The translations under genes and the position numbers were made by a program. Below the pieces are notes generated by a model. It had not been told where the DNA came from. It saw only the letters and a program-made list of their open reading frames with translations, and made no database searches. Of a stretch of 64,000 bases of DNA, positions 1 to 64,000 are shown piece by piece; positions within the stretch are counted from its first letter, which is position 1; every line of letters begins with the position of its first letter. Source of the DNA: Pseudomonas sp. PSKL.D1 (lineage in GTDB: Bacteria > Pseudomonadota > Gammaproteobacteria > Pseudomonadales > Pseudomonadaceae); contig NZ_CP118607.1 of NCBI RefSeq assembly GCF_028898945.1, positions 4,884,001 to 4,948,000 on the forward strand, written 5' to 3'.

Positions 1-824
1 TGTTCGGTGCCTGCATAATTTTCAGGCTTAGTCTCGATGAAGCGGCTGGCGGCCTGCAGGTCGAGGATCGCCTTGTGCTCAGGGTTGGCCGGGTCGAGGT
101 CGAGGAAGGCTTTCTTGATCTTCTCTTTCAATGCCGGGTCCATGTTGCCACGCACGGTCCAGTTGTAGTCGTAGTAGGTCGGCGTGGTGGCAAACACCTT
201 GACCTTGCTGGTATCGACCTTGCCCGCATCGACCAGCTTCTGCCACACGCTGGCGTTCAACACGCCGCCATCGACCTTGCCAGCCTGGACCCAGGCCACG
301 GTGGCATCGTGGGCGCCGGAGTAGGCCACGCGGCTGAAGTAGCTCTCGGGCTTGATGTTGTCTTCCTTGAGCATGAAGTAGCGCGGCATCAGGCTGCCAG
401 ACGTCGACGAGATCGAACCGAAGGCGAAGGATTTACCCTTTAGGTCGGCCAGGCTCTTCACGGCCGGGTTGGCTGTGATGAACTTGGAGGTGAACTGGGC
501 ATCCTGTTCGCGCTGCACCAGCGGCGTGGCGGTCGGGTCTTTCAGGTGCACCTGCACGAAGGTGAACCCACCCAGCCAGGCCAGGTCCAGCCGGTCGCTG
601 GCAAGCGACTCGACCACCGCCGGGTAATCAGCCACCGGCACGAATTTAACCTCCATGCCCAATTGCTTGGTCAGGTACTCCCCCAACGGCTTGAACTTGC
701 GCAGCAGTTCGGTCGGTGCTTCATCCGGGATGGCACTAACCCGCAGGGTATCAGCAGCCTGGGCAACAACGGCACAGCAGGACAGCACGAGGCCAGCGGC
801 GAGCGCCATGGGGCGTTTGAGCAT
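1..824 (-). CDS. Periplasmic binding protein of a PhnD-like ABC importer, putative selenate type (partial)
   Basis: This gene is cut by the window start, so only about 274 N-terminal residues are visible. It encodes a periplasmic solute-binding protein. Residues 1-23 form a signal peptide ending in AQA, and the mature part resembles phosphonate/phosphite binding proteins of the PhnD family (segments such as [19 protein letters not shown] and [11 protein letters not shown]). ATG 824 has a GGAG ribosome site just upstream. It is divergent from selD, 123 bp away. The PhnD-like subfamily beside selD in pseudomonads is commonly annotated as a putative selenate importer, and the context here supports that. 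Phosphonate or phosphite uptake remains possible because the ligand cannot be read from sequence. Confidence 0.8.
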
Positions 825-947
825 GGGTATTCTCCGGTCGAGAGCGGGCAGATGTCGGCATCCACGCCGACTTCGGGAAGTATAAGAGCCCATGGCGCAA
901 AGGCCAGCTTTGCTACAATCGCGCAACATATTGACCCCGAGGTGCGT

Positions 948-1982
948 ATGAGCGAGCCGATTCGCCTGACCCAGTACAGCCATGGCGCTGGCTGTGGCTG
1001 CAAGATCTCCCCCAAGGTGCTGGACGTGATCCTTGCCGAAAGCGGCACTCAGGCCCTGGACCCGAAATTGTGGGTCGGCAATGCCTCGCGGGACGACGCC
1101 GCCGTCTACGCCCTGGACGACGAGCGCGGGGTCGTGTCGACCACCGACTTCTTCATGCCCATCGTCGATGACCCCTACGATTTCGGCCGCATCGCTGCCA
1201 CCAATGCCATCAGCGACATCTATGCCATGGGCGGCGACCCGCTGATGGCCATTGCCATCCTGGGCTGGCCGGTCAATGTGCTGCCGCCGGAGGTAGCCCG
1301 CGAAGTGATCCGTGGTGGCCGTGCTGTCTGTGCCGAAGCTGGCATCCCGCTGGCGGGCGGGCACTCCATTGACGCCCCGGAGCCCATCTTCGGCCTGGCC
1401 GTCACCGGCGTGGTCAGCAAACGCCACCTCAAGCGCAACGATACTGCCAGCGCAGGCTGCAAGCTGTTCCTGACCAAACCCTTGGGCATCGGCATCCTCA
1501 CCACCGCCGAGAAAAAGGCCAAGCTGCGCGAGCAGGACCAGGGCCTGGCCCGTGACTGGATGTGCACACTGAACACCCCGGGCAGCCGCTTCGGCAAGCT
1601 TGCTGGTGTGAAGGCGATGACTGACGTGACCGGGTTTGGCCTGCTCGGCCACCTGGTCGAGCTGGCCGACGGCAGCGGCCTCACGGCACACCTGAATTAC
1701 GCCGCTGTACCGCGCCTGCCCAGCGTGGACCATTACCTGGCCGAAGGCTGCATTCCCGGCGGCACTTTGCGCAATTTCGAAAGCTACGGTCACAAAATCG
1801 GCCAGCTCAGCGACGAACAAAAGCACCTGCTGTGCGACCCGCAAACCAGCGGCGGCCTGCTGGTGGCGGTAAGCCCAGAAGGCGAAGCAGAATTCCTCAC
1901 GGTTGCCACCGATCTGGGGTTGAACCTGGCACCCATCGGCGTACTGGTGGAGCGACAGACCCACGCGGTCGAGGTGAATTGA
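948..1982 (+). CDS. selD: Selenide, water dikinase (selenophosphate synthase)
   Basis: SelD makes selenophosphate from selenide and ATP, the selenium donor for 2-selenouridine in tRNA and for selenocysteine. The 344-aa protein begins with the family N-terminus: the flexible loop [11 protein letters not shown] carries Cys16, Cys18 and Lys19, matching catalytic Cys17 and Lys20 of the E. coli enzyme. The catalytic position is cysteine, not selenocysteine. The reading frame is open much further upstream, but this conserved start and a GAGGTG ribosome site fix ATG 948. The stop codon overlaps the mnmH start by one base, so the two are translationally coupled. Confidence 0.97.
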
Positions 1983-3079
1983 TGCGCCACGACTGCACCG
2001 ATTTTCGCCAGCTGTTCCTTGATGACGTGCCGATGATGGACATGCGCGCGCCCGTCGAATTCGCCAAAGGCGCCTTCCCCGGCGTCGTCAATCTGCCTCT
2101 GATGACTGACCAGGAACGGCAAAAGGTCGGCACATGCTTTAAACAGCAGGGCCAGGCCGCCGCCATCACGTTGGGCCACCAGTTGGTCAGTGGCGCCATC
2201 AAGCGTGAACGCCTGCATGCCTGGGCCAACTTCGCCAAAGCGCACCCTGAGGGTTACCTGTATTGCGCACGCGGCGGGCTGAGGTCGCTGATTGTGCAGC
2301 AGTGGCTACGCGATGAGGCTGGCATTGCCTACCCGCGTGTCAAAGGTGGCTACAAGGCGATGCGTACCTTCCTGCTGGATACCACCCAACAGGCGGTCGA
2401 ACACTGTGATTTCGTGCTGCTGGGCGGTTTTACCGGTACCGGCAAGACCGATGTGCTGCACCAGTTAAGTCACGTCCTGGACCTGGAAGGCCACGCCAAT
2501 CACCGGGGCTCCAGCTTTGGCAAACGCGCTACATCCCAGCCTTCGCAAATCGACTTCGAGAACAAACTGGCCGTCGACATCCTCAAGAAACGCGCCCGGG
2601 GCATCGAGCAATTCGTGCTTGAAGACGAAGGACGGATCGTTGGCAGTTGCACAGTGCCGCTGGCGTTGTATCAAGGGATGCAGCAGTACCCGATGGTGTG
2701 GCTTGAGGACAGCTTCGAGAACCGCGTCGAACGCATCCTGCGTGACTACGTGATCAACCTGTGTGTTGAGTTCATCGCGGTGCATGGCGACGAACTCGGC
2801 CGCCGTCTATTTGCCGAACGCATGCTGCAGAGCATGGCCAACATCCATAAGCGCTTGGGTGGCGAGCGCTTTCAGCGGCTGTCACTGATTTTGAGCCAAG
2901 CGCTGGAAGCTCAGCAGCGCAGTGGCTCGGTAGACTTGCACCGCGGCTGGATCGAAGGCTTGCTCAAGGAATACTACGACCCGATGTATGCCTTCCAGCG
3001 AGAGGCCAAGGCCGGGCGAATCGAGTTTGCCGGTAATTCGCTGGAAGTATTCGAGTACTTGAAAGCCAGGCGGCGATAG
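1982..3079 (+). CDS. mnmH: tRNA 2-selenouridine synthase (rhodanese + P-loop)
   Basis: MnmH (SelU/YbbB) converts 2-thiouridine to 2-selenouridine at the tRNA wobble position using selenophosphate and a geranylated intermediate. The 365-aa protein has an N-terminal rhodanese domain with the active-site loop YCARGGLRS (Cys95) and a C-terminal P-loop domain with Walker [10 protein letters not shown] at residues 148-156. It overlaps selD by one base, giving the standard selD-mnmH operon in which one gene makes selenophosphate and the other uses it. No selA, selB or selC is visible here, so tRNA modification is the only selenium use seen in this window. Confidence 0.96.
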
Positions 3080-3088
3080 GGGCCGGCA

Positions 3089-3475
3089 TCACTGGCCCGG
3101 GCTGAGCACCCGTTGCAGCTCACTTGCCCGCTCCCGGGTCATGTCCAGCACACACATCACCCCTTCGAGCTGAGCCATGGTGCCGCCACTGGCCTGAACG
3201 TGGAACTTGCAGTTGCCATCACGGTAGCTCATCCACTGGCGCTGCACGTCGCGCAGGCTTTTTTGCTGGCCGGCATCCAGCTTGGCCATCAGCTGCTTGT
3301 AGACACGGTTCAGCCGTTCATCCTGCAGCTTGGTCTCAGCCTGTATGCACACGCTCATGGCCATGGTGCTGGAGGCTTTGTCCATGCACTCGGTGTAAGC
3401 CGGTGAGTTGTCGTCGGCCATCGCCATCGGCATAAAACCGGCCAGGGCCAAGCATGGTAAAAGTCGCATGTTCAT
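3089..3475 (-). CDS. LprI/DUF1311-family small exported protein
   Basis: A small protein (about 128 aa) with a signal peptide ending near AMA. Its mature part resembles the N-terminal domain of lysozyme inhibitor LprI (DUF1311): conserved cysteines (ECMDKA, SVCIQAE, DGNCKF) and the LRDVQRQWMSYRD segment typical of the family. Family members are periplasmic, and some inhibit lysozyme; the role here is not known. Several ATG codons follow an AAAAGG ribosome site, and 3475 gives the best spacing; 3481 or 3469 are also possible. The gene starts next to the stop of the upstream membrane-protein gene, suggesting a small operon. Confidence 0.75.
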   Translation of the reverse strand: MNMRLLPCLALAGFMPMAMADDNSPAYTECMDKASSTMAMSVCIQAETKLQDERLNRVYKQLMAKLDAGQQKSLRDVQRQWMSYRDGNCKFHVQASGGTMAQLEGVMCVLDMTRERASELQRVLSPGQ

Positions 3476-3486
3476 CATCATCCTTT

Positions 3487-4026
3487 TCAAAACGCTTGTG
3501 GTTGCTCAGGTGGCATCAGCACCTTGCCTGGCTCAAAGCGTAGTGAAGGCATTTGCGTTGCGGCATACAACAAAACCGAAATAGTTGCGATCAATGCCAC
3601 ATCGGGCCAGCGCCAACCTGGCATGTCGGCTGCGTTGCTGGCCTTCCAGCAATGCCAGGCCTGCCCCGCACAGAACACGAAAATGGCAGCCAACCAGAGA
3701 TAGAAGCCCGCGCCGAAGCCGGTGCGGTCCTGAAACTCATAGCTGATGTTGTCGGGCAGGCGCTCGATGCCGAAGCTGGTCAACGCCAGGTACAGCGCGC
3801 CCAAGCCGATCAGCAATGCCAGGCGTCGAAACCGACGGTGGGCCAGGACCGCTAACGCCAGTAACGGGTTGGCGAACCATTGGAACAGCCCGAACGGCAT
3901 GCCCCAAGGCCCGTACAGCAACATCTGCAAAGCTGGCATATGCCTGCCGCCACTCATGAACGCACCGTCGAAACAAAGGCCGAGTGCATAAAGGGCGAGG
4001 CTGAAAGCTATGTAGAAAGCCGTCAT
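3487..4026 (-). CDS. Unrecognised multi-pass membrane protein
   Basis: A 179-aa hydrophobic protein that I do not recognise. It shows about four membrane segments: residues 1-22, around 52-62 plus 67-85, around 105-120, and 140-155. The polar C-terminus ends in PPEQPQAF. Its ATG overlaps the stop of the upstream acetyltransferase gene in an ATGA arrangement, and its own stop lies next to the LprI-like gene, so the three genes probably form one transcript. There are no catalytic motifs. It is a real gene by length, coupling and coding character, but the function is unknown. Confidence 0.7.
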   Translation of the reverse strand: MTAFYIAFSLALYALGLCFDGAFMSGGRHMPALQMLLYGPWGMPFGLFQWFANPLLALAVLAHRRFRRLALLIGLGALYLALTSFGIERLPDNISYEFQDRTGFGAGFYLWLAAIFVFCAGQAWHCWKASNAADMPGWRWPDVALIATISVLLYAATQMPSLRFEPGKVLMPPEQPQAF

Positions 4027-4586
4027 GCCACGGGTGGCTCAAGCAGCAGGCCATAGATACCTGAGTCGGACAACTCGCCCGCCACGCACCAGCGGGCACG
4101 CAGCAGCCCTTCGAGGACGAAGCCCTGGCGCTCCAACGTACGTGCGGAACCCTGGTTGCGCGGGTCGATTTCTGCTTCCAGACGGCGCATATGCAAAGTG
4201 TGGGCAAGGTAATCGATGAAGCATGTCAATGCCTCGTCCATGTAACCCCTGCCCTGCACCACGCTGGCCAGGCAATAGCCAATCTCACCGCGGCGGGAAG
4301 CGTCATCAATGTTGAACAGCTGAACCATGCCGATCAGCTCGCCGTTGTCGCGACGATACATACCCAACTTGAGCTGACCGCCGCTGGCATAGGCTTCGCG
4401 GTCGGCGGCCAAGGCACTTTCAGCCTCGCCAAGATTGTTCCATGGCGCATGGTGCCAGTAACGCATCACCTCGGGGTCGGCCATTATCGTCAGCCATTGC
4501 TCGGCATCCGCATGCCGCATCGGGCGCAGATGCAAGCGTGGGCTATCGAGGCAGAGGTCAGTGGGGAAACTGCGGGGTGGGGTCAC
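4023..4586 (-). CDS. GNAT-family N-acetyltransferase (RimJ/RimL-like)
   Basis: A GNAT acetyltransferase of the RimJ/RimL type, which transfers acetyl from acetyl-CoA to an amine. Family landmarks are the N-terminal SPRLHLRPMRHADAEQW segment, the central strand RRGEIGYCLA, the acetyl-CoA binding loop VQGRGYMDEAL, and the C-terminal N-x-G-S-x-R-x-L-E-R-x-G-F motif. I chose GTG 4586 because AGGAG lies seven bases upstream; ATG 4604 lacks a ribosome site and would add six residues. The protein is then 187 aa. It overlaps the membrane-protein gene by four bases. The substrate cannot be predicted; ribosomal proteins or small molecules are both possible. Confidence 0.85.
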   Translation of the reverse strand: MTPPRSFPTDLCLDSPRLHLRPMRHADAEQWLTIMADPEVMRYWHHAPWNNLGEAESALAADREAYASGGQLKLGMYRRDNGELIGMVQLFNIDDASRRGEIGYCLASVVQGRGYMDEALTCFIDYLAHTLHMRRLEAEIDPRNQGSARTLERQGFVLEGLLRARWCVAGELSDSGIYGLLLEPPVA

Positions 4587-4655
4587 GCCGGATCTCCTGT
4601 CCATTGCTGGGGAGATGACAGTTTAACTGCATGCGCCCCGGCCAAGCACCCTGCT

Positions 4656-5039
4656 TCAGGCTACCTCTGCGCCATCATCTGGCCAATGCGGTTCGTTGGC
4701 GCCAGGCGGTGTCAGTGGCGGCAGGCCATAAGCTGCTCGCGCATCATCGCAACTGGCGTTATGCACACCGTTTTCCCACGACGCTTCGAACTCGCGGCAA
4801 GGGCTGGAACGGTTGGCGTAGATGGTGCACGCCACTTCTTTACCGATCTCGCCCTGCAGGCTTGTGCAGCGGCAAGGCTTGGCATCGGTGCCGATCATCG
4901 CGACCCGGGTGGGGTTGATCTGCACCACCAGATCATCCGGCACAAGGCCTCCGGCAGATTGGCATTCGCCCCAGAAGAAGGACACACGGAAGTACCCGCA
5001 GCAGGCGCCGCAGTCAAGGCAAGGGTTGTTTTCGGGCAT
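4656..5039 (-). CDS. YkgJ-family cysteine-cluster protein
   Basis: A 127-aa protein of the YkgJ (zinc- or iron-chelating) family. The defining N-terminal cluster CLDCGACCGYF is present, followed by further cysteines in KPCRCTSL, VACTIY, SSPCREFE and ASCDDAR, enough for one metal or iron-sulfur site. The family's biochemical role is unsettled. The ribosome site before ATG 5039 is weak. It stands alone; the next gene on the same strand starts 180 bp upstream and ends with a hairpin. A second, distantly related YkgJ protein lies at 46536-47270. Confidence 0.8.
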   Translation of the reverse strand: MPENNPCLDCGACCGYFRVSFFWGECQSAGGLVPDDLVVQINPTRVAMIGTDAKPCRCTSLQGEIGKEVACTIYANRSSPCREFEASWENGVHNASCDDARAAYGLPPLTPPGANEPHWPDDGAEVA

Positions 5040-5182
5040 GATGGCACGGAGGGAAGGTTGTTGTTATCGGGGCGAGCCCGCGGCGCCATTTGTAATCGAA
5101 GCCGGGGTTGCTGAGAAGAGGGGGAATGCAAATAAATATTGCCGCTGATCTGACAGAGCGCAACGCTGCTCTGTGTCGCCTT

Positions 5183-5213
5183 CAAGCGGTCAGCCTCGGC
5201 AGGTGACCGCTTG
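5183..5213 (-). terminator. Hairpin after the alpha/beta-hydrolase gene
   Basis: A perfect 10-bp inverted repeat (CAAGCGGTCA / TGACCGCTTG) with an 11-base loop starts six bases after the stop codon of the upstream hydrolase gene. No run of T follows on either strand, so it may be a rho-dependent pause, an mRNA 3' stabiliser or a weak terminator. The remaining 5040-5182 gap shows nothing else I can support. Confidence 0.45.
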
Positions 5214-5219
5214 TAAAAC

Positions 5220-6347
5220 TCAACGCAACAGGTTGAAGGCACTAACGTCCTGACACAGCTGGCTTAGCCCTTCGGCAGGGGTCAGGTTCTCACCAGATAT
5301 CTTGCTGAAGGTCGCATCTGCGTCACCAAGGTGAACAAGGCGATCAGCCTCAGCGCCTTCGGTAATCACGGTATAGGAGTTTCGGCGCATAGCTTGATAT
5401 TTGCTGTCATCAGCACTGATGGAATCGAGATACTTGTTCACTTGATCGTCAGTCAGCCCCAGGCATTTATCCAGCGTCACCCCCCAGCGAGTCAGGCAGA
5501 CCTCGGCCAGGTGACGCACAATGAGGCCAGGCTCTGCAAGCACTTTACCGCTGCCACCACCGTCGACCGAAGCATTCCCTACCAGCGTGGCATGACGCCC
5601 AGGCATTGGATAAATGCGCATGCGTGTGCCGCCAGCGGCAGTGGGGATCACACACGCAAAACCTTTTGAACGCTCATCACGAGAGAAGAAACCAACGTAC
5701 TCTTTGACATTGCCAGCCAGCTTGACCCTGTGAGACTGCAAATTACCGATACCCGGAACCGGGTCAATTGCAAAAATGTTGACTGGAATGTTCTTCAGTT
5801 CAGGATCCTGGGCCATCGCATTAGCGAGCATGTGGCAACTGATACCGCCTCGGCTCCACCCAACCAGGTTGACTTGGGTCGGAATCAGAGGTTTGCGGAA
5901 CTGAGCGATAATCTGTTGTTGCAGCTCTTGGGGGGTCGGATGACGCTTGCCATAACTGTGGGAGCGCCAGAACCAGGCCCCGCTAGCCGTAGCATCAGGA
6001 ATAGGTACATCTGCCTTTTTCAGTGTTTCGTATTCCGCTTCGCTAAGCTCGGTTCGCTGCCAATCGCTCTTGCCCTTAATGACATGCAGCGCGTGGGAAA
6101 CATTTTCTTCCCACCCCGTGCCAAACAAAGTGCCCCTCAAGCTGAAGTAACCGCCAGGCTTGGTGAATAGTTCGTCATCTTGTTGGTTGCCACTGCCAGG
6201 CCCATCAACGGCAATCCAATTGGCAAATTCGCGATCCTGATCATGGCTGGCGAGCGTAGAAACCAACTCGCCGTTCCAGAAATTAGGGTTCGTATCATCG
6301 AATCGATGCGAGCCGGTTCCGCAAAAATAGACTGTAAATACACTCAC
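5220..6347 (-). CDS. Alpha/beta-hydrolase (lipase-like) protein of unknown role
   Basis: A 375-aa protein with a probable serine-hydrolase core. The nucleophile elbow is G-W-S-R-G (Ser165), preceded by a hydrophobic strand (VNLVGW). Asp195 in IFAIDPVPG and His252 in MPGRHATL are plausible triad partners. The N-terminus (YFCGTGSHRFDD) and GPGSGNQQDDEL resemble unnamed proteins of Pseudomonas and other gammaproteobacteria that I recall as putative effectors or lipases. I see no signal peptide. GTG 6347 is chosen because AGGAG lies eight bases upstream; the frame extends to TTG 6368. Base composition looks less GC-rich than the neighbours, suggesting transfer. No VgrG, Hcp or immunity gene is adjacent. 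Confidence 0.65.
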   Translation of the reverse strand: MSVFTVYFCGTGSHRFDDTNPNFWNGELVSTLASHDQDREFANWIAVDGPGSGNQQDDELFTKPGGYFSLRGTLFGTGWEENVSHALHVIKGKSDWQRTELSEAEYETLKKADVPIPDATASGAWFWRSHSYGKRHPTPQELQQQIIAQFRKPLIPTQVNLVGWSRGGISCHMLANAMAQDPELKNIPVNIFAIDPVPGIGNLQSHRVKLAGNVKEYVGFFSRDERSKGFACVIPTAAGGTRMRIYPMPGRHATLVGNASVDGGGSGKVLAEPGLIVRHLAEVCLTRWGVTLDKCLGLTDDQVNKYLDSISADDSKYQAMRRNSYTVITEGAEADRLVHLGDADATFSKISGENLTPAEGLSQLCQDVSAFNLLR

Positions 6348-6478
6348 TTTGCACACTCCTACTGTCAATGAGTGTACAAAGCTATGAGTACATCAGGCTT
6401 GTTAGCAGACGGAAAATCTGCGGCCAGATGCAAGCGTGCCGCAAGTGGACAACCTGCTTGCGGCGAAATCTCGCTTGC

Positions 6479-7687
6479 TTACTCCCGGTTCAGACCATCA
6501 GCCCTGAACATCTGCCGAATACCGCGAATTGCCTGACGTATACGGTCCTGATTTTCGATCAGTGCAAAGCGCACATGGTCATCACCGTAATCACCGAACC
6601 CAATCCCCGGCGAGACGCACACTTTGGCATCTGCCAGCAGCTTCTTGGAGAACTCCAGCGACCCGAGGTGAGCGTATTGCTCAGGGATTTTCGCCCAGAC
6701 ATACATGGAAGCCTTGGGGTTCTCGACCATCCAGCCAAGCTCATGCAGCCCCTTCACCAGCAAGTTGCGACGCTGCCGGTACTGTTCGGCAATATCGCGC
6801 ACACATTGCTGGTCACCCTCCAGCGCTGCGATCGCCGCGACCTGCAGTGGGGTGAAGGTACCGTAGTCGTGGTAGCTCTTGATGCGCGCCAGGGCGCTGA
6901 CCAGTTCCGGGTTACCGACCATGAAGCCGATCCGCCAGCCAGCCATGTTGTAGCTCTTGGACAGGGTAAAGAACTCCACCGCGATGTCCTTGGCGCCAGG
7001 CACCTGCATGATCGAAGGAGCCTTCCAGCCGTCGTAGACGATATCAGCGTAGGCCAGGTCGTGGACCACCAGCACATCGTACTGCTTGGCCAAGGCCACC
7101 ACGCGCTCGAAGAAATCGAGTTCAACGCACTGGGCAGTCGGGTTGGAAGGGAAGCCCAAGATCATCATCTTCGGCTTGGGGATCGATTCACGGATCGCCC
7201 GCTCCAACTCGTTGAAGAAATCCACACCCGGCAACAGTGGCACGGAGCGCACCTGGGCGCCGGCAATAACGGCACCGTAGATATGGATCGGGTAGCTCGG
7301 GTTCGGCACCAACACGGTGTCGCCATGGTCAAGGGTGCCGAGCATCAGGTGCGCCAGGCCTTCTTTGGAACCGATGGTGACAATGGCTTCGCTTTCCGGG
7401 TCGATGGCGACGTCGTAGCGCTCTTTGTACCAGTTGGAGATGGCACGGCGCAGGCGCGGGATACCGCGGGAAGTGGAGTAACCATGTGTGTCTTCGCGCT
7501 GAGCAACCTGTACCAGCTTATCGACGATGTGCGGCGGCGTAGCACCGTCAGGGTTGCCCATGCTCAAGTCAATGATGTCCTCGCCACGGCGACGGGCAGC
7601 CATCTTGAGTTCGGCGGTGATATTGAAGACGTATGGGGGAAGACGATCGATGCGCGCGAAGCGGCGCGGCGAACCTGGGTTGGCCAT
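6479..7687 (-). CDS. alaC: Alanine-forming aminotransferase, AlaC family
   Basis: A 402-aa pyridoxal-phosphate enzyme of fold type I. It matches the AlaC/YfdZ group, which moves the amino group from glutamate to pyruvate to make alanine. Visible motifs are the N-terminal [13 protein letters not shown], the cofactor region [10 protein letters not shown], the N-P-T loop FPSNPTAQ, Asp210 in VVHDLAYAD, and Lys244 in [12 protein letters not shown], which would form the Schiff base. It is monocistronic: about 130 bp separates it from the hydrolase gene, and a REP element and terminator lie upstream. Related aminotransferases of the aspartate family are the alternative. Confidence 0.9.
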
Positions 7688-7851
7688 GGTTTCCTCTGAG
7701 GACGTAAGCGCCCGGAACCGTCCGAGCGACGCTGGCCGATGTGGCGGCCTGAATCAGAAGATAATGCCGAAACAGGATTTATGTAAAGGACAATTTCCTG
7801 TTTTTATTAATCTTTTCAGATCTATTTTTTGAAAATCAAAGATTTATGCTT

Positions 7852-7962
7852 TGCCTGTGCCGGCCCTTTCGCGGGTAAACCCGCTCCCACTGGGTTACTT
7901 GCAAGCCTGTGGGAGCGGCGGTTCGCCGCTGCGATTTACCCGCGAAAGGGCCGACACAGGCA
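7852..7962. repeat. REP/BIME palindrome, P. putida type
   Basis: Two inverted arms of about 28 bp (TGCCTGTGCCGGCCCTTTCG at left, its near complement ending at 7962) enclose CCCGCTCCCAC and GTGGGAGCGGCGG. This is the usual dimeric REP (BIME) form of P. putida genomes. It lies outside coding sequence, downstream of the cyo terminator. Confidence 0.85.
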
Positions 7963-7971
7963 AACGCGCAT

Positions 7972-8001
7972 AAAAAAACCCGGCACATGGCCGGGTTTTT
8001 T
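7972..8001 (-). terminator. Rho-independent terminator of the cyo operon
   Basis: A GC stem (ACCCGGC / GCCGGGT, loop about five bases) is flanked by A and T runs of six or more, 19 bases after the cyoE stop. The symmetric A/T tracts make it potentially bidirectional. Confidence 0.9.
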
Positions 8002-8019
8002 GTGTAACAGGCACGTGTA

Positions 8020-8907
8020 TCAGCGCGCGTAGGTCATCAGCACGTCCGCAGCGGTCTGGCTGTCCACACCCATCATCACGCTCAGGGCAGTGACAGTCAG
8101 GATGGAGAAGCCGAACACCTTGCGAGCCCACTTGCTGTCGTCCTCGGCCTTGTAGCCACCCCAAGCCATGTACAGCCAATACAGGCCCATGGCTGCTGCC
8201 ACGGCCAGGTAGCCGAGGCCGGCGTAACCGCCAAGGGTGAGCATCAGGGTTGCGAGCACGAAAGCCAGCACGTACAACACGATCTGCTTTTTCGCAGCCA
8301 GGATGCCACGTGCCACCGGCAGAACCGGAATGTTGGCAGCGCTGTAGTCCTTGAAGCGGAAGATGGCGATGGCGAAGCTGTGCGGCATCTGCCACAGGCT
8401 GAACATCACCAGCAGGGTCACTGCAGCCAGGTCGAAGCTGTTGCTGACGGCGCAGTAGCCGATCACCGGAGGCATGGCACCGGACAGGCTGCCGACCAAG
8501 GTGCCGTGCACCGATTTACGCTTCAGCCACAGGCTGTAGAAACCGACGTAGACGATGAAGCCGATCAGCGCACAGAACGCCGCCAGTGGGTTGGCCTGAA
8601 CATACAGCAGGCTGAAACCCGCCACCCCGAGCAGGGTGGCGTAAGCCAGCGCGAGGGGCAGCGACATGCCACCCTGCACCATGACGCGGTTCTTGGTGCG
8701 CTCCATCTTGTGGTCGATGTCACGGTCGATGCAGTTGTTGAACACGCAACCGGACGCAACCACCAGGGAAGTCCCAATAACCACCGCCAGGAACAGGGCG
8801 AAATCTACATGGCCCTTCGAGGCAAGGAAAAAACCGCCTGCCACGGAAAGCACGTTACCGAAAATGATCCCCGGTTTGGTGATTTGGATAAAGTGCTTAA
8901 CGGACAT
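8020..8907 (-). CDS. cyoE: Protoheme IX farnesyltransferase (heme O synthase)
   Basis: CyoE attaches a farnesyl group to heme b, making heme O for the bo3 oxidase. The 295-aa protein is a multi-helix member of the UbiA prenyltransferase superfamily. It has the first aspartate-rich motif NNCIDRDID and the conserved segment KMERTKNR, with a second polar loop around [12 protein letters not shown]. It is the last gene of the cyoABCDE operon, 11 bp after cyoD, and is followed by a REP and a terminator. Confidence 0.96.
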
Positions 8908-8918
8908 GCAGTCTTACC

Positions 8919-9251
8919 TCACTTGGCCATCATTTCGAAGTGGATGCTGAACATGATCCACAGCGACAGGCCGACCAGCAGTGCAATTACCAGTACGGTG
9001 AACAGGAACGTCGACACATTGGAGCGCTGCTCTTTCGAGCGGTCCATGTGCAGGAAGTACACAAGGTGCACCACCACCTGAATGACGGCCATGGCCACCA
9101 CGATCAGGACGGTCAGGTTCTTCGGCAGGCTTGGGAACATCACCAGGCCAAACGGGATCGCGGTCAGGATGATCGACAGTACAAAGCCGATCATGTACGA
9201 CTTGACGCTACCGTGGTTACCTTCGTGATGAGTGTCGTGTGCGTTAGCCAT
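8919..9251 (-). CDS. cyoD: Cytochrome bo3 ubiquinol oxidase subunit IV
   Basis: A 110-aa subunit IV with three transmembrane segments (about residues 18-36, 45-65 and 80-100) and the typical HLVYFLHMDRSKEQR loop between segments two and three. It stabilises CuB and heme binding in subunit I in the inner-membrane complex. Its ATG overlaps the cyoC stop by one base. Confidence 0.95.
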   Translation of the reverse strand: MANAHDTHHEGNHGSVKSYMIGFVLSIILTAIPFGLVMFPSLPKNLTVLIVVAMAVIQVVVHLVYFLHMDRSKEQRSNVSTFLFTVLVIALLVGLSLWIMFSIHFEMMAK

Positions 9252-9874
9252 TACAGAACTCCCAGCAGGTAGACGACGGTGAACACGCAGATCCAGACCA
9301 CGTCCAGGAAGTGCCAGAACAGGCTCAGGCAGCTCATGCGGGTCTTGGCGGTCGGCGTGATGCCGTGCTTGTTGATCTGGTACATCATGATTGCCATCCA
9401 GATCAGGCCGGCAGTCACGTGCAGGCCGTGGGTACCAACCAGCGCGAAGAACGCCGACAGGAAGCCACTGCGCTGCGGACCGAAGCCCTCGGCGATCAGG
9501 TGATGGAATTCATAGATTTCCATCGCGATGAAGCCTGCACCGAACAGGAAGGTCACAGCCAACCAGCCCAGTACGCCAGCTTTCTTGCCATCGAACATCT
9601 TCAGCATGGCGAAGCCGAAGGTGATCGAGGACAGCAGCAGGAACGCGGTTTCAACCAGCACGAAGTCGAGCTGGAAGATGTCGTGACCCGACGGGCCGCC
9701 GGCAAAACTGCCGGACAGCACCGCGTAGGTGGCGAAGAGCGACGCAAACAGGATGCAGTCGGTCATCAGGTACAGCCAGAAGCCCAGTACGGTCATCTGG
9801 CCCGAGTCGTGGTGGTGGTCGTCATGCCCATGGTCGTGACCATGAGCAGCGCCGTGCATTACTTGACTGGACAT
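9251..9874 (-). CDS. cyoC: Cytochrome bo3 ubiquinol oxidase subunit III
   Basis: A 207-aa, five-helix subunit III of the heme-copper oxidase. Family segments include [27 protein letters not shown] and [13 protein letters not shown]. The N-terminus before the first helix is rich in histidine and aspartate ([13 protein letters not shown]). Such His-rich tails occur in other pseudomonad CyoC proteins as far as I recall, so this may be a lineage feature rather than a metal-binding novelty. The gene lies three bases after cyoB and is coupled to cyoD. Confidence 0.95.
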
Positions 9875-9877
9875 TGA

Positions 9878-11896
9878 TTACACCCGCTCAAACGATTCGA
9901 CACGTGCGCCGGCAGGCAGAGCACCTGCTTTGGCCAGCGCTTTCATGCGCTCGCCTTCGATGCGCGCCACTTCTTCGGCCGGAACCATGTAGCCCTGGTC
10001 GTCACGTGCAGCGTGGCGAACGAAGACTGCGATGGTTGCAACCAGGCTTGCGCCAACCAGCCACCAGATGTGCCAGATGAAGGCAAAGCCGAAGACGGTC
10101 AGGAACAGGCCCATGAACAAACCGGTAGAGGTGTTGCTCGGCATGTGGATAGCGTCGAACTTGGTTGCCGGCTTGTAAGCGTTGCCGGTTTCCTTGGTTT
10201 CGTGCCAGGCGTCCAGGCCAACCTGCTCAGGCATGTGAGCGAAGTTGTAGAACGGAGGTGGCGACGAAGTCGACCATTCCAGGGTACGGCCGCCCCATGG
10301 GTCGCCGGTCACGTCCAGGTTCTGGTTGCGGTCGCGGACCGAAACGTAGATCTGGATCAGCTGGCAGGCGATACCGAACAGGATCAGCACGGCGCCGACA
10401 ACGGCTACGTACAGGTAGGGTTCCCACAGTGGGTTGTCGGAGTGGTTCAGACGACGGGTCATGCCCATGAAGCCCAGGGCGTACAGCGGCATGAACGCAA
10501 CGTAGAAGCCCGAGATCCAGAACCAGAAGGCAGCTTTGCCCCACTTCTCGTTCAGGGTGAAACCGAAGGCTTTCGGGAACCAGAAGGCGAAGCCGGCGAT
10601 GTAGCCGAACACCGCACCACCGATGATCACGTTGTGGAAGTGAGCAATTACGAACAGGCTGTTGTGCAGAACGAAGTCAGCACCTGGAACAGCCAGCAGA
10701 ACGCCAGTCATGCCACCGATGGAGAAGGTGATCATGAAGCCCAGGGTCCACATCATCGGTGCGGTGAAACGCACACGGCCCTGGTACATGGTAAACAGCC
10801 AGTTGAACAGCTTCACACCGGTCGGAATGGAGATCAGCATCGTCGCCAGGCCGAAGAAGGTGTTGACGCTGGCGCCGGCACCCATGGTGAAGAAGTGGTG
10901 CAGCCATACGGCAAAGCCCAGAACGGCGATGGCGCCCGATGCGTAGATCATCGAGTGGTGGCCGAACAGACGCTTGCCAGAGAACGTCGAGGTAACTTCC
11001 GAGAACACACCGAAGGCCGGCAGGATCAGGATGTAAACCTCAGGGTGACCCCACGCCCAGAACAGGTTGACGTACATCATCGGGTTCCCACCAAGCTCGT
11101 TGGTGAAGATATGGAAGTCCAGATAACGGTCAACAGTCAGCAGAGCGAGTGCAGCGGTCAGGATCGGGAACGAAGCCACGATCAGCACGTTGGCCCAGGT
11201 GCAGGTCCAGGTGAAGATCGGCATGTCCATCAGCTTCATGCCAGGTGCGCGCATCTTCATCACGGTGACGAGGAAGTTCACACCGGTCAATGTCGTACCC
11301 AAGCCTGAGAGCTGTAGCGCCCAGATGTAGTAGTCGACACCCACCCCAGGGCTGTACTGAATGCCCGCGAGCGGCGGATAGGCAACCCAGCCGGTCTTGG
11401 CGAATTCACCAACGCCCAGCGAGATGTTGACCAGCAGCACGCCTGCCAGCAGCAGGTAGAAGCTCAGAGAGTTCAGGAACGGGAAGGCAACGTCACGTGC
11501 ACCGATTTGCAGAGGAACGGCAAGGTTCATCAGGCCGGTGAAGAACGGCATCGCCATGAAGATGATCATGATCACACCGTGGGCGGTGAAGATCTGGTCA
11601 TAGTGTTCAGGCGGCAGGTAGCCTTCGGAGCCACCGGTAGCGGCAGCCAGCTGGGTACGCATCATGATGGCGTCGGCAAAGCCGCGCAGCAGCATGACCA
11701 TCGCGACGATGATGTACATCACCCCGATTTTCTTGTGGTCGACCGTGGTCAACCACTCGGTCCACAAGTAGGTCCACTTGCGGAAATAGGTGATAGCACC
11801 GACCAAAGCGATACCACCGAGCGCGATAATGGCGAGTGTCACCATGACTATCGGCTCGTGATAGGGTATCGCCTCCAGGCTTAATTTACCGAACAT
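9878..11896 (-). CDS. cyoB: Cytochrome bo3 ubiquinol oxidase subunit I
   Basis: The catalytic subunit, where ubiquinol electrons reduce oxygen to water with proton pumping. At 672 aa it matches the family length. It shows the [12 protein letters not shown] helix, whose His is a CuB ligand and whose Tyr forms the His-Tyr cross-link, the loop with GHHSMIYA, and [13 protein letters not shown] with the heme ligands. About fifteen transmembrane helices are expected. It sits three bases after cyoA in the operon. Confidence 0.97.
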
Positions 11897-11899
11897 CTC

Positions 11900-12844
11900 T
11901 TACTCCTCTGCACCGGCAGCTGGTTGCATACTCGATTCCACACCCTTGGTTGTGGCCAGATCTTTGCTGCCTGCTTCTTCGTGGACCGGCTTGCCGCGGT
12001 TCATGCCTTCGTACTTGTCGACGATGGTCTGGAACAGCTCTGCCGGAGCCTCGCTGTACAGCGCGACTGGGTTGTATTCGCTAGGCTTGGCCAGGGCTTC
12101 GTACTCGGCCTTGCCCAGTTTCAGTGGCGACTGCTTCACTTCGGCGACCCACTTGTCGAAGTCTTCCTGAGAGGTAGCAGTAGCCTTGAATTTCATGCCG
12201 GTGAAGCCAGCGCCGCTGTAGTTGGCACTGATACCGTCAAACTCGCCATTCTCGTTGGCGATCAGGTGCAGCTTGGTGGTCATGCCCGCCATCGCGTAGA
12301 TCTGGCCGCCCAGGCCCGGGATGAAGAACGAGTTCATCACGGCGTCGGAGGTCACGCGGAAGTTGATCGGGGTATTGGCCGGGAAGTTGATCTTGTTGAC
12401 CGTCGCGATGCCCTGCTCCGGGTAGATGAACAGCCACTTCCAGTCCAGTGCGACCACGTCGATCTGGATCGGCTTGACGTCGGAGTCCAGCGGACGATAC
12501 GGATCAAGCTTGTGGGTGGAGTGGTAGGTAACGTAACCCAGGGCGATGATGATGATGATCGGGATGATCCACACCGCGGCTTCGATCTTGGTCGAGTGCG
12601 ACCAGTCGGGAGTGTAGGTGGCTGCCTTGTTGGAAGCACGGTACTTCCAGGCGAACGCCACGGTCATGATGATGACCGGAATCACCACCAGCAGCATCAG
12701 GCCGGTAGCGATGAGGATGAGGTTCTTTTGCTCAATGCCGACCTGACCCTTCGGGTCGAGCAGGGTCCAGTTGCACCCACTGAGTAAAAGCATGCCTAAA
12801 AAGGGCAATATGCCAAACAGTCTGGGGTAACGCTTTTTACTCAT
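11900..12844 (-). CDS. cyoA: Cytochrome bo3 ubiquinol oxidase subunit II
   Basis: Subunit II, 314 aa, is a lipoprotein: the lipobox LLSGC places the modified cysteine at residue 24. Two membrane helices follow (about residues 42-65 and 88-108), then a periplasmic cupredoxin-like domain ([20 protein letters not shown]). As expected for quinol oxidases, the CuA cysteines are absent. It heads the cyo operon, so its upstream region controls the whole complex. Confidence 0.96.
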
Positions 12845-13402
12845 CTCACGACCTCTAGATCAGCTTGCTTCAATGCAATTTGTGTTTTGGTAGCCAACAC
12901 TTCGTCCTGCCAAGTGAGGCATTTCGCGCCCGAATACACTCCCGCCTGGGGCCCGACTGCAGGACCTTGGCTCAAGCGTGTTGACGGTGCTTATGGTTTC
13001 GTAGGCAAAAGGCCTGTACTTCAGACCAAGTCCATTTGGTGCGGGAAAACGCGGAGGGGTATCCGCCCGGTATCGCCGCTGGGCGAAACTTGACGAAGTC
13101 AGCAAAAGGGAGCGCTGAGGCTTCCTTCAATCCTGCGACTCGCAAGCAGTGCCGAACGGAAATTGGGGGCGATTGTAGTGAGGTCGCCCACCCTTGACTA
13201 TGACTTATTGAGCAACAGTCTTTTACAGAATGCGTAACAATACTGGCCAACAAATCAACTTCGCGACAGTTTGTCGCACCCCGCTTGATAGACCTCAAAC
13301 CCTTGCACTGCAAGGCTTTGTGATTGATCCGAGTCAAGCGGGTGAGGACTTTTCCCTCTTCTCTGTGGGTGCAAAAGACCGCACTGAATTCGGGACTTTT
13401 GT
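12845..13402 (-). promoter_or_regulatory. Long cyo upstream region with two ANR/FNR-like boxes
   Basis: A 558-bp non-coding stretch between dsbB and cyoA; both are leftward, so it carries the cyo promoter. Two sites match TTGAT-N4-ATCAA at nine of ten positions: 13285-13298 (TTGATAGACCTCAA) and 13324-13337 (TTGATCCGAGTCAA), with centres 39 bp apart. A perfect palindrome, GCGACA-N3-TGTCGC, lies at 13263-13277. Oxygen-responsive ANR control of the terminal oxidase is established for pseudomonads, so the boxes fit. They lie roughly 440-490 bp before cyoA, implying a long leader or a second promoter. I cannot place the -10 and -35 boxes reliably. Confidence 0.6.
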
Positions 13403-13909
13403 CTAAGGCTGGCGCCGGTTGCGGTAGATGCCCAACGGGACCAGTACGGCGGTCAGTACGAAGGCTACCAGCGCCCACTGTGCCAACGACAAACCAAGGA
13501 TCGGCGGGTACGGCGTACTGCAGAAGCCGTCGACCTGGAACGCCAGCGGCCAGACCTTGGCCAGCGGCAGGTCATCGACGATCGGCTGCAGCGTATCGAT
13601 GCCGCAACTGACCATGGGGTTGGCGAGTATATACACATGGTTGCCCGCCGCAACGATTCCACCCATCGCGCTCAGCACCACCAAACACTCGAACAACGTC
13701 AGGCTGCGCCGCCCGGGCATGGCCGCGGCAATAAACGCGAATACGGCAATAAAGAGCAAGGCATAGCGTTGCAGGATGCACAGCGGGCAAGGCGCCTCGC
13801 CCAACACCACCTGCATGTACAGGGCACCGCCAAGCAGGGAGAGGCAAATTACCCCCAGCAGTACCAGAAAGCGCCGTTCCCGATTCAGGCGCGAAGTCAG
13901 ATCGTTCAT
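13403..13909 (-). CDS. dsbB: Disulfide bond formation protein DsbB
   Basis: DsbB reoxidises periplasmic DsbA and passes electrons to ubiquinone. The 168-aa protein has four helices, the CPLC redox pair at Cys41 and Cys44 in the first periplasmic loop, and the second pair at Cys102 and Cys130. The frame extends nine codons upstream, but AAGGAA six bases before ATG 13909 and the usual MNDL start support this one. P. aeruginosa has two DsbB-type proteins; which paralogue this corresponds to cannot be told here. Confidence 0.93.
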   Translation of the reverse strand: MNDLTSRLNRERRFLVLLGVICLSLLGGALYMQVVLGEAPCPLCILQRYALLFIAVFAFIAAAMPGRRSLTLFECLVVLSAMGGIVAAGNHVYILANPMVSCGIDTLQPIVDDLPLAKVWPLAFQVDGFCSTPYPPILGLSLAQWALVAFVLTAVLVPLGIYRNRRQP

Positions 13910-14034
13910 TGCCGGTTCCTTCGATGGAAAGTGCAAGTCTACACGCTGTACGTGACCTATGAGCCAGTCGAGGAAGCGGCTACCCGCAGAGGCCTAGGAC
14001 CGGCCGGAGCGACATGGGTTCAACGCAGGGCGCT

Positions 14035-14086
14035 AAAAAAGCACGAGCCCGGGCGCCATGCGGGGGCAAGCCCCTCGACACCCGGG
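14035..14086 (-). terminator. Candidate terminator downstream of hmp
   Basis: On the minus strand, a CCCGGG/CCCGGG outer stem encloses an inner GGGGC/GCCCC hairpin and is followed by a run of six T (14040-14035). It lies about 95 bases after the hmp stop, ahead of dsbB. The stem is interrupted, so efficiency is uncertain. Confidence 0.45.
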
Positions 14087-14181
14087 AGTGAAGGATACCG
14101 TGATTAAAAGAGGATTAAAGGTGAAAGATCGGAACGGGGCGGTTCATCTTCCTTATAGGGATGCCCGCCCAGGCTACGCTT

Positions 14182-15354
14182 TTATTCCAGGGCTGCCGCC
14201 GGCCCGAAGAACTCATACCGGCTCTGCTGCTCAGGCACACCCAGCCCCTTCAGGTGCCGCTTGATAGCCGCCATGAACCCTTTCGGCCCGAGGAAGTAGG
14301 CATCCACATCCCGCCCACCCGGCATCCACTCACCCAGCAGATCCTGGCTCAACAAGCCAACGGCGTCTGCCCCCTCCCCTGCCTCGTCATAGCAATAGAA
14401 GCGCTTGAGCTGCGGATGCTTCCCCGCCAGGTCATCCACCCAATCACGGAACGCGTGCACGGCACCATTGCGCGCACAGTGAATGAAATGCACCGGGCGC
14501 TGGGTCTGCAATGCGGCTTCCAGCATCGCCAGCGTCGGCGTGATGCCAACGCCACCGCTGATCAGCACAAGCGGCTTGTCACTGGCAGCCAGAGAGAAAT
14601 CACCGGATGGCGGAAACAGTTGCACGGTATCGCCTACCATCAGTTCATCATGCAGGTAGCTGGACACCTTGCCACCGGCTTCACGTTTCACACTGATCCG
14701 GTATTCCCGCCCATTACACAACGCAGACAATGAGTAGTTACGACGCTGCTCGGCGCCATCAATGAATAGCTGCACGCCGATGTACTGACCCGGCTCAGCC
14801 TTGAGCACGGGTTTGCCATCCACAGGGGCAAAGTAAAAGGACACGATCTCGCTGCTTTCCTGCACGCGACGCTCCAGCCGGAATTCCCGGGCACCGCGCC
14901 AGCCGCCAGCCGATTGTTCCTTCTCTTTATAGAGGTTCTCTTCGGCACCAATCAGGATGTCGGCCAACTGGCCATAAGCCGCCCCCCAGGCCGCGATCAC
15001 TTCTGGGGTGGCAATTTCCTTGCCCAGCACTTCCTCGATGGCCCGCAACAGGCAGCTACCGACAATCGGGTAATGCTCCGGCAGAATCTGCAAGGCCACA
15101 TGCTTGTTGATGATCTGACCGACCAACCCGCCAAGCTGTTCCAGCTTGTCAATGTGGCGGGCATACATCAGCACGCCATTGGCCAAAGCGCGCGGCTGGT
15201 CGCCACTGGCCTGGTGGGCCTGGTTAAACAGCGGGCGAACCTCGGGGTACTCGCTGAGCATCAGCTTGTAAAAGTGAGTGGTCAGTACTTCACCACCCGT
15301 TTCAAGCAGCGGGACGGTGGCTTTGATGATGGCACGTTGTTCAGTGTTAAGCAT
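14182..15354 (-). CDS. hmp: Flavohemoprotein (nitric oxide dioxygenase)
   Basis: Hmp oxidises nitric oxide to nitrate with oxygen and NAD(P)H. The 390-aa protein has an N-terminal globin domain with distal Tyr29, Phe43 and proximal His85 (INKHVAL). A ferredoxin-reductase-type module follows, with the flavin motif RRNYSL and the nucleotide-binding GGVGITP. The frame is open further upstream, but MLNTEQ with AGGA nearby is the conserved start. A sigma-54-like promoter and three NorR-type sites lie directly upstream, so NO induction through norR is expected even though an unrelated gene separates the two. Confidence 0.96.
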   Translation of the reverse strand: MLNTEQRAIIKATVPLLETGGEVLTTHFYKLMLSEYPEVRPLFNQAHQASGDQPRALANGVLMYARHIDKLEQLGGLVGQIINKHVALQILPEHYPIVGSCLLRAIEEVLGKEIATPEVIAAWGAAYGQLADILIGAEENLYKEKEQSAGGWRGAREFRLERRVQESSEIVSFYFAPVDGKPVLKAEPGQYIGVQLFIDGAEQRRNYSLSALCNGREYRISVKREAGGKVSSYLHDELMVGDTVQLFPPSGDFSLAASDKPLVLISGGVGITPTLAMLEAALQTQRPVHFIHCARNGAVHAFRDWVDDLAGKHPQLKRFYCYDEAGEGADAVGLLSQDLLGEWMPGGRDVDAYFLGPKGFMAAIKRHLKGLGVPEQQSRYEFFGPAAALE

Positions 15355-15399
15355 TTCAGCAATTCCTGGGCCGGTGGCTTTGAAAGGTTGCGTTATGCA

Positions 15400-15417
15400 C
15401 AACATGAAACGTGCCAA
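15400..15417 (-). promoter_or_regulatory. Sigma-54-like promoter of hmp
   Basis: On the minus strand TTGGCACGTTTCATGTTG carries a perfect -24 element (TTGGCACG) and a weaker -12 element, where ATGT stands in for TTGC with the G kept. Transcription would start near 15390, leaving a leader of roughly 36 bases before hmp. NorR is a sigma-54 activator, so the promoter class fits. Confidence 0.7.
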
Positions 15418-15457
15418 CTAAAAAAATCATCAAAATCAATAAGTTAGTTTTTTAGTG

Positions 15458-15512
15458 GTCATAATGACTCAGCACTATCGATAGTCACACTGACTTTAAT
15501 GGTCATTTTGAC
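15458..15512 (-). promoter_or_regulatory. Three NorR-type enhancer sites for hmp
   Basis: Three copies of GTCA-N3-TGAC lie at 15458-15468, 15484-15494 and 15502-15512, with centres 26 and 18 bp apart. This is the known NorR core (GT-N7-AC), and three sites match the enhancer layout described for E. coli NorR. They sit about 40-95 bp upstream of the -24 element. All but the first base lies within the last codons and stop of the neighbouring 655-aa gene. Confidence 0.8.
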
Positions 15513-17426
15513 TTCAAGCTCGGCAGCTCCCAGAGCAACAGGGCTGGGGCGAGAACCCCCGCTACTCAAACTGCCAAGCTGCCGCACATCACCACGATCC
15601 ACAGAGTACGTGACCGACATCGCTTGCCCATCAAACGGCTCAATCACCGATTGATCTACCTCGAAGAAGAACGGGAACCCCTGAAACTGCTTGGACGGCT
15701 CATAAGGTGGAGGGTTGACGCCGGCCGCCAGACCAAAATGAAGGGTGACCATTTCCCCCTGACGTAGGGGGGCATGGGAAGGAACACGGATATAGGCAAC
15801 AGGCGTTTCCACCGGCAACCATACATCCGCACCGTCAACCTGCAACTCATCGCAAGTGGGTGCTGGAAGATCAACGGCCCCATTGTCCACGACACTATAA
15901 GTGATCTCGGGCGATGGTCGACGAATTCCCAATGACGGTGAATAAACTGAATAGCTCAGGGTCAGCCTACCACTGACCAATACCGCCAAATACGTTTTAT
16001 CCACCGGGAATGCCAGTGGCACGCCTGCGCCACCTGGTGGAATGGGCAGCATCGGTTGATACACCATCGGAGTGCCCTCGCCCACCTGCCCTGTCCAGAA
16101 CAACGTGACTTGATCACCTTCCGCCTGCCCAGGGTAGAGAGGAATATCCACGTACACCAAATCACCCGCGAATTTTGCCAAATCAATAACCAAGCCATCT
16201 GCATCTCTGAAGATCGGAGCCAACAATCCGATACCCAAGCCTTTGACTGTGATGCTGCGCGTGAGTGATCTCTTACCCGTGCCGGGATTGACGTCATAGT
16301 AGAGACGAGCGGAGCCGTTAACACTCAAGACGGCAATTGTATAAGGCACGTATAACAGTAATAGAGACCCTGCAGCTGTTGCCTCCGGAACATCATAATT
16401 CACCTGCTGACCATCCTCGGTCATCCCTGCCCAGTGCAACACCACCTTATCGCCGCTTACGATGTCCGGGTCGGAGACAATCACCAGCACATCCTGGCCT
16501 CCCAGTGAAACAAGGTCCAACTCGTAGGGGGGGGTTTGCGCGCGTTCGACGGTGGGGGCGTCATAGGCGTCCGGGTCAGCCACCTCGATGAATGCTGATG
16601 GGGACGGGCGTGAGTAGTTTTGAACCAGGTCACGAACCTCAAAGTACACCGGAATACGCTCGCCACTACCTCCGGCCTCAATCACACTCGGCGGCACTGT
16701 GTAGATCAGCGGGTTTTGAATGTCCTCTGCCGTCAAACGGGCGAATTCATGACGTACACCGTTCCAAACCAGTATCGGTAGATCATCCGGTTGAATGAAG
16801 GGCCACTTTGTAAACTCAACCGTAACTATCGGGAGCGGCCTTCCGATCACACCAGGCGGCTGTATCTTGGGAGCGAACAGGTTATCATTGAACGGCGTAC
16901 TCAAATCCGGGTCCAGCCCGCCAGGAACCCGTAAATCGATAAGTACTGTTCGATACTCTGAATAACGAACAGTTTCTGCGTCCGGGTCGTAAATTTCATA
17001 ATAGAAGTAGCCGTAGTACGGGTAGCTGATGCCTGACTCTGCAGGGAGTGTGAGCATGTCTCGCGTCACAGTGAAGCTTACCCAACCTTGTTCCTCTATA
17101 TCAGCAGTTAAATCATAGAACTGAATCGGCGCATCATCAGGTGCCTCAGGCTGGGACGTAGGAGGCTGTGTAGGTTCAACTCTCGTCCAGAACAAGCTGA
17201 CCTTATTACCAAGCCGAAACACCTCGGGTAGGCGTGACGTCATGGGCAGTGCACGAGTGGCGTCCGACAATTCATTCCAACCAAAGCCTTTGCTCTCGGG
17301 GTCTCGGTAATCCATGTCAGAGATCACGAGCGGATTCAGCCCCCCTTGCATTTGAGTCTTAGGCAATTTGTCGAGAATCTTCTGCCTTGCAATCCTCTGG
17401 TCTGCACGCTTTTGCTCTGCACCCAT
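15459..17426 (-). CDS. Unrecognised 655-aa protein with tandem Ig-like repeats
   Basis: I do not recognise a named family. The protein is built of about four or five beta-rich units of 120-140 residues. Each has a pattern like D-x-V-x-L-x-W-x-G early (KVSLFWTRV, KVVLHWAGM, QVTLFWTGQ, MVTLHFGLA), a middle strand near F-x-V, and an end with R-P-S-P (YSRPSPSA, IRRPSPEI, GSRPSPVA), suggesting an Ig-like fold. No signal peptide or membrane helix is seen. ATG 17426 has AGGAG nine bases upstream. The composition is visibly poorer in GC than hmp or norR, suggesting acquisition between them. It shares its repeat type with the 816-aa protein at 37447-39897. Confidence 0.75.
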   Translation of the reverse strand: MGAEQKRADQRIARQKILDKLPKTQMQGGLNPLVISDMDYRDPESKGFGWNELSDATRALPMTSRLPEVFRLGNKVSLFWTRVEPTQPPTSQPEAPDDAPIQFYDLTADIEEQGWVSFTVTRDMLTLPAESGISYPYYGYFYYEIYDPDAETVRYSEYRTVLIDLRVPGGLDPDLSTPFNDNLFAPKIQPPGVIGRPLPIVTVEFTKWPFIQPDDLPILVWNGVRHEFARLTAEDIQNPLIYTVPPSVIEAGGSGERIPVYFEVRDLVQNYSRPSPSAFIEVADPDAYDAPTVERAQTPPYELDLVSLGGQDVLVIVSDPDIVSGDKVVLHWAGMTEDGQQVNYDVPEATAAGSLLLLYVPYTIAVLSVNGSARLYYDVNPGTGKRSLTRSITVKGLGIGLLAPIFRDADGLVIDLAKFAGDLVYVDIPLYPGQAEGDQVTLFWTGQVGEGTPMVYQPMLPIPPGGAGVPLAFPVDKTYLAVLVSGRLTLSYSVYSPSLGIRRPSPEITYSVVDNGAVDLPAPTCDELQVDGADVWLPVETPVAYIRVPSHAPLRQGEMVTLHFGLAAGVNPPPYEPSKQFQGFPFFFEVDQSVIEPFDGQAMSVTYSVDRGDVRQLGSLSSGGSRPSPVALGAAELEVKMTIKVSVTIDSAESL

Positions 17427-17796
17427 GTGATGATGCTCCTGAGTTGAAAGTTTCCCGCACGACTAAAATCGTGCAGTGGAAGTACCTGAAAGTCTGCACC
17501 ACACGTTCACCCTCAGGCTTTTTCAGCATTAGCCATCTGGGCGTGGGGCGCTACCCAGCGGGAGCCAGGTTCAGCACCACCCGCGTGGGTAAGTGGAGAC
17601 TTGAATATGAGCGCAAGCCATGTTTTTCGAAACTGGTAAAAATGCTAGGTAGCACGCTCTTGGTACTGCGCGTGTGCAACGTTTCTCGTTACCCTCAGGT
17701 TGTAACAATAGTGGCAATGAACCCAACACCGTTCTACTTCGCCGCGGCTGCGTGCCAAGCGTATAGTGGCAACGATGTTCCTGAGTGCCCGCCCTG
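17427..17796. other. Divergent intergenic region before norR
   Basis: This 370-bp region lies between the divergent 655-aa gene and norR. It contains a hairpin at 17457-17474 (GCACGA / TCGTGC, six-base loop), which would fall in the leader of the 655-aa gene. No GTCA-N3-TGAC site is seen here, so the NorR sites stayed on the hmp side. I cannot place the norR promoter. Confidence 0.5.
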
Positions 17797-19344
17797 ATGA
17801 ATTCAAAACCCCTGCTCACCGCCCTGCTCCCACTGGTCAGTGACCTGTCGCGCGACCTGCCCGACCAGGAACGCTACCGTCGTCTGCTCCAGGCCATGCG
17901 AAACTTGCTACCCTGCGATGCTGCCGCGCTGCTTCGCCTGGAGGGTGAGTGGTTGGTACCGCTGGCCGTCGACGGGTTGTCCGCCGACACGCTGGGCCGG
18001 CGCTTCAAAGTCAGCGAACACCCGCGCTTTCAGGTTTTGCTCAGCCACCCGGAACCCACCCGCTTTGCCAGTGATTCAGGCTTGCCCGACCCCTACGATG
18101 GGCTGGTCAGCGCACCTGATGCCGCACTGGAAGTACACGACTGCATGGGCTGCCCGCTGATGGTCGACGAACGCCCCTGGGGCCTGGTGACCCTGGATGC
18201 CCTGACCCCAGGTCAGTTCCAGGCCCTCGATCTGGATGCCCTGCAAGCATTCGCCAGCCTGGCTGCAGCCACCGTGACGGTGGCCGAACGCATTGAGCAC
18301 TTGGCGCTGCGCGTCAAAGACGAGCAGCACCGCGCCGAACTCTATCGCCACGCCAGCAGCCAGGATAAAGAACTGATCGGCCAGAGTCCGGCGCATAAGC
18401 GCCTACAGGAAGAAATCTGCCTGGTTGGCGCAAGTGACCTCACAGTGTTGATCACCGGCGAAACTGGCGTTGGCAAGGAACTGGTGGCCTTGGCTTTACA
18501 TCAAGCCAGCAACCGCGCCAACCAGCCACTGGTCAGCCTCAATTGCGCTGCTCTGCCGGACACGTTAGTGGAAAGCGAACTGTTCGGGCATGTTCGCGGT
18601 GCCTTTACTGGCGCCCATGGTGAGCGTCGAGGCAAATTTGAACTGGCTAACGGCGGCACACTGTTCCTCGATGAAGTCGGCGAACTGCCTTTGGCCGTTC
18701 AGGCCAAGCTGTTGCGGGTGCTGCAGAGCGGGCAACTGCAACGCCTGGGTTCGGACCGCGAGCACCGGGTGGATGTGCGCCTGATCGCCGCGACCAACCG
18801 AGACCTCGCGGCAGAAGTGCGTAACGGCAACTTCCGCGCAGACTTCTATCACCGTTTGAGTGTGTACCCGCTTCACGTGCCTCCACTGCGCGAGCGCGGT
18901 CGGGATGTGCTGCTGCTGGCTGGATACTTTCTTGAACAGAATCGGTCGCGCCTTGGGCTGAACAGTTTGCGCCTCAGCCACGATGCACAGGCCGCGTTGC
19001 TTGCCTACGACTGGCCAGGCAACGTGCGAGAACTGGAACACCTGATCGGCCGCTCGGCCCTCAAGGCTAAAGGTCGGCACCCAGAGCGCTTGCGCATCCT
19101 CACCCTGGAAAGCACCGACCTTGGCTTGCAGGCCGTGGCGCCCGCAACCACTGTCTCTGCACCTGAGCCCTTGGCCATGCCGGCAGTTCAAGGCGGGTTG
19201 CGCCAGGCTGTGGACGCGTACCAACGTGAAGTCATCGACACCTGCCTGCAACGCCATCAGCACAACTGGGCAGCAGCTGCCCGAGAGCTGGGCCTGGACC
19301 GCGCCAACCTCAGCCGCCTCGCGCGGCGCTTGGGCTTGGCGTAG
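17797..19344 (+). CDS. norR: NO-responsive sigma-54 activator NorR
   Basis: NorR senses nitric oxide through a mononuclear iron in its GAF domain and activates sigma-54 promoters. The 515-aa protein has an N-terminal GAF domain, an AAA+ domain with Walker A GETGVGKE (221-228), the sigma-54 contact motif GAFTGA (268-273) and Walker [11 protein letters not shown], and a C-terminal Fis-type helix-turn-helix ([23 protein letters not shown]). ATG 17797 fits known NorR N-termini; GTG 17785 is an alternative. Its likely target is hmp, now about 2.4 kb away on the opposite strand. Confidence 0.95.
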
Positions 19345-19398
19345 GAGCCTGCAAAACACCAAAGGATTAACCCCTAAGCCATCTGGTTGCTTCCTGCT

Positions 19399-19414
19399 GA
19401 GGTGCTATACCCCC
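19399..19414 (+). promoter_or_regulatory. Candidate RpoS-type promoter of the adhesin gene
   Basis: The only strong promoter-like element in the 186-bp norR-adhesin gap is CTATAC at 19405-19410, a good match to the stationary-phase sigma -10 hexamer, with no clear -35. P. putida lapF is reported to depend on RpoS, so this fits. It would give a leader of about 115 bases. Confidence 0.4.
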
Positions 19415-19530
19415 TTAAACACCGGTAACAGGGCCGTTACTCGGGTGAGACTGGCCAAAATGCGTCGCACTTTGCCTACACGCCGCGCCAGCTCCGGGGT
19501 CGCTGTGACCGCCACCAGCAGGGAGCATTC

Positions 19531-22500
19531 ATGGACGCCATTGTTGTAGCCGATAAGCAAACCTCCGTTGCCACCCAGAACGCCTGGGGCAATATCACCC
19601 TCAATGACCCCGGCGTGGTGCAAATGCCGGTTGCGCCCGACCAGGTGGCCAACGTCACCCGGCGGGGCCAGGACCTGGTAGTCACGCTCAAATCCGGGGA
19701 ACAAGTCACCGTCGGCAACTTTTTCGCCGTGGACCAGGCAGGCGTGGGCAGCGACATGGTCTTTGTGGGCGAAGACGGCACTTTGTGGCACGCGGGCTAT
19801 GATGCCAACGCCTTCACCGGTTTCACCTTCGAGGAAGTGGCCTCGCTCGATCAACTGGTCGCCGGGATCGGTGTGGCCGGCAGCGCCACCTCGACTTTTG
19901 CCATTGCCGGCCTCAGCCTGCTCGGCGCTGGCGGTATTGCGGCCGCCGCCGATAACAACAGTGGCAGCAGCAGTAGCGGCGGCTCGGAGCCGGGGGACAC
20001 AACACCACCCGCAACGCCCATCGACCTGTTGGTATCACCGGACGGCCTGCGCGTCACGGGGCGAGGTGAAATAGGCAGCACCGTGAGTATCCGCGATGCC
20101 GCCGGCAACCTGATCGGTACCGGTACGGTGGGTGCCGACGGCACTTTCGACGTCAGCCTCGACTCGCCCCAGACCAATGGCGGCAACCTTGGCGTTACCC
20201 TGACCGACAGCGCCGGCAATACCTCAACGGCTGGCAGTGTCACTGCGCCGGTCGTCGACAGCAGCGACACCACCCCACCCGACCCCGTCAGCGACCTGGT
20301 GATCGCTTCCAGTGGCCTGCAACTCAGCGGCCGTGGCGAAGCAGGCGCCACCGTCACGGTGCGCAATGCCAATGGCGACTTGATCGGTACCGGCGTGGTT
20401 GGCAATGACGGCACCTTTACCATCGACCTCAACCCCGCCGCCGGGCCGGGGGAACAACTCAGCCTGGTACAGACCGACGCCAGCGGCAATGCTTCCAGCG
20501 CCGTCTCCATCGATGTGCCGCAAGCGGCCGCCCCCGAAAGCCCTACCGATGTGGCCATTTCTGCCGATGGCACTACTGTCACAGGTAACGCGCAGCCGTT
20601 CTTTCGCGTGTTCGTGCGCAACTTCCGCGGGCAAGTGATTGGCAGCGCGCAAGTCGAGGCGGATGGCACCTTCACCATCACCCTTGACCCGCCTCATACC
20701 GACGGCGAGCTACTTGAAGTAGTGGTTACCGGCAGTGATGGTGTGTCGTCCGAACCTACCGAGGTGACCGCCCCGGACATCACGGCTCCGGACACCCCGA
20801 GCGAACTCACCCTCAACGCCAGCGGCACAACGCTGACAGGCCGGGGCGAAGCAGGCACCACGGTTGAAGTACGCGACAGCAACGGCAACGTGATTGCCAC
20901 CGGCACCGTTGGCCCAGACGGCACCTTCGCACTCACGCTTGACCCACCGGCCGCTGACGGCAGCGCGCTGCAAGTGGTGCTGACCGATGCGGCGGGCAAT
21001 GCTTCCCAGCCCGGCCAGGTGACCTACCAGGACCTGCAAGCCCCTGCGCAGCCAACCGACCTCGCCTTGGCGGACGGCACCACCCTCACCGGCCGCGGCG
21101 AACCTGGGGCAACCGTGCAGGTACGCGACGCCAACGGCACGGTGATCGGCACTGCGGTGGTAGGCCCGAATGGCGACTTCAGCCTGACCCTCACACCCGC
21201 CCAGGCCAACGGTGAAACACTGGATGTGCGGCTGACAGATGCCGCCGGCAACACGTCGTCACCGTTCGAATTCGTAGCCCCGGACACCACACCGCCCGCC
21301 GACGTCAGCGATATTGCGGTCGGTAACAGTGGCCAACTGCTCAGCGGCCGTGGCGAAGCAGGTGCCACGGTCGAGGTACGCGATGCCAATGGCGATGTAA
21401 TCGGCACTGGCGTGGTCAGCGCCAGCGGTACGTTCATCATCAGCCTCGCCCCTTCCGTGCAAACCGGCGCACAGTTGAGCGTCACGCAAACCGACCCCAG
21501 CGGCAACGCCTCGGGCAGCGTGCCGTTCGTGGTGCCGGCACTCACGGCCCCCGACAGCCCGACCGAATTGGTGGTCAACGCCAACGGCACCAGCCTGAGT
21601 GGTATCGCCACCCCCAACTACCTGATTGAAGTGCATGATGCCAATGGCGCCCTGCTGGGTGTGACGGTGGCCGGTCCGGACGGTACATTCACCCTTGTCC
21701 TCAATCCACCGCAAGCCAACGGCGAGCTGCTTGAGGTCACAGCGACCGATCTGAATGGCGAATCCTCCCTGCCTGCGTTGGTCACCGCCCCCGACATCAC
21801 ACCCCCCTTGGCCCCCAACGAACTTGCCGTCAGTGCCGACGGTAGCGTGGTCACCGGCCGTGCAGAGCCTGGCAGTACCGTGCGCGTGCTTGCCGCTGAT
21901 GGCACCGAACTGGGTAGCGTGGTAGTGGGCGCCAGCGGCGCCTTCGGCATCCCGCTTAGCCCACCGCTGGTGGACGGCGAGCAGTTGCAAGTCACTGCCA
22001 CCGATGCCGCTGGCAATGCTTCCACCGCTGGCAACGTCACCGCCCCCGACCTTGGCGCCGTCGACAACACACCACCGCAGCCGGCTTCCGACCTGGCCAT
22101 CAGTGCCGACGGCAACACCGTATCCGGCCGTGGCGAAGCAGGCGCAACGGTCACCGTGCTCAACGACCAAGGCCAGGTTTTGGGGACCGGTACCGTTCAA
22201 CCCGATGGTAGCTTTACCCTGCAACTGAACGCACCCGTGGTCGATGGCTCATCGCTGCAAGTGACACTGACCGATGCCGCCGGCAACGTCTCCACGGCAA
22301 GCCCGCTGACCGCCCCTGACTTGGTAGCGCCACAGCAACCCACCGGCTTGAACCTGAGCGAGGGTGTAACCCTGACCGGCAACGCCGAAGCGGGTGCCAG
22401 GGTGGAAGTGCGCGACGCTGACGGCAACCTGATCGGCAGCGTTATCGCCGAGCCTGACGGCACGTTCAGCCTGACCCTCAGCCCTGCACAGGCCAATGGC

Positions 22501-25500
22501 GAGAGCCTGGCCATCCGCGTGATTGACGCTGCAGGCAATAGTTCGCCGCCTTTGAGCTTCATCGCACCGGATATCACCCCGCCAGAACTGGTCACCGACA
22601 TAGTGGTGGGTGACGGTAGCCTGGTGCTGGCCGGGCACGGTGAAGCGGGCGCCACCGTCCAGGTGCGCGACCTCGACGGGAACGTCATTGGCTCCGGTAT
22701 CGTCGCCGCCAACGGCACTTTCCTGATCAACCTGGACGCTGCAGTCGCTGCAGGCGACATCTTGAGGCTGGTGCAGATCGACCCGGCCGGCAACCCGTCC
22801 CCCACGCTCAGCATCATCGTATCGGCAACCCCCGTACCGGAAAGCCCCAGCAATTTGGTGGTCGCCGCCGACGGCGCTTCAATCACCGGCAGCGCGCCGG
22901 TCGGAAGCCTGGTGGAAGTGCGTGACGCCAATGGCAACGTGCTGGGCAGCATTCAAGCCGGCTCCGACGGCACCTTCAGCATCCCCCTCAACCCCGCCCA
23001 GGCCAACGGCGAACTGCTCGACGTGGTGGCCATCGACACGGATGGCAACAGTTCACTGCCAACGCCGGTCACCGCACCCGACATTACGCCGCCAAACGAA
23101 GCCAGCGACCTGCAACTCAGCGCCGACGGTCTGACCCTGAGCGGCCGTGGCGAACCCGGCGCTACCGTGCAGGTAACCGCCGCCGACGGTACCGTGTTGG
23201 GCAACGCCCAAGTGGAAGCGAACGGTACCTTCACCGTCACCCTCAACGCCGCACAAACCGACGGCCAGGTGCTGGACGTGGTGCTACGCGACGCTGCAGG
23301 CAATACCTCCACTGCCACCCTCACGGCGCCCGACCTGGATGGCCCGCTGCAACCCTCGGCCCTTGCCATTGACGCGGCAGGCCTGCACCTGACCGGCCAA
23401 GGCCAGGCCGGCTCGATCGTAACCGTGCGCGCCGGCGACGGCACCGTACTGGGCACCGCCACGGTCAATGCCAACGGCCAGTTCGACGTCACCTTGAACA
23501 CGCCGCAACGCAATGGCGAAAGCCTGACCGTTGACGCCACCGACAACCTCGGCAACAGCGCTGGCCCCGTTAACTTCACCGCCCCCGACAGTACCCCGCC
23601 GCAGGCGGTCGGCAACCCTGTGCTCGATGCCAGCGGCACCACCCTGAGCGGCTCCGGTGAACCCGGCGCCACCGTAACCGTCCGCGGGCCAGACGGGGCC
23701 GTGCTGGGCACCGCCCAGGTCACCCCGGGCGGCACCTTCGAGGTCACCCTCGACACGGCCCAGACCAACGGCCAGGCATTGACCGTTGAACAACAGGATG
23801 CCAGTGGCAACGTCTCCACCAGCACTGGCGTGCGCGCACCGGACATTGAGGCCCCCGGCATCCCCGGCAACCTCAGCCTGTCGGCTGACGGTGCCTGGCT
23901 GATCGGTACCGGTGAGCCCAACACCCAGGTGCGCGTGTTCATCGTTGGTGGCATGGTGCTGGGCACCACTGTGGTCGAGGCGGACGGCAGCTTCCGCGTG
24001 CCGCTCGACCCGCCGCAGCTCAATGGCCAGACCTTGTCCGTCACGCAAATGGACACCACCGGCAACGTATCCCCGGCTGGCACGATCACCGCCAACGATC
24101 TCGAAGGACCGCTGCCGGCCAACAGCATGGAGCTGACTGCGAACGGCACGTTGCTCAACGGCCAGGGCGAACCCAACGCCACCGTCATAGTGCGCGACAC
24201 GGCCGGGATAATTCTGGGCGTTTCCGTAGTGAACGGCGATGGCACGTTCACCGTCTCCCTCAACCCGGCACAAACCAACGGTGAAACGATCTCGGTCGTG
24301 CTCATCGACGTCGCCGGCAATGCATCGCCATCGGCGCCCTTCACCGCCGATGACACCTCTGGCCCCGTCGCCGCAACCGGGCTGCAGGTCAGTGCCGACG
24401 GCACTACCCTGCAAGGCACTGGCGAAGTGGGTGCGACCGTGGAAGTGCGCACGGCCAACGGCACACTGCTGGGGACTGTGGTGATACCGGCAGGCGGCAG
24501 TTTCATGGTTGCACTGACGCCGCCCCAACTCGACGGCCAGGTGCTGGACGTAACCCTGACCGACACCGCCGGCAACCTCTCGACAACAGCCCAGGCGACC
24601 GCGCCCGATATCACTGCGCCCGCGCAGCCCACCGACCTGGCCGTAACGCCTGACGGCCTTGCGCTCACCGGCAATGCACCCGGTGCCGCCTCGGTGTCGG
24701 TAACCGACCCCAATGGCAATGTCACCACCGTAGCCGTCAACCCGGACGGCAGTTTCAGCGTGCCGCTGGCACCTGCGTTGCTCAATGGCGAAACCCTGAC
24801 CGTTGTTGTCACGGATGCAGCGGGCAACAGCTCAGCGCCATCGTCTGTCGATGCCCTCGACACGACAAGGCCGCTGCAAGCCGAGAACCTCACCGTCAAT
24901 GCGGACGGCACGATCGTTGGCGGTAACGCTGAACCTGGCAGCACCGTGATCGTGCGTGACGCCAGTAACACCATCATCGGCAACGCCACGGTCAGGCCCG
25001 ACGGTACCTTCACCGTTGACGTCAGCCCGGCACTGGCCAGTGGCGAAACCGCGACAGTGGTGGTGCGCGACCCAACCGGCAATCTTAGTGATCCTGTGAC
25101 GGTCAGCGGCCCGGACGGCACCGAAGTCGCCACCCCCGCCAGCCTGGCCATCAGTGCCGACGGTTTTGTGCTCACCGGCGTAGGTACCGTGGGCTCGCTG
25201 ATCACCGTGACCTCCAGCGGCACCACGCTGGGTACGGCCACGGTCGGCAGCGACGGCACCTTCCGGGTGTTCTTCAGTACTGCCCAGCTCAATGCCCAGA
25301 CCTTGCAGGTCAGCGCGCGCCTGGACGCTGGCGGCAGGCCTTCGATACCCGCCTCCATTGTGGCCAACGATACAACCGCACCGGACGCGCCCAACCAGCT
25401 CAACCTCGACCGCAGTGGCACCACCCTCACCGGCCACGGCGAAGTGGGTGCCACTGTGCGGGTGGTGGATGCGCAGGGCACATTGCTGGGTAGCGGCACG

Positions 25501-28500
25501 GTAGGCAGCAACGGGCTGTTCACCGTCACGTTGGTCCCGCCGCAAGCGAACGGCCAGAACCTCACCATCACCCAGGCCGATGCCGCCGGCAACACCTCGC
25601 TGGCTGCCACGCTCCAGGCCGCCGACCTGCAGGCACCCGATGCGGCCACCGGCCTTGGCCTGAACAGCGCCGCCACAGTAGTCAGCGGCCAGGGCGAAGC
25701 AGGCGCCATCGTCACCGTGCGGGATGTGACGGGCGCGATCCTGGCTACCGGCACGGTCAACCAGAGCGGCCAGTTCCAGATCACCCTGCCCAACGCACAG
25801 ACCACCGGCAGCCCACTGCTGATCACGCTCACCGATGCGGCTGGCAACGTGTCCGGGCCGGCCAGCCTACTGACCCCGGACCGTACCCCGCCAGCCGCCG
25901 TGACCAATACCTTGCTCAGTGCCGATGGCCGGCAGTTGTCCGGCATCGGCGAGGTAGGCGCCACCGTGCAGGTGCGCAACGCTGCCGGCACCGTAGTAGG
26001 CACGGCGATAGTAGGTGCCGACGGCCGCTTTACGGTGACCTTCGATACGCCGCAAGCCACCGGCCAGGCGCTCGGCGTCAGCCAGGTGGACGCAGCAGGA
26101 AACACGTCACCGGCCATCAGCCTGCTCACCTCGGACCTCACTGCACCAGCGGCACTGACCAATGTGGTACTCAACAACAACGGCCTTACCCTGACCGGCC
26201 TGGGTGAAGCCGGTGCGACTGTGACCGTGCGCGGCCCGGACGGCACTATCATCGGCACAGGCCTGGTGGCCGCCAACGGCAGCTTTACCCTGACGTTGAA
26301 CAGCGCCCAGCTCAATGCCCAACTGCTGAGCGTGACCCAGACCGACGCGGGCAACAACACCTCGGTCGCGGTCTCGGTAACCGCCCCCGACCTTACGCCA
26401 CCGGCCGCCCCGACCGCGCTCAGCCTGGCCGCCACCGGCCTGCAGTTGAGCGGCAGCGCCGAAGCCGGCAGTACAGTGACCGTGCGCGACGCCTCCGGCA
26501 ACGTGCTGGGCACCGCCGTGGCGGGCAGCAACGGCACCTTCCAGCTCACCCTCAGCGTTGCCCAAACAAACGGCCAAAACCTGCAGGTTACTGCCACAGA
26601 CGCGGCAGGCAACGTTTCACCCGCCGCCACCCTCACCGCAGCCGACACTACCCCACCTGCCGCCGTCACCAACCTGGCCGTGGCTGCCGATGGCACGACC
26701 CTCACCGGTACCGGCGAAGCTGGCGCCACGGTGACTGTGCGGGCCTTGGACGGTACTGCACTGGGAACGGCAACCGTAGGCGTAGACGGGCGTTTCAGCG
26801 TCACCCTGTCGCCCGCCGCGCTTGCCGGTGAAGTGCTCAGCGTGGTGCAGGCGGACACTGCCCTGAATGCCTCCCCGGCCCTGACCATCACCGCCCCCGG
26901 CAACCTGGCCCCGGACATCCCCGGCAACCTGGTGTTGTCTGCCGACGGCCTGACCGTCACCGGCAGCACCTCGCCGGGCAGCACGGTGAACGTGTACGGC
27001 CCCAACGGCGTGCTGCTGGGCACCGCCGCCGCCAACAACGACGGCACGTTCAGCGTCAGCCTCGCCAACGCACAGGCCAACGGTGAAACCCTGCAAGTGA
27101 GTGCAGTCGGCAGTGACGGCAGCGCTTCGCTGCCGGCCACCTTGCTGGCCCCGGACACCACCGCACCGCTACCGCTGACTGGCCTGGTGTTGTCTGCCGA
27201 CGGCCTGACCCTCACAGGCCACGGCGAACCCGGAGCCACCGTGACCATCACCGGTACCGGCGGGGCCGAGCTTGGCACCGCCGTGGTCGATGCCAATGGC
27301 AACTTCAGCGTTACCCTCGGCGCCGCACAACTCAATGGCGAACTGCTGGGTGCCAGCCAGTCGGACGCAGCGGGCAACGAGTCCAATAGCGTCAGCCTGA
27401 CCGCCCCCGACCGCATTGCCCCCAACGCCGCTGCCAACCTGGCGTTCGCCAGTGGTGGCAGCCTGCTCAACGGTACTGGCGAAGCCGGCAGCATCGTCAA
27501 AGTGCTGGCCGCCGACGGTACGTTGCTGGGCACCGGCGTAGTCATGGGGGATGGCACCTTCCAGATCCTGCTCACCAGCCCGCAGGCCAACGGCCAGCAG
27601 GTGCAAGTGGTGCTGACCGATGCCGCCGGCAACCAGTCGGGCGCCAGCCCCATCACCGCGCCCGACACCACGCCACCCGCGGCTCCGGGTTCGCTGGCCA
27701 TCTCCAGTGACGGCATTACCCTCACCGGGCGTGGCGAGCCCGGCGCCGTAGTCAGCGTGCGCAACCCGGCAGGCGACGAAATCGGCACCGCCGTGGTGGA
27801 TGCAGCCGGGCACTTCACCGTCACCCTCACCCCGGCGCTGGGCAACGCCGAACTGCTCAGCCTTACCCAGACAGACAGTGCCGGTAACGTGTCGACGGTA
27901 GCGACGCTGCAAACGCCGGACTTCACCCCTCCTGCCCAGCTCACCAACGTGGTGATCAATGCCGACGGCAGCGTGGTCAGCGGCCAAGGCGAAGTCGGCG
28001 CAACGGTGACCGTGACCAACGCAGCCGGTGTAGTGCTCGGCACTACCCTTGTGCAGGCCGATGGCAGCTTCCGCGTCGAACTCACCCCCGCGCAAATCAA
28101 CCTGCAGGTGCTGGCCGTGCAGCAGGCCGACCCGCCCGGCAACATCAGCCTGCCGGTAAGCGTGACCGCACCCGACCTCACCCCACCGGACGCCGCCACC
28201 GGGCTGCACCTGAACGCCGCCGGCGATCAGCTGAGCGGTACCGGCGAAGCAGGCACAACCGTAAGGGTCTACCTGGGCACGGTGGAAATCGGCACGGCCA
28301 CGGTCGCCGCCAATGGCACCTTCGTGGTCAACCTGGGTACACCGCAGCTCAACGGCCAATTGCTGCAAGTGACGCTGGAAGACACCAGCAACAACCTCTC
28401 GACCGTCGCCACCATCACCGCCGCCGACACAACGCCACCGGCCACGGTCATCGCTGCGCTCAACGGCAGTGGCACACAACTGATCGGTACCGGCGAGGCC

Positions 28501-31500
28501 GGCGCACGCATCACGGTGATGAACAACCTCGGCAACATGGTCGGCCAGGGCACCATCGACCCGGACGGCAACTTCGTGCTCGATCTCACTACGGCGCAGA
28601 TCAATGGCGAAGTACTGACCGTCGTTGCCCAGGACGCAACAGGCAACCCGTCTGCCCCGCTCCAGCTCACTGCGTCCGACCTGACGCCACCGGCCACGCC
28701 CACCATCCTCACCCTGACAGGCAACGGTACGCTGCTCAGCGGCACTGCTGAAGTTGGCAGCGTCATCACCGTGCGGGGGCCAGACAACAGCTTGCTAGGC
28801 ACCGTGACCGTTCCGGCGGGCGGTGAGTTCGTGGTGGTGCTGAGCCCGGCACAAATCAATGGCCAGTTGCTGACCGTGATTGCCACCGACGCGGCGCTCA
28901 ACGCTTCGCTGCCCGCGTCGTACCAGACTGTGGATAATTCCCCCCCTGACCCTGTGACCGACCTGGCGATCAATACCGGTTACGACACGCTGACCGGGCG
29001 GGGTGAGCCAGGTGCGACCGTGGAGGTCTACCTTGGCAACGACCTGATCGGTACCGGCGTAGTCAGCGCTGCCGGCACGTTCTCGATTGCACTGGCACCG
29101 ACACCTGGCGCGGATGCCATCCTGACCGTTTTCCAGACTGACGCGGCTGGCAACGACTCGCTGGATACCACCTTCACCACGCCGCTAACCCCACCTAGCG
29201 CCCCTCCGACCAACGTAATACTGGCCGCAGACGGCGTTACCCTGACAGGCAACGCGGCCGCCACCTCAACCATTCGCGTGTACGACGCCAACGGCAACCT
29301 GCTGGCCACTGGCCTGGCCGGAATCGGCGGAACGTTCACGGTGACGCTGCCCAGTGCGCAACTCAATGGTCAGCAGCTGTCGGTCACTTCAGACCCATTG
29401 CTCGGTGACGAATCGCAACCGGTGTTTGTAGTGGCTGCCGATACCACGCCACCCGCCAACCCGGTGGTGACCTCGCTGTCTGCCAACGGCCTGGTGCTGA
29501 GTGGTACCGGTGAGGCTGGCGCGAATGTCACCGTGCGCGATGCCGGCGGCAACGTGCTGGGCACAGCTGTAGTGAACGCGGGCGGTGCGTTCAGCATCAA
29601 CCTGGCCAGTGCGCAACTAAATGGCCAGGTGCTGAGCCTTACCCAAACCGACGCTGCGCTGAACGTCTCCGGTGCCACCAGTTACACCGCACCTGACACC
29701 CAGGCCCCCGCCGCACCGACCAACCTGGCAATCAACGCCGCCGGCACCGTGCTCACCGGCACCGGCGAGCCGGGTGCAACGGTGACCGTGCAAGGCCCGA
29801 GCGGCCAGGTCGGTACCGCCGTGGTGCAATCCAACGGCAGCTTCAGCATCACCCTGACCACGGCGCAAAACGACGGGCAAGCGCTGGTGGTACGGCAGAC
29901 CGACGCGGCCGGCAACCCGTCCGGCAGCACCGGCATCACCGCGCCAGACACCACGCCACCCGCCGCCCCGGTCGCCAGCATCAACGCCAACGGCACCACG
30001 GTCAGCGGCTCTGGCCAGGTCGGTGCCACCGTCACCGTGCGCAACAGCGCCGGTACCGTGCTGGGCACCGCCACCGTGGGCAGCAACGGCCTGTTCGTGG
30101 TCAGCCTTGCCGCCGCGCAAGTCGACTTCCAGACGCTGAACGTCACCCTCACCGATGCCGCTGGCAACACCTCCACTGCCACCACGCTGAGCGCACCAGA
30201 CCTCACCCCGCCCGCCGCCGCCAGCAACCTGGTGATCAGTGCCGACGGCAGCACCCTCACAGGTACCGGCGAGGCCGGCGCCACCGTGACCGTGCGCAAC
30301 GCCAGCGGCACCGTGCTGCAAACGGCCACGGTGCAACCCAACGGCACCTTCACCGTCACCCTGAGCCCCGCCCAGGACAACGGCCAGGTGCTGTCGGTAA
30401 GCCTGACCGACCCGCGCAACAATACCTCCGGCAACGTCAACATCACCGCCCCGGACGTGGACGCCAACGCCCCGGTGATTGCCAGCGACAACCTGGCTAC
30501 CGCCACCGTAAACCTGGCGCCCGTGGTCGCGACGCAAACCTACAACGACAGCTTCTCTACCCTGCTGTCGGGCTTCAGCAAGACCTACACCTGGACGGTC
30601 GCGGCCGGCACCACGGTGGACCCGACGCTGACGCTGACCACCAACAGCGTGCTGGCTCTGCTCAACAACTCCACCTTCACCCTGCAAGTGAAGAACGCTG
30701 CTGGCGCCTGGGTAACCATCGCCACCGGCAACACCCAAGGCCTGCTCGACCTCATCATATTGCCCTTGGGCATTCAGGTGGACATGGGCACCCTGCAAGC
30801 GGGCGACTACCGCCTGACCGTCGCCAGCGGCGGCATCGGCCTGGTCACCACCGTCACCACCACGCTGGACATCGTCGCCACCAGCCTGACCCAGTTCACC
30901 GGCACCGGCACGCCGGTATCCGGCAACGTGATCAGCGACCCGGGCACGGACGGCACCACCGATTCCAGGGGGCCGGACAGCGCCGCCGTGCTGCAGGTGT
31001 TCAAGGATGGCAGTTACGTCGCCGCCGGCAGCGCCACCACCGTGCAGGGGCTGTACGGCACCCTGGTGATCCGCGCCGACGGCAGCTACACCTACACGCC
31101 CAACGGCACACCGTCGAGCGTCGGCAAGGTGGATGTGTTCAATTACCAACTGGTGCACGCCAACGGCCTCACCGACACCGCCACGCTGTATGTGCGCATC
31201 GACAGCCCGCAGGCTACGGAAATCTGGAGCAACACCAACCTCGGCGCACCCGCCACGGTGGTGGATGCGGTCAACGACATCGACAGCACCGGTATCACTC
31301 TGGTCAACCGTGAAAGCACCAGTAGCGCGACCCTGGGCACCTTGTCCTTGCCCGTGATCGGTGCCCGCAATGCGACCTACACCACCACCGTGGCCGCGGA
31401 CACCACCGCCGACCTGCAAGTGGTGGTCAACTCCACCAACCTGCTGACCCTGCTCGGCAACACCACCATCGCGCTGTATAAACTCAACACCACCACCGGC

Positions 31501-32550
31501 CAGTACGTGCTGGTGCAATCGGTGCCGGGCAGCTCGCTGCTCACCCTGTTGGGCGGTGGGGCCGCGTACACCTTCCAGGACCAGACCGCCGGCAGTTACC
31601 AGATACGCGTCAGTTCCAGCGGCATCGGGCTGTTGAGTTCGATTACCACCAGCCTGAACACCACCACCACCCACCTCAACGACTTCGTGGTCAGCAGCTA
31701 CACGCCGGTCACCGGCAACCTGATCACCGACACCTCGGGCGGCAGCGCCGACAACCTGGGTTCGACGTTGACGGTGCTGAGCGTGCTGGTGGCGGCCAAC
31801 ACCTACGCCATCCCCGGCCACAACGGCGTCAGCGTGGCCGGCACCTACGGCACGCTGGTGGTGCAGGCCGACGGCAGCTACACCTACACCCTCAACAGCG
31901 GGCTGACCTCGGCGGTGATCGGCCAGCACGACACCTTCACCTACGAACTCACCCACCCCAACGGCACCACCGACACCGCCACCCTGACCATCAACCTGGA
32001 AAACGCCGCCAGCTTCACCACCTTCACTTCACTGCTGGCCGACACCGGCGACGACAGCCTCACCGTTGCCGCCGCATCGGCCTCCACTGAAGTGATTGCC
32101 GGCACCGACGGCAACGACCATCTCGACGGCAGCCAGGGCGGGCATATCACCCTGCAAGGTGGTGCCGGCGACGACACCCTGGTAGTGGTCGACCAGGACT
32201 TCACCAGCGTCGAAGGCGGCACGGGCACCGACACCCTGCTGTGGGGCGGCGGCGATGCCAGCATCGACCTGGGCAACCTGGTCGGGCGCGTGCACGACAT
32301 CGAAATCATCGACCTCAACGACACCAGCGCGGTAAGCCTGACGCTGAACCTGGCAGACGTGGTGGCCATCACCGAAACCGGCAACAACACCCTGCTGATC
32401 AAGGGCAACGACCAGGATTCGGTGCACATGACCGACACCTGGACGCAAGCCGGCACTCAGGTGGCCGACGGAATCGACTATACCCAATACACGGCCCAGG
32501 AGGATCCGAGCCACCACTTGTGGGTGCAAAACGGCATCCATGTCGTCTGA
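19531..32550 (+). CDS. lapF: Giant repetitive biofilm adhesin, LapF/BapA type
   Basis: A 4,339-aa type I secreted surface protein that mediates cell-cell contact in biofilms by analogy with P. putida LapF. Residues 1-150 form a BapA-like prefix domain, ending in a Gly/Ala-rich hydrophobic stretch and a Ser/Gly linker. Residues 156-3642 hold 41 Ig-like repeats of about 85 aa. Residues 3643 to about 4160 hold two related modules of roughly 240-260 aa, and the tail has an RTX-like GGAGDDTL segment and a hydrophobic secretion signal. It has no Sec signal. GGGAG precedes ATG 19531. It follows norR and precedes its exporter genes, as in KT2440, whose LapF is longer (about 6,310 aa). Confidence 0.92.
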   Translation: MDAIVVADKQTSVATQNAWGNITLNDPGVVQMPVAPDQVANVTRRGQDLVVTLKSGEQVTVGNFFAVDQAGVGSDMVFVGEDGTLWHAGYDANAFTGFTFEEVASLDQLVAGIGVAGSATSTFAIAGLSLLGAGGIAAAADNNSGSSSSGGSEPGDTTPPATPIDLLVSPDGLRVTGRGEIGSTVSIRDAAGNLIGTGTVGADGTFDVSLDSPQTNGGNLGVTLTDSAGNTSTAGSVTAPVVDSSDTTPPDPVSDLVIASSGLQLSGRGEAGATVTVRNANGDLIGTGVVGNDGTFTIDLNPAAGPGEQLSLVQTDASGNASSAVSIDVPQAAAPESPTDVAISADGTTVTGNAQPFFRVFVRNFRGQVIGSAQVEADGTFTITLDPPHTDGELLEVVVTGSDGVSSEPTEVTAPDITAPDTPSELTLNASGTTLTGRGEAGTTVEVRDSNGNVIATGTVGPDGTFALTLDPPAADGSALQVVLTDAAGNASQPGQVTYQDLQAPAQPTDLALADGTTLTGRGEPGATVQVRDANGTVIGTAVVGPNGDFSLTLTPAQANGETLDVRLTDAAGNTSSPFEFVAPDTTPPADVSDIAVGNSGQLLSGRGEAGATVEVRDANGDVIGTGVVSASGTFIISLAPSVQTGAQLSVTQTDPSGNASGSVPFVVPALTAPDSPTELVVNANGTSLSGIATPNYLIEVHDANGALLGVTVAGPDGTFTLVLNPPQANGELLEVTATDLNGESSLPALVTAPDITPPLAPNELAVSADGSVVTGRAEPGSTVRVLAADGTELGSVVVGASGAFGIPLSPPLVDGEQLQVTATDAAGNASTAGNVTAPDLGAVDNTPPQPASDLAISADGNTVSGRGEAGATVTVLNDQGQVLGTGTVQPDGSFTLQLNAPVVDGSSLQVTLTDAAGNVSTASPLTAPDLVAPQQPTGLNLSEGVTLTGNAEAGARVEVRDADGNLIGSVIAEPDGTFSLTLSPAQANGESLAIRVIDAAGNSSPPLSFIAPDITPPELVTDIVVGDGSLVLAGHGEAGATVQVRDLDGNVIGSGIVAANGTFLINLDAAVAAGDILRLVQIDPAGNPSPTLSIIVSATPVPESPSNLVVAADGASITGSAPVGSLVEVRDANGNVLGSIQAGSDGTFSIPLNPAQANGELLDVVAIDTDGNSSLPTPVTAPDITPPNEASDLQLSADGLTLSGRGEPGATVQVTAADGTVLGNAQVEANGTFTVTLNAAQTDGQVLDVVLRDAAGNTSTATLTAPDLDGPLQPSALAIDAAGLHLTGQGQAGSIVTVRAGDGTVLGTATVNANGQFDVTLNTPQRNGESLTVDATDNLGNSAGPVNFTAPDSTPPQAVGNPVLDASGTTLSGSGEPGATVTVRGPDGAVLGTAQVTPGGTFEVTLDTAQTNGQALTVEQQDASGNVSTSTGVRAPDIEAPGIPGNLSLSADGAWLIGTGEPNTQVRVFIVGGMVLGTTVVEADGSFRVPLDPPQLNGQTLSVTQMDTTGNVSPAGTITANDLEGPLPANSMELTANGTLLNGQGEPNATVIVRDTAGIILGVSVVNGDGTFTVSLNPAQTNGETISVVLIDVAGNASPSAPFTADDTSGPVAATGLQVSADGTTLQGTGEVGATVEVRTANGTLLGTVVIPAGGSFMVALTPPQLDGQVLDVTLTDTAGNLSTTAQATAPDITAPAQPTDLAVTPDGLALTGNAPGAASVSVTDPNGNVTTVAVNPDGSFSVPLAPALLNGETLTVVVTDAAGNSSAPSSVDALDTTRPLQAENLTVNADGTIVGGNAEPGSTVIVRDASNTIIGNATVRPDGTFTVDVSPALASGETATVVVRDPTGNLSDPVTVSGPDGTEVATPASLAISADGFVLTGVGTVGSLITVTSSGTTLGTATVGSDGTFRVFFSTAQLNAQTLQVSARLDAGGRPSIPASIVANDTTAPDAPNQLNLDRSGTTLTGHGEVGATVRVVDAQGTLLGSGTVGSNGLFTVTLVPPQANGQNLTITQADAAGNTSLAATLQAADLQAPDAATGLGLNSAATVVSGQGEAGAIVTVRDVTGAILATGTVNQSGQFQITLPNAQTTGSPLLITLTDAAGNVSGPASLLTPDRTPPAAVTNTLLSADGRQLSGIGEVGATVQVRNAAGTVVGTAIVGADGRFTVTFDTPQATGQALGVSQVDAAGNTSPAISLLTSDLTAPAALTNVVLNNNGLTLTGLGEAGATVTVRGPDGTIIGTGLVAANGSFTLTLNSAQLNAQLLSVTQTDAGNNTSVAVSVTAPDLTPPAAPTALSLAATGLQLSGSAEAGSTVTVRDASGNVLGTAVAGSNGTFQLTLSVAQTNGQNLQVTATDAAGNVSPAATLTAADTTPPAAVTNLAVAADGTTLTGTGEAGATVTVRALDGTALGTATVGVDGRFSVTLSPAALAGEVLSVVQADTALNASPALTITAPGNLAPDIPGNLVLSADGLTVTGSTSPGSTVNVYGPNGVLLGTAAANNDGTFSVSLANAQANGETLQVSAVGSDGSASLPATLLAPDTTAPLPLTGLVLSADGLTLTGHGEPGATVTITGTGGAELGTAVVDANGNFSVTLGAAQLNGELLGASQSDAAGNESNSVSLTAPDRIAPNAAANLAFASGGSLLNGTGEAGSIVKVLAADGTLLGTGVVMGDGTFQILLTSPQANGQQVQVVLTDAAGNQSGASPITAPDTTPPAAPGSLAISSDGITLTGRGEPGAVVSVRNPAGDEIGTAVVDAAGHFTVTLTPALGNAELLSLTQTDSAGNVSTVATLQTPDFTPPAQLTNVVINADGSVVSGQGEVGATVTVTNAAGVVLGTTLVQADGSFRVELTPAQINLQVLAVQQADPPGNISLPVSVTAPDLTPPDAATGLHLNAAGDQLSGTGEAGTTVRVYLGTVEIGTATVAANGTFVVNLGTPQLNGQLLQVTLEDTSNNLSTVATITAADTTPPATVIAALNGSGTQLIGTGEAGARITVMNNLGNMVGQGTIDPDGNFVLDLTTAQINGEVLTVVAQDATGNPSAPLQLTASDLTPPATPTILTLTGNGTLLSGTAEVGSVITVRGPDNSLLGTVTVPAGGEFVVVLSPAQINGQLLTVIATDAALNASLPASYQTVDNSPPDPVTDLAINTGYDTLTGRGEPGATVEVYLGNDLIGTGVVSAAGTFSIALAPTPGADAILTVFQTDAAGNDSLDTTFTTPLTPPSAPPTNVILAADGVTLTGNAAATSTIRVYDANGNLLATGLAGIGGTFTVTLPSAQLNGQQLSVTSDPLLGDESQPVFVVAADTTPPANPVVTSLSANGLVLSGTGEAGANVTVRDAGGNVLGTAVVNAGGAFSINLASAQLNGQVLSLTQTDAALNVSGATSYTAPDTQAPAAPTNLAINAAGTVLTGTGEPGATVTVQGPSGQVGTAVVQSNGSFSITLTTAQNDGQALVVRQTDAAGNPSGSTGITAPDTTPPAAPVASINANGTTVSGSGQVGATVTVRNSAGTVLGTATVGSNGLFVVSLAAAQVDFQTLNVTLTDAAGNTSTATTLSAPDLTPPAAASNLVISADGSTLTGTGEAGATVTVRNASGTVLQTATVQPNGTFTVTLSPAQDNGQVLSVSLTDPRNNTSGNVNITAPDVDANAPVIASDNLATATVNLAPVVATQTYNDSFSTLLSGFSKTYTWTVAAGTTVDPTLTLTTNSVLALLNNSTFTLQVKNAAGAWVTIATGNTQGLLDLIILPLGIQVDMGTLQAGDYRLTVASGGIGLVTTVTTTLDIVATSLTQFTGTGTPVSGNVISDPGTDGTTDSRGPDSAAVLQVFKDGSYVAAGSATTVQGLYGTLVIRADGSYTYTPNGTPSSVGKVDVFNYQLVHANGLTDTATLYVRIDSPQATEIWSNTNLGAPATVVDAVNDIDSTGITLVNRESTSSATLGTLSLPVIGARNATYTTTVAADTTADLQVVVNSTNLLTLLGNTTIALYKLNTTTGQYVLVQSVPGSSLLTLLGGGAAYTFQDQTAGSYQIRVSSSGIGLLSSITTSLNTTTTHLNDFVVSSYTPVTGNLITDTSGGSADNLGSTLTVLSVLVAANTYAIPGHNGVSVAGTYGTLVVQADGSYTYTLNSGLTSAVIGQHDTFTYELTHPNGTTDTATLTINLENAASFTTFTSLLADTGDDSLTVAAASASTEVIAGTDGNDHLDGSQGGHITLQGGAGDDTLVVVDQDFTSVEGGTGTDTLLWGGGDASIDLGNLVGRVHDIEIIDLNDTSAVSLTLNLADVVAITETGNNTLLIKGNDQDSVHMTDTWTQAGTQVADGIDYTQYTAQEDPSHHLWVQNGIHVV
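19996..30456 (+). repeat. 41 tandem coding repeats of about 255 bp
   Basis: Each unit encodes a variant of: D-T-T-P-P linker, L-x-I-S-A-D-G, L-T-G-x-G-E-A-G-A-T-V, V-R-x-x-x-G, L-G-T-A-x-V, G-x-F, A-Q-x-N-G-Q-x-L and D-A-A-G-N. I counted 41 by the x-G-x-G-E core and its variants. The region of 10,461 bp over 41 gives 255 bp per unit. Units 3, 7, 12, 21, 28 and 37 lack the usual linker and D-A-A-G-N motifs. Repeats of this length can change number by recombination and are a risk for assembly errors. Confidence 0.9.
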
Positions 32551-32562
32551 GGCTGCAGTAAC

Positions 32563-32584
32563 CCGCCGGGCACACGCCCGGCGG
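32563..32584 (+). terminator. Hairpin between adhesin and exporter genes
   Basis: A perfect 9-bp GC stem (CCGCCGGGC / GCCCGGCGG) with an ACAC loop lies 12 bases after the adhesin stop and 29 bases before the exporter start. No T run follows. It may cause partial termination or protect the 3' end, giving less exporter than adhesin message. Confidence 0.5.
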
Positions 32585-32613
32585 CAAGGACGAACCAGCA
32601 GTAAGGGATTCAT

Positions 32614-34050
32614 GTGAAGCGAAAAAGCAGTCCGCTGTCACCGTGGTTGCCGGGCGCCTTCGGGCTCCTGGCGTTGACTTTCAACCCGGCTGCCCTGGCA
32701 GCCGACGACATCGACCCACAACTGCGCCACATTGGCCCCTCCAAGCTGCGGGATGCGCCCAACGCCATCCCTGCCCGCCCACCCACCGGCCAGGCTGCCC
32801 GCGACGCCGACCGGCTCGGGCTGGCCGAAGCCGTGGTGGCGGCTGCGCAGTGGCACCCGAGCATCGCCGAAGCGGTTGGCAACCTGTACAAGCAAGGCGA
32901 AGGTATCAACGTTGCCCGCGCCGGTTACTATCCGCAGGTTTCCGGTGGCATCCGCACCGGTTACGACACCGGCTACGGTGGGGACCGCAACAGCCAGGCG
33001 CTCAACCTGTCGCTCAAACAAATGCTCTACGACTTCGGCAAGGTCGACAGCGCCGTCGACGCGGCCAAGGCCGCTGCCGCCCGCGCCCAGGCCAACATCC
33101 TGCTGGTGGTCGACGACCTGGCCCGCGACACCGCGTATGCGTGGATCGAAACCCGCCGCTACGAACAACTCATGGTCATTGCCCGCGAGCAGATCCGTGG
33201 CGTAGGCGATGTGGCCGGCATGGCCCGCCAGCGCAGCGACATGGGCGCCAGCACCCGCTCGGACGTGGTGCAGGCCGAGTCCCGCGTGGAAGGCGCACGC
33301 GCCACGCTGGAGGAATACCAGTCACAGTACGAGCGCTGGCGCTCGATCCTTGCTGCGTTGCTCGGCAGGCTGGCACCGCCGGCGCTGGCCGAAGAGGCTC
33401 CGCCCGAACTGAACCGCGCCTGCGCTCGCCCGCCATCCTCCGCCGACCTGCTCCCCGGGGTGCTGATGGCCCTGGCCCAACGCGCGCAGTCCAAGGCCGA
33501 GCTGGCCCAGGCCAAGGCCGAGGCCTACCCCACCCTGTCGTTACAGCCCCAGGTCAACCACTACCTGGACGACGACTACAACCGCGACAACCACCGCATC
33601 GACCGCACACAGGCTGGCATCTACCTCAACGTGGAAGTACCCATCTATGAAGGTGGCGCCATCAGTGCCCGCTCGCGCGCCGCCGGCCACGCCCTGACCG
33701 CCGCCGACTCGGCCGAAGACGCCGCCCGCCTGCAGGCCCGCCGTGGCCTGGCCGAGGCCATGGCGCAGACCTCCGGGTTGAGCCGCCGCCTGAGTTCGCT
33801 CGAGGCGCGCCAGGTCAGCATCCAGGAAGCCCGCGAGCTGTATGGCCGCCAGTACCTGGACCTGGGCACCCGGCCACTGCTGGATCTACTCAACGCCGAA
33901 CAGGAAATCTACCAGTCGCGCTTCGACCTCGCCGGCACGCGCGCCGACCTGCTGCGCCTGGATGTGGACTGCCTGTACAACACCGGCGCCCTGCGTAACG
34001 CCTTCGGGCTGGTGGGGCGCAACCTGCAAGGGGTGGAGATCGAACCATGA
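32614..34050 (+). CDS. TolC-family outer-membrane channel of the adhesin exporter
   Basis: The outer-membrane component of a type I secretion system, 478 aa. A signal peptide ends near ALA (about residue 29). The rest is the TolC-type duplicated helical hairpin and barrel repeat, with segments such as LNLSLKQMLYDFGKV, YLNVEVPIYEGG and YLDLGTRPLLDLLNAEQEIYQSR split along the chain. The start is GTG 32614, with AAGGG six bases upstream. It overlaps the ABC gene by four bases. By position it serves the adhesin encoded upstream and corresponds to the gene I recall as PP_0805 in KT2440. Confidence 0.93.
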   Translation: MKRKSSPLSPWLPGAFGLLALTFNPAALAADDIDPQLRHIGPSKLRDAPNAIPARPPTGQAARDADRLGLAEAVVAAAQWHPSIAEAVGNLYKQGEGINVARAGYYPQVSGGIRTGYDTGYGGDRNSQALNLSLKQMLYDFGKVDSAVDAAKAAAARAQANILLVVDDLARDTAYAWIETRRYEQLMVIAREQIRGVGDVAGMARQRSDMGASTRSDVVQAESRVEGARATLEEYQSQYERWRSILAALLGRLAPPALAEEAPPELNRACARPPSSADLLPGVLMALAQRAQSKAELAQAKAEAYPTLSLQPQVNHYLDDDYNRDNHRIDRTQAGIYLNVEVPIYEGGAISARSRAAGHALTAADSAEDAARLQARRGLAEAMAQTSGLSRRLSSLEARQVSIQEARELYGRQYLDLGTRPLLDLLNAEQEIYQSRFDLAGTRADLLRLDVDCLYNTGALRNAFGLVGRNLQGVEIEP

Positions 34051-36203
34051 ACGACACGGTCAACCTGACGCAGCAAAACGCCGAACCCGCCGAGGTGCAT
34101 CGCCCCGACCTGGGGCCGTGGCTGGAGGCCATGCTGCAAGTCGCCCACCACTATCGCCTGGACGTCTCGCCCCAGCGCATTCGCCTGGCTGCCGTGGAAG
34201 ATGCCAGGCCTCTGGATGAAATCCTGCGGCACATGGCGCGCCAGGCCGGGCTGACGCTGCGTTTCGTGCGCTATGACGCCAAAGCCTTGCGCCAATGGCG
34301 CACGCCGCTGGTACTGGAGCTGGACGATGGCCAGCTGGCCGTGGTCGAGGCGGTGACCGAAGAGAACGAACTGGCCATCGTGTTTGCCGGCGACCAGGGC
34401 CTGACTTCGCGCCTGCCCCGCGAAGCCCTCGAAGGCCGCATCAACCGCGTGGCACTGATGCGCCCGGCACGCCCGCTGCGCGACGTGCGCACCGACGACT
34501 ACACCGCCCCCTACGACCGCCATTGGTTCGCCCGTATCGTGCTACGCGACCTGCGCCCTTACGGGCAGGTAATGGTCGCTTCGCTGGTGGCCAACGTACT
34601 GGCGCTGGCCGGGGTACTGTTTTCAATGCAGGTGTATGACCGGGTGATCCCGGCCGAATCCCTGCCCACGTTGTATGTGCTGTTCGGTGGCGTGGTGCTG
34701 GCGCTGGTGTTCGACTTCAGCATGCGCCTGCTGCGCCTGAAGGTGACCGACCTGCTCGGCAAACGCGCCGACCTGCGGGTGTCAGACCTGGTCTACGGCC
34801 ACGCCCTGCGCCTGAAAAACTCGGCACGCCCCAAATCCACCGGCTCGTTCATCTCGCAATTGCGCGAGCTGGAATCGATCCGCGACCTGATCACCTCCAG
34901 CACTGCCACTGTACTGGCCGACTTGCCGTTCTTCCTGCTGTTCCTGTTTGTGTTCTGGCTGATCGGCGGTGTGCTGGTGTTCATCCCGCTGGTGGCGCTG
35001 TTGGCCATGGTGCTGCCGGGGCTTTTGGCGCAGCGCAAGCTGGCTCGCCTGGCCAATGCCTCCATGCGTGAATCGGCGCTGCGCAACGCCATGCTGGTAG
35101 AGAGCATTCAGGGCCTGGACGAAATCAAGGCGCTGCAAGCCGAGGCTCGCTTCGAGCGGCAATGGAACCAGTACAACGCCACCTGCGCCCACACCAACCT
35201 GCACCTGCGCACCCTCACCAATGGCCTGGTGACCTGGACCCAGAACGTGCAAGGTGCCGTGTTTGCCGTGGTCATCGTCATCGGCGCGCCCATGGTGATT
35301 GCCGGTGACCTCACCACCGGTAGCCTGGTGGCCGCCTCGATGCTGTCATCGCGCATGATGGCCCCGCTGGCGCAGCTCACCCACGTACTGACCCGCTGGC
35401 AGCAAGCCAAGGTGGCCCTGACCGGGCTGGATAAACTGATGCAGTCGCCCGTGGACCACCCCGAAGGAGAAGCGCGCGTGCACCTGCCGGCCATCCGCGG
35501 CGAGTACAAGCTGCGCCAGGCCAACTTCCGCTACGAACCCGAAGCACCACCGGTGCTGAACATCAGCCAACTGGACATCCAGCCCGGCGAGCGCATTGCC
35601 GTGCTGGGCCGCAACGGTGCGGGCAAGTCGACCCTGCTGCAAGCGTTGGGCGGCGCCATGGACCTGACTCAAGGCGAGGTGACCCTCGACGGCATCGCCC
35701 TGGCCCACCTCGACCCCGCCGACCTGCGCCGCGACGTCGGCCTGCTGCCCCAGTACGCCCGCCTGTTCCACGGCACCCTGCGGGAAAACCTCACCCTCGG
35801 CGCCGGCCAGGCCAGCGACCAGGAGTTGGTGGCCGCGCTGGCCGCCACCGGTGCACTGGACTTCGTGCGCCGCCTGCCCAAGGGCATGGACCACCTGATC
35901 CTAGAAGGCGGGCTGGGGTTGTCGGGTGGGCAACGCCAAGCGCTGGTGCTATCGCGCCTGCTGGTACGCCAGCCGCAGGTGCTGCTGCTCGACGAACCTA
36001 CCGCCTCGCTGGACGACATCACCGAACGCAAGCTGCTGGATAACCTCGACCGCTTCTGCCAGGGCCGCACGCTGGTCATCGCCACTCACCGCCTGAGCGT
36101 GCTGCAGCGCGTGGACCGCATCATCGTGCTGGACGCCGGGCGCATTGTCATCGACGACCCGCGCGACGCCGCCCTGGCCAAGCTGAAAGGAGCCCAGGCA
36201 TGA
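34047..36203 (+). CDS. Type I secretion ABC transporter, LapB/RtxB type
   Basis: The inner-membrane ATPase-permease of the adhesin exporter, 718 aa. Residues 1 to about 140 form a C39 peptidase-like domain without the catalytic cysteine, the form thought to hold unfolded substrates. Membrane helices span roughly 165-440. The ATPase has Walker A GRNGAGKS (521-528), signature LSGGQ (625-629), Walker B VLLLDEP (645-651) and the switch His681. Both ends overlap neighbours in ATGA junctions, so the three exporter genes are translated as one unit. Confidence 0.95.
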   Translation: MNDTVNLTQQNAEPAEVHRPDLGPWLEAMLQVAHHYRLDVSPQRIRLAAVEDARPLDEILRHMARQAGLTLRFVRYDAKALRQWRTPLVLELDDGQLAVVEAVTEENELAIVFAGDQGLTSRLPREALEGRINRVALMRPARPLRDVRTDDYTAPYDRHWFARIVLRDLRPYGQVMVASLVANVLALAGVLFSMQVYDRVIPAESLPTLYVLFGGVVLALVFDFSMRLLRLKVTDLLGKRADLRVSDLVYGHALRLKNSARPKSTGSFISQLRELESIRDLITSSTATVLADLPFFLLFLFVFWLIGGVLVFIPLVALLAMVLPGLLAQRKLARLANASMRESALRNAMLVESIQGLDEIKALQAEARFERQWNQYNATCAHTNLHLRTLTNGLVTWTQNVQGAVFAVVIVIGAPMVIAGDLTTGSLVAASMLSSRMMAPLAQLTHVLTRWQQAKVALTGLDKLMQSPVDHPEGEARVHLPAIRGEYKLRQANFRYEPEAPPVLNISQLDIQPGERIAVLGRNGAGKSTLLQALGGAMDLTQGEVTLDGIALAHLDPADLRRDVGLLPQYARLFHGTLRENLTLGAGQASDQELVAALAATGALDFVRRLPKGMDHLILEGGLGLSGGQRQALVLSRLLVRQPQVLLLDEPTASLDDITERKLLDNLDRFCQGRTLVIATHRLSVLQRVDRIIVLDAGRIVIDDPRDAALAKLKGAQA

Positions 36204-37384
36204 GCCAGCATGAACTTCCCGCCTCCTACCTGGACGGCCAGGACGACCAGGCCGTGCTGCGTGCGGGCCGCATCATCACCCTCAGTGCGCTGATGCTGGC
36301 CGCGTTCCTGGCCTGGGCAGCCTGGTTCGAGGTGACCGAAGTGTCCACCGGCACCGGCAAGGTCATCCCCAGCTCGCGGGAGCAGGTGATCCAGTCGTTC
36401 GAAGGGGGCATCGTTGCCGAAATGAACGTGGCTGAAGGCGACCTTGTAGAACGTGGCCAGGTGCTGGCCCAGCTCGACCCCACCAAGACAGCCTCCAGCG
36501 TTGGCGAAAGCGAGGCCAAGTACCGCGCGGCAAAAGCGAGCGTGGCACGGCTGCAGGCCGAGGTGGCCGGCAAGCCCTTGGTGTTCCCCCAAAGCCTGCA
36601 GGGCTCGCCCGAGCTGATCGACGCCGAAACCGCGCTCTACCAGACCCGCCGCCGCGGCCTGGAGCAGACGCTTGCCGGCATCGAGGACTCGCTGCGGCTG
36701 GTGCGCAGCGAACTGAAGATTACCGAGAACCTGGCCAAGATGGGCGCCTCCAGCCGGGTCGAAGTCATCCGCCTCAACCGCCAGCGCTCCGAACTGGAAC
36801 TGAAGGCCAACGAAGCCCGCTCCGACTACCTGGTGCGCGCCCGTGAAGAACTCGCCAAGGCCAGTGCCGAAGCCGACAGCCTGTCAGAGGTGGTGCGCGG
36901 GCGCAGCGATTCGCTGTCGCGCCTGACCTTGCGCTCGCCGGTGCGCGGCATCGTCAAGGACATCGAAGTGACCACGTTGGGTGGTGTGGTGCAGCCCGGC
37001 GGGCAAGTGATGAAGATCGTGCCGATGGACGAACGCCTGCTGATCGAAACCCGCATCGCGCCACGCGACATCGCCTTCATCCACCCCGACCAGGCAGCCA
37101 AGGTGAAGATCAGCGCCTATGACTACTCGGTGTACGGCGGGCTGGACGGCAAGGTGGTGGGCATTTCGCCGGATACGCTGCAGGACGAGGTGAAGCCGGA
37201 AATCTACTACTACCGGGTGTTCATCCGCACCGAGCAGGACAGCCTGCAGAACAAGGCCGGCAAGCACTTTGCGATCGTACCGGGAATGATCGCCACGGTG
37301 GATATCCGTACCGGAGAGAAGACTATCCTGGACTATTTGATCAAACCATTGAACCGCGCCAAGGAGGCGCTACGGGAACGCTGA
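36200..37384 (+). CDS. HlyD-family periplasmic adaptor of the adhesin exporter
   Basis: The membrane-fusion protein linking the ABC transporter to the TolC-like channel, 394 aa. One transmembrane helix lies near residues 27-48. A split lipoyl domain (EGGIVAEMNVAEGDLV and LRSPVRGIVKDI) encloses a long coiled-coil, and a C-terminal beta domain follows (FAIVPGMIATVDIRTG). The start overlaps the ABC gene by four bases, and the gene ends the exporter operon. A hairpin follows before the convergent neighbour. Confidence 0.94.
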   Translation: MSQHELPASYLDGQDDQAVLRAGRIITLSALMLAAFLAWAAWFEVTEVSTGTGKVIPSSREQVIQSFEGGIVAEMNVAEGDLVERGQVLAQLDPTKTASSVGESEAKYRAAKASVARLQAEVAGKPLVFPQSLQGSPELIDAETALYQTRRRGLEQTLAGIEDSLRLVRSELKITENLAKMGASSRVEVIRLNRQRSELELKANEARSDYLVRAREELAKASAEADSLSEVVRGRSDSLSRLTLRSPVRGIVKDIEVTTLGGVVQPGGQVMKIVPMDERLLIETRIAPRDIAFIHPDQAAKVKISAYDYSVYGGLDGKVVGISPDTLQDEVKPEIYYYRVFIRTEQDSLQNKAGKHFAIVPGMIATVDIRTGEKTILDYLIKPLNRAKEALRER

Positions 37385-37407
37385 GTCGGCCGGTACGCAA
37401 TAACAAA

Positions 37408-37425
37408 GAGGGGCTTACGCCCCTC
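37408..37425. terminator. Hairpin between convergent genes
   Basis: GAGGGGC and GCCCCTC pair around a TTAC loop, 24 bases after the adaptor stop and 22 bases before the end of the convergent 816-aa gene. No long T run is present, so termination strength is uncertain in both directions. Confidence 0.5.
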
Positions 37426-37446
37426 CCTGTGCGTTACCAGCCTCCG

Positions 37447-39897
37447 TCACTTCTGATCCAGATCCACCTGGATGCCTACCGATCGCGACAAGCCGCTTTC
37501 TTCTTCATCCGAAACGATGATCTTGTAACCGAAGTAGAGCCGCTGGTTGTTACCCAACGCCAGAAGAGCATCGCGCGCAAAGCCAATCAACGTCGTCGTG
37601 CCTGGTTCAGTCACTGCACTGGAAGGTTCCAGGTAGCTGCCCGAACTCTCAGCTTGGGAAGTACCCACCCAAGGTACGAGGGTGTGGCCTTTGGCCATTT
37701 CGAAATAGGGATTCACCGCCACTATCAATACGTTGGTTTCTAAATCTTCCTCCGTTATGCCTGTGCGTTGTGCGTCCGTGAAGGCAATGGCGGGTGGCGT
37801 TGAGGGTACTCCGGTTATTTTGGCGCGCGGCTTGATACCTGAGGTTCCCTTTGAACCAGACGGTTTGGCCAGCCTCGGCACAGGGCATACGCTTCCGGCG
37901 TCATTCATGGCAAAGCGGACAAAGGCTTCTGCATGATTGCTGTTACGGCCCAAATCGTTCGCAAGCGAATAATTTAACTTCGCGCCATTCCGGCAAATGA
38001 AGTAGGTTTTGGCATACGGCAATGGTATTTCAAAGTACCCTCGATCAATATCGGCCTGCACCAGCGGTACATCGTCCTCATTGATCCGGGATGGTTCGAT
38101 CTCATCACCGGGAGGGGTACCTGGCCCAGTCGCATCACCCGATTCGATGCCTACGAAGTTGTAGCTAATTTTCGGGTTCAAGGCCAAGCTAATATTGGAA
38201 ACACCCGCCAGGTTAATGCGGACACTCGTGCCCCTTACCCCAACCCGCTGAGTAATGATGTTACTGGCATTTTTTTCCCAGAAGTCACCTGCAGCAAGCT
38301 GATTACCATCGCCGGGCAAAGCACCTGCCGAGGTTACCTTTACAATTTGCTCAGGTGACTTCACCGTTACCTCAACCTCGTTACCGCCTGGCGTGAGGAG
38401 CTTACGCGTAAGTGTAAAGTAAGTGACGATGTCCCCTACGCCAACGGCCTCGATGACGTCCGCGAAAGGAATCGGGACCGGAATGTTGGCACCTGTGTTG
38501 GTAGCATTGACTGTAACTGTACCGATTTGAGGGTTTGAGACTGAACCCCAGTGCATCTGGATGACGTCGTCCAACTGCCAGATCGGCTGCAAATCAACCC
38601 CAACCCGGAAAACGGTAGCTGTTGCGGGCTTGCCGAAATCGGCTGGCTCAATTGTGTTGGCCGGGCTGGCCCCACACTGAATCGAGGGTGCCTGAAGATT
38701 TGTATGTTCCGGAAGTTCCGGGTCCGGGTCAGGGCCGCCGGGTGTACTCAAGTCGACCGCCACTATAGTTTCCGGCGACGGCAGCACCGGGTTACCGGTC
38801 CGGAGCATCTCATATGACACTTTGATATCGTTAGAGCTACCCGCACGCTCCACGACGTCAAACAGCACCTCAATGTACGCCACGGGAAGAAGTGGGTCGC
38901 GATCAAGGTCTGCCTGAATCAAAGGATACGCTGCAAACTTGATACCCCCCCAGATGACGGTAATCTCGTCCTCAAGCGCAGCCCCGGGATACCGGGGAAT
39001 CTCAACGGTAACGCTTGGGTTGGCATCATTAAAGGTAACCAGCCCATCGGGATCAAAATCAAGTGCCTCTGGCACCACAGGCGCTTCAAGGGTTGGCAGA
39101 TTGATAAACACATCAAGCCCCACAAGGCTCGACAGCCCGGTTTGATTACCGGCAAGATCAGTTGAGCGATAACCAAAATAAAGCTTCATGGCATCACCGG
39201 CATTATCAAGGTGTTGCCGTTCGAAATAGACTGGAATCACTGCCCCCTGTACAGTCAAAGGGAAAGTTGGAGTCAAATAGTTACCGGTTGCTTCATCTGC
39301 ACCAGTCCCCAACCACAACTCTACAACATCGTCTACCTCGCTGAGGTAGTAAGGGTCAATGAGCACATTCAATCGGCCGTTTGCATCAAGGTCAGAAGCA
39401 GTAATGCCAGCAAGCTGTGCGTCCGTGAAAACGATCGGCGGTAATTCATCACCGCCAGCAGCCTCTTGGTCGAAGCGCACGGAAACGGGAAGTGCGGCGG
39501 CCTCGGCGGCCTCTGAGGCGGTGTCAAAAAGGAAATAGTTCAGCGAAACCGTGACATTTGTTCCCGCCGGTGGAAAGTCGGCTATTTCATAGTAAAGTTC
39601 AAAATCCACGAGGGTCGGATCAGTCAAGTCAAAGCTGGCAAGATCTAAAGGAAGCCCGATGAAATTTGCCGGCTCCTCAAAATCATCATTGATAAACAAC
39701 TGAATAGATAGTGTGTTCCTGAAATCCGGACCCTTATTAATCTTAACCGGTAATCTGTTTGTTAGTTTATCGATCGGAATAATACCACGCGTCGGCTCAC
39801 GATCCGGAACTATTAATTGATCTAGCGCCATAATCTTACGCGCACTCACATTGTGGCCGTAGGCTTTACCTTTTGAAACACGCGCAGGGACATTCAT
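37447..39897 (-). CDS. Unrecognised 816-aa protein with tandem Ig-like repeats
   Basis: The second member of the unnamed repeat family. Beta-rich units of about 120-150 residues carry D-x-V-x-L-x-W or variants (DVVELWLGT, EITVIWGGI, DVIQMHWGS, HTLVPWVGT). The unit around residues 180-280 is clearly repeated at the C-terminus: N/D-P-Y, then S-G-S/G-N-Y-L, then LYFGYK/R, then E/T-G-L-S-x-x-V-G. No signal peptide or membrane helix is visible. AAGGAAGG precedes ATG 39897. The composition is poorer in GC than the exporter genes. It converges on the adhesin exporter and is divergent from the autotransporters. Function unknown. Confidence 0.75.
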   Translation of the reverse strand: MNVPARVSKGKAYGHNVSARKIMALDQLIVPDREPTRGIIPIDKLTNRLPVKINKGPDFRNTLSIQLFINDDFEEPANFIGLPLDLASFDLTDPTLVDFELYYEIADFPPAGTNVTVSLNYFLFDTASEAAEAAALPVSVRFDQEAAGGDELPPIVFTDAQLAGITASDLDANGRLNVLIDPYYLSEVDDVVELWLGTGADEATGNYLTPTFPLTVQGAVIPVYFERQHLDNAGDAMKLYFGYRSTDLAGNQTGLSSLVGLDVFINLPTLEAPVVPEALDFDPDGLVTFNDANPSVTVEIPRYPGAALEDEITVIWGGIKFAAYPLIQADLDRDPLLPVAYIEVLFDVVERAGSSNDIKVSYEMLRTGNPVLPSPETIVAVDLSTPGGPDPDPELPEHTNLQAPSIQCGASPANTIEPADFGKPATATVFRVGVDLQPIWQLDDVIQMHWGSVSNPQIGTVTVNATNTGANIPVPIPFADVIEAVGVGDIVTYFTLTRKLLTPGGNEVEVTVKSPEQIVKVTSAGALPGDGNQLAAGDFWEKNASNIITQRVGVRGTSVRINLAGVSNISLALNPKISYNFVGIESGDATGPGTPPGDEIEPSRINEDDVPLVQADIDRGYFEIPLPYAKTYFICRNGAKLNYSLANDLGRNSNHAEAFVRFAMNDAGSVCPVPRLAKPSGSKGTSGIKPRAKITGVPSTPPAIAFTDAQRTGITEEDLETNVLIVAVNPYFEMAKGHTLVPWVGTSQAESSGSYLEPSSAVTEPGTTTLIGFARDALLALGNNQRLYFGYKIIVSDEEESGLSRSVGIQVDLDQK

Positions 39898-40171
39898 CGA
39901 ACACCTTCCTTACAATAGCGGACAGACTAAATTAAAGCCCCCCGAAAAATTGCCGGAGCAGGCTACCGTCACAGGGCGCTGGAGTATATGTAACGCCCTC
40001 ACGAATACTAAATTCAGGCAGAGCACCTGTAACCTGGCATTTTTACTAGGTAGGCCATTGCCCCCGTAGCGCGTATAAATCACTTAATCGCATTAGCCCA
40101 TAAAAATACCAACGCCTGAAAACCAAGACTTGCAGCTGCCCAACTCAAAGCTGGGTAAGGGAGAACAACCG

Positions 40172-42760
40172 ATGAGTGTTGACCGCAAGCGTGCATCCAC
40201 CTTGTTTTTTCCTGCACTTTTCATCAGCCTTTGCGCCCCTGCCAACGCAGCTGATGTCCCCCCTGGCAGCAGTGTCACCATTCGCCCGGGCGATGCTGCC
40301 GAGCGCTGGACGCTCGATGCAGCCAACCTGACGATCGTGCCCGGTGGGCAGTCGCTGACGATCCTTGCCAACCCTGGCTCGACCATAACGCTCGACGGCG
40401 CCACGGTGAGTGGCGGCAACCTGCGCGCGGTGGTGTTGACGGAAAGCCAGGGCACCATTCGCGGATCCACCATCACCTCCACAAACAACACGGGGCTGTC
40501 GGTGGTCAGGGGGGTAGACGAATCCATACCCGGCTCAACCGTTCGGGTGGAAAACACAACCATCACGGCAGCTGGCCGCGGTCTCAATGTCGCGGGGGGC
40601 AGCAGTGCCACAGTGATTGATTCCACCATCACCGGCACGGGCGCCGTTGGTGGTTCGGTTGCAGGCAGTGGGCTGGGCGTTACGCTGGTTGGCGGGGAAG
40701 CCATTCTGCAAAATACCACTGCCATTGGAAGCAACTGGGCGGCCGGCTTGTTCACCAACACACCGGGCAGCGCCGACCCGCGTCTGGTGCTGGATGGCTC
40801 CACGCTGGAATCGCAAACCGGTAGCACGATTGTGGTCAGTAACCTGAGCACAGAACAGATGCTTGCCACTGTCGAAGTGCGGGGAGGCTCAACCCTGAAG
40901 TCCGCCAACGGCACCCTGCTTGAAGTCGGCCTTCCTGGCGACCCGGCCAACCGGGTGGCGCAGGCGCAACTGACCGTGGATGCAAGTAAGCTGACAGGTG
41001 ATGTTCAGGTAGCCACCGGCGCGGTGGCAGATGTGCTGATGAGCAACGGCGCATCCTTGACGGGCACGTTGAATAACGTTCGCAACCTGACGCTGGACGC
41101 AAGCAGCATCAGCGGCAACGTCAACGAACCTGAAGGGTCGACCTCAACGGCGACTCTGCTGGCCGGTTCGACCTTGAGCGGCAATGTGCTGAACATCGGT
41201 ACCCTGCGCCTTGACGCCAGCAGCATGAGTGGCAATGTTACCTCGGTGCCCGGCAGCACCACCTCGGTGGCCCTGAACAATGGGTCCATCCTTGCCGGCT
41301 CGGTCATCAACGCCAGGAGCCTGGCCTTGAACAACAGCCAGATGACCGGCGATTTGACCCTGGATGCGAATAGCGCCAGCACCCTGAGCCTGGCCAACGG
41401 ATCGCGGCTGATCGGCACCGTCAGCAATGTTGGCACTACAGCCATCGAGACCGGGTCGACCTTCGATATGCTCAACAATTCGCAGGTAGGTGCATTGCGC
41501 CTTGATGGCGGCACCGTGAACCTGGGCGGCGGCAACGGTACATTTCGCACACTCACCGCCTCGGGGCTTGAAGGTAACGGCGCCTTCGTGTTGGGCACCG
41601 ACCTGGCACTAGGGCAAAGCGACTTGGTGAATATTGAGGGCCTGGCGCAGGGCAGCCACACCCTGGCCATCGTCAACACCGGTGTTGAGCCAGCGGGTGA
41701 TGTCGCCCAGCGAGTAGTGCATACCGAAGGTGGTAGTGCCAGCTTTGCCCTGCAGAGTGCCAGCGGCCTGGTAGACATCGGCACCTTCTCGTACGAGTTG
41801 CAACAGCGTGATACCGACTGGTATCTGGTGCAGGATTCAACCCCGATCATCTCTCCCGGCACTCAAACGGCCATTGCCGTGTTCAGTGCAGCACCTACGG
41901 TTTGGTATGGCGAGCTCAGTACCTTGCGCAGCCGCATGGGCGAGCTCAGAAATGGCCAGGGCCAAGGCGGATTCTGGGCACGCACCTATGGCAACAAATA
42001 CCGGGTATCGGCTGCCGACCAGGTGCATTACGAACAGACACAGCAAGGCGTCTCACTAGGGGTAGACACTCCACTGCCAAGCCAAAGCGGTACTTGGCTG
42101 GTGGGCCTGATGGGCGGTTACAGCAACTCGCAACTGAATATGCGCCTGGGTAGTGACGGCGAGGTCAACAGCTATTACGTTGGCCTGTACAGCACCTGGC
42201 TTGGAGACAACGGTTACTATCTCGACGCCACCCTCAAAGCCAACCGGTTCGATAACAAGGCTGACGTGCGCATGAGCGATGGCGAAAAATCAGCGGGGGA
42301 CTACAACAACCATGGGGTTGGCGGCACACTCGAGGCTGGCCGACACATCAAGTTGAATGCCGGATGGTTCGTCGAGCCATACATGCAACTGTCGGCCCTT
42401 TGGGTAGAAGGCGAACATTACGAGATGGACAATGGCCTACAGGCCGACAGCAACCGGGCTAACTCTCTGCTTGGGAAAGTCGGTACTCACGTAGGCCGCA
42501 CCCTTCCACTGCAACAAGGTGGTTTTGTGCAGCCGTACGTGAAACTGGCAGTGGCACGTGAATTTGCGCGCAACAATGACATCAAGGTCAATAACACCAC
42601 ATTCCATGACGACCTGTCGGGTAGCCGAGGGGAAATCGGTGCAGGGATTGCAGCCCAACTTACTGATGTGCTGCAGCTTCACGCCGATGTCGACTACAGT
42701 AACGGGAAAAATATTGAACAACCCTGGGGGGTTAATGTAGGTGTCCGGGTTGTATGGTGA
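40172..42760 (+). CDS. Autotransporter with pertactin-like passenger (first of pair)
   Basis: A type V secreted protein of 862 aa. The signal peptide ends near ANAA (residue 27). A passenger of about 550 residues has short Ser/Asn/Gly-rich beta-helix rungs (SSISGNV, SSMSGNV, GSILAGSV, SQMTGDL). The outer-membrane barrel starts near VWYGELS (about residue 577) and ends in an aromatic residue (Trp). The frame extends 14 codons upstream, but AAGGGAG eight bases before ATG 40172 and the signal peptide fix the start. No serine-protease motif is visible, so adhesion is more likely than proteolysis. The 274-bp gap before it carries the divergent promoters, unplaced. Confidence 0.9.
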   Translation: MSVDRKRASTLFFPALFISLCAPANAADVPPGSSVTIRPGDAAERWTLDAANLTIVPGGQSLTILANPGSTITLDGATVSGGNLRAVVLTESQGTIRGSTITSTNNTGLSVVRGVDESIPGSTVRVENTTITAAGRGLNVAGGSSATVIDSTITGTGAVGGSVAGSGLGVTLVGGEAILQNTTAIGSNWAAGLFTNTPGSADPRLVLDGSTLESQTGSTIVVSNLSTEQMLATVEVRGGSTLKSANGTLLEVGLPGDPANRVAQAQLTVDASKLTGDVQVATGAVADVLMSNGASLTGTLNNVRNLTLDASSISGNVNEPEGSTSTATLLAGSTLSGNVLNIGTLRLDASSMSGNVTSVPGSTTSVALNNGSILAGSVINARSLALNNSQMTGDLTLDANSASTLSLANGSRLIGTVSNVGTTAIETGSTFDMLNNSQVGALRLDGGTVNLGGGNGTFRTLTASGLEGNGAFVLGTDLALGQSDLVNIEGLAQGSHTLAIVNTGVEPAGDVAQRVVHTEGGSASFALQSASGLVDIGTFSYELQQRDTDWYLVQDSTPIISPGTQTAIAVFSAAPTVWYGELSTLRSRMGELRNGQGQGGFWARTYGNKYRVSAADQVHYEQTQQGVSLGVDTPLPSQSGTWLVGLMGGYSNSQLNMRLGSDGEVNSYYVGLYSTWLGDNGYYLDATLKANRFDNKADVRMSDGEKSAGDYNNHGVGGTLEAGRHIKLNAGWFVEPYMQLSALWVEGEHYEMDNGLQADSNRANSLLGKVGTHVGRTLPLQQGGFVQPYVKLAVAREFARNNDIKVNNTTFHDDLSGSRGEIGAGIAAQLTDVLQLHADVDYSNGKNIEQPWGVNVGVRVVW

Positions 42761-42888
42761 ATTGAGGGGAAAGTTCACTTGATTCCAGTTTTGTAGGCTT
42801 TTCCTACAAGCTAATCGGATTTAGCCTAGGGGAATTAGTAATAAATTCCGGTCAAATCGTGTCTGAATTTTTCAACACGAGAACGACC

Positions 42889-45135
42889 ATGAATCACGTG
42901 AGAATCTGCGCGTTAGTGGCCTTGGGGGTCATCACATCAGCCTCCCCGGTAATGGCCATCGAAACCATCGTCCTGCCGCCGAACAGTGGCTATTGGGTAC
43001 GCGAAGACAGCCCTGTGTACCGTTATGAACTGCAAACACGCGCAACCCTGAACGTTCTGGCGGGTGGCAAAACCGACAGGATTTTTGCCACCGACGGCTC
43101 CAAGGTGAATATTCAGGGCGGCCACGTCAGCTCGGTAGGCTTGCATGCACTCACGCTGAGCAACAGCCATGCCGTCATCGATGGCAGCACCATCATTGGC
43201 GCAGTCGACCCTGCCACACCCAACGCCACTGCCTTCGGGATGAACCTGATGGGCGTGGAACAGGCCTCGACGGCACGCGTCAGCAACAGCTCCGTCTCAG
43301 GGGTTGGCCGTGGCATCAATGTGACCAACAATGCCGTACTGGACCTGCGCAACACGCAGGTCGAAGGTTACGCCGGAGGGCCTGGTAGCGGTATCGTGAC
43401 CGGAGGCGCAGGTGTGGTAGTGGCTGGCGCCACGGCGCTGGTCCGCGAAGGCAGCGTTGTTTCAGGCGACAACAATGGCATAGTGCTTTTTTCGGGCTAT
43501 ACAGGTGCCGAGCAGTACGGCGCGAAACTGGTACTCGATCAATCCGCTGCGGTTGGCCGTGAAGGCAGTGCCATCAAGGTCACCCGTACTGTGGACTCTA
43601 ACGAAACCGCACAGATCGAGATCAACAACGGTTCAACCCTTTCCGGCGGTAACGGCGTGGTTCTGGAAGTCGCCGATGGTGCTCGTGCAAACGCGGTCGT
43701 GAACAACAGCCAGCTGAACGGCAACATCGTCGCAGAGCAAGATGCCACTCTGGACCTGAGTTTTACCAACCATGCCAGCCTGACCGGAAGCATTGAGAAC
43801 GCCAGCAGCCTGGCCATCGACAGCACCTCGGCCTGGACCATGACAGGTGATTCCAGCATCGACAATCTGGCCCTGGACGGCGGCACCGTCAACCTGCGCG
43901 GTACCGATGGCAGCGCTGGTTTCAGCCGCCTCCAGCTGGGCGAGCTGTCCGGCAGCGGCACCTTCATGCTGGGCACCGACCTGGCCACTCAGCAAGGCGA
44001 CTTCCTCGATGTCACTGGTAAGGCCAGCGGCAACCACAACCTGCTGGTGGCCAACACCGGTGCCGACCCCAGCGCCGACGTGGGCGCCCACCAGGTGGTG
44101 CACACCGGCGAAGGCAGCACCTCGCAGTTTGACCTGGTTGGCGGCCAGGTGGACTTCGGCACCTTCGCCTACGAGCTGGAACAGCGTGGCGACGACTGGT
44201 TCCTGGTGCGCAAGGGCGACACCACCACCCCCGGCGCACGCTCGGTCACCGGCCTGTTCAGTGCCGCGCCCACCGTGTGGTATGGCGAATCGACCACCCT
44301 GCGCGGGCGCATGGGTGAACTGCGCAACGGCCAGGAACAAGGCGGCGGCTGGCTGCGCAGCTACGGCAACAAGTACAAAGTGGCGGCAGGCGCCGGTGCG
44401 GCGTATGACCAAGTCCAGCAAGGCATCGCGTTTGGTGCCGACGCCCCCATGCCTTCAGGCAACGGCCAATGGCTGGTGGGTGTGATGGGCGGTTACAGCC
44501 GTTCGGACCTGGACCTGTCCGGCGGGACCACCGGCAGGGTCGACAGCTTCTACCTGGGTGCCTACACCACCTGGCTGGCGGACGATGGCCTTTACATCGA
44601 TGCGCTGATCAAAGCCAACCGCTTCCGGAACACGTCGGATGTACGCATGAGCGATGGCCAGAAAGCCAAGGGTGACTATGACAACAATGGCATCGGTGCA
44701 TCGGTTGAAGTGGGCAAACACATCAAGCTGGACGACGGCTGGTTCGTCGAACCGTTTGCCCAGGGTTCGGCCCTGTGGGTCGACGGCGCCAGCTACAACC
44801 TGGACAACGGGATGCGTGCCAGTGCAAACAACGCCGACTCGCTGCTGGGCAAGGCCGGTACTCATGTCGGTCGCACCTTCCCACTGGACAAGGGCGGCTT
44901 CGTGCAGCCCTACGTGAAGGTAGCGGCGGCCCACGAGTTTGCCCGCAACAACCAGGTGAAGATCAACGACAACAAGTTCGACAACGACCTGTCGGGCAGC
45001 CGCATCGAACTCGGCGCAGGGGTGGCCGCGCAGGTGACCGACACCGTGCAGGTGAACGCTGGCTTCGACTACATGAAAGGCAAAAACATCGAACAACCCT
45101 GGGGCGTCAACCTGGGCGTACGTTACAACTTCTGA
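42889..45135 (+). CDS. Autotransporter with pertactin-like passenger (second of pair)
   Basis: A 748-aa paralogue of the preceding gene. The signal peptide ends near VMA (residue 23). The passenger is about 430 residues and shorter; the barrel begins near VWYGEST (about residue 462) and ends in Phe. The barrels are closely alike (GELRNGQ, GNKYKV, GVMGGYS, DVRMSDGQK, NIEQPWGVN), while the passengers diverge. This suggests duplication followed by passenger change. ATG 42889 with GAGA upstream is preferred to GTG 42859, which would precede the signal peptide. About 130 bp separates the pair, enough for a separate promoter. Confidence 0.9.
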   Translation: MNHVRICALVALGVITSASPVMAIETIVLPPNSGYWVREDSPVYRYELQTRATLNVLAGGKTDRIFATDGSKVNIQGGHVSSVGLHALTLSNSHAVIDGSTIIGAVDPATPNATAFGMNLMGVEQASTARVSNSSVSGVGRGINVTNNAVLDLRNTQVEGYAGGPGSGIVTGGAGVVVAGATALVREGSVVSGDNNGIVLFSGYTGAEQYGAKLVLDQSAAVGREGSAIKVTRTVDSNETAQIEINNGSTLSGGNGVVLEVADGARANAVVNNSQLNGNIVAEQDATLDLSFTNHASLTGSIENASSLAIDSTSAWTMTGDSSIDNLALDGGTVNLRGTDGSAGFSRLQLGELSGSGTFMLGTDLATQQGDFLDVTGKASGNHNLLVANTGADPSADVGAHQVVHTGEGSTSQFDLVGGQVDFGTFAYELEQRGDDWFLVRKGDTTTPGARSVTGLFSAAPTVWYGESTTLRGRMGELRNGQEQGGGWLRSYGNKYKVAAGAGAAYDQVQQGIAFGADAPMPSGNGQWLVGVMGGYSRSDLDLSGGTTGRVDSFYLGAYTTWLADDGLYIDALIKANRFRNTSDVRMSDGQKAKGDYDNNGIGASVEVGKHIKLDDGWFVEPFAQGSALWVDGASYNLDNGMRASANNADSLLGKAGTHVGRTFPLDKGGFVQPYVKVAAAHEFARNNQVKINDNKFDNDLSGSRIELGAGVAAQVTDTVQVNAGFDYMKGKNIEQPWGVNLGVRYNF

Positions 45136-45141
45136 AACACC

Positions 45142-45167
45142 AAGGGGCCGCAAGGCCCCTTCTTTTT
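45142..45167 (+). terminator. Rho-independent terminator after the second autotransporter
   Basis: AAGGGGCC and GGCCCCTT form an 8-bp stem with a GCAA tetraloop, followed by CTTTTT, six bases after the stop codon. Confidence 0.93.
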
Positions 45168-45229
45168 GCCTAAAGCCTGGGTGGCGCGGGCCGATAAGCT
45201 GGCATTCCCTCTATCCCACGAAGGTCACC

Positions 45230-46129
45230 ATGGCCACGCAAAACGCCCGCGCGGACTCGTTGTCCCTGCTGCTGTTCACCCTGCGCAGCGGCAAGTTGAT
45301 GGCAATCAACCTGCTCAAGGTCAGCGAGATCATCACCTGCCCGCCCTTGACCAAGCTGCCCGAGTCTCACCCCCATGTAAAAGGCGTGGCAACCCTGCGC
45401 GGCAATTCGCTGTCGGTGATCGACCTGTCCCGCGCCATTGGCGAACGCCCGCTGGCCGACCCGGACGGCGGCTGCCTGATCGTCACCGAGATCAGCCGCT
45501 CGCGCCAAGGGCTGCATGTACAGGCGGTGAGCCGCATCGTTCATTGCCTGAGCACCGACATCAAGCCGCCACCCTACGGGTCGGGCAACCGCTCGTTCAT
45601 TACCGGCGTGACCCGTGTCGACAACACACTGGTCCAGGTGCTGGACATCGAAAAGGTCATCCATGGCATCGCCCCGCCCAAGCCCGAAGCGCTTCCCGGC
45701 GAGCTGAACGAAGAGGACGCCAGCCTGCTGGCCGCCGCCAACATCCTGGTGGTGGACGATAGCCAGGTGGCACTGCAGCAATCGGTGCACACCTTGCGCA
45801 ACCTGGGCATCGAGTGCCACACCGCCCGCAGCGCCAAGGATGCGATCAACGTGCTGCTGGAGCTGCAAGGCACTGCGCAGGAAATCAACATCATCGTCTC
45901 CGACATCGAAATGTCGGAGATGGACGGCTACGCCTTTACCCGCACGCTGCGTGAAACGCCGGATTTCCAGCACCTTTATGTGCTGCTGCACACCTCGCTG
46001 GACAGCGCCATGAGCGCCGAGAAGGCCCGCTTGGCCGGGGCCAATGCAATCCTCACCAAGTTCTCCTCGCCCGAGCTGACCGACTGCCTGGTGGTGGCCG
46101 CGCGCACGGTGGTGTTTGCCGAGCGCTGA
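45230..46129 (+). CDS. cheV: Chemotaxis coupling protein CheV
   Basis: CheV joins chemoreceptors to the CheA kinase and can be phosphorylated. The 299-aa protein has an N-terminal CheW-like domain (residues 10-160, with VKGVATLRGNSLSVIDLS) and a C-terminal receiver domain with acidic pair Asp176/Asp177 (LVVDDSQ) and phosphoacceptor Asp225 (IIVSDIEMSEMDGY). It stands alone after a strong terminator. In KT2440 a cheV-like gene is also near the lapF exporter, as I recall, but without the two autotransporters between. Confidence 0.92.
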   Translation: MATQNARADSLSLLLFTLRSGKLMAINLLKVSEIITCPPLTKLPESHPHVKGVATLRGNSLSVIDLSRAIGERPLADPDGGCLIVTEISRSRQGLHVQAVSRIVHCLSTDIKPPPYGSGNRSFITGVTRVDNTLVQVLDIEKVIHGIAPPKPEALPGELNEEDASLLAAANILVVDDSQVALQQSVHTLRNLGIECHTARSAKDAINVLLELQGTAQEINIIVSDIEMSEMDGYAFTRTLRETPDFQHLYVLLHTSLDSAMSAEKARLAGANAILTKFSSPELTDCLVVAARTVVFAER

Positions 46130-46227
46130 AGAGCGTGTTGTTATATTCAGCGACAAACTCCCTGGCTTGCTGCCGGGGATGACTGGGGCATAATCCGCGC
46201 CCCACGGAGCTGATCCCGGAACCGCGT

Positions 46228-46539
46228 ATGAAGTTTTACAGTTCTATCCTGATTGCCTGCGCCCTGTTCAGCGGCGCCGCCCAGGCCTCCAGCAGCCAGG
46301 CCTGGAATGAACAGCGCCAGCAGATGGTCAAGGAATGCCTCGCCGCCAGCCAGTTCAAAAATGCCCATGCTCTTGGCAAGCCCGCAGAGTTCGATGACCA
46401 GGTCGGTTTCAGCGCCCTGCTGGTCGAAGGTGTTTATCCACAGAAGCACATGCAGGGTCGCAGCGGCACCGAATTGTGCCTGTACGACCGCAAGCAGCAA
46501 AAGGCCTTCGTCAGCGAATGGGCGCCCGGCGCAAAGTGA
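46228..46539 (+). CDS. Small exported protein of unknown function
   Basis: A 103-aa protein with a signal peptide (cleavage near AQA, about residue 20) and a short mature part with two cysteines (KECLAASQ and TELCLYDR) that could form a disulfide. I do not recognise it. Its last codons overlap the start of the downstream YkgJ-type gene (GTGA), so the two are coupled. Confidence 0.75.
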   Translation: MKFYSSILIACALFSGAAQASSSQAWNEQRQQMVKECLAASQFKNAHALGKPAEFDDQVGFSALLVEGVYPQKHMQGRSGTELCLYDRKQQKAFVSEWAPGAK

Positions 46540-47270
46540 ACGATAGCCTGCGTTTTGCCTGTACCGGTTGTGGCAAGTGCTGCACCGGGCACCATGTGCC
46601 GTTGACGCTGGACGAGTCGCGCCAGTGGGCGGCCAACGGTGGCCAGGTCGTGGTGCTGATCGAAGCGTTCGTGGTCGATGGCCCTGGCATGCCTGTGGAT
46701 CAGCGCGAACATGTGCTGCGTCGCTCGCACCCGGTTTCCTGCGGACTGGGCGAGGTAAATGTTTCGGTGACCTTTGCCGCATTCAACCCCGGGCGTTGCC
46801 GCAACCTCGACGACAACGACCTGTGCACCATTTACGAAGCCCGCCCGTTGGTCTGCCGGATTTACCCGGTGGAGATCAACCCGCACATTCCGCTGCGGCC
46901 CGAGAACAAGGACTGCCCGCCCGAGGCCTGGGAGCAGGGGCCGAAATTGATTGTTGGTTCTTTGCCTGTGGATAGAACGTTGTTGGCGCTGGTTGAGGCA
47001 TCGCGCCAGGCAGACCGGGACGACATTGCGGCCAAGGTTGCGGTTTGTCAGGCACTGGGGATGACGACCAGTGCGTTGAAGGGCAATGGCTTTACGGCCT
47101 ATTTGCCGGACATGGCGGCGTTTGCGGGGGCGTTGTCGCAAGTGCTCGCAAATGATGGCGCTGACTGGACGCTCCACGTGGAGCGCACAGAGTTGGTGAC
47201 AGGCCTGCAGGCGCTGGGGCTGATGACCACCGCACAAGCCCCTGTCTACTACGCCTTTATCGGTTTCTGA
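46536..47270 (+). CDS. YkgJ-family cysteine-cluster protein (long form)
   Basis: A 244-aa member of the YkgJ family. The N-terminal cluster CTGCGKCCTG is followed by a third conserved stretch with cysteines (GRCRNLDDNDLCTIYEARPLVCR, split by other residues) that would complete a metal site. The rest of the chain has no known motif. GTG 46536 overlaps the upstream stop (GTGA) and is preferred; ATG 46518 would add six residues. The second half shows less biased codon use than neighbours. The role is unsettled for the family, though metal binding is likely. Confidence 0.8.
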   Translation: MNDSLRFACTGCGKCCTGHHVPLTLDESRQWAANGGQVVVLIEAFVVDGPGMPVDQREHVLRRSHPVSCGLGEVNVSVTFAAFNPGRCRNLDDNDLCTIYEARPLVCRIYPVEINPHIPLRPENKDCPPEAWEQGPKLIVGSLPVDRTLLALVEASRQADRDDIAAKVAVCQALGMTTSALKGNGFTAYLPDMAAFAGALSQVLANDGADWTLHVERTELVTGLQALGLMTTAQAPVYYAFIGF

Positions 47271-47284
47271 AGGCTCTCACATTC

Positions 47285-47388
47285 CCTGTAGGAGCGGCTT
47301 CAGCCGCGATCACCGGCAAAGCCGGTGCCATCCACCGCGGCGGCTGCTTCGCGGCGGTCCGACGTTTCGGTAAATCCGCTCCTACAGG
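47285..47388. repeat. REP/BIME palindrome (GTAGGAGCGG type)
   Basis: CCTGTAGGAGCGG at the left and its exact complement CCGCTCCTACAGG at the right enclose two smaller hairpins. This is another common P. putida REP form, placed just after a gene end. Confidence 0.85.
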
Positions 47389-47442
47389 ATTTGCGTAAGC
47401 CATGCCAATCACCCGCCGCGATTCAAACCCAGTTCCATATCG

Positions 47443-47697
47443 TTACCCATGCCCGACCTCCCTGGCGGCCATATGGGCGAACAATGCCCTGAGCAACTCG
47501 GTCAGGATGCCGAGGTTTTCCAGAACGACATTGCGCTGGTCTTCGGCTTCGGTGTTCAGGTAGAGCTGGATGGTGTTTGAGAGGCTGTCCATCAACGTGG
47601 TGGCGTGCTGGAAGGCGTCTTTGTGGGAGAGGTCGGCGATGATTGAGATGTAGGGGACGGGGTATTGGGGCGGTGGGTCAGGTACGAGCTTTTTCAT
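47443..47697 (-). CDS. Small Pseudomonas-type protein (DUF3077/DUF6124-like)
   Basis: An 84-aa protein starting MKKLVPDPP, the hallmark of a large set of small pseudomonad proteins annotated as DUF3077 or DUF6124. It is helical and soluble (DAFQHATTLMDSLS, LGILTELLRALFAHMA). GGAG lies six bases before ATG 47697; the frame continues six codons further, without support. Function unknown. It lies alone between a REP and a long non-coding stretch. Confidence 0.7.
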   Translation of the reverse strand: MKKLVPDPPPQYPVPYISIIADLSHKDAFQHATTLMDSLSNTIQLYLNTEAEDQRNVVLENLGILTELLRALFAHMAAREVGHG

Positions 47698-48202
47698 GAT
47701 CAACTCCAATGGCATTCAAAAGAGCAACCACCTCGATCCTTCTCACAGATTAGGGTGGCAGCCGTGCGCGAGGTGAGAAGCCCGTGTTGGAGTCACCACG
47801 GTCAGACCGAAGCCTGCACGCGCACAGCTGCCATAGAAACGGCCGACTACCAACAACGAGTTCTCACACTCGCTCGCCTTTTGGGCGAACCGCGAAGTTA
47901 ACTGCGAGGTAATGGTTTGCCTATCAGACGGCATTCGACACGTTGCGTAGGATAATTCGTCAGGTATACGTTTCTGAAGCATTTGGTTTCAGATTCGGAA
48001 ATGTCTTACAGGTGCCTGGCTGGGGATTTATGATGGCGCGTAGATCGCGCGCCGCGCGGGCGGCGCTCGATCTCACAGACAACAAACATCCCAAGGCGAA
48101 CACCCCAACCTGTCACCGCTGTCAGCCAGCCGTCACGCTCCCGACCCGATCCCGGCGCTATAAACTGATCTAAAGCCCCCAGTACCCAAGGTGCCCGTCC
48201 CG
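47698..48202. other. 505-bp non-coding region with a strong hairpin
   Basis: I see no gene here that I can support. It contains a small palindrome TCTGAA / TTCAGA at 47973-47993. A strong hairpin follows at 48042-48073 (AGATCGCGCGCCGC paired with GCGGCGCTCGATCT, one mismatch, GCGG loop), a form I have seen repeated in P. putida genomes. The promoter of the downstream efflux operon should lie in the last 120 bp, where TGTCA occurs twice (TGTCACCGCTGTCAG). That could be an operator for the linked response regulator, but this is a guess. Confidence 0.5.
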
Positions 48203-49366
48203 ATGCGACGTCCGTCCCGCCCTCTTCTTCTCGCCGCCGTCGTACTGCTCGCACTGGTGGCATCTGGCATCTGGTACAGCCAACGCCAGCAGGCACCCGC
48301 TGCCCGCACCCAAACCGCCATCCCGGTACGCGTGGTCAGCGTCGCCCAGCAGGATGTACCACGCTACGCCAGCGCCATCGGCTCGGTATTGTCACTGCAC
48401 AGCGTGGAAATCCGCCCGCAAGTCGAGGGCGTGCTGACCCAGGTGCTGGTCAAGGAAGGCCAATGGGTCAAAGAAGGCGACCTGCTCGCCACCCTGGACG
48501 ACCGCGCCATCCGCGCCACCCTCGACCAGGCCCGCGCACAACTGGGGCAAAGCCAGGCGCAAATCCAGGTGGCCGGCGTAGACCTCAAGCGCTACCGCCT
48601 GCTCGCCACCGATGATGGCGTATCAAAACAGACCCTCGACCAGCAACAGGCGCTGGTCAACCAGCTGCAAGCTACGGTCAAAGGTAACCAGGCCGCCATC
48701 GCCAATGCCGAGGTGCAGCTTTCCTACACTCAAATTCGCTCACCAGTGACAGGCCGCGTGGGCATCCGCAACGTCGACCCCGGCAACCTGGTGCGCACCA
48801 GCGACACCCAAAGCCTGTTCAGCGTCACCCAGATCGACCCGATTGCCGTGGAGTTCTCGCTGCCCCAGCAAATGCTGCCAACCCTGCAAAGCCTGCTCAA
48901 GGCGCCCACCCCGGCGCAGGTGGAGGCCTTCATGGACGCCGACGGCGAACGCAACCCGCTGGGCACGGGCCACCTGGCACTGATCGACAACCAGATCTCG
49001 GCCAACACCGGCACCGTGCGCGTAAAGGCCGAGTTCGACAACAAGGACGGCCGCCTGTGGCCGGGCCAGCTGGTCACCATTCGCCTGCGCACCGCTATGG
49101 ACGAGAACGCGCTGGTGGTGCCGCCACCAGTGGTGCAACGGGGCGTCGACGGGCATTTCGTGTACCGACTGGACGGCGACAAGGTCACCAGCGTGCCAGT
49201 CAAAGTGCTGTATCAGGACAGCGGGCTGAATATCATTGCCGGGGTCAAACCGGGCGAAAAACTGGTACTCGACGGCCAGTCGCGGCTCAAGCCGGGCGCT
49301 AAAGTGGAGGTGGCAACCGATGCACCGCCACCCGCGGAAATGGCCGACCGCCGGAGCCAGCCATGA
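48203..49366 (+). CDS. RND efflux periplasmic adaptor
   Basis: A 387-aa membrane-fusion protein of the MexA/MdtA family. It has an N-terminal hydrophobic helix (residues 8-24), a lipoyl half-motif (VEGVLTQVLVKEGQWVKEGDL, split), an alpha-hairpin coiled coil (about 90-160), the second lipoyl half (IRSPVTGRVGIRNVDPGNLV, split) and a beta-barrel plus membrane-proximal domain. No lipobox cysteine is seen. ATG 48203 is chosen over GTG 48191, with AAGG upstream. It overlaps the permease gene by four bases. Confidence 0.92.
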   Translation: MRRPSRPLLLAAVVLLALVASGIWYSQRQQAPAARTQTAIPVRVVSVAQQDVPRYASAIGSVLSLHSVEIRPQVEGVLTQVLVKEGQWVKEGDLLATLDDRAIRATLDQARAQLGQSQAQIQVAGVDLKRYRLLATDDGVSKQTLDQQQALVNQLQATVKGNQAAIANAEVQLSYTQIRSPVTGRVGIRNVDPGNLVRTSDTQSLFSVTQIDPIAVEFSLPQQMLPTLQSLLKAPTPAQVEAFMDADGERNPLGTGHLALIDNQISANTGTVRVKAEFDNKDGRLWPGQLVTIRLRTAMDENALVVPPPVVQRGVDGHFVYRLDGDKVTSVPVKVLYQDSGLNIIAGVKPGEKLVLDGQSRLKPGAKVEVATDAPPPAEMADRRSQP

Positions 49367-52300
49367 ATACCCGCAACGGCGTATCCGCCTGGTGCATCGA
49401 CCACCCCATCGCCACCCTGCTGCTGACCTTCGCGCTGGTGTTGCTAGGGGCCATCGCCTTCCCGCGCCTGCCGGTGGCGCCGCTGCCCGAGGCAGACTTC
49501 CCGACCATTCAGGTAACCGCCCAACTGCCCGGCGCCAGCCCGGAAACCATGGCCTCATCGGTGGCCACGCCACTTGAGGTGCAGTTCAGCGCCATCCCCG
49601 GCATGACCCAGATGACCAGCAGCAGCGCGCTGGGCTCGACCACGCTGATTCTGCAATTCACCCTCGACAAGAACATCGACACCGCCGCACAGGAAGTACA
49701 GGCGGCCATCAACACCGCCACCGCGCGCCTGCCACAGGACCTGCCCAACCCGCCGACCTGGCGCAAGGTCAACCCGGCCGACAGCCCCGTGCTGGTATTG
49801 ACCGTCAGCTCCTCGCAAATGCCTGGCAATGACCTGAGCGACTACGCCGAAACCCTGCTGGCACGGCAGTTGAGCCAGATCGAAGGCGTCGGCCTGATCA
49901 ACATCACCGGGCAATTGCGCCCGGCCATTCGCGTGCAAGCCCAACCCGAGAAGCTGGCAGCCATCGGCCTGACCCTGGCCGACCTGCGCCAGGCCATCCA
50001 GCAAACCAGCCTTAACCTGGCCAAGGGTGCGTTGTACGGCGAACACAGCGTGTCGACCATCGCCGCCAACGATCAGCTGTTCCACCCCGAGGACTACGCC
50101 AAGCTCATCGTTTCGTACCGCAACGGCGCCCCGGTGCACCTGCAGGACGTGGCCAAGGTGATCAACGGCGCGGAGAACGCCTACGTCAAAGCCTGGTCCG
50201 GCAACCAGCCGGGGCTGAACCTGGTGGTGTTCCGCCAACCCGGCGCCAACATCGTCGACACCGTGGACCGCGTGCTGGCCGCATTGCCCAAACTGCAGGA
50301 AATGCTGCCGGCGTCGGTTGAAGTGTCGGTACTGCAGGACCGCACCCAGACCATTCGCGCATCGCTGCATGAGGTAGAGCTGACGCTGATGATCGCCGTG
50401 GTGCTGGTGATCGGGGTGATGGCGCTGTTCCTGCGCCAGTGGTCGGCCACTCTGGTGGTGTCGAGCGTGCTGGGCGTGTCGCTGATCGCCACTTGCGCGC
50501 TGATGTACGTATTCGGCTTCAGCCTGAACAACCTGACGCTGGTGGCCATCGTCATTGCCGTGGGCTTTGTGGTGGACGACGCCATCGTGGTGGTGGAAAA
50601 CATCCACCGGCATCTGGAAGCGGGCGACGACAGCCGCACCGCCGCGCTCAAAGGCGCCGGCGAGATCGGTTTCACCGTGGTATCGATCAGCTTCTCGCTG
50701 ATTGCCGCGTTCATCCCGCTGCTGTTCATGGGCGGCGTTGTGGGCCGGCTGTTCAAGGAGTTTGCCTTGACCGCCACGGCCACAATCCTGATTTCGGTGG
50801 TGGTGTCGCTGACCCTGGCGCCAACCCTGTGCGCCCTGTTCATGCGTCGCCCTCCCAAAGAACAGCATGGCGGGTTTGGCGAGCGGCTGGTCAAGTGGTA
50901 CGAAAAGGGCCTGGACCGCGCCCTCGCCCACCAGCGCCTGACCCTTGGCATCTTCGGGCTGACGCTGGCACTTGCGGTCGCGGGCTACGTGGCAATCCCC
51001 AAGGGCTTCTTCCCGCTGCAGGACACCGGTTTCATCCTCGGCACCACCGAGGCTGCTGCGGATGTGTCCTACCCGTCGATGGTCGAAAAACACCTGGCCC
51101 TGGCAAAAATCATCGAAGCAGACCCGGCCGTGAAAGCCTTCTCCCATTCGGTGGGTGTCACCGGCAGCAACCAGACCATCGCCAACGGCCGCTTCTGGAT
51201 CGCCCTCAAGCCCCGTGGCGAGCGCGATGTGTCGGCCAGCGAGTTCATCGACCGGCTGCGGCCCAAGCTGGCCCAGGTGCCGGGCATCGTTCTGTACATG
51301 CGTGCCGGCCAGGACATCAACCTCAGCTCGGGGCCATCGCGCACGCAGTACCAGTACGTGCTCAAGAGCAACGACGGCGTGGCACTGAACCTGTGGACCC
51401 AACGCCTGACCGACCGCCTGCGGGAAAACCCGGCCTTCCGTGACCTGTCCAACGACCTGCAACTGGGCGCCAGCGTCACCCGCATCGACATCGACCGCCA
51501 GGCCGCGGCACGCTTTGGCCTGACCACCACCGACGTCGACCAGGCGCTGTACGACGCCTTCGGCCAGCGGCAGATCAGCGAATTCCAGACCGAAACCAAC
51601 CAGTACAAGGTAATCCTCGAACTGGACGCCCAGCAGCGCGGCAAGGCCGAGAGCCTGAACTTCTTCTACCTGCGCTCGCCGCTGACCAACGAGATGGTGC
51701 CGCTGTCGGCACTTGCCCACGTGGCGCCGCCCAGCACCGGGCCGCTGTCGATCAGCCATGACGGCCTGTTCCCGGCCGCCAACCTGTCGTTCAACCTGGC
51801 CCCCGGCGTGGCGCTGGGCGATGCGGTAAAAATCCTCGAACGTACCCAGCGTGAGCTGGGCATGCCCGACTCGATCAGCGGCAACTTCCAGGGGGCGGCG
51901 CAAGCGTTTCAGAGTTCGCTGTCGAGCCAACCGTGGCTGATCCTTGCAGCGCTGGTGGCGGTGTACATCATCCTGGGCGTGCTCTACGAGAGCTTCGTTC
52001 ACCCGCTGACGATCATCTCCACCCTGCCCTCGGCGGGCCTGGGTGCGCTGATTCTGCTATGGGCCATGGGGCAGGACTTCAGCATCATGGGCCTGATCGG
52101 CGTGGTGCTGCTGATCGGTATCGTCAAGAAGAACGGCATTCTGCTCATCGATTTTGCCCTGGAGGCCCAGCGCCACCGCGGCCTGACGCCCGAGCAGGCT
52201 ATCCATCAGGCGTGCCTCACGCGCTTCCGGCCGATCATCATGACCACCCTGGCCGCCCTGCTCGGCGCGGTGCCGCTGATGTTCGGCTTCGGCGCCGGTG

Positions 52301-52455
52301 CCGAACTGCGCCAGCCGCTGGGTATCGCGGTCGTGGGCGGCTTGTTGGTGAGCCAGGCCCTGACGCTGTTCACCACCCCGGTCATATACTTGGCCCTGGA
52401 GCGCCTGTTCCATCGCCGCCAGGCCGCCCCGGCGGCCGCGCCAAGTACCAGTTGA
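49363..52455 (+). CDS. RND efflux permease (MdtB/MdtC-like)
   Basis: A 1,030-aa proton-driven exporter. The N-terminus (RLPVAPLPEADFPTI, ASPETMASSVATPLE) is closest to the MdtB/MdtC group. The proton-relay pair Asp405/Asp406 lies in GFVVDDAIVVVENI, and the second half has GLIGVVLLIGIVKKNGILLIDFA. Two large periplasmic loops flank the membrane helices. Only one permease gene is present, where Mdt and Mux systems usually have two, and no outer-membrane channel is in the operon, so it probably borrows one. Multidrug or detergent export is likely; the substrate is unknown. Confidence 0.93.
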   Translation: MNTRNGVSAWCIDHPIATLLLTFALVLLGAIAFPRLPVAPLPEADFPTIQVTAQLPGASPETMASSVATPLEVQFSAIPGMTQMTSSSALGSTTLILQFTLDKNIDTAAQEVQAAINTATARLPQDLPNPPTWRKVNPADSPVLVLTVSSSQMPGNDLSDYAETLLARQLSQIEGVGLINITGQLRPAIRVQAQPEKLAAIGLTLADLRQAIQQTSLNLAKGALYGEHSVSTIAANDQLFHPEDYAKLIVSYRNGAPVHLQDVAKVINGAENAYVKAWSGNQPGLNLVVFRQPGANIVDTVDRVLAALPKLQEMLPASVEVSVLQDRTQTIRASLHEVELTLMIAVVLVIGVMALFLRQWSATLVVSSVLGVSLIATCALMYVFGFSLNNLTLVAIVIAVGFVVDDAIVVVENIHRHLEAGDDSRTAALKGAGEIGFTVVSISFSLIAAFIPLLFMGGVVGRLFKEFALTATATILISVVVSLTLAPTLCALFMRRPPKEQHGGFGERLVKWYEKGLDRALAHQRLTLGIFGLTLALAVAGYVAIPKGFFPLQDTGFILGTTEAAADVSYPSMVEKHLALAKIIEADPAVKAFSHSVGVTGSNQTIANGRFWIALKPRGERDVSASEFIDRLRPKLAQVPGIVLYMRAGQDINLSSGPSRTQYQYVLKSNDGVALNLWTQRLTDRLRENPAFRDLSNDLQLGASVTRIDIDRQAAARFGLTTTDVDQALYDAFGQRQISEFQTETNQYKVILELDAQQRGKAESLNFFYLRSPLTNEMVPLSALAHVAPPSTGPLSISHDGLFPAANLSFNLAPGVALGDAVKILERTQRELGMPDSISGNFQGAAQAFQSSLSSQPWLILAALVAVYIILGVLYESFVHPLTIISTLPSAGLGALILLWAMGQDFSIMGLIGVVLLIGIVKKNGILLIDFALEAQRHRGLTPEQAIHQACLTRFRPIIMTTLAALLGAVPLMFGFGAGAELRQPLGIAVVGGLLVSQALTLFTTPVIYLALERLFHRRQAAPAAAPSTS

Positions 52456-52464
52456 GGCAAGACC

Positions 52465-53139
52465 ATGCGTGTGCTGATCATCGAAGACGAAGAAAAAACC
52501 GCCGACTACCTGCATCGCGGCCTGAGCGAGCAAGGGTTCACCGTGGACCTTGCGCGCGATGGTATCGATGGCCTGCACCTGGCGCTGGAGGGCGACTATG
52601 CGGTGATCGTGCTTGATGTGATGCTGCCCGGCCTGGACGGCTATGGGGTGCTGCGCGCGCTGCGTGCACGCAAGCAAACGCCGGTGATCATGCTCACCGC
52701 CCGCGAGCGTGTGGAAGACCGCATTCACGGCCTGCGCGAAGGGGCCGACGACTACCTGGGCAAACCGTTCTCGTTCCTTGAACTGGTCGCCCGCCTGCAG
52801 GCCCTGACGCGCCGCAGCAGTACCCATGAGCCCTTGCAGGTGCAGGTGGGCGACCTGTGGATCGACCTGATGGCGCGCAAGGCCAGCCGCGCAGGCCAAC
52901 GCCTGGAACTGACGGCCAAGGAGTTTTCACTGCTTAGCGTACTGGCCCGGCGCCAGGGCGAAATCCTCTCCAAGACGGCCATCGCCGAGCTGGTGTGGGA
53001 CATAAACTTCGACAGCGACGCCAATGTGGTGGAAGTGGCCATCAAGCGCCTACGCGCCAAGCTTGACGGGCCATTCGACAACAAACTGCTGCACACCATA
53101 CGAGGCATGGGTTATGTCCTGGAAAACCGTGCCGGTTAA
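52465..53139 (+). CDS. OmpR-family response regulator (heavy-metal/efflux type)
   Basis: A 224-aa DNA-binding regulator. The receiver domain has the acidic pair in IIEDEEK and phosphoacceptor Asp51 in VLDVMLPGLDG. The C-terminal winged helix includes LELTAKEFSLLSVLARRQGE and the recognition-helix area VVEVAIKRLRAKLD. It resembles the CusR/CopR group. The start is nine bases after the permease gene, so it is probably co-transcribed with the pump it controls. It overlaps the kinase gene by 26 bases. Confidence 0.93.
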   Translation: MRVLIIEDEEKTADYLHRGLSEQGFTVDLARDGIDGLHLALEGDYAVIVLDVMLPGLDGYGVLRALRARKQTPVIMLTARERVEDRIHGLREGADDYLGKPFSFLELVARLQALTRRSSTHEPLQVQVGDLWIDLMARKASRAGQRLELTAKEFSLLSVLARRQGEILSKTAIAELVWDINFDSDANVVEVAIKRLRAKLDGPFDNKLLHTIRGMGYVLENRAG

Positions 53140-54496
53140 CTCCATTGCGCTGCGCCTGTCGGCGCTGTTCATCCTGGTGGCGCTGGGTGTGTTCGTGCTG
53201 ATCGGCTCAGCGCTGTACCGCCAGGTCGACCGCAGCCTCGATCTGCTGCCAGCCGCCGAGCTGGATGCGCGTTACAGCGTGCTGGAATCCACACTCAACC
53301 GCTTTGGCACACCCGAGCACTGGGCCAAGATCAACAACAAGCTCAACCTGCTGAGCGAAGAAGACAAACGCATTCGCTTCTGGGTAACCAGCAGTAACCC
53401 CGCCTTCGAGTACGGCCACCCCAGCGAGCTGGTGCGTGCTTTTGCCGAAGGCCCGCAAGGCATGCGCGACCTGCGCCTGCCAGAGCGCCCTTACCCTTAC
53501 AAAGTACTGGTCAGCGAACTGCCTGCCCTGGGTGACCGCCCTCCGCTGCGATTCTTGATCGCCATCGACACCGAAACCTTCTGGCAGGCCCAGCACAGTT
53601 TGCTGGTGGCCATTGTCGGCCTGGCCGCGCTGGGCGTGCTGTTGGCCTCGATACTGGGTTACTGGGTGGCGCGTATCGGCCTGCGCCCGCTACTGGCGTT
53701 GTCAAATGAAGCCCAGGCACTGGCCCCACCCCGCCTGGATGGCCGCCTGCAGACGCACAACCTGGCCCCCGAACTCGCGCAGTTTGCCGGCGCCTTCAAC
53801 GCAGCCCTCGACCGGGTCAGCCAGGCCTACTCGCGGCTGGAAGCATTCAACGCCGATGTTGCCCACGAACTGCGTTCGCCGCTGACCAACCTGATCGGGC
53901 AGACTCAAGTTGCGCTTACACGGGGCCGCAGCGCCGAGCATTACTTCGAGGTGCTGCAATCCAACCTTGAAGAGCTGGAACGCCTGCGCAGCATCATCAA
54001 CGACATGCTGTTCCTCGCCAGTGCCGACCAGGGCAGCAAGGCCACGGCGCTGACCCAGGTATCGCTGGCCGAAGAAGTTGCCACGACGCTGGACTATCTG
54101 GACTTTATTCTTGAAGACGCTCAAGTCAGCGTCACCGTCAGCGGTGATGCCCAGGCGCCCATCGAAAAAGCTCAACTGCGACGGGCGCTGATCAACCTGC
54201 TGAACAACGCCGTGCAGCACACCGCGCCAAACCAGGTGATCCAGGTGCACATCGATGCGGGGCCGGAACAGGTCAGCATCGCCGTGAGCAACCCGGGGCC
54301 GGCCATCGACGGCGAACATCTGCCGCTGCTGTTCGAACGCTTTTATCGGGTGGATGCGGCGCGTAGCAACAGCGGCGGCGGCAACCATGGGCTGGGGCTG
54401 GCGATTGTCAAAGCCATTGCCTTGATGCATGGCGGTGATGTGTTCGTACGCAGCGAGGCAGGCGCCAACACCTTCGGCATACGCCTGCCCGTGTAG
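53114..54496 (+). CDS. Sensor histidine kinase partner (CusS-like)
   Basis: A 460-aa membrane kinase. Two transmembrane helices (about residues 10-32 and 155-178) bracket a periplasmic sensor domain. A HAMP linker is followed by the H-box with His251 (VAHELRSPLTNL), the N-box (LINLLNNAVQH) and the G-box (GGGNHGLGLAIV). ATG 53114 with GAGG eight bases upstream is preferred; the frame extends further into the regulator gene, and GTG 53129 is an alternative. The signal could be a metal, antibiotic or envelope stress; sequence alone does not say. Confidence 0.9.
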   Translation: MSWKTVPVNSIALRLSALFILVALGVFVLIGSALYRQVDRSLDLLPAAELDARYSVLESTLNRFGTPEHWAKINNKLNLLSEEDKRIRFWVTSSNPAFEYGHPSELVRAFAEGPQGMRDLRLPERPYPYKVLVSELPALGDRPPLRFLIAIDTETFWQAQHSLLVAIVGLAALGVLLASILGYWVARIGLRPLLALSNEAQALAPPRLDGRLQTHNLAPELAQFAGAFNAALDRVSQAYSRLEAFNADVAHELRSPLTNLIGQTQVALTRGRSAEHYFEVLQSNLEELERLRSIINDMLFLASADQGSKATALTQVSLAEEVATTLDYLDFILEDAQVSVTVSGDAQAPIEKAQLRRALINLLNNAVQHTAPNQVIQVHIDAGPEQVSIAVSNPGPAIDGEHLPLLFERFYRVDAARSNSGGGNHGLGLAIVKAIALMHGGDVFVRSEAGANTFGIRLPV

Positions 54497-54627
54497 GGGC
54501 GTCATGTTCAATAATTACCTTTTGCGCAACAGTGCTTATCGCGCCGGACGCTGTTTCCCCGGCACTGAAAGGGCTAACTTTACCCCCGTCCTCATTAGCA
54601 CTTGCACCGCAAGAAGGTAGTTTCAAA

Positions 54628-54849
54628 ATGTCCAACAGTATGGGTATTGCCAGCGTTTTCGTTCTGTCTTCCCTGTTGTTGTCGCCCCTGGCCATGGCTG
54701 AAGAATCGCCGGCCTTCGTCGCCCGTAACGCAGAACTTGCCGCTGTTCATCAGGAAGCCCGCGACGCCGTTGCCCACCAGGCAGACGCAGGCAAAGCCGC
54801 AGAACAGACTGCTTCAAAAGTTGCCAACGACGCCAATGCCGATAGCTGA
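54628..54849 (+). CDS. Small exported protein of unknown function
   Basis: A 73-aa protein with a signal peptide (cleavage near AMA, about residue 23) and a short Ala/Glu/Asp/Lys-rich helical mature part (AELAAVHQEARDAV, DAGKAAEQTASK). AGAAGG lies ten bases before ATG 54628; a longer frame begins upstream without a ribosome site. It resembles other small Ala-rich periplasmic proteins of Pseudomonas, but I cannot name a family. Confidence 0.65.
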   Translation: MSNSMGIASVFVLSSLLLSPLAMAEESPAFVARNAELAAVHQEARDAVAHQADAGKAAEQTASKVANDANADS

Positions 54850-54923
54850 TCGCGCGCCGTACCTGCTCCCGTTTTCCCTTGGCTACGCCATGGGCACCGC
54901 CGGTGCCGATATGTTAGCCTTTT

Positions 54924-54952
54924 AAAGCCGCTGCCGATCAGCGGCTTTTTTT
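54924..54952 (+). terminator. Rho-independent terminator
   Basis: AAAGCCGCTG and CAGCGGCTTT pair around a short loop, followed by a run of T. It ends the transcript of the small exported protein, about 75 bases after its stop. Confidence 0.93.
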
Positions 54953-55053
54953 ATGTGCTTTAACGATCAGCCAGGCCGTTACGTCTCTAACAAGAAAGTT
55001 GCACATTCAAAAATAAAAACTGCCCCACCGACAGACCAAAGGAGCTAGTACCG

Positions 55054-56391
55054 GTGCCTTCCGCGTTCCGTTTTACCCCGCTGTTCATTGCATTGACCGC
55101 AACGATCCCGTTCGCCGCCCAGGCAGATGAAGACAAGGCTGATGGCTTTATCGAGGGTTCGTCGTTCAACCTGAATTTCCGCAATGCCTACTTCAACCGC
55201 AACAACCTCGGCACTGGCGTGCGCGACAAGCGCGAGTGGGGCCAGGGTGCGGTTGCCCGTTTTGAGTCCGGCTACACGCCAGGCGTGGTGGGCTTTGGCC
55301 TCGACGCCCATGCCATGCTGGGCGTGAAGCTCGACGGCGGTGGCGGCCATGCCGGCACCAGCATCCTGCCCTCCCATGTGAAGGACGACGGTGAGCCGGG
55401 CGCAGCCCCGCACTCGTTCTCCACCGCCGGTGCGGCCCTGAAGCTCAAGGCGTTCGACACCGAACTGAAAGCCGGTGACCTGTTCCTTACCAACCCGGTG
55501 ATTGCCGGCGGTGAAACCCGCATGCTGCCGCAGACCTTCCGCGGTGTGAGCCTGACCAACACCAGCATCGACGGCCTGTTGCTCGAAGGCGGCCAGGTAA
55601 GCTTCACCAAGCCGTACAACCAGAGCGGCCACCGCCGTATCGACACGTACTACGGCCTGCTGGATGAAGGCGACAAGAGCAAGCACCTGAACTGGGCTGG
55701 CGCGTCGTGGAGCGGTACCGAAAACATCACCGCCAACCTGTACGCCGCCGAACTCAAAGACATCTGGAACCAGTACTACGCGGACTTCGACTACACCTAC
55801 GTGGTCAACGACCTGGTCAGCCTGAACCCGGGCGTACACTTCTACCACACCCAGGACACCGGCCAGGCGCTGCTGGGCAAGATCGACAACAACACCTACA
55901 GCCTGCACTTCACGGTCAATGCCGGGTACCACAGCGTCACCGCCGCCTACCAGCGGGTCAACGGCAACACGCCGTTCGACTACATCAACCTGGGCGACAG
56001 CGTGTACCTGGACAACTCGCGCATGTATTCAGACTTCAACGCCCCCAACGAGCGGTCGTGGAAGCTGCAATACGGCTATGACTTTGCCGGCGTCGGCATG
56101 CCGGGCCTGAGCACCACCGTTTCGTACTCGCGCGGTGAGGCAGACCTGACCAAGGCTGACCAGAACAACGAACACTACAGCTACTACTACGTGGCAGACG
56201 GCAAGAACGCCGTGCACTGGGAGCGCGACCTGGACGTGAAGTACGTGTTCCAGGAAGGCAACCTGAAGGACCTTTCGGTGCTGGTGCGCTATGCCACACA
56301 CCGTGGCGGCCAAGGGTATGACTCGATCGATACCAATGCCGACAACGATGAACTGCGCGTGATCGTGGATTATCCGTTGAACGTGTTCTGA
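55054..56391 (+). CDS. OprD-family outer-membrane porin
   Basis: A substrate-specific 18-strand porin of the OprD/Occ family, 445 aa. The signal peptide ends near AQA (about residue 24). Family features are [19 protein letters not shown] (split), DKREWGQGA, and a final strand ending in Phe. The start is GTG 55054, with GGAG nine bases upstream. Members import carboxylates or basic amino acids; the substrate is not readable here. It stands alone between a terminator and a REP element. Confidence 0.92.
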
Positions 56392-56405
56392 TTCACTGGC
56401 CCCTT

Positions 56406-56549
56406 GTGGGAGCGGCCTTGCCGGGGCGCCGGACCGGTCGGAAAGGGCTGCGCAGCAGCCCCGGCTATATCGGCTGCGAAGCTGCAACCGATGGGGGCGC
56501 TACGCACCCCTTTCCGACCGGTCCGGCGCTCCGGCAAGGCCGCTCCCAC
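56406..56549. repeat. Long REP/BIME palindrome
   Basis: Two nearly perfect complementary arms of about 43 bp (GTGGGAGCGGCCTTGCCGG at the left, its complement ending at 56549) enclose an inner segment with its own small hairpins. It sits 15 bp after the porin gene. Confidence 0.88.
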
Positions 56550-56652
56550 ACACAGCAGCAAAACGTGATTCTGTCGGAGAAATCTTGTCCGACAATCCCC
56601 ACTTCCCTAGAATGTCGCCGCCGCAAATGGCCCTGCCTCAGCAGTAGCGCGC

Positions 56653-58152
56653 ATGCCCACTCGAATACCGCGTCTATCACTCTACAGGTCGCACCCCGAG
56701 CTGATCCTCACCCTGGGCAGTTGCTTCGCCGTGCTCGCGATCGTGGCAATCGTCAGTTACTTGCTGGCCCGCGAGCGGGGCAGCGTCGAAGAGTCAGCCA
56801 TCCGCTCTTCCAACAATATCGTGCAGCTGATCGAAAGCGACATCCTGCGCAATGCCGAGCTGTACGACCAATCGCTGCAAGGGCTGATCTGGGCGGTGCA
56901 GCGCAAGGAACTGCCCGAAATACCAAGCGCCCTGCGCCAACGCCTGCTGTTCAACGAAGCGTTCGTCGACCGTAAACGCGGTGACGTGCTATGGCTGGAC
57001 GCACAAGGCAACGTGGTGGGCGATTCCACCAGCATCGTGCCACGCAAGGCCAACTTCGCCGACACCGGCGTGTTCCAGGCCCATGTGCACAACCCCAACC
57101 TTGGCTTGTTGGTCGGCCCACCGTTCAAGGCGCGGCTCGGCGACCTGGACTGGTGCATCAGCTTCAGCCGGCGTATTTCCGGCCCGCAGGGTGAATTTGC
57201 CGGGCTGGCGGCAGGCGCCTTGCGGCTGTCGTACTTCAGCGAGCTGTTTCAACGCCTGGACATCGGCCATGACAGCAGCATCAACCTGTTCAACACCCGA
57301 GGCCAATTGCTTGCGCGCCAGCCCGAGCTGCCCGGCCAGCCGCTGATCGGCACCGATTACAGCCAACGGCCCAACTTCAAACGCATCCTGAGTGAGCGCA
57401 GTGGCAGTTTCACGGCACACTCCGGCAGTGGCAGCGGCGTTCAGCGCATGTACACGTTCGCCCAGGTCGGCGACCTGCCGTTGATTGTGCTGGTGGTACA
57501 CTCTGCCGACGAAGTGTTTCAGTCCTGGCGGCGCACGGCCATTCTGGTCAGCGTTGCTACGGGTACCTTGTGCATCGGCATTCTTTGGCTGACCTTGCTG
57601 TTGGGCCGGGAGCTGCGCCGCCGCCACGAAGCGGAAAAAGGGCTGGCGACACTGGCTGCGACCGACAGCCTGACCGGGCTGGCCAACCGCCGCAGGCTGG
57701 ACCAGGTACTGCGCCAGGAATGGGCGCGCGCCCAACGCAATCGCAAGCCGCTGGCCGTGCTGATGGTGGATGTGGATCACTTCAAGGCATTCAACCAACG
57801 CCATGGCCATGCCGGGGGTGACCATGCGCTGCGCGAGGTGGCCAAAACGCTGGAGCGCTGCATACGTCGCCCAGCAGACCTGGCGGCACGCTATGGCGGT
57901 GAGGAATTCCAGGTAATTTTGCCGGAAACCGGGCTGGAAGGGGCGATGCTGTTGGCAGAGCGCATTCGTACCAGCGTGGAGGCACTGGCGCCGTTCGCGG
58001 ACGATGTACGTTCAGTAACGGTCAGTATCGGTATCGCCATACATGCACCCGGCACCCAGCAAGACCTGACGGGCCTGCTGGGCGCGGCGGATGAAGCCCT
58101 CTACCGGGCCAAGGCCAATGGCCGCAACCGGGTAGAAGGGCCAAGCGATTAA
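56653..58152 (+). CDS. Membrane diguanylate cyclase with sensory domain
   Basis: A 499-aa protein that should make c-di-GMP from GTP. Transmembrane helices lie near residues 17-40 and 295-320, enclosing a dCache-like periplasmic sensor domain. The GGDEF domain has the active loop GGEEF (415-419) and an intact inhibitory site R406-P-A-D409 exactly five residues before it, so it should be active and feedback-inhibited. Its stop overlaps the end of the convergent neighbour by four bases. It is close to the adhesin island, but the link to biofilm control is inference. Confidence 0.93.
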   Translation: MPTRIPRLSLYRSHPELILTLGSCFAVLAIVAIVSYLLARERGSVEESAIRSSNNIVQLIESDILRNAELYDQSLQGLIWAVQRKELPEIPSALRQRLLFNEAFVDRKRGDVLWLDAQGNVVGDSTSIVPRKANFADTGVFQAHVHNPNLGLLVGPPFKARLGDLDWCISFSRRISGPQGEFAGLAAGALRLSYFSELFQRLDIGHDSSINLFNTRGQLLARQPELPGQPLIGTDYSQRPNFKRILSERSGSFTAHSGSGSGVQRMYTFAQVGDLPLIVLVVHSADEVFQSWRRTAILVSVATGTLCIGILWLTLLLGRELRRRHEAEKGLATLAATDSLTGLANRRRLDQVLRQEWARAQRNRKPLAVLMVDVDHFKAFNQRHGHAGGDHALREVAKTLERCIRRPADLAARYGGEEFQVILPETGLEGAMLLAERIRTSVEALAPFADDVRSVTVSIGIAIHAPGTQQDLTGLLGAADEALYRAKANGRNRVEGPSD

Positions 58153-58625
58153 GAGCGGGCGCGCGCGGCGTTGCGCAGGGCTTTTACCTGGTCGTGATTG
58201 CGCTGAACACCCTGGAGTTGCTTCTCGACGATTGCATAGCTTGGGTCCGTGATACCACGGCCCAGCTTGACCAGATTCTCGCGGGCCTCTTTGTAAGCCT
58301 TGAGGGCATGGTCTTCACCGCGCTCCACTTCGTTGAGCACCGCTTCCTCGTCCTTGCCGGTGACCAACGACTTGAGGTTGACCCAACCACGGTGCAAATC
58401 ACCGCTGATGCTGGTAGAGGTTTCCGGGTCACCGCCCAGGCGGCGCACTTCACTTTGCAGTTCCGCCGCCGCACCCGCACACTCGCCGGCACGCTGCACG
58501 AAGAACGCCTTGAGCTCCGGGTTTTTCACGTCATCGGCGGAGGCCTTGAAGCCCTTCTCGCCGTCCTTGCTGTACTCGATGAGGTCGTTGAGTACGTCGA
58601 TCACGTCTTTGTTCAGGTTGCTCAT
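58149..58625 (-). CDS. PA2169-type four-helix-bundle protein (DUF2383)
   Basis: A 158-aa helical protein matching the PA2169/DUF2383 family, a ferritin-like four-helix bundle (VIDVLNDLIEYSKDGEKGF, GECAGAAAELQSEVRR, GDLHRGWVNLKSL, ERGEDHALKAYKEA). AGGAG eight bases before ATG 58625 fixes the start; the frame runs 17 codons further. Members are often stress-induced, and their role is unclear. It converges on the diguanylate cyclase gene with a four-base overlap of the ends. Confidence 0.85.
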   Translation of the reverse strand: MSNLNKDVIDVLNDLIEYSKDGEKGFKASADDVKNPELKAFFVQRAGECAGAAAELQSEVRRLGGDPETSTSISGDLHRGWVNLKSLVTGKDEEAVLNEVERGEDHALKAYKEARENLVKLGRGITDPSYAIVEKQLQGVQRNHDQVKALRNAARARS

Positions 58626-58826
58626 GGCATTGACTCCTAGGCAGGTGATAGTCATCTCTACTGGAGCAGCCTTCATGCCAGGCCTGGAACAAAAAATAAC
58701 TTATTTAAAATCAATGCGTTAAAGGTATCTGTAAATCAGCTCCAAACGGCGTTCTGCATGATTGCCGCTTGGGCGCCCGTGCAGATTGCAGTATGGTCAG
58801 CGCTTTTTGATGATCAGGCCAACGTA

Positions 58827-59048
58827 ATGAAACCGGAAACCCTGGAACTGCTGGTGACCCGCACCATGCCCTTTGGCAAGTATCAGGGGCGGATCATTGC
58901 CGACTTGCCGGGGGACTACCTGGCGTGGTTTGCCCGCAAGGGGTTCCCTGCGGGTGAATTGGGTGGGTTGCTGGCGTTGATGCATGAAATCGACCACAAC
59001 GGGTTGGGCGAATTGTTAGTGCCGTTGCGGCAAAAGCACCGGCGGTAA
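58827..59048 (+). CDS. DUF3820-family small protein
   Basis: A 73-aa protein with the DUF3820 pattern: MPFGKYQGRIIADLPGDY, then LAWFARKGFPAGELG. Some relatives are described as quorum-sensing-linked virulence factors in P. aeruginosa, but the function is not firmly known. ATG 58827 is the conserved start; the frame extends upstream without support. It ends six bases before the convergent fruA stop. Confidence 0.8.
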   Translation: MKPETLELLVTRTMPFGKYQGRIIADLPGDYLAWFARKGFPAGELGGLLALMHEIDHNGLGELLVPLRQKHRR

Positions 59049-59054
59049 GGGCCG

Positions 59055-60779
59055 TCAGCCCTTGACCGGTGCCACCGCCAATTCCACCCGCTCGCTCTTC
59101 TTGATCACCGCATACACCACCGCCGTCACCAGGCTGCCCGCCACAATCGCCAACAAGTACAGCAACGCATGGTTGATCGCATTCGGGATCAGCAGCACGA
59201 ACAGCCCGCCGTGCGGCGCCATCAGCTTGCAACCAAAGTACATGGACAGCGCGCCGGTCAATGCGCCACCGGCAATACTCGCCGGGATCACCCGCAGCGG
59301 GTCTTTGGCGGCAAACGGGATCGCGCCTTCAGAGATAAAGCACAACCCCAACGCCAACGCCGCCTTGCCCGCCTCGCGCTCGCTCTGGGCGAATTTGCGC
59401 CGGGCCAGGAAGGTGGCGATGCCCAGGCCGATCGGCGGCACCATGCCCGCCGCCATGGTCGCGGCCATGGGGGCGTAGCTGGAGGATGCCAGCAGCCCCA
59501 CCGAAAACGCGTAAGCCGCCTTGTTGATCGGCCCGCCCAGGTCGACGCACATCATGCCGCCCAGCAACAGACCAAGGAGAATGGCGTTGGTGGTGCCCAT
59601 GCTGTCGAGAAAGTGCGTCAGGCCTTCGAGCATGGCCGCCACCGGCTGACCCACCACATAGATCATCACCAGGCCCGTGAACAGGCTGGCCAGTAGCGGA
59701 ATGATCAGGATCGGTTTGAGCGCCTCAAGGCTGCTGGGCAACCGCGCCCAGCGGGCAATGGCCTTGGCGCTGTAACCGGCAAGAAAGCCCGCAACGATAC
59801 CGCCAATGAAACCGGCCCCCAGCGTGCTGGCCAGCAAGCCGCCGATCATGCCCGGGGCCAGCCCGGGGCGGTCGGCAATCGACCAGGCGATGTAACCGGC
59901 CAGCAGCGGCACCATCAGCTTGAACGCCGCCTCGCCGCCAATCTGCATCAACGCCGCTGGCAGCGTGCCCGGCTCTTTGTACGCCTCGATGCCGAAAACG
60001 AACGACAAGGCGATCAGCAAGCCACCGGCCACCACCATCGGCAGCATGAATGAGACGCCGGTAAGCAAGTGCTTGTAGACGCCACTTTTTTCGGGCTTGG
60101 CTGGCGCACTGGCAGCGTCGGCTGCGCTTTCCACCTTGGCCTCGGCCAGCGCCTTGTCCAACGTTGCACGCGCCTGCTTGAGGGCGATGCCGGTGCCACA
60201 GCGGTAGATGCGTTTGCCGGCAAACCGGGCAGTAGGCACTTCGATGTCAGCGGCCAGCAGCACCACATCGGCTTCGGCAATGGCCTGGGCCGACAGCGGG
60301 TTGCGCGCGCCCACAGAGCCCTGGGTTTCCACGGTAAGCTGGTAGCCCTGTTGTTGCGCGGCCTGCTGCAAGGCCTCGGCAGCCATGAAGGTGTGTGCCA
60401 CGCCGGTCGGGCAAGCGGTAACCGCAACGATGCGCGTCGCCACGCTGGCTTGGCTAACCGGCACATCCGACTGTACCCGCGCCTTGCTGGCAGCCTCATC
60501 GAGGAAGCCTTCACGGTCAGCCAGCGCTTGCGCCGGGGTGCTTTGGTACAACGGTTTGCCGGCAAAGCGGGACAGCTCAACCGGCCCGGTGCTGACCACC
60601 AGCACCCAATCGGCCTCGGCAATTTGCGCAGGCGTCAGTTGGCGCTCCGGATGCTCGGCATCCTGCACCTCGACGCAGGTTTTCCAGCCGCGGCGCTGAG
60701 CCGCGGCCGACAGCAGGCGTGCACTGAGCACACTCGACACCTGGCCGTTAGGGCAGGCGGTGACGATGGCAATGTTCAT
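59055..60779 (-). CDS. fruA: Fructose PTS permease, IIB'-IIB-IIC
   Basis: The membrane permease that imports fructose and phosphorylates it at position 1. The 574-aa protein has an N-terminal degenerate IIB' domain (Cys9 in VTACPNG), an active IIB domain with phosphocysteine Cys123 (VTACPTGVAHT), and an IIC domain with about nine or ten helices. ATG 60779 with GAGGG six bases upstream is preferred to TTG 60785. It overlaps fruK by four bases and is the last gene of fruBKA. Confidence 0.96.
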   Translation of the reverse strand: MNIAIVTACPNGQVSSVLSARLLSAAAQRRGWKTCVEVQDAEHPERQLTPAQIAEADWVLVVSTGPVELSRFAGKPLYQSTPAQALADREGFLDEAASKARVQSDVPVSQASVATRIVAVTACPTGVAHTFMAAEALQQAAQQQGYQLTVETQGSVGARNPLSAQAIAEADVVLLAADIEVPTARFAGKRIYRCGTGIALKQARATLDKALAEAKVESAADAASAPAKPEKSGVYKHLLTGVSFMLPMVVAGGLLIALSFVFGIEAYKEPGTLPAALMQIGGEAAFKLMVPLLAGYIAWSIADRPGLAPGMIGGLLASTLGAGFIGGIVAGFLAGYSAKAIARWARLPSSLEALKPILIIPLLASLFTGLVMIYVVGQPVAAMLEGLTHFLDSMGTTNAILLGLLLGGMMCVDLGGPINKAAYAFSVGLLASSSYAPMAATMAAGMVPPIGLGIATFLARRKFAQSEREAGKAALALGLCFISEGAIPFAAKDPLRVIPASIAGGALTGALSMYFGCKLMAPHGGLFVLLIPNAINHALLYLLAIVAGSLVTAVVYAVIKKSERVELAVAPVKG

Positions 60780-61723
60780 CGGCAACCCTCTTCTTGTTCT
60801 GTCAGTTGCACGGCGGCTTCGAAGCGCGTCAGTTGTTCGCGATCACGAATGCCGAACCCCACCTGGGTCACGGCCTGGGCGGCGATGGCGGTGGCGCGGC
60901 GCAAGGTCTGCTCGGCGGCTTCACCCAGCAACAAACCGTGGACCATGCCCGCCACCAGCGAGTCGCCTGCCCCCACCGTGCTCGCCACCCTCACCTTGGG
61001 CGGCTGCGCGCGCAGTGCACTGCCAGCGGTAAACCAGCTGACGCCCTGCTCACCTGCCGAAACCACAACATGTTCGACCCCGGTGGCCAGCAGCTGCCCG
61101 GCAGCAGCATGCTGTTGCGCCGCACTTGGCACAGCCATGCCGAGGACTTCGCCCAACTCTTCGGTATTCGGTTTGACCAGCCATGGCGCGCTTTGCAACC
61201 CGGCGCGCAACGCGTCGCCGCTGGTGTCCAGAGCAACCTTCAGGCCTTGCCTCTTCAGCTGCGTGAGCAACTGGCGGAACCAATCCGGGCTGACCCCACG
61301 CGGCAAGCTGCCCGCCACCACCACGGCATCATGCCCGGGAGCCTGCTGCTCTAGCAGACGCATCAGGGCCACGCGTGCGGCCTCGTCGACTTCCGGCCCC
61401 TGGCCGTTGATGTCGGTGACCCGGCCATCAGCCTCGACCAGCTTCAGGTTGCTGCGCGTTTCGCCTGCCACGCGCACAAAGCAGTCGGTAAAGCCGCGCC
61501 ATTCGATCAGCGCCTCGAACGGCTGCAGGTTGTCACGGCCAAGAAACCCGGCAACGGTGACGCTGTGGCCCAGGTCGGCCAACACCTGGGCCACGTTCAG
61601 GCCCTTGCCCGCGGCGTGGCTGTGCTGGGCCTGGCTACGGTTGACGTGGCCGGGGCGCAGGGTGTCGAGCCCAACCGTGATGTCCAGCGCCGGGTTCAGG
61701 GTGAGAGTGAGGATCTTGGCCAT
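60776..61723 (-). CDS. fruK: 1-phosphofructokinase
   Basis: FruK phosphorylates fructose-1-phosphate to fructose-1,6-bisphosphate, feeding it into central metabolism. The 315-aa protein is a PfkB-family sugar kinase, with the N-terminal LTLNPALDITV, the GKGLNVA motif and the C-terminal anion hole and catalytic base in VGAGDSLVAGM. It starts directly after the fruB stop and overlaps fruA by four bases, so all three are coupled. Confidence 0.96.
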   Translation of the reverse strand: MAKILTLTLNPALDITVGLDTLRPGHVNRSQAQHSHAAGKGLNVAQVLADLGHSVTVAGFLGRDNLQPFEALIEWRGFTDCFVRVAGETRSNLKLVEADGRVTDINGQGPEVDEAARVALMRLLEQQAPGHDAVVVAGSLPRGVSPDWFRQLLTQLKRQGLKVALDTSGDALRAGLQSAPWLVKPNTEELGEVLGMAVPSAAQQHAAAGQLLATGVEHVVVSAGEQGVSWFTAGSALRAQPPKVRVASTVGAGDSLVAGMVHGLLLGEAAEQTLRRATAIAAQAVTQVGFGIRDREQLTRFEAAVQLTEQEEGCR

Positions 61724-64000
61724 TCAATAACGCTCCACCAGCGCGCGTACCGCTGCCGCGCTGTCTTGTTGCAAGGCCTCGCGCGCCAGGGCGCGGGCCG
61801 TTTGATGATCAGCCTGGCGCACCAGGGCTTTGACTTCGGCAATGCTGCGGGCGGCCACGCTCAGCTCGTCCACATCCAGGCCCAGCAATACCGGTACGGC
61901 CTGCGGGTCGGCGGCAAGTTCGCCGCACACGCCCACCCACTTGCCTTCGGCATGGGCAGCGCGCACGGTCATGTCGATCAGGCTCAGCACCGACGGATGC
62001 AGGCCGTCGGCCTGGGCGGACAGGCTCGGGTGGCCACGGTCGATGGCCAGTGTGTATTGGGTCAGGTCGTTGGTGCCGATGCTGAAAAAGTCCACTTCGC
62101 GGGCCAGTTGCGGCGCCAGCAAGGCAGCGGATGGCACCTCGACCATGATCCCGACTTGCAGGTCGGCGACCGGGGTTTCTTCACGCAGGCGCTCGACCAT
62201 TGCGCGCGCCTCCCGCCATTCATGCACCTGGCCAACCATTGGGAACATGATGCGTAGCGGGCGTTGGTCGGCAGCGCGCAGCAGTGCTCGCAACTGGTCT
62301 TCCATGATCTGCGGCCGCTGCAAGGTCAGGCGTACGCCGCGCACACCGAGGAAGGGGTTCTCTTCGGCGGCGATTGGCCAGTAGGGCAAGGGTTTGTCGC
62401 CGCCCACATCAAGGGTGCGTACCACAAGGGGGCGCCCGCCAAGGCCGTCGAGCACGCGGCGGTATTCGGCCTCCTGGGTGGCCACATCGGGTGCCTGGCT
62501 GTGGGCCATGAAGATCAGTTCGGTGCGCAGCAGGCCAACGCCTTCGGCGCCCTGCTCCACTACCTTGTCGATGCCCGTGCTCTCACCGATGTTGGCAAAC
62601 ACCTCCACGGCATGGCCATCGCGGGTAATGGCGGGTTCATGGCGACTGGCCCAGGCGGCTTGCAGGCGTTGATCGCGCTGCTCACGCTCGGCCAGGGCAC
62701 GTTGCACCACATCCGCCGCTGGCGCCACGTCTACCACCCCGCGTTGGCCATCGAGCAACAGCGGGGTGCCAGCTGCCAACAGCAGGATTGCCGGGCCAGC
62801 ACCCACCACGGCGGGAATGCCAAGGGCCCGGGCAACAATCGCGCTGTGGGCTGTCGCGCCGCCATAGGCAGTGACGATACCGGCTACGCGGGCCGGGTCC
62901 AGGCGGGCCACGTCGGAGGGGCCGACTTCGCCCATCACCAGCACATAGGGCTGCTCAGGCTCGGCCTGTGCCTGCACGCCACACAATTGCGCCAGCACGC
63001 GGCGGCCAATGTCGCGCAGGTCGGCAGCCCGCTCGGCCAGCAGAGCATCGTGCAGGGCCTCTTGCTGGCGCGCGGCCGCCTCGATCACTGCCATCCAGGC
63101 TGCCGCCGCGCTTTCGCCCTGAGCCAGGCGCAGCTCGACATCATCGACCAAGGCCGGGTCGGCGAGCATTTCCTGATGGGTGATGAAGATCTCGCCAATG
63201 GCCTTGTCGCTTCGCTGTACCAGCGCTTGCAATTCCGTTTTCACTACTGCCAGGGCCTCACGCAGCCTGGCGCGTTCCTGGCCCGCCGACTCACCGCGCA
63301 GCGGGTAATCAATCTCGCGCTCGACGCACACATGCGCCGGCCCGTAGGCGATCCCGGGGGATGCACTTACCCCCTGAACATGGCTGCCGGCTGCAGGCGC
63401 CAACAATGCCTGCTCGGGCTGGCTGGCCACAGGTTCGCAGGCCTGAGGCAGTGGCTCCACCTCTTCACCCAGGCCTTGCTCAATGGCCGCGATCAAAACC
63501 GGCAATGCGTCTGCGGCGATGGACGGTTCAGCAATCAGTTCAAGCACCTGGCCACGCCGGGCGCCCAGGCTCAGCAACTTGCTCAGGCTCTTCACCGATA
63601 CAGCCGGCTGGGCGCTGTCCAGCACGCGCACACGAATCTCGCCCTCGAAGCCCTTGGCCAACTGCGCCAGTACTTTTGCCGGGCGGGCATGCAGGCCATG
63701 GGGGTTGGCCAGCGCAATGCGTGCGCCGGGCCAATCGGCCGGCGCTTCGCCGCCCAATACCTCAAGCACCGCGCGGCTGCTGGTGGCCTGGTACAACGAT
63801 TGCCCTCGGCCCTCGATCAGCACCTCGCACAGGCGCTCCAGCAACGCCTGATGGGCGGCACCCAGGCTAGCCAGGCAGAACAGCCCGTTCAGCGGCTGGT
63901 CGCGATAGCGCAGCGGTTGCTGCGGCGTAATGAAAGCCAGCCCCGGTTGGCGCACCTGGCGTTCGCTGTGCAACCACCACAACCCTTCACCCAGTGGCAG
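61724..64000 (-). CDS. fruB: Fructose PTS polyprotein, EIIA-HPr-EI (partial)
   Basis: A multidomain phosphocarrier that takes phosphate from phosphoenolpyruvate and passes it to FruA. The visible part covers the end of EIIA, the HPr domain with its phospho-His (PHGLHARPAK), and Enzyme I with its active His (GGATAHSAIVARA) and the C-terminal PEP-binding barrel. The window end cuts the N-terminus, including the EIIA active site, and the promoter. About 759 residues are seen; P. putida FruB is about 950. Confidence 0.95.
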   Translation of the reverse strand: MPLGEGLWWLHSERQVRQPGLAFITPQQPLRYRDQPLNGLFCLASLGAAHQALLERLCEVLIEGRGQSLYQATSSRAVLEVLGGEAPADWPGARIALANPHGLHARPAKVLAQLAKGFEGEIRVRVLDSAQPAVSVKSLSKLLSLGARRGQVLELIAEPSIAADALPVLIAAIEQGLGEEVEPLPQACEPVASQPEQALLAPAAGSHVQGVSASPGIAYGPAHVCVEREIDYPLRGESAGQERARLREALAVVKTELQALVQRSDKAIGEIFITHQEMLADPALVDDVELRLAQGESAAAAWMAVIEAAARQQEALHDALLAERAADLRDIGRRVLAQLCGVQAQAEPEQPYVLVMGEVGPSDVARLDPARVAGIVTAYGGATAHSAIVARALGIPAVVGAGPAILLLAAGTPLLLDGQRGVVDVAPAADVVQRALAEREQRDQRLQAAWASRHEPAITRDGHAVEVFANIGESTGIDKVVEQGAEGVGLLRTELIFMAHSQAPDVATQEAEYRRVLDGLGGRPLVVRTLDVGGDKPLPYWPIAAEENPFLGVRGVRLTLQRPQIMEDQLRALLRAADQRPLRIMFPMVGQVHEWREARAMVERLREETPVADLQVGIMVEVPSAALLAPQLAREVDFFSIGTNDLTQYTLAIDRGHPSLSAQADGLHPSVLSLIDMTVRAAHAEGKWVGVCGELAADPQAVPVLLGLDVDELSVAARSIAEVKALVRQADHQTARALAREALQQDSAAAVRALVERY

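Follow-up and report, generated by a model that had tools for sequence, protein, structure and literature searches.

The closest described systems are those governed by NorR, a sigma-54-dependent NO-responsive regulator. In Escherichia coli, according to Bush et al. 2010 (PMC2941729), activation requires three enhancer sites, on which NorR assembles into a higher-order oligomer, and NO relieves the repression of the AAA+ domain by the GAF domain. In Pseudomonas, NorR sites upstream of the flavohaemoprotein gene hmp were predicted by Rodionov et al. 2005 (PMC1274295), who define them as three tandem inverted repeats GT-(N7)-AC and place those of P. stutzeri at -192, -173 and -148, that is, with spacings of 19 and 25. 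Sigma-54 elements inside coding sequence are common in E. coli and some are functional promoters, as reported by Bonocora et al. 2015 (PMC4591121). A limited literature survey for an enhancer over a start codon, or for a C-terminal extension by stop loss, gave nothing directly comparable.

The window analysed here, a stretch of 64,000 nucleotides from Pseudomonas sp. PSKL.D1, resembles the Pseudomonas hmp loci treated in PMC1274295 in that norR and hmp are clustered and a tandem triple of NorR sites accompanies a sigma-54 promoter, the 19/25 spacing of P. stutzeri being close to the 19/26 of its relatives. It departs from the loci presented there in carrying a 655-aa gene between norR and hmp, whose end lies over all three sites, and in a spacing of 18 between sites 1 and 2. 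The E. coli norR-norVW locus, as far as it is set out in PMC2941729, likewise combines three enhancers upstream of a sigma-54 promoter with a NorR made of GAF, AAA+ and DNA-binding parts, but in the window the target is hmp, not norVW, and the enhancers lie in the coding DNA of another gene. As at the E. coli intragenic sites covered in PMC4591121, sigma-54 regulatory elements are found inside coding sequence; unlike those sites, they are enhancers rather than -24/-12 elements, and the coding sequence appears to have grown over older sites. The features of the locus are the following.

14182..15354, minus strand: hmp, NO-inducible flavohaemoprotein of 390 aa (NCBIfam NF009805 at 569.8 bits, cut-off 432)
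15402..15417, minus strand: predicted sigma-54-type hmp promoter, with -24 TTGGCACG at 15417-15410 and -12 ATGT at 15405-15402
15434..15446, plus strand: IHF-consensus site AATCAATAAGTTA, between enhancers and promoter, a perfect WATCAANNNNTTR
15458..15468, minus strand: predicted NorR site 3, GTCATTATGAC on the hmp strand, exact palindrome, its TGA being the stop of the 655-aa gene
15484..15494, minus strand: predicted NorR site 2, GTCAGTGTGAC on the hmp strand, exact palindrome inside the 655-aa coding sequence
15502..15512, minus strand: predicted NorR site 1 of the hmp side, GTCAAAATGAC on the hmp strand, exact palindrome inside the 655-aa coding sequence
15515..15581, minus strand: strong hairpin in the tail-coding DNA upstream of site 1, with no T-run and not called a terminator
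15459..15593, minus strand: lineage-specific C-terminal tail, residues 612-655 and stop, its enhancer-coded end without counterpart in 12 homologues
15459..17426, minus strand: the inserted gene, coding for a 655-aa protein of beta-sandwich repeats whose function is unknown, without a Pfam or NCBIfam family at E<=0.001
17739..17784, minus strand: putative decayed remains of the control region beside norR, comprising site 2 and part of the norR -10, ACTATACGC
17797..19344, plus strand: norR, sigma-54-dependent NO-responsive regulator (NCBIfam NF003451 at 777.7 bits, cut-off 476)

The explanation that we favour, with a probability of roughly 0.78, is that an ordinary NorR/IHF/sigma-54 region received an insertion that has control sequence on both sides, and that the inserted gene later ran on at its C-terminus in this lineage; the sequences compared suggest this, and from them we infer binding of NorR and IHF, induction by NO and the order of events. 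Control regions of this kind were already predicted for Pseudomonas, and what is new is the overlap of site 1 with the norR start (76/76 loci) and a gene end that would have grown over enhancers.

An exact search found three GTCA-N3-TGAC palindromes upstream of hmp, GTCATTTTGAC at 15502-15512, GTCACACTGAC at 15484-15494 and GTCATAATGAC at 15458-15468, which lie 158, 140 and 114 bp before the hmp ATG; they form a tandem array of three GT-(N7)-AC inverted repeats ahead of the promoter. The -24 element contains the expected GG (TTGGCACG, 15417-15410). The sequence-only reading had described three such sites and a -24 element in the order expected upstream of hmp, and both the search and the reading of the sequence bear it out: on the minus strand, the end of the protein at residue 611 is followed by the hairpin, sites 1, 2 and 3, the IHF-consensus site, the -24, the -12 and the hmp ATG at 15354. 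Hmp itself has its globin, FAD and NAD domains and passes the curated equivalog cut-off. The stretch at 15434-15446, which the sequence-only reading does not mention, is a putative IHF site, from its agreement with the IHF consensus WATCAANNNNTTR. The textbook -12 consensus of sigma-54 promoters is TTGC, and the window reads ATGT, keeping the G of the GC element and not the C. The textbook pattern TGGCAC-N5-TTGC, with one mismatch allowed, misses the hmp promoter and gives 13 matches against 10.9 expected by chance; after it failed, the promoter was judged by position-wise comparison with relatives, in which the central TG of the -12 is kept in 79/80 aligned promoters, ATGT occurs in 7/80, and TTGC in that of P. 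wayambapalatensis alone. The ATGT and the 18-bp spacing between sites 1 and 2 depart from the common form, and promoter strength may differ. The stretch 15402-15512 is read as a predicted ordinary Pseudomonas hmp (fhp) control region, in which a sigma-54 promoter is preceded by an IHF bend and three enhancers for NorR.

The comparison rests on an Hmp scan of genome contigs that matched 191 relatives, from which the best 80 were taken (L031-L110); L072 starts inside hmp and was left out, leaving 79 loci, or 80 regions with the window. Among these best matches, three GTC-N5-GAC sites stand at matching positions in 78/79 relatives (79/80 regions with the window). In the 77/79 relatives that are insert-free, norR and hmp are divergent and close; a gene of the 655-aa family lies between them in the other two, L040 (Pseudomonas sp. 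GD04091) and L060 (P. wayambapalatensis). The divergent norR-hmp distance is about 154 bp in most relatives, the tabulated gaps of 133-149 running to the equivalent of the window GTG at 17785 and needing 12 more to reach the norR ATG. The site spacings of the 79 triples are 19/26 in 74, 20/26 in three, 19/25 in one and 18/26 in the window alone, and apart from this 18 in place of 19 or 20, site 1 of the window corresponds in position to site 1 of the 76 insert-free triple loci. In 79/79 triple regions TGGCA starts 51-53 bp downstream from the beginning of site 3, and the perfect IHF consensus is found in 29/80 regions at -85 to -94 from the hmp ATG. Exact GTCA-N3-TGAC letters are less frequent, at 18/76 insert-free loci for site 1, 9/76 for site 2 and 20/76 for site 3; all three are exact in 2/80 regions, the window and L098. 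The only region without a full triple is L087, whose site 3 reads GTCTTTATTAC. Two loci titled as Pantoea (L056, sp. Cy-639; L065, sp. Ap-967) have a Pseudomonas-like hmp-norR locus, and their titles look mislabelled.

Because the triple is present in 78/79 relatives, and 77/79 are without the insert, predicted NorR/sigma-54 control of hmp looks ancestral, and the proposal that relatives lacking the 655-aa gene should have the same three sites is upheld in the insert-free genomes. Single exact palindromes do occur at three other places in the window, as would be expected if the sites were chance palindromes in coding DNA, and yet this account is practically out of the question. The same triple at the same place in the 78/79 other loci excludes it, and about 4e-7 exact triples are expected per 5.88-Mb genome under a first-order Markov model with 5 nt of slack per spacing. 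The 64-kb window holds six exact palindromes against 0.88 expected, a number reached by 0/100 shuffles; genome-wide, three exact-palindrome pairs lie 4-30 nt apart, two within the hmp triple and one elsewhere, and the reversed control pattern gives none.

Enhancers over a coding end are the usual state of this region, with norR as the usual partner, because site 1 holds the norR start codon in 76/76 insert-free loci with a full triple. In all 76 norR begins Met-Thr, GTCAT being the complement of ATGAC, and a Shine-Dalgarno-like stretch, by a loose pattern, lies beside or within site 1. A TATA follows site 2 in 70/76 loci by pattern; toward norR it reads TATAGT, which would resemble a -10 element. 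The frequency of the norR-start overlap suggests that it is the ancestral state. In the window, where a norR gene is recognized by NF003451, its start was set at the ATG at 17797 from the MT.. start of the relatives, the ORF caller giving GTG 17785. The second codon makes Met-Asn in the window, Met-Phe in L060 and Met-Thr in L040, where the adjoining site survives, so that the three insert loci fit the idea that the DNA site may fix this codon. Unlike in insert-free relatives, no clear Shine-Dalgarno sequence precedes the window norR ATG (17760-17797), and norR translation may be weaker. With no intact sites over the norR start, any autoregulation through them would be expected to be lost.

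The norR side of the insert has its own record of the control region. The norR sides of the window and L040 give a 46-bp gapless alignment that 0/1000 shuffles equal; window-L060 and L040-L060 match weakly (8/1000 and 17/1000 shuffles as good). Against the 77 insert-free regions, shuffles do as well in 0/300 cases for L040, 1/300 for L060 and 5/300 for the window, whose own match is weak, its best local match being only 13 bp, and leans on the link through L040. The L040 norR side keeps GTCATAAGGAC and GTCATTGCGAC, followed by TATAC, and those of L060 and the window are more decayed. Because the hmp side has all three sites and the norR side resembles the insert-free region, the insertion appears to have left control-region sequence on both sides, three sites by hmp and a remnant by norR. 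The idea that the gene joined without loss of the NO-control sites holds as far as sequence goes, all three being intact beside hmp; the further idea that its 3' end arrived already over the operator is not supported, as the gene stops before site 1 in L040 and L060. A TTGGCACG string at 17758-17751 on the minus strand, within the norR-side remnant and without a -12 element, is probably chance.

The proposal that the gene was captured together with the operator may still hold in the sense that the insert brought one of the two control copies. In its strong form, gene and operator arrived together from another Pseudomonas lineage, the resident copy being the decayed one by norR, an account that is possible but doubtful. 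It would explain why control-region sequence flanks the insert on both sides, and the spacer from site 3 to the promoter, 80-88% AT in the three insert loci, finds its best matches (66-71%, against medians of 37-42%) outside the putida group as presumptively assigned. AT-rich DNA inflates such matches, however, and the insert-free neighbours L057 and L107 are themselves 76% and 68% AT; over the whole region the window is best matched by L051, L040 by L057 and L060 by L040, all of the putida group, and no donor was found. The joined hmp and norR tree places the window with L107 (0.98), L040 with L057 (0.99) and L060 with L068 and L070 (0.98), and in the hmp, norR and joined trees alike the three insert loci are not grouped, the separate trees disagreeing on neighbours. 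A single origin of the three insert alleles therefore goes against the trees, yet the window and L040 share their norR side; transfer, loss or repeated gain may account for this.

As the sequence-only reading had noted, the inserted gene has its last 17 codons and its stop on the enhancers: the frame ends at 15459 with the TGA of site 3, and the final 54 nt (15512-15459) take in the whole of sites 1 and 2 and the greater part of site 3, reading GTC AAA ATG ACC ATT AAA GTC AGT GTG ACT ATC GAT AGT GCT GAG TCA TTA TGA. A homologue search at E<=1e-30, in which only the 7999 candidates sharing most words were scored, gave 12 homologues with 39-51% identity over 89-93% of the query. All 12 match the body of the window protein up to about residue 611 in the alignment, and most finish at this point or no more than a few residues away, P0004 slightly beyond; the exception is P0011 (997 aa), which continues with further repeats and was aligned partly to the window tail with little similarity, so that the gene may have carried an older extension as far as about residue 638. 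The enhancer-coded end is found in 0/12 homologues and is private to the window among the sequences compared. Only one homologue, P0003, which is L040, has an established genome position. The genes at the L040 and L060 spot are 49-50% identical to the 655-aa gene; there the stop is followed by a GC-rich hairpin and then by site 1, and the sites are noncoding.

The palindromes themselves leave one way through. The frame GTC ANN NTG AC is open through site 3 in 59/79 regions, 56 of which stop later and three have no stop in the stretch read, and in the two other frames a stop comes in or ahead of site 3 in 79/79. The window is the only one of the 79 regions in which this frame (frame 0) stops in site 3, as expected with its sites 1 and 2 one base closer (18 bp). 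The best reading of the tail, or at any rate of the part coded by the enhancers, is a later run-on of the gene into control DNA that would already have been there. Above 51% identity the protein search, among its 7999 scored candidates, returned only the window's own sequence, and with no close relative of the window allele the run-on is neither polarised nor dated; the stop may have been lost by substitution, indel or deletion. Third-position GC is 0.39 over residues 638-655 against 0.57 in the body, which says little, as 13% of 18-codon body stretches are as low.

It could be argued instead that the tail works in the protein, for instance as a last beta-strand, and that the overlap is selected at both levels. 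Residues 635-640 are predicted to form a strand, GTCANNNTGAC in the open frame encodes the strand-like Val-x-[Leu/Met/Val]-Thr, and P0011 does go on past residue 611. This view is nonetheless quite improbable: no homologue of the 12 has the enhancer-coded end, the other two insert loci do without it, and the predicted model has pLDDT below 50 across the whole tail. In this AlphaFold model (13 sequences, mean pLDDT 81.3), values below 50 occur only at residues 170-178 and 612-655, and the 44-residue tail is almost uncovered by alignment rows, which alone lowers pLDDT and makes it weak evidence by itself. Under the run-on reading the peptide tail is probably a by-product, one that would be dispensable. 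The earlier proposal of a dual constraint on Val-Thr-Ile-Asp-Ser and similar codons survives in its DNA half, as the conserved sites support a constraint at the DNA level on the last 17 codons and stop; its protein half does not, given the missing counterpart in 12 homologues and the low pLDDT.

Upstream of site 1, a 97-nt stretch containing the hairpin folds at -45.9 kcal/mol (z -4.1), and L040 and L060 also have hairpins ahead of site 1 (z -4.1 and -6.8, respectively), all scores being from mononucleotide shuffles only. Homology of the window and L040 hairpins is unproven, because that of the window starts much nearer the conserved protein end. No terminator was called between the 655-aa gene and hmp (15300-15700), and no Rfam match reached the gathering score in 15000-18000. 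As the two genes also share their orientation, hmp might be read mainly from the transcript of the inserted gene, the sigma-54 elements being a relic. There is little to recommend this: a relic should decay like the norR-side copy, and all three palindromes are exact in the window, which is true of only 2/80 regions.

The model proposed here for the control of hmp follows the E. coli mechanism, by analogy with which NorR would assemble on the three sites, NO would relieve its GAF domain, and IHF-assisted looping would let NorR open the sigma-54 promoter, with hmp as the target. The starting state would have been divergent norR and hmp genes, with the norR start codon in site 1. In an ancestor of the window locus, a beta-sandwich repeat gene would then have been inserted between them, leaving control sequence on both sides; the hmp-side copy would have kept all three sites, and the norR-side copy of the window would have decayed. 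Later, in the window lineage alone among those compared, the frame would have run past its old end through the hairpin and sites 1 and 2, using the frame that the palindromes usually leave open, and it now stops at the TGA of site 3. This would be a natural case in which an insertion separated two functions and the end of another gene then grew over the enhancers, and it offers a compact, testable illustration of regulatory DNA that shapes the ends of proteins and of a bidirectional control region surviving an insertion. A rather improbable extension, offered tentatively, is that an enhancer array can swap its coding partner, first the norR start and then a new tail on another protein, with norR freed, and that transcription and translation through the enhancers may couple the inserted gene to the NO control of hmp.

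The inserted gene has no Pfam or NCBIfam family at E<=0.001. Pfam at E<=1 over 13 members of the 655-aa family gave six families, the best of which, TOBE_2 (3 members, E 0.0016), was not taken as meaningful, and Foldseek matched the protein to multi-domain beta-sandwich proteins with low TM-scores. No further insert could be placed between norR and hmp in 57 relatives and three overlapping genus draws (398, 398 and 328 genomes), for which queries and E-value cut-offs differed; this count leaves aside the contexts of G256, G320, G407 and G136. The nearest further match, in G332, lies by eye beside an HlyD-type gene and not at norR-hmp.

The inserted gene is probably under its own control, as suggested by a palindrome at 17631-17650 upstream of it. 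The palindrome AMCTRGYAWWWWTRCYAGKT (<=2 mismatches) has 20 genomic occurrences against one for the reversed control, and it looks like a putative operator of a dispersed regulon. Palindromes of this type at 17631-17650 and 40032-40051 precede the 655-aa gene and an 816-aa repeat protein gene (37447-39897), respectively, and by eye similar stretches precede the homologues in L040, L060 and L111. In the window, the 816-aa gene stands beside an HlyD-type gene (36200-37384) of a large-adhesin cluster, and the G332 genome (L111) has, by eye, a 655-family gene where the window has the 816-aa gene, beside an HlyD-type gene; such genes seem to occur at either edge of the norR-adhesin block. After norR comes a 4339-aa repeat protein (19531-32550), which is LapF-like by its position and repeats, and then, by eye, outer-membrane-, ABC- and HlyD-type genes.
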